Below, one piece after another: positions 1 to 64,000 of a stretch of 64,000 bases of DNA. Every line of letters starts with the position of its first letter. The first letter of the stretch is position 1. This DNA is from Buxus sempervirens (taxonomy: Eukaryota; Streptophyta; Magnoliopsida; Buxales; Buxaceae): assembly GCA_947561395.2 (NCBI GenBank), contig OX387185.1, forward strand, positions 18,068,366 to 18,132,365. Direction: 5' to 3'. The notes under the pieces were generated by a model. That model was not told the origin of the DNA and did no database searches. It saw only the letters and a list, made by a program, of their open reading frames with translations. Made by a program: the position numbers and the translations under genes.

Positions 1-517
1 TTGGAAAATTGCATAAATTGTTTTATAATATGCATGATGCTACTTACTGAGACAATTGTCTCACGCGAGTTTTGTTTTATCGGTTTTGTTTTCAGATCCA
101 GCAAGTGAGACGCGTAGAGGGGCAGAAGCTGAGGGTTATCCAGATTAGGCCAGAGGATTACTATTTTCATCCCGACTAGACTATAGAAGGCCACCTTTTG
201 ATGGTTATAGATATAATTTGTGGATAGTTGTAGATTACATTTTTGGATCTTGTATAAATTGTAAATGAGAAAGAGAGAAAGAAAGTGAGAACCTTAGTGA
301 ACTTTACTTTAAATCTGTAGATGTTGGATGGTTTAGTTTTTTTTTAATGATGTAAATTGTCTATATGTGTTGTGTCTATCAGGTTTTGGTTTGAGGGCTT
401 AGCCCATTCTTATACATACAGGCGTTATATAGCAGTTTTTTTTTAAAATTTTAGGATTAGATTATAATTGCCTTGGTTAATTTCTTAAGTTATCGCATCA
501 CAATTTAGGATGCTACA
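1..517 (+). repeat. 3' part of a chromovirus-type LTR
   Basis: Non-coding. It resembles the distal part of the E, F and G LTRs read in reverse: a 16-nt palindrome TGAGACAATTGTCTCA at 48-63 next to a CTACTTACTGAG context, then a pyrimidine-rich stretch ending in TTTTCAG. A plausible LTR end (TGCTACA) falls at 511-517. The start lies outside the window. No primer-binding site follows, so this is a 3' LTR end, a solo LTR or a fragment. The boundary is an inference. Confidence 0.45.
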
Positions 518-779
518 GAGGAGGTCCTGGAGCAGTGTATGGGACTCCTTTGAAGCAAAAAAATAGTGGCTGGAAAGTTCCTTTCCAGCAGCAAAGCTAG
601 CTTCATTCCCACTTTGATTGGAGAAGAAGTGATTGGGATGGTGTTTAAGGGGATCAAGGTAGGTTTAAGGCTATAGATTTAGTGAAAAGGGGTAGTTCGG
701 AGGTTCAGAAGATGAAGGGGAAGGGGAAGGAACAGTGGAGACTGGCCATCCTCTGTCCCATGTTCGAATTTGCCTTTTA
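518..779. other. Unassigned non-coding stretch
   Basis: I recognise no gene or repeat family here. It lies between a chromovirus LTR tail and a Tat-type LTR fragment, so it is probably old transposon sequence. Confidence 0.4.
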
Positions 780-1406
780 TAGAACACTGGGAAAAAACTG
801 CATACTCAGAGCGGTTTTGCCGAAAATGAACAGTAACCGCACATACCATGCGGTTTGGTTGAAACCACAGGGTATGTACGGTTTTGGCCCCGTCTTTTCA
901 GCATTTAATAGGGGGACAAATTGGTTAGGTGCAGTCTGACGCGCCATGCAACCGTATTGTAAGTACGGTTACTTTTCGTGCGCCGCTTGCTCTGATTGGC
1001 TCACGCGGGCGGTGGCCAAAAAATCGACCGTACTTCATATGCGGTTTTTTCCCCTTTTTTTTGGTTGAGTTGATGGCTGAGGTGACTCAGCCACCCATTC
1101 AGACGAATTAGGCTTCCCCAATTTTTATTATTTCCTATTTATCTTAATTATTTTAATTAAGATATTTTAACTTTGACTGATTTGCCCCTGGGACTGTTTT
1201 GCTTATATCTTCTCCGTCCTAGCTTCGATTCCTGCAAACTTAATTGCGTTGGAACCGTATCAGAATGCTCTACCCATTGGAATAGGGTATAACAATCAAT
1301 TTAGACTCAGGGGGAAAGTAATCTTTTGCTCTTAAGGGTTTAGACCTGTCTTTTAGGGTTTTACTTTCGGGCTTTTTACGGGGAGTGCAAAAATGAGGTG
1401 CTTACA
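780..1406 (-). repeat. Fragment of a Tat-type LTR related to element B
   Basis: The right end (GTGCAAAAATGAGGTGCTTACA) parallels the right end of B's LTR at 40255-40277. The block at 1195-1290 parallels 40060-40140 in B's LTR (shared wording around 'gcaaactYagttgcgttRgaaccgt'). It contains palindromes of the ACCGTA-N7-TACGGT kind at 836-854, 951-969 and 1027-1045, as in B, but not at a fixed 28-bp step. No PPT lies to the right, so 1407 onward is flanking DNA. The left limit is uncertain. Confidence 0.55.
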
Positions 1407-1809
1407 CACGTGTTGCACGGTTTTTGGAAAACCATCAGACATGATATGGTCTCCAGAGTCTTGAATCTCTGAAAGACCGAATTGCAAGCTTTTTAACATC
1501 GCAATTCTCAAGAATAATTCCTGATTGACTGTTGCACTGTTACACACTCTTCACAGTGCTGATTTGTTAAGGTCGTGATTTTCATGCATTAACCATCTTG
1601 TATTATTCTGTCATGGCACAAGAGCACCATTCACGGTGTAAATGATCTCGTCACACACGACACCTCGTTCATAAGTTGAAAAGAAACTGATCAAGATTTC
1701 TGATAAACAGGTACGACATCTTACATTCAAAGCATCATTCATAACACTGCATTTGCATTGAAAAAGGACTGCAATGAATTCTTCCAAGGCTCTAACTTCA
1801 TCTTCACAG
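1407..1809 (+). other. Left flank of element C (leader or gag start of element D)
   Basis: The sequence right of element C (52202 onward) is the inside of a gag gene, so by TSD logic 1407-1809 should be the upstream part of the same element D. An in-frame ATG exists at 1774, which would add 12 codons before the CTAAG target site, but no recognisable gag sequence precedes it. Treat the assignment as inference. Confidence 0.4.
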
Positions 1810-1814
1810 CTAAG

Positions 1815-4473
1815 TGTCAGCACCCCATTTTTGCACCATAAAATTGTCCAAAAAGCATATCTCAAACTGGCATATATGTGGGCACATAAGTCGAGGTTTT
1901 TTTTTTATAATGTACCCGTCTTTTTGAAATAACAAGCCCATAATAAAGAGAATTCTGAGCTGATTCCGATGCACCAAACCGTGCTCAAATCGGATCTCAA
2001 ACGGCTAAGTTATGAATAAAAGAAATAAAGGGTAGTTTAGGGATTTTTACAAAACCGAAATTGGATGCCACATGGCAGCCACTTGTACGCCATGGTAGCT
2101 GCCATGTAACCAATGATAAATTAAAATTTTGTGGGGTTGTTTTAGTAAATAAGTAAATTTCCTAATTGGGTTTCTTATGCAAATAAATAACAAAGTTAAT
2201 AAAAGTTTAAGGTTAAAAAAATAATAATAATAAAAATAAACAAAGAGAAATGAGTTGGACGAATTGGTCTAACTCATATTCTCTTGAGATATTAAGACAA
2301 AGCTTAAAAAAAATATATAAGCCTAATAAAAATGTGGGACAACATGGACTTTGACCAAACCTAATTGAATGAGGGTGTTTAAGAGAGGAAGAGGAAGACG
2401 AAGAGTTAAGGGTTTAAGAGAGGAAGATGAAGGGTTAGTTGTTTAAGAGAGGAAGAAGGGAAGTTAAGGAAATGAAAGGTTTAGGAGAGGAAGAGGAAAG
2501 GTTAGGGGTTAAGAATTTGAAGGGGTGAGAATTCTCTATAAAAGGGCTTGAAGTTGGGAGCAAAAGAGGAGAAGAAAAAAAAGAAGAGAGTTCTAAAAAA
2601 AAAAGAAGCAAAGAGGGAAGTGAGAAAAAGGAGGAAAAAGTTTGTGCAAGAGGGAAGAGGGAACATCTAGAGTTGAGCTCATTAGCTTCCGGGAAATCAA
2701 TCTTATACCAGGTTTTTTTTCTCTATTTTTGTATGTTTATTTTTAATCAAGTATTTTTGTGTTGTTGGATTGTCAAATAATATAAAACATGTCATTTTTA
2801 TGCTATGGCCAAATTATTATTATTATTATTTTTTTCTCTTTCATGGTGTTGTTCAATTGTCACATAAAAAAAAATGATATATCAATATTATAGCCAGATT
2901 TTTTTTTAGTGTTGTTTAATTATCAAATAGATAAAAAAAATGATATGATAGTCACTTTTTTTTTTTATGGCCGAAGCATGCATGTATCCTAGGTCCTAAA
3001 TTCGAATCACTGTTATGGCCAAGACATAACAGTGGTTCTTGGTTAGAATCTCTGAGTTTTTTTGTGTTGAATTGTTAATGAATGGAATGATAACCATGCC
3101 TATTGATTTTTTTTCTTTTTGTAAAACATGATCATTTGATGCATGGCCGAACTTGTTAAATTTTTTTAACAGAGGAGGTGTTCGGTCATGGTTGATTTCA
3201 TTTGGCATTTACTCATTCTCATGTTGCTCAAGTTAAAGTGTTCAAATAAAAGAAACAATAGCTAAAATGTAGAATTGAAAGGAGAATTGGTCATGCTGTT
3301 GGAAGGCCGAACCTGTTAAAAAAAAACAGGTTGTTCTTAAAGCTCATCGAGTGAAGAAAAACAGTTAAAAAAACCAGCTTTAAGATCATTCATTTCGACT
3401 GTTCTTTGTGCTGTAGAATTGAGGAGAATTGTTTCAATAGCATCATTGGATGCTGTTGAGAGGCCGAACTTGGTAAAAAAAAAAAACAACAGTCGCAAGT
3501 GGCTGTTGGACAGCCACCAGAGGCTGTTCTTAAATGGTTATTTTTTTTTTTCTGAAAGTTGGGAATTGGAGGAAATAAAAGGAGGAGAATAGACAGTGAA
3601 GGAGCATGAGGGATGGGGAATTGGCACATCCGAAATGGCTGAGCCTGGTTAGAGAAAATGAACAGCCGCAGGTGGCTGTTGGACAGCCACTAGCGGTTGT
3701 TCTCCAAATTTTTTTCTCTACTTTCCTTTGAGAATTGGGGGGAATAAAGAGAGGTTACAGTGAAATAAGAAAGAGGGATTGAAAGATGGGGAAGTCAAAT
3801 GAAAAAAATTTCTGTTGAACGATTGTATTTGGGGGTGGAGTTTTGAGAATTTGATAAAAATTTGGCCTAATTTGCTATTCTACAAAATGAAAGGATTGAA
3901 AAATAACTTATTGTATTTTATGTTTTAGTCCTTCTTTAAAATCTTTTTTTAAGAACCTTTAGTTTTCAATTATAATTTCTTTATTTCTTTCATGTTATTT
4001 CTTTAACTTTTTTTTTCTCTCTCAATTTCTTTTTAGATAACATGCTTAACTAACATTTTTAATTTTTCTTAATTTCTTAATTAATTTTTAGATAATATGC
4101 TTAATTAACATACTTAATAATCAAATTTTTATTCTTTTCTTAATTTCTTTGATAATATGCTTAAATAACATATTTATTTTCCTTAATTATTTTTAGACAT
4201 TTGTCACTTTTATGACAACTTTTTTTTTCTCAAAATCCTTAGAAATACGAACAATATATATATATAGAAATTATCATAAAAGAAAAGAAAGAAAGAATAA
4301 GAAAAAGCATAAGGAAAGCAATAAAAAAATATGATTGAGTTTTTTTTAATAAATGCTTTGTGTAAATAAATTAGCATAAAAAAAGGAAAAAAATATAAGA
4401 AAAGAGAAAAAAAACATAAAATAAAAGATTAAATGATGTGGCTAAGGATTGTATTTTTTTTAGTTGACCATAG
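1815..4473 (+). repeat. 5' LTR of element C, first segment
   Basis: Begins TGTCAGCACCCCATTTTTGC and matches the 3' LTR from 49338 closely throughout. TATAAAAG at 2537-2544 is the likely core promoter; upstream of it, at 2377-2515, are four imperfect purine-rich repeats each containing GTTTAAGAGAGG or a close variant. Two copies of the hairpin GTGGCTGT-TGG-ACAGCCAC lie at 3499-3517 and 3672-3690; in the 3' LTR this part is collapsed. The LTR is interrupted at 4469-4473 (CATAG) by element B and resumes at 40278. Confidence 0.9.
2537..2544 (+). promoter_or_regulatory. TATA box of element C 5' LTR
   Basis: TATAAAAG in a purine-rich context, conserved at 50055-50062 in the 3' LTR. It lies about 720 bp into the LTR, a usual place for a U3 promoter. 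The initiation site is not visible. Confidence 0.65.
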
Positions 4474-5272
4474 TGTGCGCACCCCCGATTTTCGGGTCGC
4501 ACGACGAGGTGCATGAAGAAATGATGCTCGCCTCGGGACTGGTTTGGAGTCGCCACTGCCTGAGAGGTGCAGGCAGACACAAAAAGGGCACCTATTCGGG
4601 GCCTAATTATTCTGGTCTGCGGCTTATTAGAGTTTTGAGTAAGTTCTCGGTTACGTCTAGGGAAGTCCGAAGACACCCTAGCCCGCCCCGTCGATTGACA
4701 GGTCCCGTGGGTCTCCTTGGTCTTGAGTCGACTTAAGTCTCACCCTTCCTAAACCAGCATGCACACTTATTTGGTCTGAGTGGGACCCTCTGGTGGTGTG
4801 GGCCCCTTTTTTATTTGATTTTATCTTTTTATCAATTAGTGAGGCGGGTCTGATATGGGCCCTGTTGGAAGGCCCAGAGGAATCCAAGTTGGGCTAAAGT
4901 CAAGCCCAAGGCCCAAATCGGGTTATTGGGTAACCCTTATTGGATTTTGGCTATTTGATTTGAAGGTTTATTTATATTTACACAATTTATCGGGTTTGAG
5001 TTTTTTATGGCCCATTGGGCTTGGGTTTGGCCCACGGGCAGTTAATCATGTGGCCTTGAGTCCGTTTATCAAAACGGGCCTTGGTTAGGCCATTCGGGAT
5101 GTGGGCCCCATTGGAGGGCCCACGAAGCCTTGGTGGGCCCACCTAGGCCCACAGTCTCAAGAATTGGCTTGGAATTATCCAAGAAGCCCAATTAATCGGG
5201 TCAAGTTTAAACGGGTCGGATTGGGTCCAACCGGGTTAGAAAAATTACTTTTTTAAGTTACCTTATCGAGTG

Positions 5273-5375
5273 ACCGTATTTCAATCACGGTCTGGGCTAA
5301 ACCGTAATTTTAATACGGTTCAGGCCAGACCGTAGATTAATTACGGGCACGCCTGAACCGCTCTGAGTTTACGGT
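5273..5375. promoter_or_regulatory. 28-bp-step palindrome array in LTR of B (array 1)
   Basis: Four 19-nt copies start at 5273, 5301, 5329 and 5357, exactly 28 bp apart, on the plan ACCGTA-N7-TACGGT. The first three are near-perfect palindromes with different bases inside; the fourth has the centre CTGAGTT, as in element A. The same array is at 38577-38679 in the other LTR. Function unknown; dimeric protein binding sites or hairpins are the obvious readings. Confidence 0.75.
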
Positions 5376-6153
5376 TTTCATCCGAACTTGCATTCTTGTG
5401 CCAATTTCGACCGGAATCAATTCTGTGGTCTTCTTGGAATGTTCTTCAATGTCTGGGCTGATTCCACTGTCTTCAGAATCCTTCATTTCCTTCATTTGGC
5501 CTAAAAGGCCATTTTTCCTTCTTCCCTTTGTTTTTCTTGAAGCAACAAGACTTTATCTTGATTATTTGCAGCCAAATTCAAGAATGGGAAAGGGGGAATT
5601 TACAGGGGAAGATCTAAGGAGTACAAACTCCTTTTGTATTTGCAAGCATCATTAATCAAAATACTGCTTTTTTATTGTTCTATGGGTTCATCCTTTATTT
5701 CATGGAATGTTGCTCATTTGCATGGGAGGATTCCACCAAAACTAAACAAGTTGATTAGTAAACATGTGATAAGATAAAAAAGAACGAATACAAAGTCACT
5801 TATATGAAGGAATTTGCATGTATATCAAAAGAAAGAAGCCATTAGAGATGTTACCCTACTATTACTTCTGGATTTGTTGATGTATGGATTCTCCGAAAAT
5901 TCTGGCAGCGCTTCCGCGTCCTTCGGGTTTTCTTAGGATGATTTTGAAAGAGGTTTGCTAAGGTGGAATTGAATGGAGGCTAAAAGAGAGGGATTAGGCA
6001 TGGTTTAAGTAGGATGGGGGTATTTTGGGTATTGAAAATGTTTGGGTATTGGGCATGGTGACAAATGGGCAGAGTTTGGTCGTGAAGAGCACCTGGAGGA
6101 AGAGGGTTTCGGCCAGGGGATCAGGGTTGTCCAAATGAGGGGGGTGGCCTCTC

Positions 6154-6163
6154 TATTTATAGG
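6154..6163 (-). promoter_or_regulatory. TATA box of the LTR of B
   Basis: Minus-strand CCTATAAATAG, immediately downstream (element direction) of the palindrome array at 6177-6251. The same arrangement is in the 5' LTR near 39460, where it would drive the element. Position and sequence are typical of a plant core promoter. Confidence 0.7.
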
Positions 6164-6176
6164 CAAAATTTTTGTG

Positions 6177-6251
6177 CCCGTACTTGAACTACGGGCATGC
6201 CTTGCCCGTACTTTAAGTACGGGCGTGCCTTGCCCGTACTTCAAGTACGGG
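6177..6251. promoter_or_regulatory. 28-bp-step palindrome array in LTR of B (array 2, next to TATA)
   Basis: Three 19-nt copies start at 6177, 6205 and 6233 (CCCGTAC-N5-GTACGGG type), again exactly 28 bp apart with 9-bp spacers. It ends within about 15 bp of the TATA box in element direction. The other LTR has the same at 39481-39555, and two further copies at 39647 and 39675. Confidence 0.75.
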
Positions 6252-6321
6252 CGAAAAACGCACATTTTCAAATCTCGCAAAATCGGCCGTACGGGACGCG
6301 TGTCTCGCCGTACAGCGACAC

Positions 6322-8671
6322 ACTTCGCGGGCTTCCTGGAGCAACCCCTGATTGGTTTCCACTTGGATCTCGAAGCTTGCTCACCCACACTTCGCGGGTT
6401 TTTTGGAGCAATTTCTTGATTTTAATTTAGATTAAAAGGGTTGGGATTGGACTTAAGCTCAACAACTTGTTTCGGCATCGATGCAAGATGCTCAACAATG
6501 TTCTTTTCTTCTTGTTTGTTCCATTAAAGCTTTTAGGTGATTTCCAATTTGTGGCTTTCTTTTATCTTTCAGCAGATTTAGAGTTTTTTTTTTTTTGAGC
6601 TTAGAGGCTAGATGAGGGTTGATGATGGTGGTTCAGGAATGAAGGAGTCGGGAGGAGACTGCCTTGCTGCCGTTTGTCATCCGCAGAACCTCACACATCT
6701 AACCTATTCTATTTACAAAAGTGGTAAATCAAAATTACAAAAGGGCCCATTTGCCCAGAACTTCTTTATTCTGCTTTCTTCTTGAGAACTTCACCGCTCT
6801 TTCTTCATGGCATGGCCTTCTCAGCTTGGAGAAGAGTTCCTCTATCAGCTTCCCTTGTGACAAAGTAAAGGTTTCCTGGTTTGGAATGACTCCACTGGGG
6901 ATTGGTGGAAACTCTATCGTCTTTTCTCTTTACACATTTTGCTTCTTTCACTTGGTTAGGAGCTTCTGCTGAGTATGGGCACTCTGTGGGGATTGTTGGG
7001 GACAAGAGATCTTTTTGCAATTCCTTTTGCCTTGGCTTTTTCCCGGCTTGTTCTTTTTTCTGGCTTCAAGGCGTTTCTTGATGGCCTGCAAAGATCTCAC
7101 AAAGCGGTGAGGCATCTGAAATCAAGAAGATAAGCAGAATAGGTCCCTTTTTTTTTTTTGGCAAGTGATCTTAAAAGAAAAGGCAAGGCCAGCAATCACG
7201 GTGATTTGCCTTGTTAGCTCGAAGTGTTTTGGGACAGTGTGCTTGACACGTATTCCCATGAAATTCTTGACTTAGGCCAGTAAGGGTTTAAAAGCTGAGG
7301 GCTATTTCAAGGAATATCTCCCCTTTCCCAGGTTTTGGTTCCTCTCCTTCTTGAGGGTAGTTTCAGGATTTGGCGATTGAGGGCTTCTTCCCAGGGGATC
7401 AATATCTGCCCCAGCTTGAGGGTTTTTGGCCGGCTTTTATACATCATGCCTCATAGATCAAAGAGGTCTTGAAATTAGGACGAAACATCGGCTTGGTTTT
7501 AGGTCTGAGAAATGAAAGGTATCAAGGCTCAAAATTTTATCTTTTCATTCTCAGGTTTCGCTTTGTGTTTTGCCGAAGCTCATTTTTCCTCTTTTGGATT
7601 CCTTCATCACAAATCTGCACAAATCTGATTGTCACTTCTTCTGTAATCAGAAAGGACTTTCTGCTGGGACAAAATTAAGGCCGAGGTTTTGGTTTATGAA
7701 AGAAAGGGAATATGGCTCAAAGTCTTTTTGTAAATGGGTTGAGTCATGTTCTACCCTTTTCTTGATTGTTTGGACTTTAACAATGTCTGTGTTTCTTTCT
7801 TTCTTTTTCTTTTTCTTTCTGAGGCCTTTCGCTTTTTCTTCTAACATTTTTCTTTTGCCAGGGGCCGATTTTTACTTTTTGACTTGCTTGGCCTGCCCCA
7901 GTGTGCATTCTGATTTTTTTTTCTTTTCTTTTCTTTGCTTTTGCATACTTGCCTCATTTCTTCTTTGTCAAGCACTATATTCGGGGTATCTGACTCAGTG
8001 GGTTAAGAAAGAAAATTGTTAGGCTCAAGGGGTTTGACTAAGGATATGATTTGGGAAGTTTTGGGATGCAAAGCAAAGATGGCCTTTCATCCTTTTACAG
8101 AAGTTGTGACAACTTGATTGGATTGTTTCATGCAAATTCATTCAGGAATCTTACTCATCCTTTTTATTTCTTTTTCAACTTTGCCCCAGTGTGGGGTGGC
8201 TAGACACAACACGGGTATTTGAATAATACGATCAGGCCCAAAGTGTTTGACTAGTGATTCTTAAAATTCAGGATGGATCAAAGATGGCCTCTCATCCTTT
8301 CTCAAAGACATAATCGCTCAAGTCGGCCTCGGCCCTCAGCTGGTTTAGATATTTTCTCTCTTTTCTTTTCATCTTTTTCCTTTCCAGGGTTATTCTGCCC
8401 CAGTGCAAGGATGGGTTTGGGAGAAAAATCAAAGCATAGATCAGGAAATGACTGCCTTTGGCTCAGTCAAGGTTCTCATGGGACAGTATCCTGCACCCTG
8501 CTGAAAACACCTTTGAGCTATTCGGCATTTTTCCATGATCATGGTCTTACCAAAGGGTATGGTCTCAGAACAATGTCATCACCGACCAAACACTTGCACA
8601 TTTTTTTTATTTATTATGCAGAATTAAAAGGTATTTACATCAAAAAGCATCAAAGTAAATTAAACCTCCCT
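6322..8671 (-). other. 3' non-coding region of element B
   Basis: No coding potential. It contains a 67-bp-spaced direct repeat (CACACTTCGCGGG at 6320 and 6387). It is homologous in reverse to the 3' region of C (46460-48700): for example GATCATGGTC...GGTCTCAGA near 8538-8575 matches 46670-46735. Two copies of AGATGGCCTYTCATCC lie near 8078 and 8284, and an AGGACGAAAC motif near 7478. In B the region follows gag directly, without pol. Confidence 0.7.
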
Positions 8672-9742
8672 TCAAAGGCTGGCCTTGCGGATTGCAATGG
8701 GCACAGCGCTCCAGTTCCTGAGCGGTGTCTTGACTTCAACCTCCTCCGGTTCAATTCCACCAATCATGATCATATTGACGGATTTGTCTGGATCACTTTC
8801 ATCTGACGCCGCTACATCTCTTATGTCTTCATCCGGATCCTCCTCCTCTGATGAAGTATCATCTGGATCCTCACCTTGGCTTTCATATGGGTCAGGCAGA
8901 TTCCTGAGCTCAGGAGTAGATGGTGGCACTCCTTCTACTGTAACACAAGGGAGGCCAAGCCATAGGCGCATCTCAGACGAGATAGATTCCGGTTCAGATT
9001 CGGGTGATAGTGGATCCGTAAGGGAATAGAGATTCGGTTCCAAAGTGGCAGACATACAGTCAGGAGGCCCTTCAGCATTCCTTTGAGGGGGTACTCTTGA
9101 GCTATCCACTGATGAATCTTGGGCAGGTGACCTGCCTTGATACCATAATCCTGTAGAGCTACCCGCTCCTTCTTTGGCCGGAGGTGATGGAGAATCACTA
9201 ATCCATCCACAGTTGTTTGGACCTTGTGGTCCCGTGACCTCTTCACTACTTTGAGGATCATCCTCAAGTGCACAGATGTGGGCATCCAGCCCCTTTTCAG
9301 TCTTAGATTCCTTAATGGGAGTAGGTGGCATGTCTCCAATCGCAGCCAATGATTTGGTTTCCTCTCGGAGATACACCCTTACTTTCTGACCTGGCTGTCC
9401 AATCAGCACTGATGGGTCAAGTTGCCCCTGGTTTTTGTCACAATTGCTCACAAAGTTTACTGGCCCACTAGTAGATGCCTTGTTATGGTCCGAAAGAGGA
9501 TTAGTCTGGACCCCTACTGGAGGAGTTGTTGCTGGGGGATCAACAGAAATTTGCTTATTGTCGATCAAATCTTGTATATCATGCCTCAAATCCCAGCAAT
9601 AGTTAGTATGATGACCAGGAGCTCCCATGTGATATTCGCAGCGCACATTAGGATTGTAATTGCGACTATTAGTCGGCTGGTGGGTAGGCTGCTTTTTCTG
9701 CAAATATCCCTTTTTCAACAAGGTTGGTAGCAATTCTGATAC
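8672..9742 (-). pseudogene. gag: Gag C-terminal half of element B (downstream of nested insertion)
   Basis: Continues in frame from the N-terminal half at 33082-34391; the GATAC target falls inside the conserved PLPY...LLPTLL segment of gag. It carries a zinc-knuckle-like CX2HX5HX4C motif (CEYHMGAPGHHTNYC), a non-standard version of the retroviral CX2CX4HX4C, and then the DPSVLIGQPGQKVRVY segment that in A leads toward protease. Instead of protease it runs into an acidic, Ser/Glu/Asp-rich tail and stops. Gag would package element RNA in virus-like particles. The gene is broken by the insertion and by two amber codons upstream. Confidence 0.85.
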
Positions 9743-11634
9743 TGTGAGACATGGGAAAAATCACCGGAATGATCATCCCTCCGTCAACACACGGGCTCAA
9801 CGCAAAAACGGGAGAGTCGCCACCATTCATGATTTTGGGGTGAGAATGGACACCAAAGGAATTAAAAAAAAGCAAAAAAAAAAGAGACAAAAGAAACATT
9901 CTAGGGTAAAAATAACCCTACTTGAAAATCAAATCCAGAGATGGGTAAGGGGATTAGATTATGAACGGGGGAAGGTGTTAGGCACCCCCATTCACCCACA
10001 CGAAGTGGTTGCCAAGTGTATGTTCATGCAAAAATAAGAAAGCTTGCTAAAATCATAGAAAACCTTGAAAAAGGACCAATGTATGATATTTTCACATGAA
10101 GATCTAAATGGGTTTTAGATCCTCTCTTATGTCAATATCATTTCTGGAATATCTCAAAAGAGGGAAATCAAAGCACAAGTTGCTCAAAAACCAAGTTAAA
10201 TCAAATTCGGAAAATTCGGTAAAAAGTATGCCATTTGTCTTGAAATCATTCAAATCCAATTCTAAATTGAACCAAACCAAATTCATTTGAAAGATTAGGG
10301 TAAATAAGAGTCTCATGCAAAATTTCACTTCATTCCGATGAAAATCATAGGAGTTATGCTCCTTTGAAGTTGCTGCTGGGGATTTTTAAAAGTGACGAGT
10401 GGGCAACTTTGAGAAATTATATAGAAAAATCCACTCCATAAAAATCCACGAAATTTGGTGTGATTGAAGTCTGTATGGCCATATTTCAAAACAAACTAGC
10501 CTCATACAAAAATCCCTTCGGATGTGCCTTGGGTGGTCTCCCGAACAGGCCCCGAAGATCACAGATTTACCCAGAAAAGTACAAATGAACAGTTCTGAGT
10601 AAATCGGATACCAATAATTCCAATGGAATCAAAAAATTATGAAACCAACTGGATTTGAAAATAGACTCATAAAGGAATACTCAGAAATAAAAATCACCCG
10701 AATCGGACTTAAAACGAACACATGGCGCTCCGTCGAAGTGACAAGTTCTGTATTTGAACCTGAACTGTCCACTTAACTTCGACAGAGAGGTGTCAAAAAT
10801 CCGTTTGACGGAAATTTATGAAATTTGGTGAAAATAAACTAGACAGCCTCACCTTTCCCATGGTTCTGAAATTGCTCCAAAATTCATTCGCACGATGAAG
10901 TTATGAGCGTCCGAAGTCAGGGTACAGGTGCTGTCCAGTTAGGCCCTTTTTGAGTAAAACCAATACCAAAATGTGACAAAAAGTGTGTGATTCGTGCAAA
11001 ATGAATATAAAACCTTTGAAAATCATTGCAAAACCTTCCAGAATTGATTGAGGTCATTTATTTGAGATTTATCACAATAAATGCAATAAACCCCAAATAT
11101 GAGCCTATTCCACCAAAAGAGTGTAATATGTGTGCAAGAGTGAAAAACCAAGCAAGATTAATACAACAACATATCATGCATATAGATTCAACAAGATAGG
11201 TTCTAGCATAGCCTAGGGTTCCGTTCCATTATCGTTTCCCTCTGTTCTCTCTCCCCGTTAAACACGGTTCTTCGAGATAATCAAGGGTACTTTGATTATA
11301 GAACGGTTTTCAATCATTCAAAAGCCTTATGCTACATGGGTTCTAGCACTAGGGTCAATCCCCAGTCTCGTTTCTCCTAGATCCCGCCTTCACGTTTTAC
11401 GGCTAGGGGGGTCTTGAGATACTTTGAGCCGGGGAAGGATTTCCACACACAAAAAGAGGCTTTATTCTACAGAAAGGTAGAGGAAGAGATCTAGATCTAA
11501 TAAATTAAATACAGAAAATAAATGAGGGTTGAGGCTTACCTGGGGTTCTGGAAGCAATCCGGCAGCGGTTCCCTTCTTCACTCGGAGTTCTTCGATCTCC
11601 AAAAACTTCGTCCTTTGCTTGAAGAGGAGCCTCC

Positions 11635-11645
11635 TATTTATAGGC
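11635..11645 (-). promoter_or_regulatory. TATA box of LTR of A
   Basis: Minus-strand CTATAAATAGG; the same sequence is at about 32686-32696 in the 5' LTR, where it would start genomic RNA. It lies about 150 bp downstream of the palindrome array in element direction. Confidence 0.65.
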
Positions 11646-11797
11646 AAAGGCTAAGGTCATTGGTAGAAACAACTTAATGTCTAGAACCCCCCAACCTTAA
11701 CCCTAGGGTTGTTTCCGAGATTTCCCCTCATTAAATGAGGGACATGATGGTAACAAGTGATTTCTCTCGGAAAACCCTAATTTTGAGCAAACTTAAT

Positions 11798-11939
11798 GTA
11801 TCCGGTATATCAGACCGGATACAAAAGGGCCTTAAGGTATCCGGTACATGGTACCGGATACACTAAGGCTCACATGTATCCGGTATGTTCCACCGGATAC
11901 ACAAAGGAGTACTTGTATCCGGTCTGAGTAACCGGATAC
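11798..11939. promoter_or_regulatory. 39-bp-step palindrome array in 3' LTR of A
   Basis: Four 25-nt palindromes GTATCCGGT-N7-ACCGGATAC start at 11798, 11837, 11876 and 11915, exactly 39 bp apart with 14-bp spacers. Arms are perfect in all four; centres differ (ATATCAG, ACATGGT, ATGTTCC, CTGAGTA). The other LTR has the same at 32850-32991. Each arm contains CCGG, which can carry both CG and CHG methylation. Confidence 0.9.
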
Positions 11940-12029
11940 AGGTAAAAGTTCATTTTCTTCAATTTCTGTGCTGGCTTTCAAGGAGATAACGATTTTTTAT
12001 GATTGTTTGTGCAATTTGGGGTGTCTACA

Positions 12030-12046
12030 ACTGCCCCTCTTTGCGG
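12030..12046 (-). other. Polypurine tract of element A
   Basis: Minus strand reads AAAGAGGGGCAGT directly before the LTR start TGTAGACACC. Element C has the near-identical AAAGAGGGGCAGC before its 3' LTR. This is the plus-strand primer of reverse transcription. Confidence 0.85.
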
Positions 12047-12593
12047 GAGCTGCGAAGCAGTGAGCTGCAAAGAGTAGACAAGGCCAAATTGCATTCCCTT
12101 GAGCATGATTTGCTCGGTTCAATTCAATTTTGTAGAAAACAATTTTCGGGTGGAAATTTGCCAAAAAGCCCTAACTTTAAGGGGGGCATCTCTCCAATAA
12201 TTCTTAAATTCCACTGAGCTCTCGTGGCTATGAAGTGGATTTTAAGCCCAAAAATAGGATTTTTTGAAAAACTGATTTTTTATCAAACCATGTTGAAAAT
12301 TGAGTGGATATCATCCTTTTGACCAGGCACATTTCCCAAGGTTGTCCCAAATTCCACAGAGCTCTTGTGGCTGTGAGGTGGATTTCAAGACAAAAATAGG
12401 ATTTTTGTGAGAAAATAGAAGTTGTAGCACAATTTTGCTCTTTCTTTTTTTTCTTTTTTCTTTTTCTCTTTTTTTTCTATTTTCTTTTTCTTTTTTTTTT
12501 CTCTTTTCTTTTTTTTCTTTTTTTCTTTTTTTTCTTTTCTGTTTTTTTTCTATTTTTTCTGTTTTTTCCTGTTTTTTTTTCTTTTTTTCTTTG
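12047..12593. other. Non-coding stretch with direct repeat and pyrimidine tract
   Basis: Two copies of a roughly 60-bp sequence (ATTCCACWGAGCTCTYGTGGCT... near 12208 and 12351), then a T/C tract of about 165 nt (12430-12594) broken only by a few G and A. No coding potential. The pyrimidine tract leads into the palindrome array at 12594. Confidence 0.6.
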
Positions 12594-12657
12594 GTATCCG
12601 GTATGTATATCCGGATAAGCAAGGGCTCGCTTGTATCCGGTCTGAGTGACCGGATAC
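12594..12657. promoter_or_regulatory. 39-bp-step palindrome array before the seven-exon antisense gene
   Basis: Two copies at 12594 and 12633, 39 bp apart. The second has perfect arms and centre CTGAGTG. The first has a partly decayed right arm. It ends about 7 bp before a TATA-like TTTTATAAG. Confidence 0.8.
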
Positions 12658-12662
12658 CCAAG

Positions 12663-12671
12663 CTTTTATAA
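12663..12671 (+). promoter_or_regulatory. Putative TATA box of the seven-exon antisense gene
   Basis: TTTTATAAG, followed by a GC-rich 5' untranslated stretch. A 5'-UTR intron is plausible: donor CAG/GTTCCC at 12956/12957 and acceptor TATGTAG/ATG before 14028. RNA data would settle it. Confidence 0.5.
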
Positions 12672-14027
12672 GTCGCGCGCGACCGCGACTTTTCCCCTTC
12701 TCTTCTTTCTTCCCCGACTACTAAGACCGGACACCTTCTCTTCTTCGCGACTGACGATCCTCCTTCCTTCTCCGACGAAACCCCGCCAGTTCCGGCGACC
12801 TCCGGCGGGTCTCTGAGCTCCGGTGACGTGCTGACTTCAGCGATTCCCCATTCACAGCAGTGGCCGAGCCCTAGCTTGACGAGCTCGGCGATTTTTGGAT
12901 TCAAACCATCACACTGTACCTCCGGCAACCAATCCGATTCCTTTACCTGCAATCAGGTTCCCTTTTTTTTTCTTATTGCTAATCAAGCAGTGATTACAGC
13001 TCGGCATTCTTCAATCGACATGTTCTTTTTTAGCCTAAGCACCGAATTACCACTTTCACAATTTATTTTTCATTTTGTGAATTGTTGTCAATTGCTCTTG
13101 ATTGCTCAGTGATCATACTTGGAATGTGCATTTGCAATTGGATCCTTGGACGAATTTTCGGTCTGATTGCTCTGTTGATTCTGGAATTTTCGGACTTTAT
13201 GCTCTTTGTTGATTTCTGCTGCAATATCTGATCACCATGGTTTCCTCTGATGGTATCCTGCTGATTGCATGCCAATTTTCAGATTGTATACTGGATTTCC
13301 TGGTTGCATGCTCTGATCTTGGTCCCATTTGCTACAATTCTTTAAAATTGTCTTGTTAGTGATATTATTATTATTTTTTTTACTGTTCCTGGGCCAATTC
13401 CCGACTGGATGGTTCACGGTATGATTTTGCATTTCCAGACTTGATGCCATGTCTGTTCTTTTTGGACTTTCAAATTGGTCCCGCTTACCGACTGCCGGTG
13501 TATGCTTGGATTTTTTCCCGCAATCTATTCTGAATAATGTGATGCTCTGTCTGCCAATGACCTGTTCTTGACTTCTTTTTGCATGATCACCTTGATGTTT
13601 TTCTGAATTGCTGACATTGTACTGCCATTGGCTCTTTTCGGACTTGATGGCCAATTCTTGATCATGTGGTATTTCTTTTCTTGCAATTGATTTTTCCTTC
13701 CTTGGTAATCCTTGATGATTCTTGAGACTAGCTTGTGTCTGGAGAACCGCTTATTATAATCTCTTGTATCTGTCTCAAATTTTTCCAGAAACGCTTGAAC
13801 TGCAACAGACCACAAAATTAAGTTAGAATTCTTGACAATAGCTTTGAAGAGACCAAGGTCCTATTAAATACGAACTGAATCTGGACCCAAAAGCCAAGTA
13901 TTATTCCTACCAAATATGCAATGAATCTAGACCAAAACAGAGTAGGATTCCTGATAAATTTGAACTGAATTTAGATTCAAAGCAAAGTAGGACTAAATCT
14001 CATAGGACATTTCCCTGTTGTATGTAG

Positions 14028-16807
14028 ATGGCTAGGAGTCATTCCTGTGTTAGGGAGGAGGCTGACCCTGCTGATCAGCCCTCCACTTCGCGGGCTCGGA
14101 CAGAGGCGAGTTCCAGCGCCACCCTGTCGGAGCCAGTAGATGTCTCTAGGGAGAGCTCTACTGAGGTAGGCTTTCAAAAAAAAAATTTTCTTTCTTTCTT
14201 CTATCTTCTTTCTACACAAATCTTCACATTGTTCCCTTGAAATTTAGCCCGTGGTTGCACCGGCTCGAGGTCGAGGCCGAGGCAGAGGCAGAGTTCAGGA
14301 TCAGGCCCTTGAGGGCGAGAGAGGCCGTGGTCGAGGCCGAGGTAGAGCCGGAGGTGCGGCTCAGGAGGGTACTGCTGTAGCTCTAGCAGGGGTCTCTGAG
14401 GAGTTGAGGGCCTCTGTTCATGATACAGAGCTCCTCTGTGGCTTGGATAGCCACCCCTCCATGTGCATCAGGGCAGATGTGCCGCTTCCCTATCATTCCT
14501 CCCACTTACGAGGTAGCTGGGGGAGATTCAGCGAGTTGGCCCAGTCGCTTTCTCCGGCCCTCAGGCGCGAGTTTGGGAGGTGCCATTTAGATCATTTCAT
14601 CAGCATTCCTTCCTTCAGAGCTGATCGTCCACTTATATTCGCCATGATGGAGAGGTATTTTCCGGAGACTCAGTCTTTCCACCTTCCGGACGTGGAGCTA
14701 GGGATCCGCCCTTCCGATTTTGTGATGATTACCGGCATTCCCTTGACGGGGCAGACCCTTGTCTTGGAGCGACCTTCTGCGGAGGACATCGGCCTCCTTC
14801 TGGGATATCAGGCCCTGCCACCTGCTGCTTGGGATGGGCGGAGTGGCCGGCTCTCCATTAGTTGGCTGCGGGAGAGTCTGGCTCGTCATTTTGAGAGGAG
14901 GCACGAGACCATCTCAGTGGAGGATGCAGCCTTTGTGCCTATCTTCCGGCACGTATTCTTGCTGATGCTGGGGAGCTGCTTCTTCCCGGAGGATACCACT
15001 AGCGTCAGTCCACTCTTTTTGGATGCCTTGAGGGATCTCCGCCAGACCCGCCAGCTGGCTTGGGGTCGACTCATTTATGGGACCGTTCTGGCCGGGTTGT
15101 GCCGAGCGGTTCGAGGCTTAGCATCTCCGAGAGGTGATGGAGTCAGCAGCCGGTTTTTCTGGCAGATTTTACAGGTATTGAACTTCCCCTGTCTGGTTTA
15201 ATTCATTTAGGCTTTATCCCTTCTTATTTCTGTCTCATTTTCCTTTTCCAGGTGTTTATGTACACCTATATGACCTTCTTCCGCCCCTCCCCGGTTCCTG
15301 AGGTTGTGGATTTCCCTGTGGCCCTGCGATGGTCGGCCCAGGTTCGAGATGCTGATAGGAGCCAGTCTCGTACTGCCCGGGTGCGCTTAGACCGTGCCCG
15401 CCGATCTGATGTAAGTGTTTTATCTTTTCCTTTTACTTTTCTGCCTCTTGACTGTATCTGACCACTTTGCTTCTTTGCAGCTCATTCTATCCCGTCCAGA
15501 TGACGTGGATGTTGGAGTTGCCCGTGAGATGGCAGTACAGGATGCTTTTGAGAGAGATCTCCGACGTCAGCCCTACCAGTGCTTCCTTGGGAAGCTTGGT
15601 AGGGTGATGTACTTAGGAGAGCGCCTGTACTTCCAGCACACGGGAGTACTTCGCATCCCCGTTCCGCCTCCTCCTGTGGGTCATGATACTCTCCTCCCCG
15701 GCTTCGACGTGGATCATCTCGATCATTTCATGGAGGCGGAGGGGCTCACAGTAGATGGAGATTACGACGAGTGGTTCCAAAGGGTATCTATTGGATGCTT
15801 GATGGATCGACCCACTCGTGCCGGGGTGACAGAGATCGGCGGGATCCGTATCCGGATCCATGAGGACACGGTAAGCCTTGTACTCTTCCTATTTTCATCC
15901 CCTTTTCCTTCCTTATGCATTTCTGACCATGCTTCTGTTCTTGTTGGCAGATACACGAGCTGAATACTATCCGGGATCGGTTCGAGAGCCAACGGGCCGC
16001 GATCGATGATATGATCGCTGAGCACGATGCGGTTGTGGCCCAGCGGGATGCCCGGATCAGGGAGCTGGAGGCCTTGGTTGCTGATCTCCAGGCTAGACAG
16101 GTATCTGGCCTTCTTGTTTCTTTCATTTTCCTGTTTCTGATATTCTGATATGCTTGTTTGACTTGTGCAGGGCTCGGTCCCAGATCAGGATGTTGTCTTC
16201 GAGCATGATTTCCTCATTCCTGACCCGTCTCCTGCTCGGGCTACGGATCCTGTGGATGTCCCAGCTGCTGATCCTGGTGATGTTCCACCTACCGATGCCC
16301 CAGCTGCTTCTGCGGATGCCCCGGCTGTTCCTTTATCTCCAGTGATGGTTCCTGAGCCGGAGGAGGTCCCTGCTGTTGACCCGGTGGATCCGGATCCCCT
16401 AGTGCCTACTGTAGATATCCCTGGTATGCTTCTTTAATTTTTCCTCTTTGGTTTATTCTGATGCTTTCATTTCTGATTTTTTTTCTGTTGATCCAGATGT
16501 TTCTGCTCCTGGCCATTCTTCTGCTGCCGGGCCTTCTGGAGCTGCGGGAGCAGAGCCTGCTATGGCTGAGGGTCCAGTTGGGCCGGTTGCTATTGAGCCA
16601 GAGGCTTCCTCCCCAGATTCCACTCCTGCTCTGCCCCCAGACATCGAGGAGTATTGCCTGGAGTATCAGCTCCAGCAGGTGGTGGGTCGGCATCCTCGCC
16701 ATGCAGCCGAGCGTATTCTTGCCTACTCTAGGGGCAGAGCGTTTCGAGGGAGAGGCCGTAGAGGTGGACGCAGCCGAGGATGCCTGGATGATCCTGCACA
16801 GGAGTAG
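14028..16807 (+). CDS. PMD-like protein, seven-exon gene antisense in element A
   Basis: Coding exons by GT-AG and frame continuity: 14028-14165, 14248-15174, 15252-15410, 15481-15870, 15951-16100, 16171-16423, 16497-16807; total 775 codons plus stop, with no internal stop. The start ATG directly follows a likely 5'-UTR acceptor. Exon 2 starts with an RG-rich tract (GRGRGRGRV...) and then a plant mobile domain-like core: FRADRPLIFAMMERYFP, TQSFHLPDVELGIRPSDFVM, ITGIPLTG, the pattern of PMD proteins (E-F-P...LxDV...LxGLPxxG). Exon 5 is a coiled coil (IHELNTIRDRFE...). Exon 6 is a Pro/Asp/Val-rich linker. The last exon ends in a second RG-rich box. RG boxes suggest nucleic-acid binding (inference). 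Introns are 70-82 nt, which is plant-like. The gene lies between pol and the 3' LTR, opposite to pol, with its own TATA box and palindrome array. Function unknown. Confidence 0.75.
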
Positions 16808-17013
16808 TAGATTAGGATTTTTTCTTTTCATGTATTGATCTCATCATTCCTTGTACAAAACTTGCATATATATGAAAAAAACTTTTTATTCATTCTATCT
16901 TGTCTTGCACATCTTTTGCTCTCAATTTTATGCAATTATGACTTGTACACAGGTAAAACAGGTAAAAAATTCGGATTTTTCATCCTTAGCTCTTTTTTTT
17001 GCAGTTTTTCTTT
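16808..17013. other. Spacer between the two antisense genes
   Basis: A/T-rich. It should hold the 3' UTR and polyadenylation site of the seven-exon gene and the distal promoter of the next gene. I see no other structure. Confidence 0.5.
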
Positions 17014-17155
17014 GTATTCGGTCTGACATACCGAATTCATTGATTGGTCTTTGTATCCGGTATGTTATACCGGATACTCATGGCATCCTTTGTATCCGGT
17101 ATACTTAACCGGATATGAATAAAGCCTTTTGTATCCGGTCTGAGTTACCGGATAC
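17014..17155. promoter_or_regulatory. 39-bp-step palindrome array before the DUF7745-like antisense gene
   Basis: Four copies start at 17014, 17053, 17092 and 17131, exactly 39 bp apart. The first has matching changes in both arms (TATTCGGT...ACCGAAT), which keeps the symmetry. The last has centre CTGAGTT. The array ends 13 bp before a TATAAAT. Confidence 0.9.
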
Positions 17156-17167
17156 ATTAAAAGATGC

Positions 17168-17175
17168 TATAAATG
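17168..17175 (+). promoter_or_regulatory. TATA box of the DUF7745-like antisense gene
   Basis: GCTATAAATGC context. Initiation some 30 nt downstream would leave a short 5' UTR before ATG 17287. The position directly behind the palindrome array matches the arrangement at 12594-12671. Confidence 0.65.
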
Positions 17176-17286
17176 CAACCAGCCTCGGGATTTGAGTATT
17201 TTTTTTACGAGTTTTTGAGTTTAGAAACCCCCTTTTTTGCCTTTTTCTTCCTCCTCTTGAGTTCTAGCTTGCTCCCATCACATCCA

Positions 17287-19011
17287 ATGGAATCCGGATC
17301 ATTTTCTGCCCCATTACTGTTTGTCCATACTGCCTCCCCTGCAAAACAACCTTTTAGATCAAAACCCCCAAATCTCACTAGGTACAACCCTGTGGATTCT
17401 TTTTACACAAGGTGGGTTAACTCTATGACCCTAGATGAGGAGAGGAGATGGGATTCTACTAATCTAGGCTATACCCTGCTCATTCCCAAGGTTCCCTTCA
17501 GGTGGGAGATTATAGAGGCCATGATTGGTCATTGGGTTCCTGACCTCAACTTGTTCCGTTTTGGGAACCATGAGATGACCCCAACCATTGAGGAGGTGGA
17601 AACCATCTTGGGCTTGAGGTTTGATGAGAAGGTGGTGAATCCACCTCTAAGGCCCAGTTACAAAAAGGAAGCTTCTACTTTTTTGGGCATAGGGAAGAAG
17701 GACTTGGGGGATTCTGACACCCTTTTGACCCTATCTAAGGCTTTTGTGACTGAGAAGCTTTTGAGAGGGGAGAACAAGGAGGCCCGATTCAATGCGTTGA
17801 CCCTGATAGTGGTCAACCAGTTGCTTTTCCCACGGGATGATGATGAGGTGGACTTGGCCTTGATTTCAGTGATATGCCAGGTTCGGGAGAGGGAGAGGTT
17901 GGCCCTTATGATTTTAGCTGGAATATATCAAGCTTTGACGGATTGCTACAATAGGAAGTCGAAACGCTTCCTAGCCTGTGCCCAGATCCTGCAGGTAAAA
18001 AATTTTTTTTTTTATTTCTTGCTTTTTGGCTTTCTTTTTGCCTTTTTTGCCTTTTTTCTTGCTTTTTTGTTTTTTTTTTTAATTTTTTATTTTACAATGT
18101 GCTGACATATCTCTCTTCCTTTGCAGCTTTGGCTACTTGATCATTTGAGCCAGATTGAAGAGATTAATCGACACTTCTTCCCGAGTCTAAAAGTCCCCTT
18201 CTTGATGAGCAACAGGGGGTGCCCCGATATTCCAGGGGGCAAACAGGGCTGGTTCACTTTCTTGGGCTCACTTCAGGAGGACCAGGTGAGATGGCCTGGC
18301 ACTTATCAGCCCAATGCAGCGACAGTGATTAGCTTCCGTGACCGCAACTTTCTGATCCTAGCGGGCCTGAAGCATGCAGTGCTGTATCTTCCTCTGCGGG
18401 TCCTTCGTCAGTTCCGTGCGACCCAGGGGATTATCATCCCATGTGGATATGAGGATCGTCTTGGGCCCCTTTCTATGAAGCTGAATGCCTGGTTGATGAA
18501 GGAGTGGTCCTATGTCCGCTTCATGCATGGTCCAGTCTTCTCAGAAGCCCATGTGAAGGATTATCTCTTTTGGATCAAGGAACAGATACAGACTCAGGCC
18601 CCGGTACCTGAAGATCCTCCTATAGTCTTGGCTCCTACCTATGAGGACATTCTAGAGTCTGAGCGGGCTTCTCATAAGCGGCTTCAGCAGATATGGGTAC
18701 GGGAGGCCCAGGAGCTCAGGATACAGGGCACTTATCTGGAGAGATAGCTTGAGGAGCAGATCTCACGCCGTATTGCCGTGGAAGAGAAGCTGGAGGAGCA
18801 GAGGCAGGCCCGTCGCTTCGAGGTCCGTATGATTCAGCAGAAGTACCAGGATACTTTGGCCAGCCTTAGGAGTATGCGGATCAGGCAGGCCCTTTCAGAT
18901 GAGGTCATTTCCTTCTTGAGTGATCCCGCTGCAGAGGGGGCTTCAGGAGTTATTGCAGCTCAGGCAGCTCGGATTCGGGAGCTTGAGGAGCGGCTAGGAG
19001 ACAGAGACTAG
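17287..19011 (+). pseudogene. DUF7745/PMD-like antisense gene of element A, one amber stop
   Basis: Exon 1 17287-17994 (236 codons, ATG in CATCCAATGG context), intron 17995-18126 (GTAAAA...TTTGCAG, T-rich), exon 2 18127-19011. The core (LNLFRFGNHEMTPTIEEVETILGL; LRQFRATQGI) is the pattern I know from DUF7745-containing plant proteins, related to plant mobile domains, and is clearly homologous to the sense ORF of element C at 42069-43496. The C-terminus is a charged coiled coil (EEKLEEQRQARRFE...). TAG at 18745-18747 interrupts the frame inside the coil (codon 443 of 530); the frame stays open beyond it, so the change is recent and may have been CAG. Start chosen downstream of the TATA box. 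Function unknown; it may be expressed as a truncated protein. Confidence 0.75.
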
Positions 19012-19957
19012 CTTTATTTCCTGCATTATTATTTTTTTTTTACCTTTGTACCAAAGCAAACTCCAATAGTGGAAAGACAAAGGATTTAATTCAAAATAAA
19101 ATTTTTATATTATTGGCCTCAGAATGCTCAGATGCTTGTAAAAACAAAGGTTTTATGAAAAGTATTTGATTTATCATCACTGGCCAAAGTATAATTTTTC
19201 CTTTTTATATTTTTTTTGTATTTTTTGAAATTTGGTCCATGTACTTAATCACCTATAATTAAAGGAATTAAAACCAGGTTAAATAATGAAAATGGTAGTC
19301 CACCAAAATACTGAAGGATCAGAACCGTCCATCTTAGGACCTTTAGAGTCATTCCCAAATGCCAAAACTGCCCCATTCTGCTCATGCCAACTTTGCTTAA
19401 GGCTCAGATCCCCATGATCAACTCAACCTCTGATTTTCTTTCATTTTTCTTATTTTGTTTTCTTTTTGCCTTTTTGCCAATATTGCCCCTAGCGCCAGTT
19501 ACGGTTTTCACTAGGGCCGGCTTCTGAATTCCGTCATCACCCATCTTACTCTGACATTTGAATGAACAAGCTAAGATCACCGAGGGCTTAAAAATAGGAC
19601 GAAATAAAGGCTAGGCTCAGTTTATGAAAGAAAGGGTATTAAAGGCCCAAAAATTTTCAAGTGTGGAAATAGGTCAACCGGACTTACAGTCATGATGAAT
19701 TTAACCCTTTTTCCCCAAATTGCATTTTTTGCATCTTTTTTCACACTTGGCTTTCATTTGCCATTTCCATTGCTTTTCCTCTCTTTTTCTTTTTCTTCCC
19801 TTACTTTGCCCCAATTTGTTTTGCCCCAATTTAAGACTGTAAATCCGGTTTGGGTTTATCAAAGAAACGAACCAGCTCAACTTGGCTAGACTAGGGATTA
19901 AAATTTTTGAAGGAAATAAAGAAAAATGGCCTCGGATCATTTCCCAGAAATATTCAC
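19012..19957 (-). other. Region between pol stop and antisense gene of A
   Basis: Non-coding. It contains modules also seen in B, C and D: AGGACGAAAT near 19598, GCCCCAATT repeats near 19808, and ATGGCCTCGGATCATTTCCC near 19926 next to the pol stop. These are the conserved 3' region of the family. Confidence 0.6.
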
Positions 19958-22844
19958 TCAAGGGAAATACCTTTTTACCGCATCAGAGTTAATGGGCTCA
20001 GGAAAATCTGACCCATCCATTTCTGCTAAGATGAGTGCTCCCCCTGATAGGACTTTCTTGATGACATATGAGCCTTCCCAATTGGGCTTGAACTTAACAC
20101 GAGGATCTTCCAAAAATGGTAGAATTTTCTTTAGCACCAGGTTTCCTTCTTGGAAAGTTTTGGGCCTCACTTTCTTATTGGAAGCCCGGGCCATTCTCTT
20201 CTGGTACAACTGTCCATGGCAAAGCGCTTTCAACCGCTTTTCTTCTATCAGGTTAAGTTGATCATGTCTCGACTGGACCCATTTGGCTTCTTCTAGTTCT
20301 GCTTCCATGAGCACTCGGAGTGAGGGGATCTCTACTTCCACGGGCAAGACTGCTTCCATCCCATAGACTAGGGAGTATGGGGTTGCCCCAGTTGAAGTCC
20401 GGATCAAAGTTCTGTAGGCATGTAGAGCAAGTGGTAGCATTTCATGCCAATCTTTGTAACTCACTACCATCTTCTGAATGATTTTCTTTATATTCTTGTT
20501 GGCTGCTTCTACTGCCCCATTCATCTTTGGCCTATACGGAGCGGACTTGTGGTGGGTGATCTGAAACTGCTCACACATTTTCTTCATGTCCTTGTTCTTA
20601 ATATTTGAAGCGTTGTCTGATACTATGGCACTTGGCAGTCCATAGCGACAAATGATATTGTGCTTCAAAAATTTAATAACATGGTTGCTTGTGATATTTG
20701 CATATGATGCTGCTTCTACCCATTTAGTGAAGTAATCAATTGCCACCAAGATGAATCTGTGCCCGTTCGATGCCTTAGGGGAGATCATGCCGATGACATC
20801 TATGCCCCACATAGAGAAGGGCCAGGGTGATGTCATGTTGTGCAGCTCACCTGGGGGTGCATGCTTATTATCTGCATATATCTGACATTGGTGGCACCTC
20901 TTGACATGTACACAGCAATCATGCTCCATGGTCGTCCAGTAGTATCCCAGCCTCAGGATCTTCTCAGCCAGCATGTGCCCACTCATATGGGGCCCACAGA
21001 CTCCTCCATGTACCGTCTCGATCAACCTTTCCGATTCAGCCTTGGCTACACATCTTAGCAGAATGTCGTTATGTGACCTCTTGTACACATGTCCACCACT
21101 TAGCAGAAACTGACCAGCCAATCTCTGTATTGTCCTATTTTCAGTAGCAGTGGCATTTTCTGGTAAACTCCGATTGTTCAAGAAATTTTTGATATCTTGG
21201 AACCACGGTGCTTCTTCTTCTGGTGCTCCCTCTAGAACGAGACAGTAAGCCGGTTCATCTCTAACCTCAATTTCCAGCGGTCTGATGTCTACTCCTTCTG
21301 GTATGCTGACCATTGAGGCCAATGTTGCTAGAGCATCCGCAAACTGATTCTTGGCCCTTGGCATATAGTTGAAGGAAATTCGAGTGAAATTTGTGCTTAT
21401 TTCTTCCAAATACTGATGATAGGGGATCAATTTGTGATCCTTGGTTTTCCACTCACCAGTTGTTTGGAAGATGATAAGACTCGAATCCCCGTATACGTCA
21501 AGTTCCTCTACTCCATGATCCATGGCTGCTTGCAATCCAATTATGCATGCTTCATATTCTGCTATATTATTAGTGCACTGGAATCTCAGCTTTACTGCAA
21601 TCGGGATGTGTGAACCATCTGGTTTAACCAAGACTGCCCCTATTCCGTTCCCATTCATGTTGGCGGCCCCATCGAAGAACATCTGCCAAGAACTCTCACT
21701 GTCCTCCTCTTCAGTGTACAGAATTGCCTCATCTGGGAAGTTGGTCTTCAAGGGTTGATATTCTGGCAGAGGATGTGCAGCCAGGTGATCAGCTATGGCT
21801 TGACCCTTGATTGCCTTCTGGGTGATGTATATGAGGTCAAACTCGGATAGTAGCAGTTGCCACTTTGCCGTCCTGCCAGTTAGTGCCGGTTTCTCAAATA
21901 AATATTTCAGCGGGTCCATCCGGGATATCAATAGTGTGGAGTGACTAAGGAAATAATGCCTTAGCCTCTGAGTGGCCCACACTAGAGCACAGCAAGTCTT
22001 TTCCAATGGTGAGTACTTGGCTTCATATTCCTTGAATTTTTTACTCAGATAGTAAATTGCCCTTTCTTTTCTACCAGTCTCATCATGCTGCCCCAAGACA
22101 CATCCCATCGATGTTTCCAACACTGACAAGTACAGGATCAGTGGTCTTCCTGGAGTTGGTGGCACTAGCACAGGCGGGTTCAGTAGATACCTCTTTATTG
22201 TGTCAAATGCCTGCTGGCAGTCCTCATTCCAGACCGTCGGGTTATCTTTCCTCAAAAGTTTGAAAATTGGTTCACAGATAGCAGTGAGCTGTGCTATGAA
22301 CCGGCTTATGTATTGAATCCTTCCAAGAAAGCCACGAACCTCCTTCTCGGTTCTGGGTGCTGGCATTTCAATTATGGCCTTGGCTTTAGCCGGGTCAATT
22401 TCAATTCCTCGTCGGCTCACTATAAACCCCAGCAACTTCCCTGATGTAGCCCCAAAGACACACTTAGTCGGGTTAAGCCGTAGACTGTACTTCCTGAGCC
22501 GATCAAACACTTTCTTCAGATTGATCAAGTGGTCCTCCTCTTTGCATGATTTGGCAATCATATCGTCCACATAGACCTTCATCTCCTTGTGGAGCATGTC
22601 ATGAAATAGTGCTGTCATGGCCCGCTGGTATGTTGCCCCAGCGTTCTTGAGCCCAAACGGCATGACCGTGTAGTGGAATGTGCCCCAAAGTATAATAAAT
22701 GCTGTTTTCTCTTGATCTTCCTTAGCCATCTTGATCTGATTATATCCTGAGAAACCATCCATGAAGGAAAACAGGCTATGTATCGCAGTATTATCGACAA
22801 GAATGTCGATGTGTGGAAGCGGAAAATCGTCCTTTGGGCTTGCC
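19958..22844 (-). pseudogene. pol: Pol of element A: RT (catalytic part), degenerate RNase H, archaeal-type RNase H, integrase
   Basis: A 934-codon open frame starts at 22762; RT-like sequence in the same frame extends upstream to a one-base shift near 22843. RT: YVDD at residues 64-67 of the 934. First RNase H (residues 205-330) has LYLSVLETS where YTDAS is usual, so its first catalytic Asp is gone. A second RNase H follows (360-485) with D364, E402, D426 and D476, the arrangement of the archaeal-type RNase H known from Tat elements. Integrase: zinc-binding residues H592, H596, C623 and C626; catalytic D655, D716 and E752 with 35 residues between the last two. The end (DAVKRYFP) is normal for the lineage. 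This segment is complete; the upstream RT piece is in another frame because one base is missing relative to the family pattern. Confidence 0.92.
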
Positions 22845-23563
22845 TGTTTAAGTCTCTATAATCCACGCACATTCGGACTTTCCCGTCCTTCTTTGGTACC
22901 GGCACTATGTTTGCGAGCCATTCAGGGTACGTAGAGACTGCCAAAAATCCGGCTTGAAATTGTTTGACCACTTCGTCCTTGACCTTCAAGGTCCATTTCG
23001 GCTTCAATCTTCTCAGCTTCTGCTTAATCGGCTTAACCCATGGCAAAATTGGCAACTTGTTCACCACCATGTCAGTGTCCAACCCCGGCATGTCCCGATA
23101 CGACCAAGCAAACACATCCTTGTAATCTGCCAAAAACAGTGACATTTCATTTTTCTGCACATCAGACAAGCATGACCCGATTTTCACAATTTTTGGGTCA
23201 TCTTCAGTCCCAAGGTTTATGGATATAGTCTCCTCAATATTAGGTTGGACCCCCTTTTCATGACGTTCCAATTGGTATTCAATTTCTTTTGGAACGTCTT
23301 CTTCTTCGACCTCGATCTCTTCTTCGATCCCCATAAGGTCAAAGTCGAGCTCGAAGTCGAAGTCATATTCAACCTGGTCCAATTCGGTCTGATTATATGG
23401 TTCATAAGTGGTTTGAACCTTTTTGAAAAATTTAAATTTTTTAGAAAAAATAGAAAAATCTTTTTGGGTTTTTTGTGGGCCTTCTAAACATAATTCCCCT
23501 GAAGACGAAGGCCTATTAGAACCTTCAGGGAAATGGCAATCCACTATTGGAGTTTTTTTTTTT
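22845..23563 (-). pseudogene. pol: N-terminal RT segment of element A
   Basis: Acidic linker (FDFELDFDLMGIEEEIEVEEE), then NLGTEDDPKIVKIG, FAWSYRDMPGLD, KQKLRRLKPKW, FLAVSTYPEWLANIVPVPKKDGKVRMCVDYRDLNR, all typical of Tat RT. After DLNR the frame goes wrong; the expected ASPKDDFPLPHIDI follows in the next frame. At its start it is separated from the G-patch segment by a shift in an 11-nt A run (plus-strand T 23553-23563). Ogre relatives have an intron between protease and RT; I see no good intron here, only the homopolymer shift. Confidence 0.85.
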
Positions 23564-24276
23564 GGAAGCCGCGTTAGTTTGCCACACAGACGCTGCTTCA
23601 AAGGTAAGGGGAGTTTCCTCCCAATTGTTCAATACAAAATTTTGGGGAGCAGGGGAAATAGGGAAAGCCTGCTCTTCAAACCCAGAATCCGATGCCATCA
23701 TCACCGGGTGGGTACTGCCCTTTTCTGCTACGGGGCCCAATCCAGAAACGACCTCCTCCGGCATCTTTACTGCGGCCCAGTCAATAAACGGCAGTTCCAT
23801 GTCTGCCCCTATGATTTCGCCCTCAGTCATGGCGAAGAATGCACCAACATCCTCAGAAAAGTCCACCTGCTGCTCGGGCTGTGGCCTAGGCCCATCTTCT
23901 GCTCCCAGTATTGGAGAGGGGTTATAGGGTTGTAGGGCCGAAACCAAAGGCTTTTGAAATGGGTTAATGTTTCGGTATGGAGGCTTGGACTGGTCCATGG
24001 GATGAGAGATTTGGATTATATAGGAGGGTTTTGGAAAGTTCACCCTCAGATGCGGGAGTTTTCCTTTGCTTCTGCTCTCCCCTTCTTCGTGCTTCATTCT
24101 CCTCCAACCTCTGGGCTTGAAGCCCAACCCTACCCTTGGGACTAGTTTCTTAGCCTTGATTGGCTCCACCATACCTTGCAGATTGATCCCCAGGCCTTTC
24201 CCCGGGTGAAAGTGGTATTTCTCCATCACTTTCTTGACCATTTTTTCTGCAGTGGTCCCCTTTCCCTTCTTTTTTT
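23553..24276 (-). pseudogene. G-patch-like segment between protease and RT of element A
   Basis: Starts around the A7 run (plus-strand T 24270-24276). Contains KVMEKYHFHPGKGLGINLQGM, the G-patch-like signature found at this place in Tat polyproteins, then a Pro-rich and an acidic stretch ending near AASKKK at the 11-nt A run. Frame changes at both ends suggest homopolymer slippage; a -1 ribosomal shift at the A7 run is a less likely alternative. G-patches usually bind nucleic acid or helicase partners. Confidence 0.75.
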
Positions 24277-27234
24277 ACACCCCCCAGGTATGTAATTGAC
24301 CGCCTCAAATTGAAATGAGTGGAATGCAATCTTGTCAACAGTCAAGTCCACATTTATTAAGGGTACATCAGGTGACACAATGGGTGGCACCAAGTTTTCG
24401 GCTAGGACTGTTATCACCCTTTGCCCTCTTATATATTTCACCCTTTGGTGGAGCGTGGATGGTATTGCCCTAGCCGAGTGTATCCACGGCCTTCCTAGGA
24501 GCAGATTGAAGGCTGCGGGTATATCCATCACCTCAAATGTGATGTTAAAGATATTCGGCCCAATTGTGACTGGCAGTTCAATCTCCCCTAGGGAGTGGGT
24601 CTTGGAGCTATCGAAAGCCCTCACTATCCGCCCATTTTGTTTGATCCTTGACTGGTCCAGACCCAGCTTGGTAAAAGTGATTAACGGGCAAACGTTTAAC
24701 GCCGACCCGTTGTCAATTAGTACCCGTGCGATCATGCAGCCCTTATAGAGCACTGTGATGTGCAAAGGGTCCACATGATAACACCCACCTGGGCTGATCT
24801 CACCCTTTGAGAAACTTATTACATTATGTGACAAGATTTGACCAACCATTTTGCCAAGCTGGTCTGGATCAATTGTCTGGGATACATGTGCACTCTGTAG
24901 CACCCTTAACAATGCATCCCTGTGCTTTTTAGAATTCAGCAAAAGGCCCAGTATTGAAATCTGGGCCGGGACCTTGTTCAGCTGATCCACAAGATTAAAT
25001 TCACTCTTTTTTATTATTTTTATGAGGTCGGCTGCCTCATTTTCTGCACCCTGGGGGGTGTCTTCTCCTATTTTATTTTTTCCCTTCTGTTTTCTTTTTT
25101 CATTTTCTTTTTCTACTTTTTCTTTTTCTGCTTCTGTCTCCTTCTCTTTCTCTTCACCCCCTGCACATCTGCCTGACCTCGTCATGAGGTTCACCTCCTT
25201 CTGGTTCTGGTCCTTGACCACTGGAACCGTAGCCGTGATTCCCTCGCTGTAATTCCATGGTACAGCGGCCTCAGAATAGGCTAATTTAGGGATGTTGACC
25301 ACCAACGGCTGGAGTTTGGACCGGGATGTATGGACCGGTTTAGGGATAGTCTGGGCTGGCTGCACATTTACAACCAAGGGTTGAAGTTTGGATTTTGTGG
25401 GGACAGAAGAAGTGATAGAAGCATTGGTGGGGTCAAGGTTGATGACCAGTGGAGCCTTAGATGGCTTGGATGGTGAGCAAATGGGTGGACTGCAATTGAA
25501 GACCAATGGGGGCCTTGCTGTATTCATCTGGGCCATGAGTGAAGAGACCCGGTTTAGAGAGGAACTTATGTCCTCAGCAGCAAGATTATTATTTTTTTGG
25601 GAGACCATGTTGATCTCCTCTTCGTCCTCCTCTTGGAAGAAATGGACCTGGACTGTGGTCCCCACGGGTGCTATAAGCTGAGATGGGTCAAAGGCCCTTC
25701 TCGTGGTGGATATGGCCGTGATGGAGTTGGATGGGCCTGCCCCATTATGGTAAGGCAGAGGGTTCTGCCCAATATCATTTCCCGACGGGGCGGGTGCAGC
25801 AGTGTTAAAGACCAAAGCCTTCTGGTCCAACAGGTCCTGGACCGCATGCTTCAGCATCCAGCAAGTGTCAGTAGAGTGCCCTGGTGCACCCATGTGATAA
25901 TCGCATGTGATTGCTGGATCATAATTTCTACCCTTCGTGGCATTTGGGTTAGGCTCCTTCAGAGTCAAATATTCCCCCTTCAGCAGGGTTGGCAGCAGTT
26001 GGGACAGCGATATCGGGAGAGGAGTAAAGACTCTATTCCTCCTTGCTGCCATCCAGGCCTCCCTCTCCTCCTTAGTAAAAGTCCTCCTCTGGTTTGTAGG
26101 CACGGAGGGAGAGAAATTGACATTGTGCGGGGTCTGGTACAACTGCTGGGCCTGTTGGGCCTGCTGGGGTGCCAAGATGTTCACATGAAGTGGCTTCTTG
26201 GCTGGAGGAGCCTGGACCAGGTTCACCTCCCATTCTTTTCGGGCCCCTGTCTTCTTGAACCCAGTTCCCTTCTTTTGGGCCATGGAGGCCGAGGAATTAG
26301 ACTGCCCAGTCAGAGTAGAGTAGTCTATCAGCCTTCCTGACCTGACCCCTTCCTCAATCCGGTCCGCCACTTGTACCAGGGCAGCAAAGTTGGTGGTGAT
26401 CTGGCCCCCCAGATGGCTGTAAAAAGGCTGCCCCAGTGTGCCCATAAATGTGGAGATCATCTCCGGCTCTTGCATAGGTGGCCTGACTTGGGAGGCGGCC
26501 TTTCTCCATCTCTTGGCGTACTGCCGTACCGGTTCATCTTTCCCCTTGGTCATCCTCATCATGTCGTACCGGTCCGGCACGATCTCAGAGTTGAACTTAT
26601 ATTGGTCTAAGAAGGCGTCGGCTAGGTCCTTCCACCTCCTGATCCTTCCATGGTCCACTGTAGCGAACCACCGAAGGGCTGACCCGGTCAGACTCCTCTG
26701 GAAGAGCTGGATCAGTATGCCATCATCCCGGCCAAATTGGCATAGGGCCCTGCAGTATAATTTCAAATGGCTCAATCGGCAGCCCGTGCCATCAAACTTG
26801 TCAAAGTCTGGGCACCTGAACTTAGCCGGTAGACAGACGTCCGGGTACATGCACAGGTCTTCGAAGGTGGTGCCTCCATGGCTGCTTCCCCCCTTCACCT
26901 CCTTCAGCTCTGCCTGGATTCGTTCTATCCTGAGCAGCATTTTCTTTTCCATCTCATCTCGGGCCTTTTCTTTTTCCAGCTCTTTCTCAGACTCAGCTGT
27001 ATTTTCCCTGATTAGAATGGGTTCAGGGACTGGTTCAGAAATGGGCTGAGCCGGAGGCGGAATATAGGCCTGAGGTGGTGGTGCCGGATGGGAAGTAGAG
27101 GCTTGGTTCTGGGCTTGGGCCTGAGCTGCCAGTAGGTCCCCCAGCATCTTGGCCAGACCGACCACTTGCTCCTACAGTTGAGTAAAGTCCTGAGCAGGGA
27201 CAGTAGCTTGGGCTTGGTTCTCTTCAGTATTCAT
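24226..27234 (-). pseudogene. gag-pro: Gag-protease of element A, one amber stop near the start
   Basis: ATG at 27232-27234 (MNTEENQAQATVPAQDFTQL), amber TAG at 27172-27174, then an open frame of over 970 codons. Order: coiled N-terminus, capsid-like core (KFRCPDFDKFDGTGCRLSHLKLY; FQRSLTGSALRWFATV; WKDLADAFLDQYKFN; EPVRQYAKRWRKAASQV), non-standard knuckle CDYHMGAPGHSTDTC, Lys/Glu-rich linker, then aspartic protease with LIDNGSALNVCP near residue 840 and LLLGRPWIH. Gag forms particles; protease cleaves the polyprotein. The single TAG in the otherwise open frame is probably a CAG change. It ends by running out of frame after the A7 run. Confidence 0.88.
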
Positions 27235-27439
27235 TGTTCGGGCTTTGGATCTGGTCACGGGAGCAATGACTGCAATTAAGTGCACCTGGGTTGCAAGTAA
27301 ATGTACCTGGGTAAGAAAAACAAAGACACAAGTCAGCTTCCATTTAATTTGAAACACACCCCTATAAATGTAGACAAATAGGTCAGGTGAACACCAGTCC
27401 AAATTTTTTTGTTTTTTTATTTATTTTTTTAATTTTTTT

Positions 27440-28852
27440 GCTTGGAATATTCCGAGGCTTCCAAATGTCCTAAAAAGCTTTGACTTTGAGTGGTTCTCGT
27501 GACCAAACAAAGGTTCTTGGAATATTCTGAGACTTCCAAATGTCCTAAAAAGATTGACTTTGAGTGGTTCTCGTGACCAAACAAAGGTTCTTGGAATATT
27601 CTGAGGCTTCCAAAGGTCCTAAAAAAATTGACTTTGAGTGGTTCTCGTGACCAAACAAAGGTTTTTGGAATATTCTGAGGCTTCCAAAGGTCTTAAAAAA
27701 ATGACTTTGAGTGGTTCTCGTGACCAAACAAAGGTTCTTGGAATATTCTGAGGCTTCCAAAGGTCCTAAAAAAATTGACTTTGAGTGGTTCTCGTGACCA
27801 AACAAAGGTTTTTGGAATATTCTGAGGCTTCCAAAGGTCCTAAAAAGATTGACTTTGAGTGGTTCTCGTGACCAAACAAAGGTTCTTGGAATATTCTGAG
27901 GCTTCCAAAGGTCCTAAAAATTTTGACTTTGATTGATAAAAATAACCAACCAAAGGTTTTTGGAATATTCTGAGGCTTCCAAAGGTCCTAAAAAAAATTG
28001 ACTTTGAGTGGTTCTCGTGACCAAACAAAGGTTTTTGGAATATTCTGAGGCTTCCAAAGGTCCTAAAAAAATGACTTTGAGTGGTTCTCGTGACCAAACA
28101 AAGGTTCTTGGAATATTCTGAGGCTTCCAAAGGTCCTAAAAAAATTGACTTTGAGTGGTTCTCGTGACCAAACAAAGGTTTTTGGAATATTCTGAGGCTT
28201 CCAAAGGTCCTAAAAAGATTTGACTTTGAGTGGTACTCGTGACCAAACAAATGTTTTTGGAATATTCTGAGGCTTCCAAAGGTCCTAAAAAAAATTGACT
28301 TTGAGTGGTTCTCGTGACCAAACAAAGGTTTTTGGAATATTCTGAGGCTTCCAAAGGTCCTAAAAAAATTGACTTTGAGTGGTTCTCGTGACGAAACAAA
28401 GGTTTTTGGAATATTCTGAGGCTTCCAAAGGTCCTAAAAAAATGACTTTGAGTGGTTCTCGTGACCAAACAAAGGTTCTTGGAATATTCTGAGGCTTCCA
28501 AAGGTCCTAAAAAAATTGACTTTGAGTGGTTCTCGTGACCAAACAAAGGTTTTTGGAATATTCTGAGGCTTCCAAAGGTCCTAAAAAGATTTGACTTTGA
28601 GTGGTACTCGTGACCAAACAAATGTTTTTGGAATATTCTGAGGCTTCCAAAGGTCCTAAAAAAATGACTTTGAGTGGTTCTCGTGACCAAACAAAGGTTC
28701 TTGGAATATTCTGAGGCTTCCAAAGGTCCTAAAAAATTGACTTTGATTGATAAAAATAACCAACCAAAGGTTCTTGGAATATTCTGAGGCTTCCAAAGGT
28801 CCTAAAAAATTGACTTTGATTGATAAAAATAACCAACCAAAGGTTTTTTTTT
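27440..28852 (-). repeat. 74-bp tandem array in leader of element A
   Basis: About 19 copies of a 74-bp unit, each with GGAATATTCTGAGGCTTCC and usually GAGTGGTTCTCGTGACC. Three units near 27930, 28740 and 28812 carry GATTGATAAAAATAACC in place of the latter. A rare variant (GATTTGACTTTGAGTGGTAC) recurs at 28217 and 28588, 371 bp apart, which points to a five-unit higher-order duplication. 74 is not a multiple of 3, so the open frames across the array are accidental. It lies between PBS and gag. Confidence 0.93.
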
Positions 28853-29145
28853 TTTTTGAATTTTCTCAGTTTTCAAATGCAAAAGCTTGATTGAAATATG
28901 TTTGAGTTGAATTGGTATCAAAAAATATGACACCTTGGTTCCCTCTTTGATTTTTAAAATTAGGTTAAATCCTGAAAGAATATTTTATTTTATTCTTTTT
29001 TTTTTGTATTTTTTTTTGTTTTTGATTTTGTATTTTTGGAACATTTCTTATGTTCTTTTCGGGGTGCCTAAGGATTATCCACAGTGTTTTAGGTATTTTA
29101 TTCTGAAAATTTAGGCTGAACAGCCAATTTGTGCATTTTTAAAAC
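28853..29145 (-). other. Leader of A between tandem array and palindrome array
   Basis: A/T-rich with T tracts and no coding potential; nothing recognised. Confidence 0.5.
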
Positions 29146-29287
29146 GTATCCGGTATAATATACCGGATAAGCATATGCCTTATTATATCCGGTAACCCTA
29201 ACCGGATACACGCATATGTCTTTGTATCCTGAAATATATACCGGATATGAAGGAAATTGTTTTTAACCGGCCTGAGTTGCCGGTTAA
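29146..29287. promoter_or_regulatory. 39-bp-step palindrome array in leader of A
   Basis: Four copies start at 29146, 29185, 29224 and 29263, exactly 39 bp apart. The fourth is TTAACCGGC-CTGAGTT-GCCGGTTAA: both arms changed together, keeping perfect symmetry, with the same centre as the last copy of the other arrays. No TATA box follows on either strand. Confidence 0.88.
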
Positions 29288-30774
29288 TGCCGAAATGGCC
29301 TTTTTTGACTCATTTTTTCACCAGATTAAGTTTTTTTTCATTCCCACTTGATGTTCACCTTAACTTGACCCTCAAAACTTGCCCCAGATTGGGCTTGGAC
29401 ATGGTATTATCCACAATTCATACATTCATGAAAAGAACACGGCTTTACCTTGACACCTTGTATTACCTTCATTCAATATGGTATTCACATTATACCTTGG
29501 CTTGTAAAACATGCAAACGGCCTTCCCACATTTACACCCAATTCCCCAAACGCGATTGTGTGCTTTTAGCTGAAAACGTGTTTCTCCACCTTCAAGCGTA
29601 TGGTTTTTGGGTTTTGGCTTAATTGGCAACTTAGAACTCAAGTTTAGTGATGCCCGGAATCGAATCACAGATCCCATTGTCATCACATCATTGACCCAAA
29701 TTCTAAGGTAAATGTTTTCACTTTCGCTTTCCGAAGTCACGACCTCGGTGCGCCAAGCTACACACATTCATGGTTCAACTTCCTAATAGGTAAAGGGTAG
29801 GCTGTGCAAATTGTTTCAAGTGCTCAAGTGCAATTTTAAAATTGTGGTAACATTCACAACGTCCCAGCCCCTTGCCACTCTTTTCGTAGCCATGCATTCA
29901 TTCCAAGCCAAGGCATATATGACAAAATAATGAAGCTAAATACAAGCAAGCAAGCACCAAATATGCACAAAAATATTACATGCCCAAAAAGTGGTATACA
30001 AAACATGTTATTTATACAAACAACAATTAAACCATGGAAGCATGCTTGAAACCCAAAAGCATTCCCTAAAATCCCAGATTTTCATGTTCTTTTTCATGCT
30101 CAAAGTGTACCATTTACCCCAAATTGAAGCCTAAATTTTTAGCACTTACTTGGCATGGTTCAAAAGTGTTTCAATGAGGTAAAATATGCTTTAAAATCTC
30201 CAGAAATATGCACTAAAATTTTCAGATTTCTCATGCCCAAAAGTGCATCCTTTATACCCCAAATTAATGCCTAAAAGTTTAGCAACTACTTGACATGGTA
30301 TATTGGTGAACATACTAAAAAAAATCCACAATGTGCACTAAAATTTCAGATTTCATGCTCTTGGTTTTCATGCTCAAATTGAATCCCTCTATACCCCAAA
30401 TCAAAGGCATGGCATAACAAAAATTTTTAAGCACAAAAAAGTATGCTTTATAGGAATCATGTTTGAATACCCAAAAATTCTGAACCCCTAGATTTCATGC
30501 TACTAATTCTCATATTCAAACCATGGTATTCAAAATTCAAATTAGAGCATGTTATCACCAAATACAACCAAATCATGCTTCAAGATAGGCTTCTCCTAAA
30601 TCAACCTTTAAGCAACATCAAGCAAAACATACATGACTTGATTCATATAAAATTCAAAAGCATCCCAATCTGATTTAAAATACAAGAATATACACAAATG
30701 AATTAAACAAAGTAGCAAGCATTCAAAAATAAGTAAAAAGCATGAGTATACACAAAATGGCTTAAATCCACAAG
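29288..30774 (-). other. Proximal leader of element A
   Basis: Non-coding and A-rich on the plus strand. It includes roughly 100-120-bp diverged repeats around 'ATGCACTAAAATTTTCAGATTTC' (near 30209 and 30330) and 'TACCCCAAATTRAWGCC' (near 30114, 30255 and 30391). No ORF I would support. Confidence 0.55.
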
Positions 30775-30792
30775 TCCCCAGCAGAGTTGCCA
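30775..30792 (-). other. Primer-binding site of element A
   Basis: Minus strand TGGCAACTCTGCTGGGGA, 2 nt from the 5' LTR. Elements B and C have TTGGCGACTCTGCTGGGGA and TTTGCGACTCTGCTGGGGA in the same place. Tat/Ogre elements are reported to use a tRNA-Arg-type primer; that identity is from knowledge of the family and is not shown here. Confidence 0.85.
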
Positions 30793-30794
30793 GT

Positions 30795-33081
30795 TGTGAG
30801 ACATGGGAAAAATCATCGGAATGATCATCCCTCCGTCAACACACGGGCTCAACGCAAAAACGGGAGAGTCGCCACCATTCATGATTTTGGGGTGAGAATG
30901 GACACCAAAGGAATTAAAAACAAGCAAAAAAGAAGAGACAAAAGAAACATTCTAGGGTAAAAATAACCCTACTTGAAAATCAAATCCAGAGATGGGTAAG
31001 GGGATTAGATTATGAACGGGGGAAGGTGTTAGGCAACCCCATTCACCCACACGAAGTGGTTGCCAAGTGTATGTTCATGCAAAAATAAGAAAGCTTGCTA
31101 AAATCATAGAAAACCTTGAAAAAGGACCAATGTATGATATTTTCACATGAAGATCTAAATGGGTTTTAGATCCTCTCTTATGTCAATATCATTTCTGGAA
31201 TATCTCAAAAGAGGGAAATCAAAGCACAAGTTGCTCAAAAACCAAGTTAAATCAAATTCGGAAAATTCGGTAAAAAGTATGCCATTTGTCTTGAAATCAT
31301 TCAAATCCAATTCTAAATTGAACCAAACCAAATTCATTTGAAAGATTAGGGTAAATAAGAGTCTCATGCAAAATTTCACTTCATTCCGATGAAAATCATA
31401 GGAGTTATGCTCCTTTGAAGTTGCTGCTGGGGATTTTTAAAAGTGACGAGTGGGCAACTTTGAGAAATTACATAGAAAAATCCACTCCATAAAAATCCAC
31501 GAAATTTGGTGTGATTGAAGTCTGTATGGCCATATTTCAAAACAAACTAGCCTCATACAAAAATCCCTTCGGATGTGCCTTGGGTGGTCTCCCGAACAGG
31601 CCCCGAAGATCACAGATTTACCCAGAAAAGTACAAATGAACAGTTCTGAGTAAATCGGATACCAATAATTCAAATGGAATCAAAAAATTATGAAACCAAC
31701 TGGATTTGAAAATAGACTCATAAAGGAATACTCAGAAACAAAAATCACCCGAATCGGACTTAAAACGAACACATGGCGCTCCGTCGAAGTGACAAGTTCT
31801 GTATTTGAACCTGAACTGTCCACTTAACTTCGACAGAGAGGTGTCAAAAATCCGTTTGACGGAAATTTATGAAATTTGGTGAAAATAAACTAGACAGCCT
31901 CACCTTTCCCATGGTTCTGAAATTGCTCCAAAATTCATTCGGACGATGAAGTTATGAGCGTCCGAAGTCAGGGTACAAGTGCTGTCCAGTTAGGCCCTTT
32001 TTGAGTAAAACCAATACCAAAATGTGACAAAAAGTGTGTGATTCGTGCAAAATGAATATAAAACCTTTGAAAATCATTGTAAAACCTTCCAGAATTGATT
32101 GAGGTCATTTATTTGAGATTTATCACAATAAATGCAATAAACCCCAAATATGAGCCTATTCCACCAAAAGAGTGTAATATGTGTGCAAGAGTGAAAAACC
32201 AAGCAAGATTAATACAACAACATATCATGCATATAGATTCAACAAGATAGGTTCTAGCATAGCCTAGGATTCCGTTCCATTATCGTTTCCCTCTGTTCTC
32301 TCTCCCCGTTAAACACGGTTCTTCGACATAATCAAGGGTACTTTGATTATAGAACGGTTTTCAATCATTCAAAAGCCTTATGCTACATAGGTTCTAGCAC
32401 TAGGGTCAATCCCCAGTCTCGTTTCTCCTAGATCCCGCCTTCACGTTTTACGGCTAGGGGGGTCTTGAGATACTTTGAGCCGGGGAAGGATTTCCACACA
32501 CAAAAAGAGGCTTTATTCTACAGAAAGGTAGAGGAAGAGATCTAGATCTAATAAATTAAATACAGAAAATAAATGAGGGTTGAGGCTTACCTGGGGTTCT
32601 GGAAGCAATCCGGCAGCGGTTCCCTTCTTCACTCGGAGTTCTTCGATCTCCAAAAACTTCGTCCTTTGCTTGAAGAGGAGCCTCCTATTTATAGGCAAAG
32701 GCTAAGGTCATTGGTAGACACAACTTAATGTCTAGAACCCCCCAACCTTAACCCTAGGGTTGTTTCCGAGATTTCCCCTCATTAAAATGAGGGACATGAT
32801 GGTAACAAGTGATTTCTCTCGGAAAACCCTAATTTTGAGCAAACTTAATGTATCCGGTATATCAGACCGGATACAAAAGGGCCTTAAGGTATCCGGTACA
32901 TGGTACCGGATACACTAAGGCTCACATGTATCCGGTATGTTCCACCGGATACACAAAGGAGTACTTGTATCCGGTCTGAGTAACCGGATACAGGTAAAAG
33001 TTCATTTTCTTCAATTTCTGTGCTGGCTTTCAAGGAGATAACGATTTTTTATGATGGTTTTTGCAATTTGGGGTGTCTACA
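30795..33081 (-). repeat. 5' LTR of element A
   Basis: 2287 bp, the same length as the 3' LTR. Contains the TATA box near 32686-32696 and the palindrome array at 32850-32991. It ends at 33081 before TSD GATAC. Confidence 0.95.
32850..32991. promoter_or_regulatory. 39-bp-step palindrome array in 5' LTR of A
   Basis: Copies start at 32850, 32889, 32928 and 32967, identical in plan to 11798-11939. It lies in U3, upstream of the TATA box that would drive the element. Confidence 0.9.
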
Positions 33082-34391
33082 GATACTAAGTAAGGGAGGG
33101 GAGTAAATACTCTGGTCATTCTTGCTTGGTGTTCCTCTCTGGTTAACCTAGGCCGACTTGTAGCCTGCGTTCCCTGGCCAGTGTTTTGGTTTTCTCTTGT
33201 GTTAGTTTCCGAGAAGTGGTAAGGTCTGTTCTGTTGGACGTAGTTAACATTCTCGTCCTCTTTCTTCCTTTCCGGACCTCTCCCACTAACAGGGCCTCTT
33301 TTCTGCTCAAGAAATCTTGTAACTCTGCCGGACTTAACTCCGCCTTCTATTCTGTCAGCCACGACTACCAGGTCTGCAAAACTTGCAGCAAACTGCCCCA
33401 GCAGCAGTGTATAATAGGGGTGCCCCAGCGTCGAAATGAATAGTGTCACCATCTCCTTTTCCAGCATGGGCGGCTGAACCATCGCAGCCATCTCTCGCCA
33501 CCTCTTAGCATACTCACGAATGGACTCAGTACTTTTCTTGGTCATTTTTTGTAGCTCCATTCGAGTGGGCAAGACCTCAGTATTAAACTTGAAGTGCTCG
33601 AGGAAAGTACTTGCTAGATCATTCCAAGTCTTGATTCGACTCCTGTCTAGACTGGCGAACCATTTCTGTGCTGATCCCGTCAGTGAGCGTTGGAAGAATT
33701 GGATCATGATCCTCTCATCATGCGCATACTGGCACATGTCTCCATAGTACGCTCTGAGATGTAATAGCGGATCACCACTTCCATCAAATTTTACGAGATC
33801 TGGACATTTAAACTTTGGTGGAAGTTGCAAATCAGGAAAGAACCCTAATCTGTCCAGTGAAGCTTCTTTTGGTGTAGGACCTCGGTCTGCCTTATGCACT
33901 ATTTCCCTTAGAACCTGCAAATCGGCCTGCATCGATTCTTGTGCCCGATACCAATCTTCTACTTCGTGCCCCATTCCCATCATTTGTTGTTGTGGAAAAA
34001 CAGGGGGTGCTGGAATCCTTAATTGTTCTGGCTGGACAGGTAGTGGTTGAGGAACCGGCTGCTCTGGCGGATGCAAGTTCATTTGTGGAATGGCAGGTGG
34101 TGGCTGCTCTGGCATCACTGGCAGTGGTTGAGGTGCCAATGGCTATGGTGGTGGTACTGGCGGCTCCTGGGGAGGTACCGGCTGTTGCGGAGGTATCGGC
34201 AACTGCTGCTGCGGTTGTGCAAACTGGGGAGGTACTTGCAACCTTTCCATTTGCTGCATCATGTTTGCCATCATGGCTGTTATGTGAGCCATTTGCTAGT
34301 TAAGTCCTGTGATTACTGGATGATCTTCTAGCTTTTCTTGCTCTTGAGGAGGTGGAGGGAGTTCTTGTTCAAGTCCTTCAGCGGGATCCAT
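33082..34391 (-). pseudogene. gag: Gag N-terminal part of element B
   Basis: ATG at 34389-34391 (MDPAEGLEQEL...). Gln/Pro-rich N-terminal linker, then the capsid-like core: KFKCPDLVKFDGSGDPLLHL, DMCQYAHDERIMIQFFQRSLTG, WNDLASTFLEHFKFN, SIREYAKRWREMAAMVQPP, and LADLVVVADRIE-type helices. In-frame ambers TAG at 34296-34298 and 34143-34145 lie in the variable linker; the core is open. It is cut at 33082-33086 by element A and continues at 9742 downward in the same frame. Confidence 0.87.
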
Positions 34392-34632
34392 TTGGAGTTT
34401 TCTTCTTGAACGTAGGAGGTACGGGCTGCGATACGCAATCTTGGTACATTCTTCAACAAAAAGACATAAATTAATATAAAGAATTCATATTACATCAAAA
34501 TATAATGCATGTTGACGCATGCCAATGCAGATTATTCATGTCTTTTTTGATTTGATTGTTTTCCACGTAATTGATTTTTTTTTCTTTGTTTTGAACTTTT
34601 ATTCAACAATCAAGGAGGATAATTTGATCTCT
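34392..34632 (-). other. Short spacer upstream of gag of B
   Basis: Non-coding, T-rich on the plus strand; nothing recognised. Confidence 0.4.
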
Positions 34633-35866
34633 TTTTAGCCGCCATTCGGAGACAAGGGGAGAGTCCCTGAGAATAATCTCCTTTTTACCGCCACTTCGGA
34701 GGTAAGGGAAGAAGCTTTCTGAAAATGATTTCCTTCAACCGCCACTTCGGAGGTTGACCGCCACTTCGGAGGTAAGGAAAGAAGATTTTTGAAAACGATT
34801 TCCTTCAACCGCCACTTCGGAGGTTGACCTCCACTTCGGAGGTAAGGAAAAGGACCGCTACTTCGGAGGTAAGCCTCCACTTCGGAGGAAAGATCCCTTT
34901 TAACCGCCACTTCGGAGGTAAAGGGAGAGAAGGTCCTTAGAAATTATTTCCTTCAACCGCCACTTCGGAGATTGACCGCCACTTCGGAGGTAAGGAAATA
35001 ATCCTTGGAAAAGGTTTCCTTCAACCGCCACTTCGGAGGTTAGCCTCCACTTCGGAGGAAAAATCCCTTTTAACCGCCACTTCGAAGGTAAAGGGAGAGA
35101 AAATCCTTGGAAATTATTTCCTTCAACCGCCACTTCGGAGGTTGACCGCCACTTCGTAAGGAAATAAGATTTCTGAAAATGATTTCCCTCAACCACCGCT
35201 TCGGAGGTTGACCGCCACTTCGGAGGTAAGGAAAGAAGATTTCTGGAAATGATTTCCTTCAACCGCCACTTCGGAGGTTGACCGCCACTTCGGAGGTAAG
35301 GAAAGAAGATTTTTGAAAATAATTTCCTTCAACCGCCACTTCGGAGGTTGACCTCCACTTCGGAGGTAAGGAAAAGGACCGCCACTTTGGAGGTTAGCCT
35401 CCACTTCGGAGGAAAGATCCCTTTTGACCCCCACTTCGGAGGTAAAGGGAGAGAAGATCCTTGGAAATTATTTCCTTCAACCGCCACTTCAGAGGTTGAC
35501 CGCCACTTCGAAGGTAAGGAAATAATCCTTGGAAAAGGTTTCCTTTAACCGCCACTTCGGAGGTAAGGAAAAGGACTGCCACTTCGGAGGTTAGCCTCCA
35601 CTTCGGAGGAAAGATCCCTTTTAACTGCCACTTCGGAGGTAAAGGGAGAGAAGATCCTTGGAAATTATTTCCTTCAACCGCCACTTCGGAGGTTGACCGC
35701 CACTTCGGAGGTAAGGAAATAATCCTTGGAAAAAGTTTCCTTCAACTGCCACTTCGGAGGTTGACCGCCACTTCGGAGGTAAGGAAAGAGGATTTCTGAG
35801 ACTGATTTCCCTCAACCGCCACTTTGGAGGTTGACCGCCACTTCGGAGGTAAGGAAATAATCTTTG
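34633..35866 (-). repeat. Tandem array in leader of element B
   Basis: Basic unit CCGCCACTTCGGAGG with 2-30 bp between copies. Pairs of this unit are embedded in a longer period of about 70 bp with AAGGAAAGAAGATTTYTGAAAATGATTTCC. Over 35 copies of ACTTCGGAGG. Unrelated in sequence to the array of A, but in the same position (between PBS and gag). Open frames across it are by-products of the repeat. Confidence 0.9.
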
Positions 35867-37756
35867 GGTTTGGAAACCACAGGAGCCGATTTTGATTTTG
35901 GAAATGTGAAGCGTTAATTTCCAAAGGATCAGTTTGGAGAATTCCAAGGAATGATAAGGGATTTGGGATGGTAGGAACACAAAGTATTGATTTCCATCAG
36001 GATCTGGGAAACTACAAGAGTTGATTTCCCAATTGGCTGACTCTTTTTTTTTTTTTTTTAAAGATTTTTTTTTCTTTTGGTCCGATGGCCATCGGCAAAA
36101 ACCAGAATTTTTCCTTGACTCTTTCTTTTTTTTTTTTTTTCTTATTTTGGGCTGTTTCACAGCCGATTGAAACTTGGTTTAAGCACAGGGGATTGAAACC
36201 ATTTTTCACCCTAAGGAAAATTTAATGTACACTTAGAGTCAATTCAAAATTTTGAAGTTTTTTTATTTTTTTATTTTTTTTATTTTTTTTTTGTTTCTTT
36301 TGGTTTTTGTTTTTGTTTTTTTTTTTGAAATGAGTTAATCAGGCATGCTTATGCAGATGATCTTGAAGTGTGTGCACTTGATGCATGAAGATGCGTACAC
36401 AAAATTAGAACCAACATTACCATTCTGCATAATTAAAATGTGTGTGCATAGTCCTAAAAAGGTTGGTGCCCCTCGAGGCACGACTTCTAGACATACTTGT
36501 GTATGGAAGCACATCTAAGTCCAGATCAGCCTTCTTTCATCTGTTCTTTCTTCTACCTTCGCTTTCAGGTGTCAGACCAAAAGAATTAATAATTTGCCAG
36601 CAAGGGAGAAAATTACATGATAATCAAAATCTGCAAAATTTCATCTTAAGGGCTTTTAGGAACCCAGAAGAAGGATACAAATTTGCTTCAAGGCAGGTAG
36701 GCTGAATTCCTAGATCTAGGGTTTTGCCCCTGCTCTGATCTGGCCTGTTTCTGTCTGATTTTCTGACCTTACCGGCTTTCATCTGCTCAAAAAGTTGATC
36801 TGGATTCAGAGTGCCCCTAGCGGACTCAATGGGTCAAGGACCATGGTTCACGGGACTCAATGCTTGGATCTGGGGTGGCTCCCCTGATCAAAATCTGGTT
36901 GGATTCCTAAATTAGGGCTAAGGCAGCCCAAGATCTAGAGTTCACTCAATTCAATGCAAAAGAACCGGGGTACTGCCCCTGATGGACTCTTGGATTTTAA
37001 ATTGATTTTATTTTCCAATATTCACATCCACATCCATATCCATGCTGCATTCACAAAGCCGTGGTTTATCAGAAACAATAGGTGGGGAAAGGATACCCAG
37101 CCCGAGACATTTGCCTACAAGGGTCTGAGCCAAGTACTAGACCCTTGCGTACCACAGCATGAAGCCAGTGGCGCTAAGGAATCCAGAAACCTGGGGAGAT
37201 GGGTTTACCCTGCTTTCCCCGGCAAGCCACGGGAGCGTAGAGCTAATACCATCCCAAAAGTAAGTTCATCGTTTGAGAAGGGTGGCTGCTAGAGAGATCT
37301 AGGTTTTGGTGAAGAAGAGCAGCATTTCATAAAATCATTCAAAGCGGATCATTCATGCAGACCCCCTCGTGCATGTCACCCCATGCAGTTAAAAGATCAT
37401 TCACGGTGTAGTGAAGTGCTCGTGTGTGTAGTAGGGCAAAGTGCTGTGTCGATTTGGGTGATTCTCGGATAATGAGCTGATAAAGGGTTCCTTAATGTCA
37501 CTTTTATAGTGAGAGTACAGAACAACATGCAATACGATGTCTGGGTGGATCCTCAGGTAAGTGGAGGGTCACAGGGAACCACTTAAATTCCACTTTCCTT
37601 AGGCAATTATCTCGTCGTTGTGACAGGATCCCCCAATATCACGTAATTGCAAGAGTTCCATACCTCACTAAGGTTGGACAAAAAGTATTTCCTAAATCTG
37701 CTCATATCCCCCTATGTTGACTCATTTCCTGACCAAGGTCCAATTGGGCTGAGGGA
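35867..37756 (-). other. Proximal leader of element B
   Basis: Non-coding. 36440-37560 is homologous in reverse to the leader of C (40870-41980): for example the AGACATACTTGTGTA segment near 36489 and the GATAATTGCCTAAGG segment near 37603. The segment that in C carries the PMD-like ORF is missing; low-complexity T tracts (36046-36140 and 36258-36328) stand near that point. Confidence 0.65.
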
Positions 37757-37775
37757 TCCCCAGCAGAGTCGCCAA
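37757..37775 (-). other. Primer-binding site of element B
   Basis: Minus strand TTGGCGACTCTGCTGGGGA, 2 nt from the LTR; same class as A and C. Confidence 0.85.
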
Positions 37776-37777
37776 GC

Positions 37778-40277
37778 TGTGCGCACCCCCGATTTCTGGG
37801 CCGCACGACGAGGTGCATGAAGAAGTGATGCTCGCCTCGGGACTGGTTTGGAGTCACCACTGCCTGAGAGGTGCAGGCAGACACAAAAAGGGCACCTATT
37901 CGGGGCCTAATTATTCTGGTCTGCGGCTTATTAGAGTTCTGAGTAAGTTCTCGGTTACGTCTAGGGAAGTCCGAAGACACCCTAGCCCGCCCCGTCGATT
38001 GACAGGTCCCGTGGGTCTCCTTGGTCTTGAGTCGACTTAAGTCTCACCCTTCCTAAACCAGCATGCACACTTATTTGGTCTGAATGGGACCCTCTGGTGG
38101 TGTGGGCCCCTTTTTTATTTGATTTTATCTTTTTATCAATTAGTGAGGCGGGTCTGATATGGGCCCTGTTGGAAGGCCCAGAGGAATCCAAGTTGGGCTA
38201 AAGTCAAGCCCAAGGCCCAAATCGGGTTATTGGGTAACCCTTATTGGATTTTGGCTATTTGATTTGAAGGTTTATTTATATTTACACAATTTATCGGGTT
38301 TGAGTTTTTTATGGCCCATTGGGCTTGGGTTTGGCCCACGGGCAGTTAATCATGTGGCCTTGAGTCCGTTTATCAAAACGGGCCTTGGTTAGGCCATTCG
38401 GGATTTGGGCCCCATTGGAGGGCCCACGAAGCCTTTGTGGGCCCACCTAGGCCCACAGTCTCAAGAATTGGCTTGGAATTATCCAAGAAGCCCAATTAAT
38501 CGGGTCAAGTTTAAACGGGTCGGATTGGGTCCAACCGGGTTAGAAAAATTACTTTTTTAAGTTACCTTATCGAGTGACCGTATTTCAATCATGGTCTGGG
38601 CTAAACCGTAATTTTAATACGGTTCAGGCCAGACCGTAGATTAATTACGGGCATGCCTGAATCGCTCTGAGTTTACGGTTTTCATCCGAAGTTGCATTCT
38701 TGTGCCAATTTCGACCGGAATCAATTCTGTGGTCTTCTTGGAATGTTCTTCAATGTCTGGGCTGATTCCACTGTCTTCAGAATCCTTCATTTCCTTCATT
38801 TGGCCTAAAAGGCCATTTTTCCTTCTTCCCTTTGTTTTTCTTGAAGCAACAAGACTTTATCTTGATTATTTGCAGCCAAATTCAAGAATGGGAAAGGGGG
38901 AATTTACAGGGGAAGATCTAAGGAGTACAAACTCCTTTTGTATTTGCAAGCATCATTAATCAAAATACTACTTTTTTATTGTTCTATGGGTTCATCCTTT
39001 ATTTCATGGAATGTTGCTCATTTGCATGGGAGGATTCCACCAAAACTAAACAAGTTGATTAGTAAACATGTGATAAGATAAAAAAGAACGAATACAAAGT
39101 CACTTATATGAAGGAATTTGCATGTATATCAAAAGAAAGAAGCCATTAGAGATGTTACCCTACTATTACTTCTGGATTTGTTGATGTATGGATTCTCCGA
39201 AAATTCTGGCAGCGCTTCCGCGTCCTTCGGGTTTTCTTAGGATGATTTTGAAAGAGGTTTGCTAAGGTGGAATTGAATGGAGGCTAAAAGAGAGGGATTA
39301 GGCATGGTTTAAGTAGGATGGGGGTATTTTGGGTATTGAAAATGTTTGGGTATTGGGCATGGTGACAAATGGGCAGAGTTTGGTCGTGAAGAGCACCTGG
39401 AGGAAGAGGGTTTCGGCCAGGGAATCAGGCTTGTCCAAATGAGGGGGGTGGCCTCTCTATTTATAGGCAAAATTTTCGTGCCCGTACTTGAACTACGGGC
39501 ATGCCTTGCCCGTACTTCAAGTACGGGCGTGCCTTGCCCGTACTTCAAGTACGGGCGAAAAACGCACATTTTCAAATCTCGCAAAATCGGCCGTACGGGA
39601 CGCGTGTCCCGCCGTACAGCGACACGCGTCCCCTTCTAGAAGCTCGCCCGTATTTTAAATACGGGCATGCCCTGCCCGTAATTGAAATACGGTCCAGCAC
39701 GTTTTTAAAATGTTTGGATTTCAAACCTTTATTCAATTTGGTTTATTTAAAGATTTTTATCCGATTTTTTGATTATTTTATTATAAAAACGAGATTCTTT
39801 TATTAAAATATTATTAAAAAATAAAGATATTTTTATTAAATGATTATTTTATCTATTTAATTCATTTATTCTGCTTTTTGCTGCTGTTTTGCCACATGGG
39901 CAGCTTTCTTTGAAATTTCAACTGCTTATAACTCTTCCGTCCGATGTCTAATTTCAGCAAATTTGGTGTCGTTGGAATTAGCTCGGAACACACTATCCAC
40001 TGGGATCAAATTGGGCAGTTGAATTGGGGTCGAGCAAAAAGTCAACTTTCGCTCCCCAAAAGTTTGACCGACTCATAACTTCCTCATCTGGACCCCGATT
40101 CTGGCAAACTCAGTTGCGTTAGAACCGTGTCGAAATGCTCTTTTCAATGAAAGGAAGTTTGATGGCCAATTTTCTTTGGATAAAAAAAGTCAAATTTTGG
40201 TCCCCTCAGGGTTTGACTTTTTTAATTAAAATTTCATTTTTTGCATTTTTTGGGGGTGCAAAAATCAGGTGTCTACA
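37778..40277 (-). repeat. 5' LTR of element B, intact
   Basis: 2500 bp, TG...CA, ends at TSD CATAG. Holds 28-bp-step palindrome arrays at 38577-38679, 39481-39555 and 39647-39693, and a TATA box near 39460 on the minus strand. Confidence 0.93.
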
Positions 40278-40672
40278 CATAGGTTTACTCATTTTGAACT
40301 TTTTTTTCCTTCACTAGAATATCTTAATAAACCTTCCTATTTTTCTTCATATATAATGCAACCTTCATTCCTACAATATTTGTACACATGTGATCATAAA
40401 AAAAAAAATAAAAAAATATATAAAAGATAAAGGATAAAAAAAATTAAATAATAATAAATCAACCCAAATACGATCCAACTGATTTAAGGGAAACCATTTC
40501 AGTGGGGCAACCCAGGGTGTTCAAGGACTTCCCTAGGTTGTAATTGGGTCATTTATCCGGAATCACTGGTGCAGACCGAAAATGAACAAGGTGTCTACCT
40601 GCACCATTTCAGGTAGTGGCGACTCCATAAAAGATTGTAACACGCTTTCTTCGGGCGCCCGAGGTGCACACA
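40278..40672 (+). repeat. 5' LTR of element C, second segment
   Basis: Continues the LTR of C after element B (first 5 nt are the TSD copy of B) and matches 51806-52201. It includes the hairpin CTACCTG-N8-CAGGTAG at about 40594-40615. Ends GAGGTGCACACA. Confidence 0.9.
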
Positions 40673-40675
40673 GCT

Positions 40676-40694
40676 TTGCGACTCTGCTGGGGAC
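40676..40694 (+). other. Primer-binding site of element C
   Basis: TTTGCGACTCTGCTGGGGA starting 3 nt after the LTR end; same class as A and B. Confidence 0.85.
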
Positions 40695-42068
40695 TGACCT
40701 AACCCGGTTTGATTAGTTGGATTATAATGGGTTTATTCTTTGCACATGTGCACACACTTGCACATGCACGCACACTCTTTTTTTACATATGCACACACTT
40801 GCACAAATGGGTCAAGGAAGATTTGCCGCCTTACTTAGGGAGTTTTGAATATACACAAAAACATATTCTGGGGAGTTCTGTCATAAAGGATGAGATAATT
40901 GCCTAAGGAAATTGGTTTTTAAGTGGGACCACTGTGACCCCTCCAATTACCTGGGAACTCTCCCGGAACATTGTTTTGTGTACCAATTCATCACTTTACT
41001 ATATGAGATAGTGAAAATTCCTTCCCATGTACACATGTGCACTCACGCACACTGTGGTTTCTTTACATGCTTTGATATAAATTGTGTGGGGTGACACGCG
41101 CGAGGGAGCCCGCGTGGGTGATCCGATTGAATGATTACCAAAACCTAGATCTCTCTAGCAGCCACCCTTCTTTATCGTATAAACAAAATTTGGGATTGTA
41201 TTAGCCTCACGTGCCCTTGGCTTGCCAGGGAAAGCGAGGTAAAACATCCCCCCTGGTATCTGGATTCCTATAGCGCCACTGGTTTCTATCCATGGTATGC
41301 GAGGGTCTAGTACTTGGCTCAGACCCTTGTAGGAATTTGTCTCAGGCTGGGTACCCTTTTCCCACCTAATGTTCTGATACACCCTACTATGTAAATGTGA
41401 ATGTGATTGATGAATGAAGTCTAAAACCCAAGAGTCCATCAAGGGCGGCAACCTTTGCTTTCTTTTGTATTAAATTGAATAGACCTTAGATTCCGGGCTG
41501 CCTCAGCCTTAAATTAGGGAGCTTACTTAAACTTTGATTAGGGAACCACCCCAGATCCATGCATTGAGTCCTGAGAGCCGTGGGCCTCGACCCATTGAGT
41601 CTGTAGGAAGTATCTTGAGTCCGGATCAGTCTTTAAACAGATGAAAGCAGGCCAGATCAGAACAAAGAAAGTTGAACCCTAGAATTAGGCCTTTTCAACC
41701 TACCCTTTTTGAATCAAATGTATCCTTTCTTAGAGTTCTAAAAAACCCTAAGATTGCGTTCTCTTTCAGTTTTTTGAACATCATGTAATTTTTGCCCTAA
41801 CTGGCAAGTTTTGTAAGTTTTACATCAGCAGATGAAAGAGCAGATAAAAGAATAAGGCTGGTCAGGACTTGGGTGTGCTTCCTTACACAAGTATGTCTAG
41901 AAGTCGTGCCTTGGCATGCACCAACCCTTAGGATCAACACTTTGTTTGCATGATTTCTTTTCTTGTTTAGAGGCATGAAATATGGTGATGTCCTATTTTT
42001 TTTTTTTTACTTGCTTTGATTTTTACTATTCATCACACTAATAGAGAGCTTTCACATTGAAATCCAAA
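40695..42068 (+). other. Leader of element C before its first ORF
   Basis: Non-coding. Homologous to the leader of B in reverse. Contains CACATGTGCACACAC-type repeats near 40742-40800. Confidence 0.6.
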
Positions 42069-43496
42069 ATGACTTGGAACACTAATTGGATAGTACAGTA
42101 CATGGCATCGTCTTCATCTGCTGAGAAAACCAAGTTCCCTAGGATAGAGAAGTGTGCCTGGGACACTCCTTGGATCCGATCTTGGACACGGCAACTCCAA
42201 GGGGATGAGCAAATTAAGTGGGAGGCACAATACCACATGGGGCAAACATTGTCCCTATTGAATGTGCCAATCAATTGGAATATGATCCAATCATCCTTGT
42301 TATTCTGGGATCCTCAATTTTCAGTATTCCGATTTGGGACTATAGAGTTGACACCCACGATTGAAGAGTTAGACTTACTCCTCAGGTTTCGTGATCGTGG
42401 AGAACCCGCCAGGCCAAACCTCAAAGACAGTTACAAGAATGAAGCTTGTACTTTCTTTGGCCTCTCGAGGGAAGAATTCCAAACTTTAGGAGGTGACAAA
42501 TCATTCACGAGGGTCTCTAAGAAATTCCTTGCAAAAAAGATAAGGAACAAAAAACAGGAAAGAACCCATGTCTGGTTGGACACCTTCACCCTCGTGGTTC
42601 TGTTACAAATTTTTTTTCCAACTGGGGGAGACACCATTAATTTGGCCTTCATGGAAATTGTGGATCAACTCTCGGTTGGATACCAGATCATGCCACTAAT
42701 ACTTGCTCAACTCTATCATGCCTTAACCTTGTCCAAGAATGGAACCAGAAGGTTTCAAGGGTGCGCTCCCCTTCTTCATATTTGGCTGCAAGACCACCTG
42801 ATGGTGGCAGAACCCATCAGTGGGAGATATGGGCTAGTCCGTGACAATGTCACATGCATGGCCCGAAGAGGAATACATCCAGACTTACCTACTAGAGAGG
42901 AGTGGCTGAACTACTTTCTCCACCTAGATGAGGATGTTGATATCAGGTGGTGGGGAACCTTCCATTTCACTTATACCCCCATTTTAGCCTTCAGAGATAG
43001 GAGATGCCTGGCCTTAATTGGCCTCACACATGTTGTATCGTACTATCCAATAAGAGTTTTGAGACAGTTTGGGAAACCGCAAGGAATCCCCCTTGAGGAT
43101 GATGTGACTAATTTGACAGGCCCGCTCTCGAAGGAGTTGAGGAAACAATTATTGATAGAGTGGAAGACTGTGCGCAAGCACAAGCATGATATATTCTCGA
43201 AACATCATATTCGAGAATATAAGCAGAAAATGGCTAGGGATTTTGGCCATGATAGCGTCCCACCTCTCCAGACTGACATACCTGAGGGCATTCCAGTTCC
43301 GCCCCCTGATATCTACAAAAATAGGGTGGCCGAATTGCAGGAGGTACACTCCCGTATCCATTCAGACTACATTGAATCGAAGCGGGAGAGTAGGCAGGCC
43401 AATGAGGCCCTCCAGAAACAGCTGAGTGGCGTGCGCAAGCACGCAGATGAGGACAGGCATTTGCGGAATAAACTTCTGCGCCCCCTTAGGAGGTAG
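42069..43496 (+). CDS. DUF7745/PMD-like ORF of element C, sense and intronless
   Basis: 475 codons without a stop; first in-frame ATG at 42069, alternative at 42102 (MASSSSAEKTKF). Homologous over its length to the antisense gene of A at 17287-19011: FRFGTIELTPTIEELDLLL against FRFGNHEMTPTIEEVETIL, and LRQFGKPQGI against LRQFRATQGI. Where A has an intron (after ...CAQILQ), C reads straight through (CAPLLHIWLQDHL). The C-terminus is a charged coiled coil. It lies between PBS and gag in the sense direction, the place where Ogre elements carry their ORF1. It has no stop codon although the gag behind it has four. The T/A-rich stretch just upstream could contain a promoter, not identified. Function unknown. 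Confidence 0.75.
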   Translation: MTWNTNWIVQYMASSSSAEKTKFPRIEKCAWDTPWIRSWTRQLQGDEQIKWEAQYHMGQTLSLLNVPINWNMIQSSLLFWDPQFSVFRFGTIELTPTIEELDLLLRFRDRGEPARPNLKDSYKNEACTFFGLSREEFQTLGGDKSFTRVSKKFLAKKIRNKKQERTHVWLDTFTLVVLLQIFFPTGGDTINLAFMEIVDQLSVGYQIMPLILAQLYHALTLSKNGTRRFQGCAPLLHIWLQDHLMVAEPISGRYGLVRDNVTCMARRGIHPDLPTREEWLNYFLHLDEDVDIRWWGTFHFTYTPILAFRDRRCLALIGLTHVVSYYPIRVLRQFGKPQGIPLEDDVTNLTGPLSKELRKQLLIEWKTVRKHKHDIFSKHHIREYKQKMARDFGHDSVPPLQTDIPEGIPVPPPDIYKNRVAELQEVHSRIHSDYIESKRESRQANEALQKQLSGVRKHADEDRHLRNKLLRPLRR

Positions 43497-44882
43497 GATG
43501 TGTCCTCCTCTTATGATGACCCACCTAGTTAGACATTGGCTAGGATGCTTTCATTTTTGGACCTAACTTTGATGTATTTTGAGCCATGTTGGGCTTTTTT
43601 TGATATAATTTAAGCATATGTTTTTATTTCAGTTTAATGCTTTAATTTTAATTTTGAATGGACATGAAGAAAACAGAAAATTAGTTTGCAAATGCTTGTT
43701 GTAAAGTTAATATTGCCTTTTGGTCTTAAGGGACTCTCTCTTCCCAGTTATACAAAATTGTGATTTTTGGTCATATTAGACCCCTTCTTCAAATCCTACT
43801 CTTTAATTATTCTAATATTAATACCCATGATCATTTCTTAAAATGCTCATGGATTGAACTCAGATCACACCCGAATGCATCTTATTCACAAGATCACTCG
43901 GTTTTTGCCCTAGATCCAACGATCCAAATTGGTGGCGTTTGAAGATGGCCCCGTCAAGACCAACCCTTCAGATGAGCCCGGAGGTGGCTATTTTTATCCC
44001 TTCCCCTACGGAGGCTTAAGTCCAAAAATTGTGGTGCCTGGTGACCGATTCTTAAATCAGAGACCAACTGGGTGAACCCGGAGGTGGATATTTTTAGCCT
44101 TTCCCCTGCGGAGACTCAACTTGAGTCCAAAAATTGTGGCGCCTGGCGACTGATTCTTAAATCGGAGACCAGCTGGGTGAGCCCGGGTGTTGTTTTTTAG
44201 CTCACCCCCCTGCGGAGACATAAGTCCAACCCTGTGATATTGAGTTCAATTCATTGTAAGCAAGCTTCAGTTCATTAGGGCATGAGCCAAGAGGTTCTCT
44301 TTCCTTGTCGTAAGCGACTAAAATAGATCAAATTCTTTAGGTTCTCTTTCCTTGCTGACTTGACGCAGCTAAAACAGATCAATCCCTTGGGTTCTCTTTC
44401 CTAGTCGTCCACAAACGACTAAAATAGACCACTAGACTTTGGGTTCTCTCTCCCAGTTGCCTTTATGTAACTAAAATAGATTAATACCTTGGGTTTTCTT
44501 TCCCAGTTGTCCATTGACGACTAAAACAGACCACTAGACATTGGGTTCTCTCTCCCAGTTGCCTTTGTGCAACTAAAATAGATCATTCCTTTAGGTTTTC
44601 TCTTCCAGTTGCCTTTGTGTAACTAAAAATGATACATTTTCATAGATTCCCCCTAAGTTGCTTCCACACAGCTAAATCAAATCACAAATTTGATCTCGAT
44701 TGACCATGGCAAAAAAAAAAAAAGTTAAGAATCTGAAAATAGGTTCTAAAAGCAAAAAACATAAAAAAATGTATATATGATTAATTGCTAAAGAAATGCA
44801 CTAACTTCTGCAAAATGATCAACAGGTATCCAAAATTGCTCCCAGAAGCCCATACAATCTTTGATCTCGCAAAAGACTAGAT
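43497..44882 (+). repeat. Leader repeats of element C between first ORF and gag
   Basis: Two tandem families. At 43973-44215, about 2.3 copies of a 100-bp unit (GAGGTGGMTATTTTTA... CCCCTRCGGAG...). At 44290-44690, about seven diverged copies of a roughly 60-bp unit (GGGTTCTCTTTCC...TAAAATAGATCA). Position is the same as the arrays of A and B; sequence is unrelated. Confidence 0.8.
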
Positions 44883-46457
44883 ATGGATGCACAAGGAAAT
44901 CAGACTCCGCCAGCTCAGTACCAAGCGGAATCTAGTGAAACCCAAGTGGTTAATGACCTAACCCAAAAGGTTGAAAACATGGCTATGGTTATTTAGTCCC
45001 TCATGGCAGAGATCAAGGATCTGAAACAAGTTCAACCAACAGTTCCGATCACTCAACAGCACCAACCACCACTCCCATCACGGGCAGAAGTGCCATCAGT
45101 ACCGCTTCCGCCACAACCAGCACAACCTCTACTTATGCCACTGCCACATCCGCCACCGCAAGCTGTTCCATTCCCACCTCCTGTGGTAGATCTTGTCCAC
45201 CAGATACAGCAGCAAGAACAATTCACGCCTGTCCAACTAGTTCAGGATGAAGAAGACTGGTATAGAATGCAAGAAGCTCAATTCAAGGCCCGTCTGGCAG
45301 CCATGAAGGAAGATCTTCTGAAGCAGCTATAGCCAAACATGGTTCAAAGTGAGGCTACTTTGGAAAACCTCTGTTTTTTCTCAGACATACAACTCCCTGC
45401 CAAGTTCAAATGTCCTGAGTTGCACCAGTTTAATGGCACTGGTTGTCCGCTAAACCACTTAAGGTTGTATTCTGGCGACATGTGCCAATACGCAAAAAAT
45501 GAGAAAATCATGGTACAATTCTTTTAGCGGTCTTTAACCGGGGCTGCTTATTATTGGTTTTTGAGCTTAGACAAAGTCAAGATAAAGACTTGGAATGACT
45601 TCGCTGCGGTGTTCATTCAGCAATATCGTTTGAACAGCTAGATGGTTCAAACAAGGGCAGAGCTGCAAAGGTTAGCAAAGAAGAGTCATGAATCAGTTCG
45701 GGACTATGCTAAGAAATGGAAAGAGCTGGCAACACTGGTCCAGCCACCACTGCTAGAACAAGAGATGGCGTCTTTGTTTATAGTATCACTTGGTCAACCT
45801 TTCTTCACTCTATTACTGGGGCAGAGTTCTCCAAGTTTCAATGACTTGATTCTGACAGCTGACAGAATTGAAGATGCAGTAAGGTCAGGAAAGATAGATA
45901 GCAGTGAGTATAATGCCACTCAGAGGAGGCCAATGGCAAATCGGGGCAATAGAAGCCAGGGGCAAGAGAAACCATGGAGAATTGAGGGGCAGGCAGTGAA
46001 CTATGTACAACCTACTCAACCTTATCACATCTCCCAGAGGTCCCTGACAACAGCTCCACAGAATCAGGGCAAAATGGCCGTACCATATCAGGGTCTGCCA
46101 AGGAGGACAAGAGAAGAAATGGAGGCAAGGCTAAGAAGAGTATTCACTCTACTTCCATACACACAAGCTGAGTTACTACCCACATTACTAAAAGGAGGGT
46201 ATTTGCAAATCAAGCTGCCAAATCCTATAACATTCATCGGCAAGAACTACAATCCTAATGAGAGATGTGAGTACCACTCAGGGGCACCGGGACATGACAC
46301 CAACAGATGTTGGGATCTGAGCCATGATATCCAAGACTTAATTGATCAGAAACGCCTCACCGTGGACTCTCCTACTCCAACCAACACACCAACCACTGCT
46401 ATGACTCAAAACCCTCTTCCAGATCACAAGGGGGCATCTTCAAGCGGGAAAATTTGA
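44883..46457 (+). pseudogene. gag: Gag of element C with four amber stops
   Basis: ATG at 44883, frame open to TGA 46455-46457 except for TAG at 44994, 45330, 45525 and 45639. Gln/Pro-rich linker, coiled segment (AEIKDLKQ; AAMKEDLLKQL), capsid core (KFKCPELHQFNGTGCPLNHL; SVRDYAKKWKELATLVQPPLLEQEM), and knuckle CEYHSGAPGHDTNRC. At 45330 and 45525 the aligned residue in element D is Gln (KQLQPN, QFFQRL), so CAG to TAG is the likely change. The ORF stops shortly after the knuckle, without protease. The rest of the protein is well preserved. Confidence 0.88.
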
Positions 46458-49323
46458 AGAAATCAAGCAAGGTTGAAAGGGGCAACCAACTCCCGGACGT
46501 GGTTCTTCTTCGAGTCCACCATTTCGAGGCTAAGTTAAATTTTAATTTTTTTTTTGCACTGACCATCCCGAGCGGGATCAGTCATTTTGTAAGTGTTTTT
46601 GCATACTTTTAATTTCATGCAAACTTTTAAAAAAAATAAAAAAATAAAGAAAAAAAATTGGCAAGTGCTTGGTCGATGATGACATCACTCTGAGACCACC
46701 ACCCTTTTGGCACGACCATGATCATGGAAAGATGCCAAGTTGCTCAAAGGTGTCTTCAACTGGGTACAAGATATTGCTCCCATGAGAACCTTGACTGAGC
46801 CAATGAAAATCCTCTCCTGATCCAGACCCAAATTTTCCTTCCACACCTATCTTTACATTGGGGCAGAGCGATCCCTGAGAGCAAAGAAAGGAAAAGAAAA
46901 AAAAATAAAAAGTGCCTAAACCAGCTAAGGGTCAAGGTTGGCTTTAGCATCATGTCTTTGAGAAAGGATGAGAGGCCATCCTTCATGCATCCCGAATCAA
47001 GAATCGCTAGTTAAACACTTTGGGCTTGTTCGTGTTATTCAAATACCCGTGTTGTGTCTAGCCACCCCACACTAGGGTAGAGCCAAAAAGAATAAGAACA
47101 AAAGGAAGAAAACAATTCCCGAACTAAATTTGCATCGAATATCTAAACTAAGTTGTCACAACTTCTGCAAAATGATGAAAGGCCATCCTTGCTTTAATTT
47201 GTCAAGTCCTCAAAATAGAATCCCTAGTCAAATCAGTTTAGCTTAATTTCTTTCTTCTAACCCATTGAGTCATGAGCCCTAAATACAGTGCTTGGTATGA
47301 AAGAAGAAAAGAAAAAAAAACATGGATGTGTAAAAATGAAGCAAAAAGAAAACAGAAAGTACACTAGTGCATACCAATCAAGGTGGACACCCAAACCAAA
47401 GGAGAGAAAACGCCAAGGAAAAGGCAAAGGTTGCAAAAGACCCAAAAAGAAAATGAAAGAAAATGGAAAACGTATAGACAAGGCCCAAGCAGTCAAGGAA
47501 AAGGGCAAAGCATGACTCAACCCATTTGTAAAACTTTGAGCCATCTTCCCCTTCTTTCAGAAGTCAAGACCTCAGACTTCGTTTCGTCCTATGAGAAAGT
47601 CCTTTTTGATTGTAGAAAATGTGACATTTGAATCTATGTAGATCAGTGATGAATGAATTCAAAAGAAGAATCAGCTTCAGCGAGACACAAACCATTAACC
47701 TAAGAAACAAAAAACTTGAGACTTATATCCCATCATTTCTTAGACTTAAAACTCAGCCAATGTTTCGTCCTATTTTAAAGACCTCTCGGATCTAAAGGGC
47801 ATGGTGCATGAAAGTCAGTTTAAACCCTTAAACTGGGGCAGGAACTAACCCTGGGAAGAAAAAGAAAGGGAAAACCTTCAATTGCAAAATCTTGAAACCA
47901 CTTAAGACTGGATCAAAGTGAGAAAAATCAAAACTGGGGTTGGGAAAGCATTTCTTGAGATGATCCTCATTTTAAGCCTTTGTAAAACCTTCGAGAGCCA
48001 ATGACGGCACAAGTCAAGAAATTCATGAGAAAGTGTGTCAGGCACACTGTCTTGAAACACCTCAAGCTAATAAGGCAATTTACCATGGTCAATTGTCTTG
48101 CCTTTCCCTTTGAAGCACTTGCAAAAAGTTTCTAAAAAAAGGTTTAAAAAAAAAAGATGTTTCATTTCATTCCTGTGCACTCGTACACAAAAATAAAAAC
48201 AAAGTAAGCACAAGTGCTTACATTTTGAATTTCAGATACCTCACTACTATCCTGAGAAATTTTCAGGCCCATGCGAGGCGGGAAATCAAATAGTTTTGAT
48301 ACTGAAAAAAAAAAACAAAAAAAAGGAGCAAACAGGCAAAGGGAAAGAGAAGCAAACAAGGGGAATCTGCCACAAAGAAGATGAGTACACTCAAAAGGAC
48401 ACACAAGCTTCTCATCCAGACCCCACCAGAGAATGCCGAAAAGAAAGCAAGAGAGGCGACACCTTCCTCTACAAATCCCCAGTGGAGTTTCCTCATCAAG
48501 AGGAAGTGTTACCCAATAGAAGAAGAGCACCAATTGAAGGGAGAGACATTGTCAGAACATGAGAACCTCAGATAGATGAAAGAACGGCGCCATTCTACAT
48601 AGAGACACACTAGGCGAAACAGAATGACAGATGAGAAGGATCTCATAAAATTCCCAAAGGAATTTTCCTTCAAAAGGGAGTCTTACAAATCCCAGTGGAG
48701 AATCATCAAGGACAATAAAGCTCAGGCAGGCTCAAGAACAAGAGGAGAAGTCGTGTTTTGAAGATTTAAAGGGCAGAGAAGACCCTCATGTAATTTTTAT
48801 TTTCCCACTTTTGTATCATAGGATTTGAACCAGGATTCGGATTTCCTCGGTGTGCTGGGCAGCAGTGACTATTAGCCAAATAGAGTTAAGGGGTAGTGCA
48901 CCTATATGGGGGATAAAGAACTTCAAACTTAAAAAAGAAAGAAAGTAATAATAATAAAAAATAAAATAAAAAGTGAATAAGTCTGAAAAAATAAAATAAG
49001 AAGTCAAAAGTCAATGGAACAAACAAGAAGAAGAGAGCATTGTTGAAGCACTTTTGCATCAACGCTGAAACAAGTCGGTGAGTCTAAGTCTAACTCTTCA
49101 TTTTCAACTTAAACTAAAAAAGGGGGAACAATTCCAAACACCCAATGGCAAGGAAATTCCCCAGAACTCGGAAGTGAGCCAAAGCAACGCAGAGCTTGCA
49201 CCGGTGCTTCCGCATCTTTGAAAACATTAAAGGACTTGACTCACCGGTTATGTCGACAGAAATGCAAAGTGCAAAAATAGGATACTTTTTATTCTTTGTC
49301 ATTCATCACCTTGGTGACTCTGA
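46458..49323 (+). other. 3' non-coding region of element C
   Basis: No pol sequence. Contains modules shared with A, B and D: GGTCGATGATGACATCACTCTGAGACC near 46670, RAGGCCATCCTT near 46974 and 47180, TTTCGTCCTAT near 47583 and 47762, GCCACCCCACAC near 47060. Gag-to-LTR distance is 2.9 kb. The modules suggest cis-acting RNA or DNA functions kept after loss of pol. Confidence 0.65.
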
Positions 49324-49337
49324 CAAAGAGGGGCAGC
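49324..49337 (+). other. Polypurine tract of element C
   Basis: CAAAGAGGGGCAGC directly before TGTCAACACCCC of the 3' LTR. Confidence 0.85.
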
Positions 49338-52201
49338 TGTCAACACCCCATTTTTGCACCATAAAATTGTCCAAAAAGCATATCTTAAACTGGCATATAT
49401 GTGGGCACGTAAATCAAGGTTTTTTTTTTATAATGGACCCGTCTTTTTGAAATAACAAGCCCATAATAAAGAGAATTCTAAGCCAATTCCGATGCACCAA
49501 ACCGTGCTCAAATCGGATCTCAAACAGCTAAGTTATGAATAAAAGAAATAAAGGGTAGTTTAGGGATTTTTACAAAACTGAAATTGGATGCCACATGGTA
49601 GCCAAGTGTGCGCCATGGTGGCTGCCATGTAACCAATGAAAAATTAAAATTTTGTGGGGTTGTTTTAGTAAATAAGTAAATTTCCTAATGGGGTTTCTTA
49701 TGCAAATAAATAACAAAGTTAATAAAAGTTTTAAGATTAAAAAAATAATAATAATAAAAATAAACAAAGAGAAATGAGTTGGATGAATTGGTCCAACTCA
49801 TATTCTCTTGAGATATTCAGACAAAGCTTAAAACAATTATATAAGCCTAATAAAAATGTGGGACAAAATGGACTTTGACCAAACCTAATTAAGTGAGAGT
49901 GTTTAAGAGAGGAAGAGGAAGAGTTAAGGGTTTAAGAGAGGAAGAGGAAGGGTTAGTTGTTTAAGAGAGGAAGAAGAGAAGTTAAGGAAATGAGAGGTTT
50001 AGGAGAGGAAGAGGAAATGTTAGGAGTTAAGAATTTGAAGGGGTGGGAATTCTCTATAAAAGGGCTTGAAGTTGAGAGCAAAAGAGGAGAAGAAAAAAAA
50101 GAAGAGAGTTCTAAAAAAAAAAAGAAGCAAAGAGGGAAGTGAGAAAAAGGAGGAAAAAGTTTGTGCAAGAGGAAAGAGGGAACATCTAGAGTTGAGCTCA
50201 TTAGCTTCCAGGAAATCAATCTTATACCAGGTTTTTTTTCTCTATTTTTGTATGTTTATTTTTAATCAAGTATTTTTATGTTGTTGGATTGTGAAATAAT
50301 ATAAAACATGTCACTGTTATGTTATGGCCAAATTATTATTATTATTATTTTTTCTCTTTCTTAGTGTTGTTCAATTGTCACATAAAAAAATGATATATCA
50401 ATATTATGGCCAGATTTATTTTTAGTGTTGTTTAATTATCAAATAGATTAAAGAAAATGATATGATAGTCACTTTTTTTTTATGGCCGTAGCATGCATGT
50501 ATCCTAGGTTCTAAATTCGAATCACTGTTATGGCCAAGACATAATAGTGGTTCTTGGTTAGAATCTCTGAGTTTTTTTTGTGTTGAATTGTTAATGAATG
50601 GAATGATAACCATGCCTATTGATTTTTTTTTCTTTTTGTAAAACATGATCATTTGATGCATGGCCGAACCTATTTAATTTTTGTAATAGAGGAGGCGTTA
50701 GGTCATGGTTGATTTCATTTGGCATTTACTCATTCTCATGTTGCTCAAGTTAAAGTGTTTAAATAAAAGAAACAATAGCTAAAATGTAGAATTGAAAGGA
50801 GAATTGGTCATGCTGTTGGAAGGCCGAACCATTTAAAAAAAAAACAAGTTGTTCTTAAAGTTCATTGAGTGAAGAAAAACAGTTAAAAAAAACAGCTTTA
50901 AGATCATTCATTTCGGTTGTTCTTTATGTTGTAGAATTGAAGGAGAATTGTTTCAATAGCATCATTGGATGCTGTTGAGAGGCCGAACTTAGTAAAAAAA
51001 AAAAAACAATAGCCGCAGGCGGCTGTTCTCAAAATTTTTTTCTTTACTTTCCTTTGAGAATTGGGGGGAATAAAGAGTGGTTAGAGTGAAATAAGAAAGA
51101 GGGATTGAAAGATGGGGAAGTCAAATGAAAAAAATTTCTGTTGAACGATTGTATTTGGGGGTGGAGTTTTGAGAATTTGATAAACATTTGGCCTAATTTG
51201 CTATTCTACAAAATGAAAGGATTGAAAAATAACTTATTGTATTTTATGTTTTAGTCCTTCTTTAAAATCTTTTTTTTAAGAACCTTTAGTTTTCATTTAT
51301 TATTTCTTTATTTCTTTCATGTTATTTCTTTAACTTTTTTTTTTCTCTCTCAATTTCTTTTTAGATAACATGCGTAACTAACATGTTTAATTTTTCTTAA
51401 TTTCTTAATTAATTTTTAGATAATATGCTTAATTAACATACTTAATAATCAGATTTTTTATTCTTTTCTTAATTTCTTAGATAATATTCTTAACTAACAT
51501 ATTTATTTTCCTTAATTATTTTTAGACATTTGTCACTTTTATAACAACTTTTTTTTCTCCAAATCCTTATAAATAAGAACAATATATATATATGAAGGCC
51601 TAAGAAATTATCATAAAAGAAAAGAAAGAAAGAATAAGAAAAAGCATAAGGAAAGCAATAAAAAAAATATGATTGAGTTTTATTTAATACATGCATTGTG
51701 TAAATAAATTAGCATAAAAAAAGGAAAAAAATATAAGAAAAGAGAAAAAAAAACATAAAATAAAAGATTAAATGATGTGGCTAAGGATTGTATTTTTTTT
51801 AGTTGACCGTAGGTTTACTCATTTTGAATTTTTTTTCCGTCATTAGAATATCTTAATAAACCTTCCTATTTTGCTTCATATATAATGCAACCTTCATTCC
51901 TACAATATTTGTACACATGTGATCATAAAAATATATATATATATATATATAAAAGATAAAGGATAAAAAAATTAAATAATAATAAATCAACCCAAATACG
52001 ATCCAACTGATTTAAGGGAACCCATTTCGGTGGGGCAACCCAGGGTGTTCAAGGACTTCCCTGGGTTGTAATCGGGTCATTTATCCGGAATCACTGGTTC
52101 AGACCGAAAATGAACAAGGTGTCTACCTGCACCATTTCAGGTAGTGGCGACTCCATAAAAAGATTGTAACACGCTTTCTCCGCGCGCCCGAGGTGCGCAC
52201 A
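49338..52201 (+). repeat. 3' LTR of element C
   Basis: 2864 bp against 3049 bp for the reassembled 5' LTR. Most of the difference is one 170-190-bp unit between copies of the GTGGCTGT-TGG-ACAGCCAC hairpin (present twice at 3499-3690, collapsed near 51010-51030). TATAAAAG at 50055-50062. A TA dinucleotide run lies at 51931-51950. Contains the empty target site of element B near 51806. Confidence 0.93.
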
Positions 52202-53563
52202 CTAAGAACCGAAGTGCAGCTAGTCATGATGGATCTAAACCAAGAAGTGGCCATGAGACATGCCATGGGGATTCAAATTCCAGAAATCCAGCAGGGGCAA
52301 CTACCCCAGCCAGCAGTCACGGCAGCTCATCCGCCATCACAAGACACCCCATTCCCATACCCGGCGGCAATCCCCACCCACCCTCCACAACCAGAACCAT
52401 TTGTACCTGTCCAACTGGGGCAGGATAAGGAAAACTGGTACAGGGCCCAAGAGGGACAGTTTGAGGAAAAAGTGGCAGCTATCAAGGCAGCAGTGGAGGA
52501 AAGTAAGACAGAGATGGCTGCAATAAAGGAAGACAATAAGGCCTAAATGGCTGCAATAAAAGAAGATATTTTGAAGCAACTCCAGCCCAACTCAGTGCAG
52601 GAGGAAACCACTTTAGAGAGTCTGTGTCGCTTCCCAGACATCCATCTGCCAGCAAAGTTTCGATGTGCCGAATTGCATAAATTTGATGGCACTGGCTATC
52701 CTTTGATACACTTACAATCGTATCTTGGCGACATGTGTCAATATGTAAAGGACGAAAAGATTATGGTTCAGTTCTTCCAGAGATTGCTAATTGGGACATC
52801 ATACTCTTGGTTCCTAAGTCTGGACAAGCAAAAGGTTAAGACATGGAACGACCTCGCCGCCGTATTCATCCAACAGTACTGTTTGAATAGTCCAACGGTT
52901 CAAACCCGGGCAGAATTACAGAGGTTGTCAAAAGGAAATAGCGAGTCTGTAAGAGACTACGCTAAAAGATGGATAAAACTAGCAAATGTGGTGCAACCCC
53001 CTCTCCTCAAACAAAAACAGACTTCTTTGTTCATCTCATCACTGGGACAACCATACTTTACGATGCTGTTGGGACAATGTGCTACAAATTTCACCGATCT
53101 AATGATAACGGCAGAAAGGATTGAAGATGCGATTAGGGTGGGAAAAGTAGGAGCTTCCATGACAGGATTCTCCCAAGGAAGAAAAGAAGACATAAGATAT
53201 GAGGGAACGGTCAACCATGTCTGATCTGCTAAGCGCAAGAGAGGAAGCGATTACCCCTATGCAAGTGTCATCCCGGCTCAGTATAAGGAGTCTTTGACCA
53301 AGGAAGAAAGAAAGAACCGTGTGTTTACACATCTCCCATATACCCTAACAGAATTGTTGCCCACCTTGTTGCAAGAAAGTCACCTGAAACAGGTTCCACC
53401 AAATCCGAAGGCACTAGCAAGTAGGTGGTATGACCCATCCAAGACATGTGGTTACCATAGGGGAGCACCAGGGCATGATACCGATGAATGTTGGAGCCTT
53501 CACCATGTAGTCCAAGACCTTCTTGAAGCTGGGGAATTCAAAATTGATCCTCCATCAGATTGA
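52202..53563 (+). pseudogene. gag: Gag of element D, 5' end cut off by element C
   Basis: The frame enters from the CTAAG target site and ends at TGA 53561-53563, with internal TAA 52544-52546 and TGA 53222-53224. Same order as C: coiled AAIKED repeats, capsid core (KFRCAELHKFDGTGYPLIHL; SVRDYAKRWIKLANVVQPPLL), PYTLTELLPTLLQ, knuckle CGYHRGAPGHDTDEC. It ends soon after the knuckle. The TGA may have been CGA (a CG site). The 5' part should lie left of 1810 but is not clearly recognisable. Confidence 0.83.
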
Positions 53564-53699
53564 ATAAAAAAGGGGAAAAGAAAAGAAAAATGAAGGAAAA
53601 AAAAGAAAAGAAAAGAAAAAAAAAGAAAAGAAAAAGAAAGATTAAAAAAAAAAAGAAAAAAAGAAAAAAAAGGGAAAAAAGAAAAAAGAATCATCACCT
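53564..53699 (+). repeat. A/G-rich low-complexity tract
   Basis: About 130 nt of GAAAA and GAAAAA units. It separates two gag-related segments. Confidence 0.85.
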
Positions 53700-54157
53700 T
53701 TTCCATGCATTTTATCGTGTATTCTACTTTCTAATGTTTACCTCTCTTAGCAGGGACCCGGTCAACAATCAACATGGAAAGTACTTCTGGGACAAGTCCG
53801 GCCGTGTTCCAGATAATGGACATTTTCCGTACTTTGTTGCAAGTGCTACAGGACAAAGAAGAATGATGGAACAAATGCTGGAAAGCACTGAGGGAAGAAA
53901 ATTTTGAGCTGCGATCTTGAGTAAGGGATCTGGAGAGAGAGGTTGAAAGCTTGAAGACAGAGATATCCTAGAGCAACCAGGAAGTGAGCCTCCTACCCGC
54001 CTTAGCAGATGATCAAGAGCAGAGAGGGAAAGGAAAAACTGTAGTAACGGATGGTCCCCAACTTGTGAAGAAGCCAAGCGTCCACCACGACTAAGGGAAG
54101 CATGACAGATAGATAAATCATCCGAAGGGTCCCCTAAGGAGAACGAAGGAATAAATA
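53700..54157 (+). pseudogene. Decayed coiled-coil remnant in element D
   Basis: An ATG at 53774 starts MESTSGTSPAVFQIMDIF..., then the frame breaks; later pieces read EENFELRS and VRDLEREVESLKTEIS, a coiled coil. It could be the N-terminus of a second gag or the tail of a PMD-like ORF. Several stops; not functional. Confidence 0.45.
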
Positions 54158-54457
54158 ATGGCCAGAATAAGGAGGGTTTTTACCCTCCTACCATATGTAC
54201 CGGCAGAATTACTACCAGCACTGTTGAAAGAGAGGTATGTGCAGATTAAGCCCCCGAACCCCCGGATTATTCAATCCAGAAGCTACAATGCTGTAGAACA
54301 ATGCGAGTACCATTCTAGTGCTCCAGGGCATCACACAAACCAGTGTTGGGATCTGCGGCATGATATCCAAGATCTAATTGATCAAGGATTCTTGAAGGAA
54401 GTGCTCAAAAAACCAGGATCTGCCAAAGGACAAGACATCTCTGACAAGTTAGCATAG
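54158..54457 (+). pseudogene. gag: Second gag C-terminal segment in element D
   Basis: ARIRRVFTLLPYVPAELLPALLKERYVQ, then knuckle CEYHSSAPGHHTNQC and WDLRHDIQDLIDQ. It repeats the part already present at 53294-53563 but is closer to C and B than to that copy. So D has two knuckle regions 0.8 kb apart, from recombination between elements or a partial duplication. Confidence 0.75.
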
Positions 54458-55187
54458 ATCTAGGTGTCTGAATCAACCATCTTCCCGTAGGAGAAAGTAG
54501 ATGATGTAGGAAAGAAGGACGAGGGGAACATCTCAAGGCTTCCTCCCATGGCATGCAATTAAGTTTCAAGAATGCCGATTTGTATTGGCCACCCCTGGCA
54601 CAGTTTGCTATTCTATTTTGTTTATACTTTCCTTCCTTTTAAATTCAGAACCTGATAGCTTGCTTCTTTTTGGAAACAATAAAGTCTTTTGGGAAATCAC
54701 TAGATTGTTGAGCCACATCAAGGCAAGATTCTGATCTTGGGACAAACCTGAACAATCAAATTTGACAAATGAAATGTGCCAAACGGCACCAATTGTGTGG
54801 GTCTCAACATAGCCAAGGGATCCCCCGCTAGCACCACATTTGAACCCTACCTTGACAAACACAGGGGCAAGCTCTGATATGAGAAAAGAAAAAAGAAGGG
54901 GCAAGGTGCCCATACCAGTCCAAGGTCACTGACATGATCCAGGATCAATGATCCCGATGAAATGATAAGAGGCCATTTTTGGCTGAAATGCTTCAAATAA
55001 ATTCCGCTAGTCAAACGTGATTGAGATTGATCGTTTCATTTCTAACCCATGTTATGTTTAGCCACCCCAAATTGGGGCAAAGTCAAAGAAAAAAATAGAG
55101 AAAAGAAAATGAATAAAGATGAAAATGGTTCTTGAGCCAGTTAATTGTGCAAAGATAAGTGTTAGATTTCTGTGAAGGGATGAAAGG
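54458..55187 (+). other. 3' non-coding region of element D (start)
   Basis: Shares the family modules: AAGAGGCCATTTTTGG near 54970, CTAACCCATG...TAGCCACCCCAAATTGGGGCAAAGTC near 55042-55085. It is cut at 55188 by LTR E. Confidence 0.65.
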
Positions 55188-55346
55188 TGCAACGCCCCAG
55201 ATCCGGGTTACGTGAAATAACCATAACTCGTATCTGAAGGTTAACTATAATTCATAGGATCTAATTAGAGTATAAGAAACATGAAATTTATGATTAATAA
55301 AATCCAAATACATGATATCAAAATTTCACTAATCCCAATCACCATC

Positions 55347-58300
55347 TGTAACGCCCCGAATCCGGGTCTCTTTTTTTTCTCATTTTGACTCGGATCAAGG
55401 CATTAACTTGTGGTACATTACAATCAGTTCAAATATAAGGAAATAAAGAACTAAGATTTATCAGAGTACTAGGAAGCTTAAATCATTTATTAGAAGCTGA
55501 GTCATCCGATTACATTAACTAATCAAATGAAAGGCAACTACAAATTTAACTAACTCTTAATATCCTACAAAATCATCTATTACGATTCCACTAAAATAAA
55601 TACAGCTATATGAAATCACCCTACTCTTTTCATATGGAATTTCTAGACTTCAACCCACTATCTGTCTAACCCGTGGCGTCCTCTCCAAGATAACCTGAAA
55701 AGTAGGATATGAAGTAGGGGTGAGATACAACTATCTCAGTAGGTAACACATGCATGAGGAAACAGTTTATACATATAGAAAATAACAGTGGTTTCATGCT
55801 CGGTAAAATAGACGACTAATTACGGTCAATAAGATAAATGAATAATCTCAATATAAAACAAAAATTTACTCAGTGCCCGAAATAAAATAAGTTAATCCTG
55901 TGCATTTCCGTTCAATTTAAAGGACAATGTATTATATTTCACATTCCCATGGTTTCTGGTTTATTTTCTTTAGTGTCTTCTTAAGAGCAGTTCCACATTT
56001 TATTCGTGATTCCATAATATTCCATTTTAACAGTTCTCATTAAATCATAGCAATTCTATTCAGTTATGACATTTCAATATTTCCTTTTTAAATAAACAAT
56101 CCATCATCCTGAGAATCAATCATCATATCAGTAATAAAAGCCAACCTTCAAGTAGTAGCCTATCTCTACCATAGAACGCAAACACGTAGTATCCACACAA
56201 GCTCCGTAGGAGAATGCACATCTCTAAGACTACAGGTACCCCCTGCAGGAGACAGCATAACTCTACCGCAGGATGTGAACACCTAGCATCTACCTCTACC
56301 GTAGGAGATAGCTTCCTCACCTTCCAGTGGTAACTCACACACCCATCCTCCATGTGGGATGCAATCACGCATAATCACATCTCCCCCACATGAGGTATCT
56401 CTCCTATAGGATGCAATCCATCGGAAATACATCTGCCCCACAGGAGGTAATGAATCTCTCCCGCAGGAGGTAATGTCTCCGCCACCAAGCGGGTATCTCC
56501 GCCACCAAGCGGGTTATCTCTGCCACCAAGCAGGTTAGGGTCTCCGTCACCAAGCAGGTTAGGGTCTCCGCCACCAAGCGGGTATCTCTGCCATCAAGCA
56601 GGTTAGGGTCTCCGCCACCAAGCGGGTTAGGGTCTCCGCCACCAAGCGGGTATCTCTGCCACCAAGCAGGTTAGGGTCTCCGCCACCAAGCGGGTTAGGG
56701 TCTCCACCACCAAGCGGGTATCTCTGCCACCAAGCAGGTTAGGGTCTCCGCCACCAAGCGGGTATCTCTGCCACCAAGCAGGTTAGGGTCTCCGTCACCA
56801 AACGGGTATCTCCGCCACCAAGCGGGTTATTAATAAAGCTGGCCACCAAGCCATCACACAGATAATTCTCAATTCCATTATTATTTATAACATATTAGGT
56901 TCATGTTCAAAGTTCGGTTCTAAACAGTTCCCCAGTTTATTAATCATAATATTTTGTTCAGTATATAAAAATATCTTCAGCATGATAACCCAATTTAGTG
57001 TCAGGTAGATATTTACTTAAGTAAGAAATTTGATGCATAACACGTACGCTAGAGTGCGGTTCTAATCATGTATTAATTACATTAATACTCAATTGTTTAA
57101 TAGTATAGGTGAGTGGTTTTTAAGGTAATAGAATTTAATTAAGATTCGGTTATAATATAAAAATTATTCAAGTTTGGATACAGTGGGAGGAATTCACGTA
57201 CATAGCATGATTTTAATTTGGTTTGTGTTTTTCAAGTTATTAAGGTTTAGTCATGGTCAAAAGAGACAAATAGAAGTATTTAGGTTTTAGTTTAAGTCAA
57301 ATAAAGTAAAAAGGGAGTTATTACAAATGAGTGTTATTGACTAAATTTTAATAAAAGTTATTAAACATTAGGCTTGTAATGATTGCAACCATAAAATTGT
57401 GTTTTACAACGACCGCCTAGGATCACTAGGGTAACGAGTCTGGCGGTCTTCAGCGGTAGTGCTTTTCGGAAACGCGTGATTTATTTAAATAAAACGAGCG
57501 CTGAGTGACCGTCACTTAGCGATCTTGGGCGCTCAAAATTTCTTAACTAACGCCGAACATCGCCCAGGAGCGCTGAGCGCAGGCGAGCTCGGCGCTCTAA
57601 CCAAAACGACGAACCGAGTTTCTAAACATCAAATTTTTGTGTTCTAATCGCTTCTAAACTTCATATAAATTAATATAAATCAATATACACACATTTACAA
57701 CATAGGAGATCATGCAATCGAATCGAATAACCTCATAAACACAAAAATCGTTAAAACGAAGTGCCACCTACCTCCGTCCGCTCAAATCCTTTCTTCTTCC
57801 AACCAGAGACTTCCTCTCCTCTTCACAGGCAAGAGACGTTCCAGGAATGGTGAGGAACCAGAGATATGCCCTCTTCCTCCTTCTTCTCGGTCTCCCTTTC
57901 TCTCTCTCGTTCTTCTTCTCTTCCGCCGCTGCCTTCAACTTCAACGCACAAGACATCCTACGAATACAACTAAAACTATTCAACCCTATTTTATTCTTCC
58001 CTGATCCCACGCATCTCCCTAGGATCAGGTTCCATACTCATCCACCCGTTAGACTTAATAAGGACCGTTAATCCATACTTAACTCGATATCTCGCGATCC
58101 AACGGTCAGATCTGCGTCAAACTCCAGATCTCCCCTATCAGTGTGATCATCTATAATTATAATTAATATCCTTCAATAAAATTCTCATCTCCTCGACTTC
58201 AGGCTTCAAATCAAACATAATTACCAATATGCCATTATTCCAATTACTAAGCTTTAAATATCATTGTTAATAGACAATCTAAACCCCAATTTAAATCTAT

Positions 58301-58606
58301 TAGTATTTCTCAAGTCTAATAACAAATTTTAATTAATGTATTTAATTATTTTACCGATAATTAATGTGAATTGACCGAAATACCCTTCTCTCAATATTTT
58401 CACATCTACCCATTCAATTTCTTCCGAAATTTCCAAGTTTATTCTCTTTGTCATTATTAGTCCGTTATACATCCCGAATGAATTATAAGTACCGCAAATC
58501 ATTCCTTTATATTAAATCCCCAATTTATTTTGACAAATTCATTGACACTCCAAATATTCGTATTAAATTTTTATTTATTTATTTAGTGAAAATTCGGGGT
58601 TTTACA
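55347..58606 (-). repeat. Solo LTR F, chromovirus type
   Basis: 3260 bp, TG...CA, TSD CCATC at 55342-55346 and 58607-58611. There is no internal region, so it is a solo LTR from recombination between two LTRs. Palindrome TGAGATACAACTATCTCA at 55721-55738. Contains the minisatellite at 56462-56833. Tekay/Del-type elements have LTRs of this length. Confidence 0.9.
56462..56833. repeat. Minisatellite in solo LTR F
   Basis: About 17 copies of a 16-nt core TCTCCGCCACCAAGCG with GGT or GGTTAGGG linkers (period about 18 or 23). Upstream at 56150-56460 are diverged relatives (CCGCAGGAGGTA, CCACAGGAGGTAA). Confidence 0.88.
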
Positions 58607-58999
58607 CCATCCAATATTTAAGTAAAAGAATCCATGAAGTACAACTCACAATATCCAAAATGTAATCCAAACAACTAAAATAAAATCTCTACTCCACGTA
58701 GAAATCCTCCTCACAATACTCCGGATAGTCTGCCGGAATATCAGTCCCCACTGTATCGTCCTCACAGAGATCTGAAATCAAAACAAAACAGTGAGATACG
58801 ACTATCTCAGCATGTAGCAATGCATGCACAAAATACAGTTATAACAGTTCCAAAACATGCATAGGTTATAAACGGTAAAGTTTACGGTTAACCTCGGTTA
58901 ATCCGTCTAATCTCGGAAAACATCGTCATTCACAAACCTTGTCAAAATCAGATTCGGAAAACATTATATATTGGGACTCGTGAAGTTTGTCTATTTTGT

Positions 59000-61200
59000 T
59001 GTAACGCCTCGGATCCGTATTGTTCATTAAAGATATAACACGTCTCACAGAAGGTTAGGTAAGGATCCAAATAAAAGTGATCACTGGATAATCACACAAT
59101 TTATACCATATCAGAGTGCACAATTAAATTCTTATCTAAGAAGTCTATAAAATCTACAAACAAAATCAAATGGTTCCAAACAACTACCTTATTACATTTC
59201 CCACAAAATCAAAAGAATCAGAGTTTAAATCTAAAATAACCTACTAGTCTATGGATTGTAGTAATAATCCTCCTCCCTATAGGTGTCAGTCGGATCTACC
59301 CCAGTAGGCGCCTCACCACGAATATCTGAAAAACAAAACAACGAGGAATGAGATACGAATATCTCAGCGAGTAGCACATGCATGCAGAAATAGTTTAATG
59401 CAGTTATAAACATGCCTCGATAAATACCAACAAATAAGCAATCATAGTACCGATAAAACAATGAAAGGTCAATGTCATGCATATTGTTTAAATTGATTAA
59501 TTTACATGGCAAGTTGACACTCCACACCTCCATGTACACAGTTCCGGCCTACTCAGGGTATCGGACACTCTGAAATGATGGCCTACTCAGGGTATCGTCA
59601 TCCAATGCCGGCCTACTACGTGTATCGGCACTGACAACCAGGCCTACTCAGGGTATCTGGCTGCTCTACACTGGTCGTGGCAACACACCAGGCCATACAA
59701 TTACACCAACAAACAAATACCATAACATTACTAAGCTTAACATGGATCCAAGGAAAGCTAAACCCAAAACCGATTAATAACCACATAAAACTCCGCATTG
59801 GCAAAACAGTAAACCCACATTGATTTCAATCTTGTCTATCCCAATACACTCATCACAAGTTGTTCCAACTAGAACATCAACTCACACAAATTTAGAAGTT
59901 TCCCAACCTCTCCACAACACACTCATGCAATAAAATTCCTCTTACTCACACAAAACATTTCAATACTTTTCAGTCATTGGATATTGAACAACAGATTTAT
60001 ACAATTTCAATAGCAGGAAATAGATAAAATATATATAACCAAACTGGCTCTTTTACTTATAGGATCATGAATAGCAACATCCTACCTAAATTCCTTAAAC
60101 TCAACTTTCGACAGTTTGTAGAAATACTCAGAATGTGATTCAATACTCTCCAATTTGTCTTGCACGAATATAATATTTCTAACATCCTAATCTAACCTTT
60201 GGATAGGGGTTTGTAGTCTCAGAGTATCAAAATTTGGTTAGACTTGGCAAAAACCCTGTTTCGGCCAATTTCCATAGGGTGCGTTGACCTCTGGCGCTGG
60301 GCGCGAGGTCTGCGGTAAGTCGTTTGTTAAAATAAAAGTCGCGCTTACTTAAAATAGGGTAAGCACGAGCTAGGTGCACGATAAGCGCGAGATGGCGCGA
60401 GCTTTGCGGTAAGAAAAATCACCCGGCGCGAGACAGGCGGGCGATGAGCGTGAGCTCGGCGGTAAGGGACTTCGGCCTTGCGCCTATTCAATTCACTTGG
60501 TGCTAGGTAGGTGCCAAGTCGGCGGATCCTACCTCTGATAAACGACTCTCTGTTAATCTCAAATCTCCATCTCTGGCTGTGTTTCTGACCTCTGTAACCA
60601 CTCGTATGTGCTTCTCCCTTCACCAGAGAACCTTTAGACCTATTTCGGACTTAATCAAACCTATTTTTAACTCATGACTTCTTAACTCATCAAACCAACT
60701 CACACTCGAATAGATGCAAGAACATGCTTTCGGTAAAACACAGAGACAAAACCAGCGACAAACAAAACGATGCTACTCACCTTATACGCTTCCAAGTCTT
60801 TGCAACAGCAACCCTTCGTAGAGCAAAACCAAATCAAAACCAACGACAACAGTCGAATCGCCGCCCAGTCGATCGGCAGTCCAACTCCTTCGGTTCGCAA
60901 GAGTTTATCTGGACACCCTCAATACAGACAACTTCGATCAGCAGGAAAACCCAGACTTCTTCTCCTCTCCCAAAACCCAATATCATCTGCCACAATCGCC
61001 TTTCAACACAATGTATCCGAGAGCAAAAGAAACCCTACGAGTCTAAATACGCTAGGTATTTATACTTACCTTATATACACTTTACCACTCGACGAGTTTT
61101 GAAACACTTGATTGGGTGCAACGCTCGCCCACCAAGATTTCTACATACACACACCTTATTATTCCGATAAAATCATGTAGAAAAATATCGGGGTTTTACA
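59000..61200 (-). repeat. 3' LTR of element G
   Basis: 2201 bp, TGTAACGCC...GGGGTTTTACA. Palindrome TGAGATACGAATATCTCA at 59349-59366. Four copies of GCCTACT(C/A)(A/C)GKGTATC at 59547, 59581, 59611 and 59642, a short array of about 31-34 bp period. No coding potential. Confidence 0.85.
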
Positions 61201-61201
61201 T

Positions 61202-61202
<1 letters not shown>

Positions 61203-61237
<35 letters not shown>
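61203..61237 (-). other. 35-C homopolymer at the PPT of element G
   Basis: Plus strand TT then 35 C then AAAAATTTCG, directly next to the LTR end at 61200. Read on the minus strand it is a G run ending GGAA/TGTAAAACCCC, that is, an extremely expanded polypurine tract. Exact length may be a sequencing artefact. Confidence 0.75.
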
Positions 61238-61239
<2 letters not shown>

Positions 61240-61262
61240 AAATTTCGCCCTCGAAATTTACC

Positions 61263-61925
61263 TCAAGGGGAAATGAATAACTCTGGATACTTTTTCCTCA
61301 TCTCTTCTTCACCTTCCCAAGTGCATTCTTCGATGGAATGGTTTTGCCACAACACTTTTACTAAAGGTATCACTTTGGCGCGAAGGATCTGCTCATGTCG
61401 GTCCAAGATCTGTACTGGCTTCTCTTCATATGTCAAATCCTCCCGAATCACCAAGGGTTCGGAATCTATCACATGACTGGGATCAGAGTTATACTTACGT
61501 AGCATAAAGATGTGAAATATGTCATGCACCCCTTCCAAGTGGCTCGGTAAAGCCAAATGATATGCTGCTGGGTTAATCTCCTTCACTATCTCATAGGGCC
61601 CAATGAACCTAGGTGATAATTTCCCTTTCTTCCCAAATCTTCTAATGCCCTTGGATGGTAAAATTTTTAGAAAGACCATATCTCCCACTTCAAATTTCAG
61701 CTCCCGCCGTCTAGTATCTGCATAACTCTTCTGACAACTCTGTGCAGTCAATATCCGCTGCTTGATAAGTTTTACCTTTTTCCATACTGTCTTGAATAAT
61801 TTTTGGCCCAAAATACTGTTTCCCCCCAATCTCCACCGATCATATTGGAGATCTGCACACCCTACCATATAAAGCCTCGTACGGTGCCATCTGGATTCTA
61901 GCTTGGTAGCTATTATTGTAGGCAA
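61263..61925 (-). pseudogene. pol: Integrase C-terminus and chromodomain-like end of G
   Basis: Recognisable part: KVKLIKQRILTAQSCQKSYADTRRRELKFEVGDMVFLKILPSKGIRRFGKKGKLSPRFIGPYEI, PSHLEGVHDIFHIFMLRKY, then the chromodomain-like end to KKYPELFISP and TGA. The first 30 residues are out-of-frame noise; the true junction with the integrase core is a shift near 61850. Confidence 0.85.
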
Positions 61926-62868
61926 ACTCCACTAGATGCAAATACTTGCTCCAGCTGCCACCCCAATCCAAAATACAACACCTCAACATGTCCTCCAAGG
62001 TTTGTATAGTCCACTCGGACTGACCATCAGTCTGCGGATGAAAACTGGTACTGAAACTCAACTTGATACCCATGGCTTCCTGAAAGCATTGCCAAAAGTG
62101 AGATGTGAAACGGGAATCCCTATCCGACATAATAGACACTGGGACCCCATGCAACCTGACTATCTCCCATGTATATAGCTCAACCAATGATGCTAGATTC
62201 TGGGTAGTCGAATAAGGCAAGAAGTGAGCTGATTTGGTCAGCCTATCAACAATTACCCATACACCATTGTGATTCTTAGCTGTAGGCGGTAGCCCATTCA
62301 CAAAATCTATCGTGATATGCTCCAATTTCCACTCGGGCATGGGTAACGGTCTCATCAAACCTGGAGGTCTCCAATGTTCTGCTTTTACTTGCTGACATGT
62401 GAGAGATTTTGCTACAAATTCGGCAATGTCTTTCTTCATGCCCGACCACCAATATACCCCCTTCAAATTCCGATACATCTTGGTGCCCCCCGGGTGAACT
62501 GCATATCTAGACTTGTGACTCTCATCAAGTATCACTCCTCTGATCTCATCGTCATTCGGAACACAAATCCGACCCTTAAATTTCAGCAGTCCATCCCTGA
62601 TCTCAAACTCTCTAGCAGCCTCATCACCCTTTGATACTAACTCCCTGGTATGTGTCAAATCTGTATCAGTCAACTGCCTGTCACGAATCCTCTGTATCAA
62701 CTCAGGCTCCACCTGAACTCGTGACAAAATCAAACCATGACCGTGGGTGCTAAACTCTCCTGGCCAGTCTACCACTGTATCAACAAGAGTGCACTGGCTA
62801 GCCATGAAAGTAGCTAATGTGGCCACCTCCTCCTGAGAAACACCCCTACGGCTCAAAGCATCTGCCAC
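61840..62868 (-). pseudogene. pol: Integrase core of element G
   Basis: Starts MADALSRR, the RNase H end. Zinc finger: H...H (SHKSRYAVHPGG) and SLTCQQVKAEH where CLTC is usual, so one zinc Cys is lost. Catalytic D in ITIDFVNGLP, D in IMSDRDSRF, and E in GQSEWTIQTLED with 35 residues between the last two. The frame is lost after YEALYGRVCRSPI. Confidence 0.87.
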
Positions 62869-64000
62869 CCACGTTTGCCTTGCCAGGGTGGTAATGAAGA
62901 GTGAAATTATAATCCTTTAGGAGGACCATCCATCTCCTTTGTCTCATATTCAGCTCTCTCTGGGAAAATATATACCTCAAGCTCTTGTGATATGAGAATA
63001 TCTTGAATTGAGCTCCCATCAAGTAGTGCCTCCATAGCTTGAGTGCAAACACAATCGCTGCCAACTCCAAATCATGTGTAGGATAATTCTTCTCATGAGG
63101 ACGTAGCAACCTTGAAGCATATGCTTCACTCACTGATGGAACCATCAGAACTGGAGCTGTAGACAGTTTACTTTTCAACTCCTGAAAGCTGGTCTCGCAC
63201 TTGTCATTCCATTCAAACTTCACTGCCTTCTTAGTGAGATTGGATAAAGGTGCTGTCACTCTGGAAAAATTCTCTATGAATCTCCTGTAATATCCAGCCA
63301 TCCCCAAGAAACTCCGAATCTCTGTCACAGATGAAGGTCTAGGCCATTTTGCAACAGCCTGCACCTTAGCTGGATCCACTGCTATTCCCTTCCCAGAAAT
63401 CACGTGCCCCAAGAAACTCACCTCTCTCAACCAGAACTGGCACTTACTGAACTTTACATACAATCTATGCTCTCTCAATGTCTGCAATACTGTCTTGAGG
63501 TGCTAAATGTGATCCTCTCTACTCTGGGAGTACACCAGAATGTCGTCAATAAACACAACCACGAAACTGTCCAAGTAAGGATGAAATACCTGATTCATCA
63601 GGTTCATGAAGACAGCCGGGGCATTAGTCAGCCCAAATGGCATAACCAGAAACTCGTAGTGCCCATACCGTGTGTGGAAAGCTGTCTTCTCTATATCATC
63701 AGATGCTACTCTCAATTGGTGGTATCCAGATCTCAAGTCGATCTTAGAAAACCAAGACGCTCCCCTCAACTGGTTGAACAAGTCGTCAATCCGAGGCAAC
63801 GGATACTTATTCTTAATGGCGACTTGGTTCAACTGGCGGTAATCTATACACATCCGCATCGACCCGTCCTTCTTCTGGACAAACAGGACTGGTGCACCCC
63901 ATGGTGACACACTGGGTCTAATAAAACCCTTCACTTCCAGCTCATCCAACTGCTTTTTCATCTCTTGATTCTCAGGTTGTGACATCCTGTATGGAGGTTT
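62846..64000 (-). pseudogene. pol: RT and RNase H of element G, partial at window edge
   Basis: RT motifs: [59 protein letters not shown] (catalytic FIDD). TAG at 63503-63505 interrupts ([15 protein letters not shown], usual residue Gln). In RNase [29 protein letters not shown] lacks the roughly 25 residues with the YxDAS catalytic Asp: an in-frame deletion. One extra base near 62870 shifts the frame before ADALSRR. The N-terminal part is outside the window. Confidence 0.87.

Follow-up and report, generated by a model that had tools for sequence, protein, structure and literature searches.

Palindromic dyad arrays in a nested Ty3/gypsy retrotransposon of Buxus sempervirens as candidate operators for its antisense-encoded PMD proteins

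Introduction

Why does a single LTR retrotransposon of Buxus sempervirens carry one short palindrome in evenly stepped arrays, before its antisense genes, in its LTRs and in its leader, and which protein would read it? The stretch analysed here (the window) is 64,000 nt long and is filled by a nest of plant LTR retrotransposons. A preliminary description proposed, as a possible role, that the arrays are binding sites of a dimeric factor that co-regulates all promoters of the element. In this study, the geometry of the arrays, their place at promoters and the proteins encoded beside them were examined, and the explanations that could account for them were weighed.

Results

Nested elements and the class of E1

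The 23-kb element E1 is inserted in the gag of E2, and E2 lies in an LTR of E3, an element on the + strand (Table 1). Over 2288 alignment columns, the two LTRs of E1 differ by 16 substitutions and 2 gap columns. Long tandem repeats are present in the leaders of E1 (27442-28819, 74-bp units) and E2 (34627-35867, mixed units of 49-197 bp, including the imperfect palindrome ACCGCCACTTCGGAGGT).

E1 is of Ty3/gypsy type, judged by its Retrotrans_gag match and by the order RT-RNase H-integrase, the domain order of that group. The pol frame encodes two RNase H domains (RT_RNaseH at 204-308 and RVT_3 at 363-481), and more pol pieces lie upstream of it in other frames. Dual RNase H in pol is named as a trait of Tat elements in passages of PMC9289625. 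Genes A and B are on the + strand, pol on the - strand, and both genes lie between pol and the 3' LTR. E1 thus shows two traits of Tat-type Ty3/gypsy elements, the dual RNase H and the antisense genes in this region. The products of both genes exceed the Pfam PMD cut-off of 34.9 bits (gene A 53.9 bits, gene B 47.2 bits). Gene B has an in-frame stop at 18745, after which the frame is open to 19008. Four pieces of genes A and B, which for gene A means the larger exons, were scanned for TRP28 (PF04195) and gave no hit at E<=1. E3 also has a PMD/DUF7745 frame (42069-43496, +), which is intronless, in sense with gag, and located between the 5' LTR and gag.

Table 1. Coordinates of elements, genes and dyad arrays in the window
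Feature	Position	Strand	Remarks
E1, 23-kb element	9743-33081	-	Ends TG...CA; 5-bp target duplication GATAC
E1 3' LTR	9743..12029	-	99.2% identity to 30795-33081
E1 5' LTR	30795..33081	-	Pairs with 3' LTR 9743..12029
E1 gag frame	24226..27147	-	Retrotrans_gag match
E1 pol frame (part)	19958..22762	-	RT, two RNase H domains, integrase
Gene A coding region	14028..16807	+	Seven exons, splice sites by eye; PMD protein, RG-rich ends
Gene B	17287..19008	+	PMD/DUF7745; exons from 17287 and 18127
Array in E1 3' LTR, 4 dyads	11798..11939	.	159 bp upstream of sense TATA
Array in E1 5' LTR, 4 dyads	32850..32991	.	Copy of 3' LTR array; 160 bp upstream of sense TATA
Array before gene A, 2 dyads	12594..12657	+	Last dyad 13 bp before TATAA at 12667
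Array before gene B, 4 dyads	17014..17155	+	Last dyad 16 bp before TATAAA at 17168
Array in E1 5' leader, 4 dyads	29146..29287	.	Partly decayed
E2	LTRs 4474-6321 and 37778-40277	-	First LTR truncated; target duplication CATAG, read from sequence
E2 3' LTR array, 3 dyads CCGTA-N7-TACGG	6174..6254	-	28-bp steps; 16 bp before TATA at 6161
E2 3' LTR second array, 4 dyads	5274..5374	.	28-bp steps; last centre CTGAGTT
E2 5' LTR, copy of TATA-proximal array	39478..39558	-
E2 5' LTR, two more dyads	39644..39696	.	28 bp apart
E5, partial LTR	1-1408
E5 partial LTR dyads	798..1044	-	798-814, 837-853, 865-881, 952-968, 1028-1044

Dyad arrays of E1 and conservation of their arms

The motif GTATCCGGT-N7-ACCGGATAC was found where it had been placed, with 17 matches at <=3 mismatches against 0.01 expected. 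Within the four distinct arrays of E1, each of the 10 steps measures exactly 39 bp, as first reported, and the 14-bp linkers do differ in sequence (pairwise identity 0.387 over 10 linkers). Other counts were revised: five array sites were found in place of six, the two LTR arrays being copies of one, and CCGG, supposedly in every arm, is present in 25 of 28 arms.

With the 5' LTR copy set aside, arm identity among the 14 distinct E1 units is 0.875. Centre identity is 0.390 in the ten units that are not last in their array, and the chance level given by composition is 0.265 for linkers and 0.317 for centres. The linker and column tests cover these ten units, each with its following linker, and leave out the four last ones; the difference between arms and the rest was reached by 0 of 20000 column shuffles. 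Because the arms are alike and every step is kept while linkers and centres have diverged, arms and spacing of E1 were held as the rest drifted.

The last unit (+ end) of all four distinct arrays has the centre CTGAGT followed by A, G or T, and these centres are 0.881 alike, compared with 0.390 for the others. This shared last unit suggests that the E1 arrays descend from one ancestral array, which would suit plain tandem duplication of a short palindrome with no function, as does the period of 39 at which Tandem Repeats Finder calls the E1 LTR arrays. However, duplication does not account for arms this similar beside linkers and centres near composition level with no step length changed, nor for E2 and E5, which show an equal geometry with other letters. 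We consider it very improbable, the least probable of the explanations weighed here.

The same geometry in E2 and E5

Perfect sites of the form CCGnn-N7-n'n'CGG number 29 in the window, LTR duplicates included, and all are within E1, E2 or E5. Simulated sequence gave 0.13 such sites on average and a maximum of 1 over 100 runs. Other centre lengths from 0 to 17 gave 0-2 sites; a length of 18 gave 4, 19 gave 0, and 20 gave 10, which by our reading are pairs across neighbouring E1 units. When the symmetry was relaxed (centres 3 to 13), a 7-bp centre gave 33 sites and a 5-bp centre gave 20, with 0-5 at each of the others. The 20 sites probably belong to the ACCGCCACTTCGGAGGT tandem repeats that lie near 34.7-35.9 kb, and two of the 33 (10331 and 31382) represent one site of the E1 LTR that looks like chance.

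The E1 arrays advance by 39 bp and every E2 array by 28 bp, whereas the dyads of E5 nearest to TATA show a 28-bp step and then a 39-bp step. Since 28 and 39 differ by 11 bp, approximately one helical turn, neighbouring sites would keep a nearly equal angular offset. The remoter E5 and E2 sites are 76, 87 and 110 bp apart, so the step rule is limited to sites within arrays. The half-sites of E5 are mostly AAAC[C/T]G[C/T]A. One CTGAGT dyad per LTR exists in E2 and likewise in E5, where it is the dyad at 798-814, with the centre CTGAGTA, 16 bp before the TATA at 781. A separate palindrome with 14-bp arms, GGGACGCGTGTC...GACACGCGTCCC, is located at 39597-39632 in the E2 5' LTR, between its two dyad groups.

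Distance between dyads and TATA

The proximal CGG is 16 bp from TATA in gene B, and the two LTRs of E2 as well as E5 (where the triplet is CAG) show this same distance; in gene A it is 13 bp. Measured from the array end, the distance is 9 bp for gene A and 12 bp for gene B, which replaces the 7 and 13 bp reported earlier. A dyad stands 10-20 bp upstream at 4 of 123 TATA[AT]A sites, LTR duplicates being counted, and every one is at 16 bp; 1.21 were expected. Immediately downstream of the TATA of gene A lies a CG-rich palindrome (12668-12693), which overlaps the start region.

The E1 LTR does not share this short distance, its array lying 159-160 bp from the sense TATA, and no adjoining TATA or promoter was seen by eye at the leader array (29146-29287). 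Given these two cases, co-regulation of all promoters, as first proposed, is not supported. The other part of the proposal, candidate sites of a dimeric factor at promoters, is still the best reading in view of the two-fold symmetry, the fixed steps and TATA distance, and the family-wise change of the arms.

Symmetry of the arms

Two units had been put forward as carrying matched changes in both arms. In the unit at 29263, 3 of 3 changes are matched; of the two changes in the unit at 17014, only one has a partner in the other arm. That one turns the outer C of CCGG into T symmetrically, and decay of methylated C on both strands can explain it. E1 overall has 4 matched pairs, three of them in one unit; as many pairs arose in 29 of 20000 column-wise shuffles. 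Against these stand 9 deviations that lack a match, and the outermost position accounts for 5 of the 9. Compensating change within E1 is weaker than claimed. Selection on symmetry gains from another side: both arms differ together between E1, E2 and E5, and such joint change between families is better support than the changes inside E1. Where the E2 LTR copies at 5274-5374 and 38578-38678 differ within these dyads, the changes are C/T transitions, of which one affects a CG and another the outer C of CCG; this is the pattern expected if methylated C decayed once the element had inserted.

Palindromes could also work as hairpins in RNA or in single-stranded DNA, serving the element RNA itself or giving rise to small RNAs that trigger silencing, a role proposed for the LTR palindromes of maize Sireviruses. 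As RNA, the four arrays are much more stable than shuffled sequence (z -4.6 to -11.7), and small-RNA hotspots at maize Sirevirus palindromes are described in passages of PMC5311732 and PMC10760457. The folding energies do not discriminate, because any palindrome array folds well, and in the most stable structures pairing between units is as common as single hairpins. The gene A and gene B arrays should be outside those mRNAs, since they are upstream of TATA. The 28/39-bp steps, the 16-bp TATA gap and the fixed centre length are left unexplained by hairpins, and we regard this role as very unlikely.

PMD proteins and their relatives

The sole clear match of the PMD fold among solved structures was VANC21 with its DNA (structure 9lnj). 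An analogy with VANC had been offered as speculation; it gains support, as both antisense proteins are PMD proteins and the PMD fold appears to match VANC21. DUF1985, a VANC domain, matches at E<=1 in 27 of 71 aligned PMD proteins; gene A exon 2 and the pieces of gene B gave no DUF1985 hit at that threshold. The DUF1985 match lies within the PMD domain in P0009 (E 3.9e-8) and likewise in P0095 and further PMD proteins; P0009 and some others carry MULE transposase domains as well.

The E3 PMD query gave 3 relatives, a profile of those gave 7, and a P0006 query gave 930, 120 of which formed the pool for the alignment. The 71 rows of the alignment, hand-picked for spread, are 66 of these 120 (including P0006), P0001-P0004 and E3 PMD. 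In P0001 (Tetracentron sinense, 770 aa), gene A matches the first part (90-229), and gene B and E3 PMD match later, as if this protein were a fused relative of the two E1 genes.

Searches for related elements

Exact pattern scans of viral contigs gave 28 loci. When six proteins of the window (from E1, pol, gag, gene B and exon 2 of gene A; from E2, gag; from E3, PMD) were compared with these loci by tblastn, nothing reached E<=1e-3, and a scan with E1 pol yielded no relatives. Genome contigs gave 0 array matches, a result that is uninformative on plants because the collection is prokaryotic.

Discussion

We believe that the palindromes are putative operators for a dimeric sequence-specific DNA-binding protein, most likely the PMD proteins encoded antisense in E1, and we give this reading an even chance. 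Each dimer would occupy a pair of inverted CCG half-sites, one per protein unit, with 11 bp between them; adjacent dimers would follow at 28 or 39 bp, and in most of the promoters the proximal dimer would be held at a fixed distance from TATA. Binding may then activate the promoter or protect it from silencing. Because the sites are upstream of the PMD genes and also in the LTR, the circuit would be self-reinforcing and would increase sense transcription too, in the way that VANC does for VANDAL transposons. The PMD proteins of E1 are favoured as readers because of the VANC precedent, the tie between PMD proteins and the DOWN motif, the near-matches to DOWN in E5, and the suggestion in passages of a review (PMC8616336) that transposons may make PMD proteins against silencing.

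The strongest rival is that a host dimeric transcription factor reads CCG-N11-CGG and that the element collected its sites at promoters, LBD factors being one candidate. ONSEN, for instance, has gathered heat-shock elements. The distribution of PMD genes agrees with a host factor: E2 and E5 keep the dyads although the window shows no PMD gene for either, and in E3, which does encode a PMD protein, the symmetry scans of the window found no CCG-N11-CGG dyads. CGG-CCG palindromes, AATCCGGCTWRCCGGATT among them, are common to Sireviruses and precede both TATA and ENV there (passages of PMC2829016), but these boxes have CGG inward and short centres, compared with the common core CCG-N11-CGG here. 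LBD (LOB-domain) factors act as dimers on two spaced motifs, as described in passages of PMC12461856, but their box, GCGGCG, is not the arm sequence. No host factor for the CCG-N11-CGG geometry was found, in work that included no motif library comparison. Furthermore, the letters beside CCG differ among E1, E2 and E5 while symmetry and N11 stay constant, which is expected of family-specific readers. A host factor is a possible but rather unlikely explanation, and we return to the PMD proteins as the preferred readers.

On a wider scale, these observations would fit a VANC-like circuit in an LTR retrotransposon, in which antisense PMD proteins bind family-specific palindromic operators set at a constant distance from TATA in LTRs and antisense promoters, PMD and VANC form one superfamily of transposon-born motif readers, and the host MAIN/MAIL proteins are domesticated members. 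We hold this tentatively, at slightly below even chances. The apparent fold match with VANC21 and the candidate operator arrays at the genes' own promoters offer a testable answer, namely that transposons may employ PMD proteins as sequence-specific readers of promoters, perhaps to counter silencing, and that plants retained some of them as MAIN and MAIL. The E1 arrays supply defined DNA probes for PMD proteins. In the parts of the literature examined on both, a homology link between PMD and VANC was not met; we do not claim that this link, or palindromes in Tat elements, is unpublished.

A Nat Plants 2025 paper reportedly deals, by its title, with PMD protein-DNA motif modules. MAIN, MAIL1 and PP7L, which are PMD proteins, are tied to the promoter motif DOWN in passages of PMC7156037 and PMC9899485. 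E1 likewise encodes PMD proteins, with genes A and B above the Pfam cut-off. However, MAIN and MAIL1 are host genes linked to a single motif, whereas E1 has dyad arrays. DOWN (CATGCAGTTT) at one mismatch has five matches in the window, two of them in E5 half-sites; none at <=1 mismatch is in the E1 arrays or arms.

Retand elements with antisense TRP28 genes (Vicient 2025, passages of PMC11963269) are similar to E1 in that a long stretch separates pol from the 3' LTR and holds antisense genes, whose products are proposed to be DNA-binding regulators. They differ in the genes themselves, which are PMD/DUF7745 in E1. The two occurrences of 'palindrom' in that paper are in a cited title.

The VANC-VANDAL anti-silencing system (passages of PMC5735166 and PMC10398659) shares with E1 a transposon-encoded protein with an apparently PMD-type fold and short motifs arrayed in non-coding DNA; VANDAL motifs form tandem repeats, and their letters vary between related families. 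Unlike E1, VANDAL is a DNA transposon, its motif is non-palindromic, and the copies are in one orientation. Binding and loss of methylation have been demonstrated for VANC-VANDAL.

In layout, a close parallel is the set of repeated-motif (RM) boxes of Sireviruses (Bousios 2010, passages of PMC2829016). There, too, many-copy palindromes with a CGG/CCG core are found in LTRs upstream of TATA and again before an additional gene, the copies are conserved while the flanks have diverged, and the Citrus box AATCCGGCTWRCCGGATT is near the E1 arms in letters. Sireviruses are Ty1/copia elements and E1 is Ty3/gypsy; their core is CGG...CCG with a short centre, compared with CCG-N11-CGG and a 7-bp centre here, and the E1 arms alone (CCGG) can also be read as CGG...CCG. 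Their extra gene is a sense-strand ENV, and E1 has two antisense PMD genes. The 28/39-bp steps and the 16-bp TATA gap are not mentioned in the passages of PMC2829016 on these boxes. Membership of E1 in the Sirevirus box set was rejected on its Ty3/gypsy host and the core polarity, although it has multi-copy LTR palindromes upstream of TATA. Overall, the E1 arrays resemble the Sirevirus boxes in layout, and the antisense proteins of E1 appear to resemble VANC in fold.
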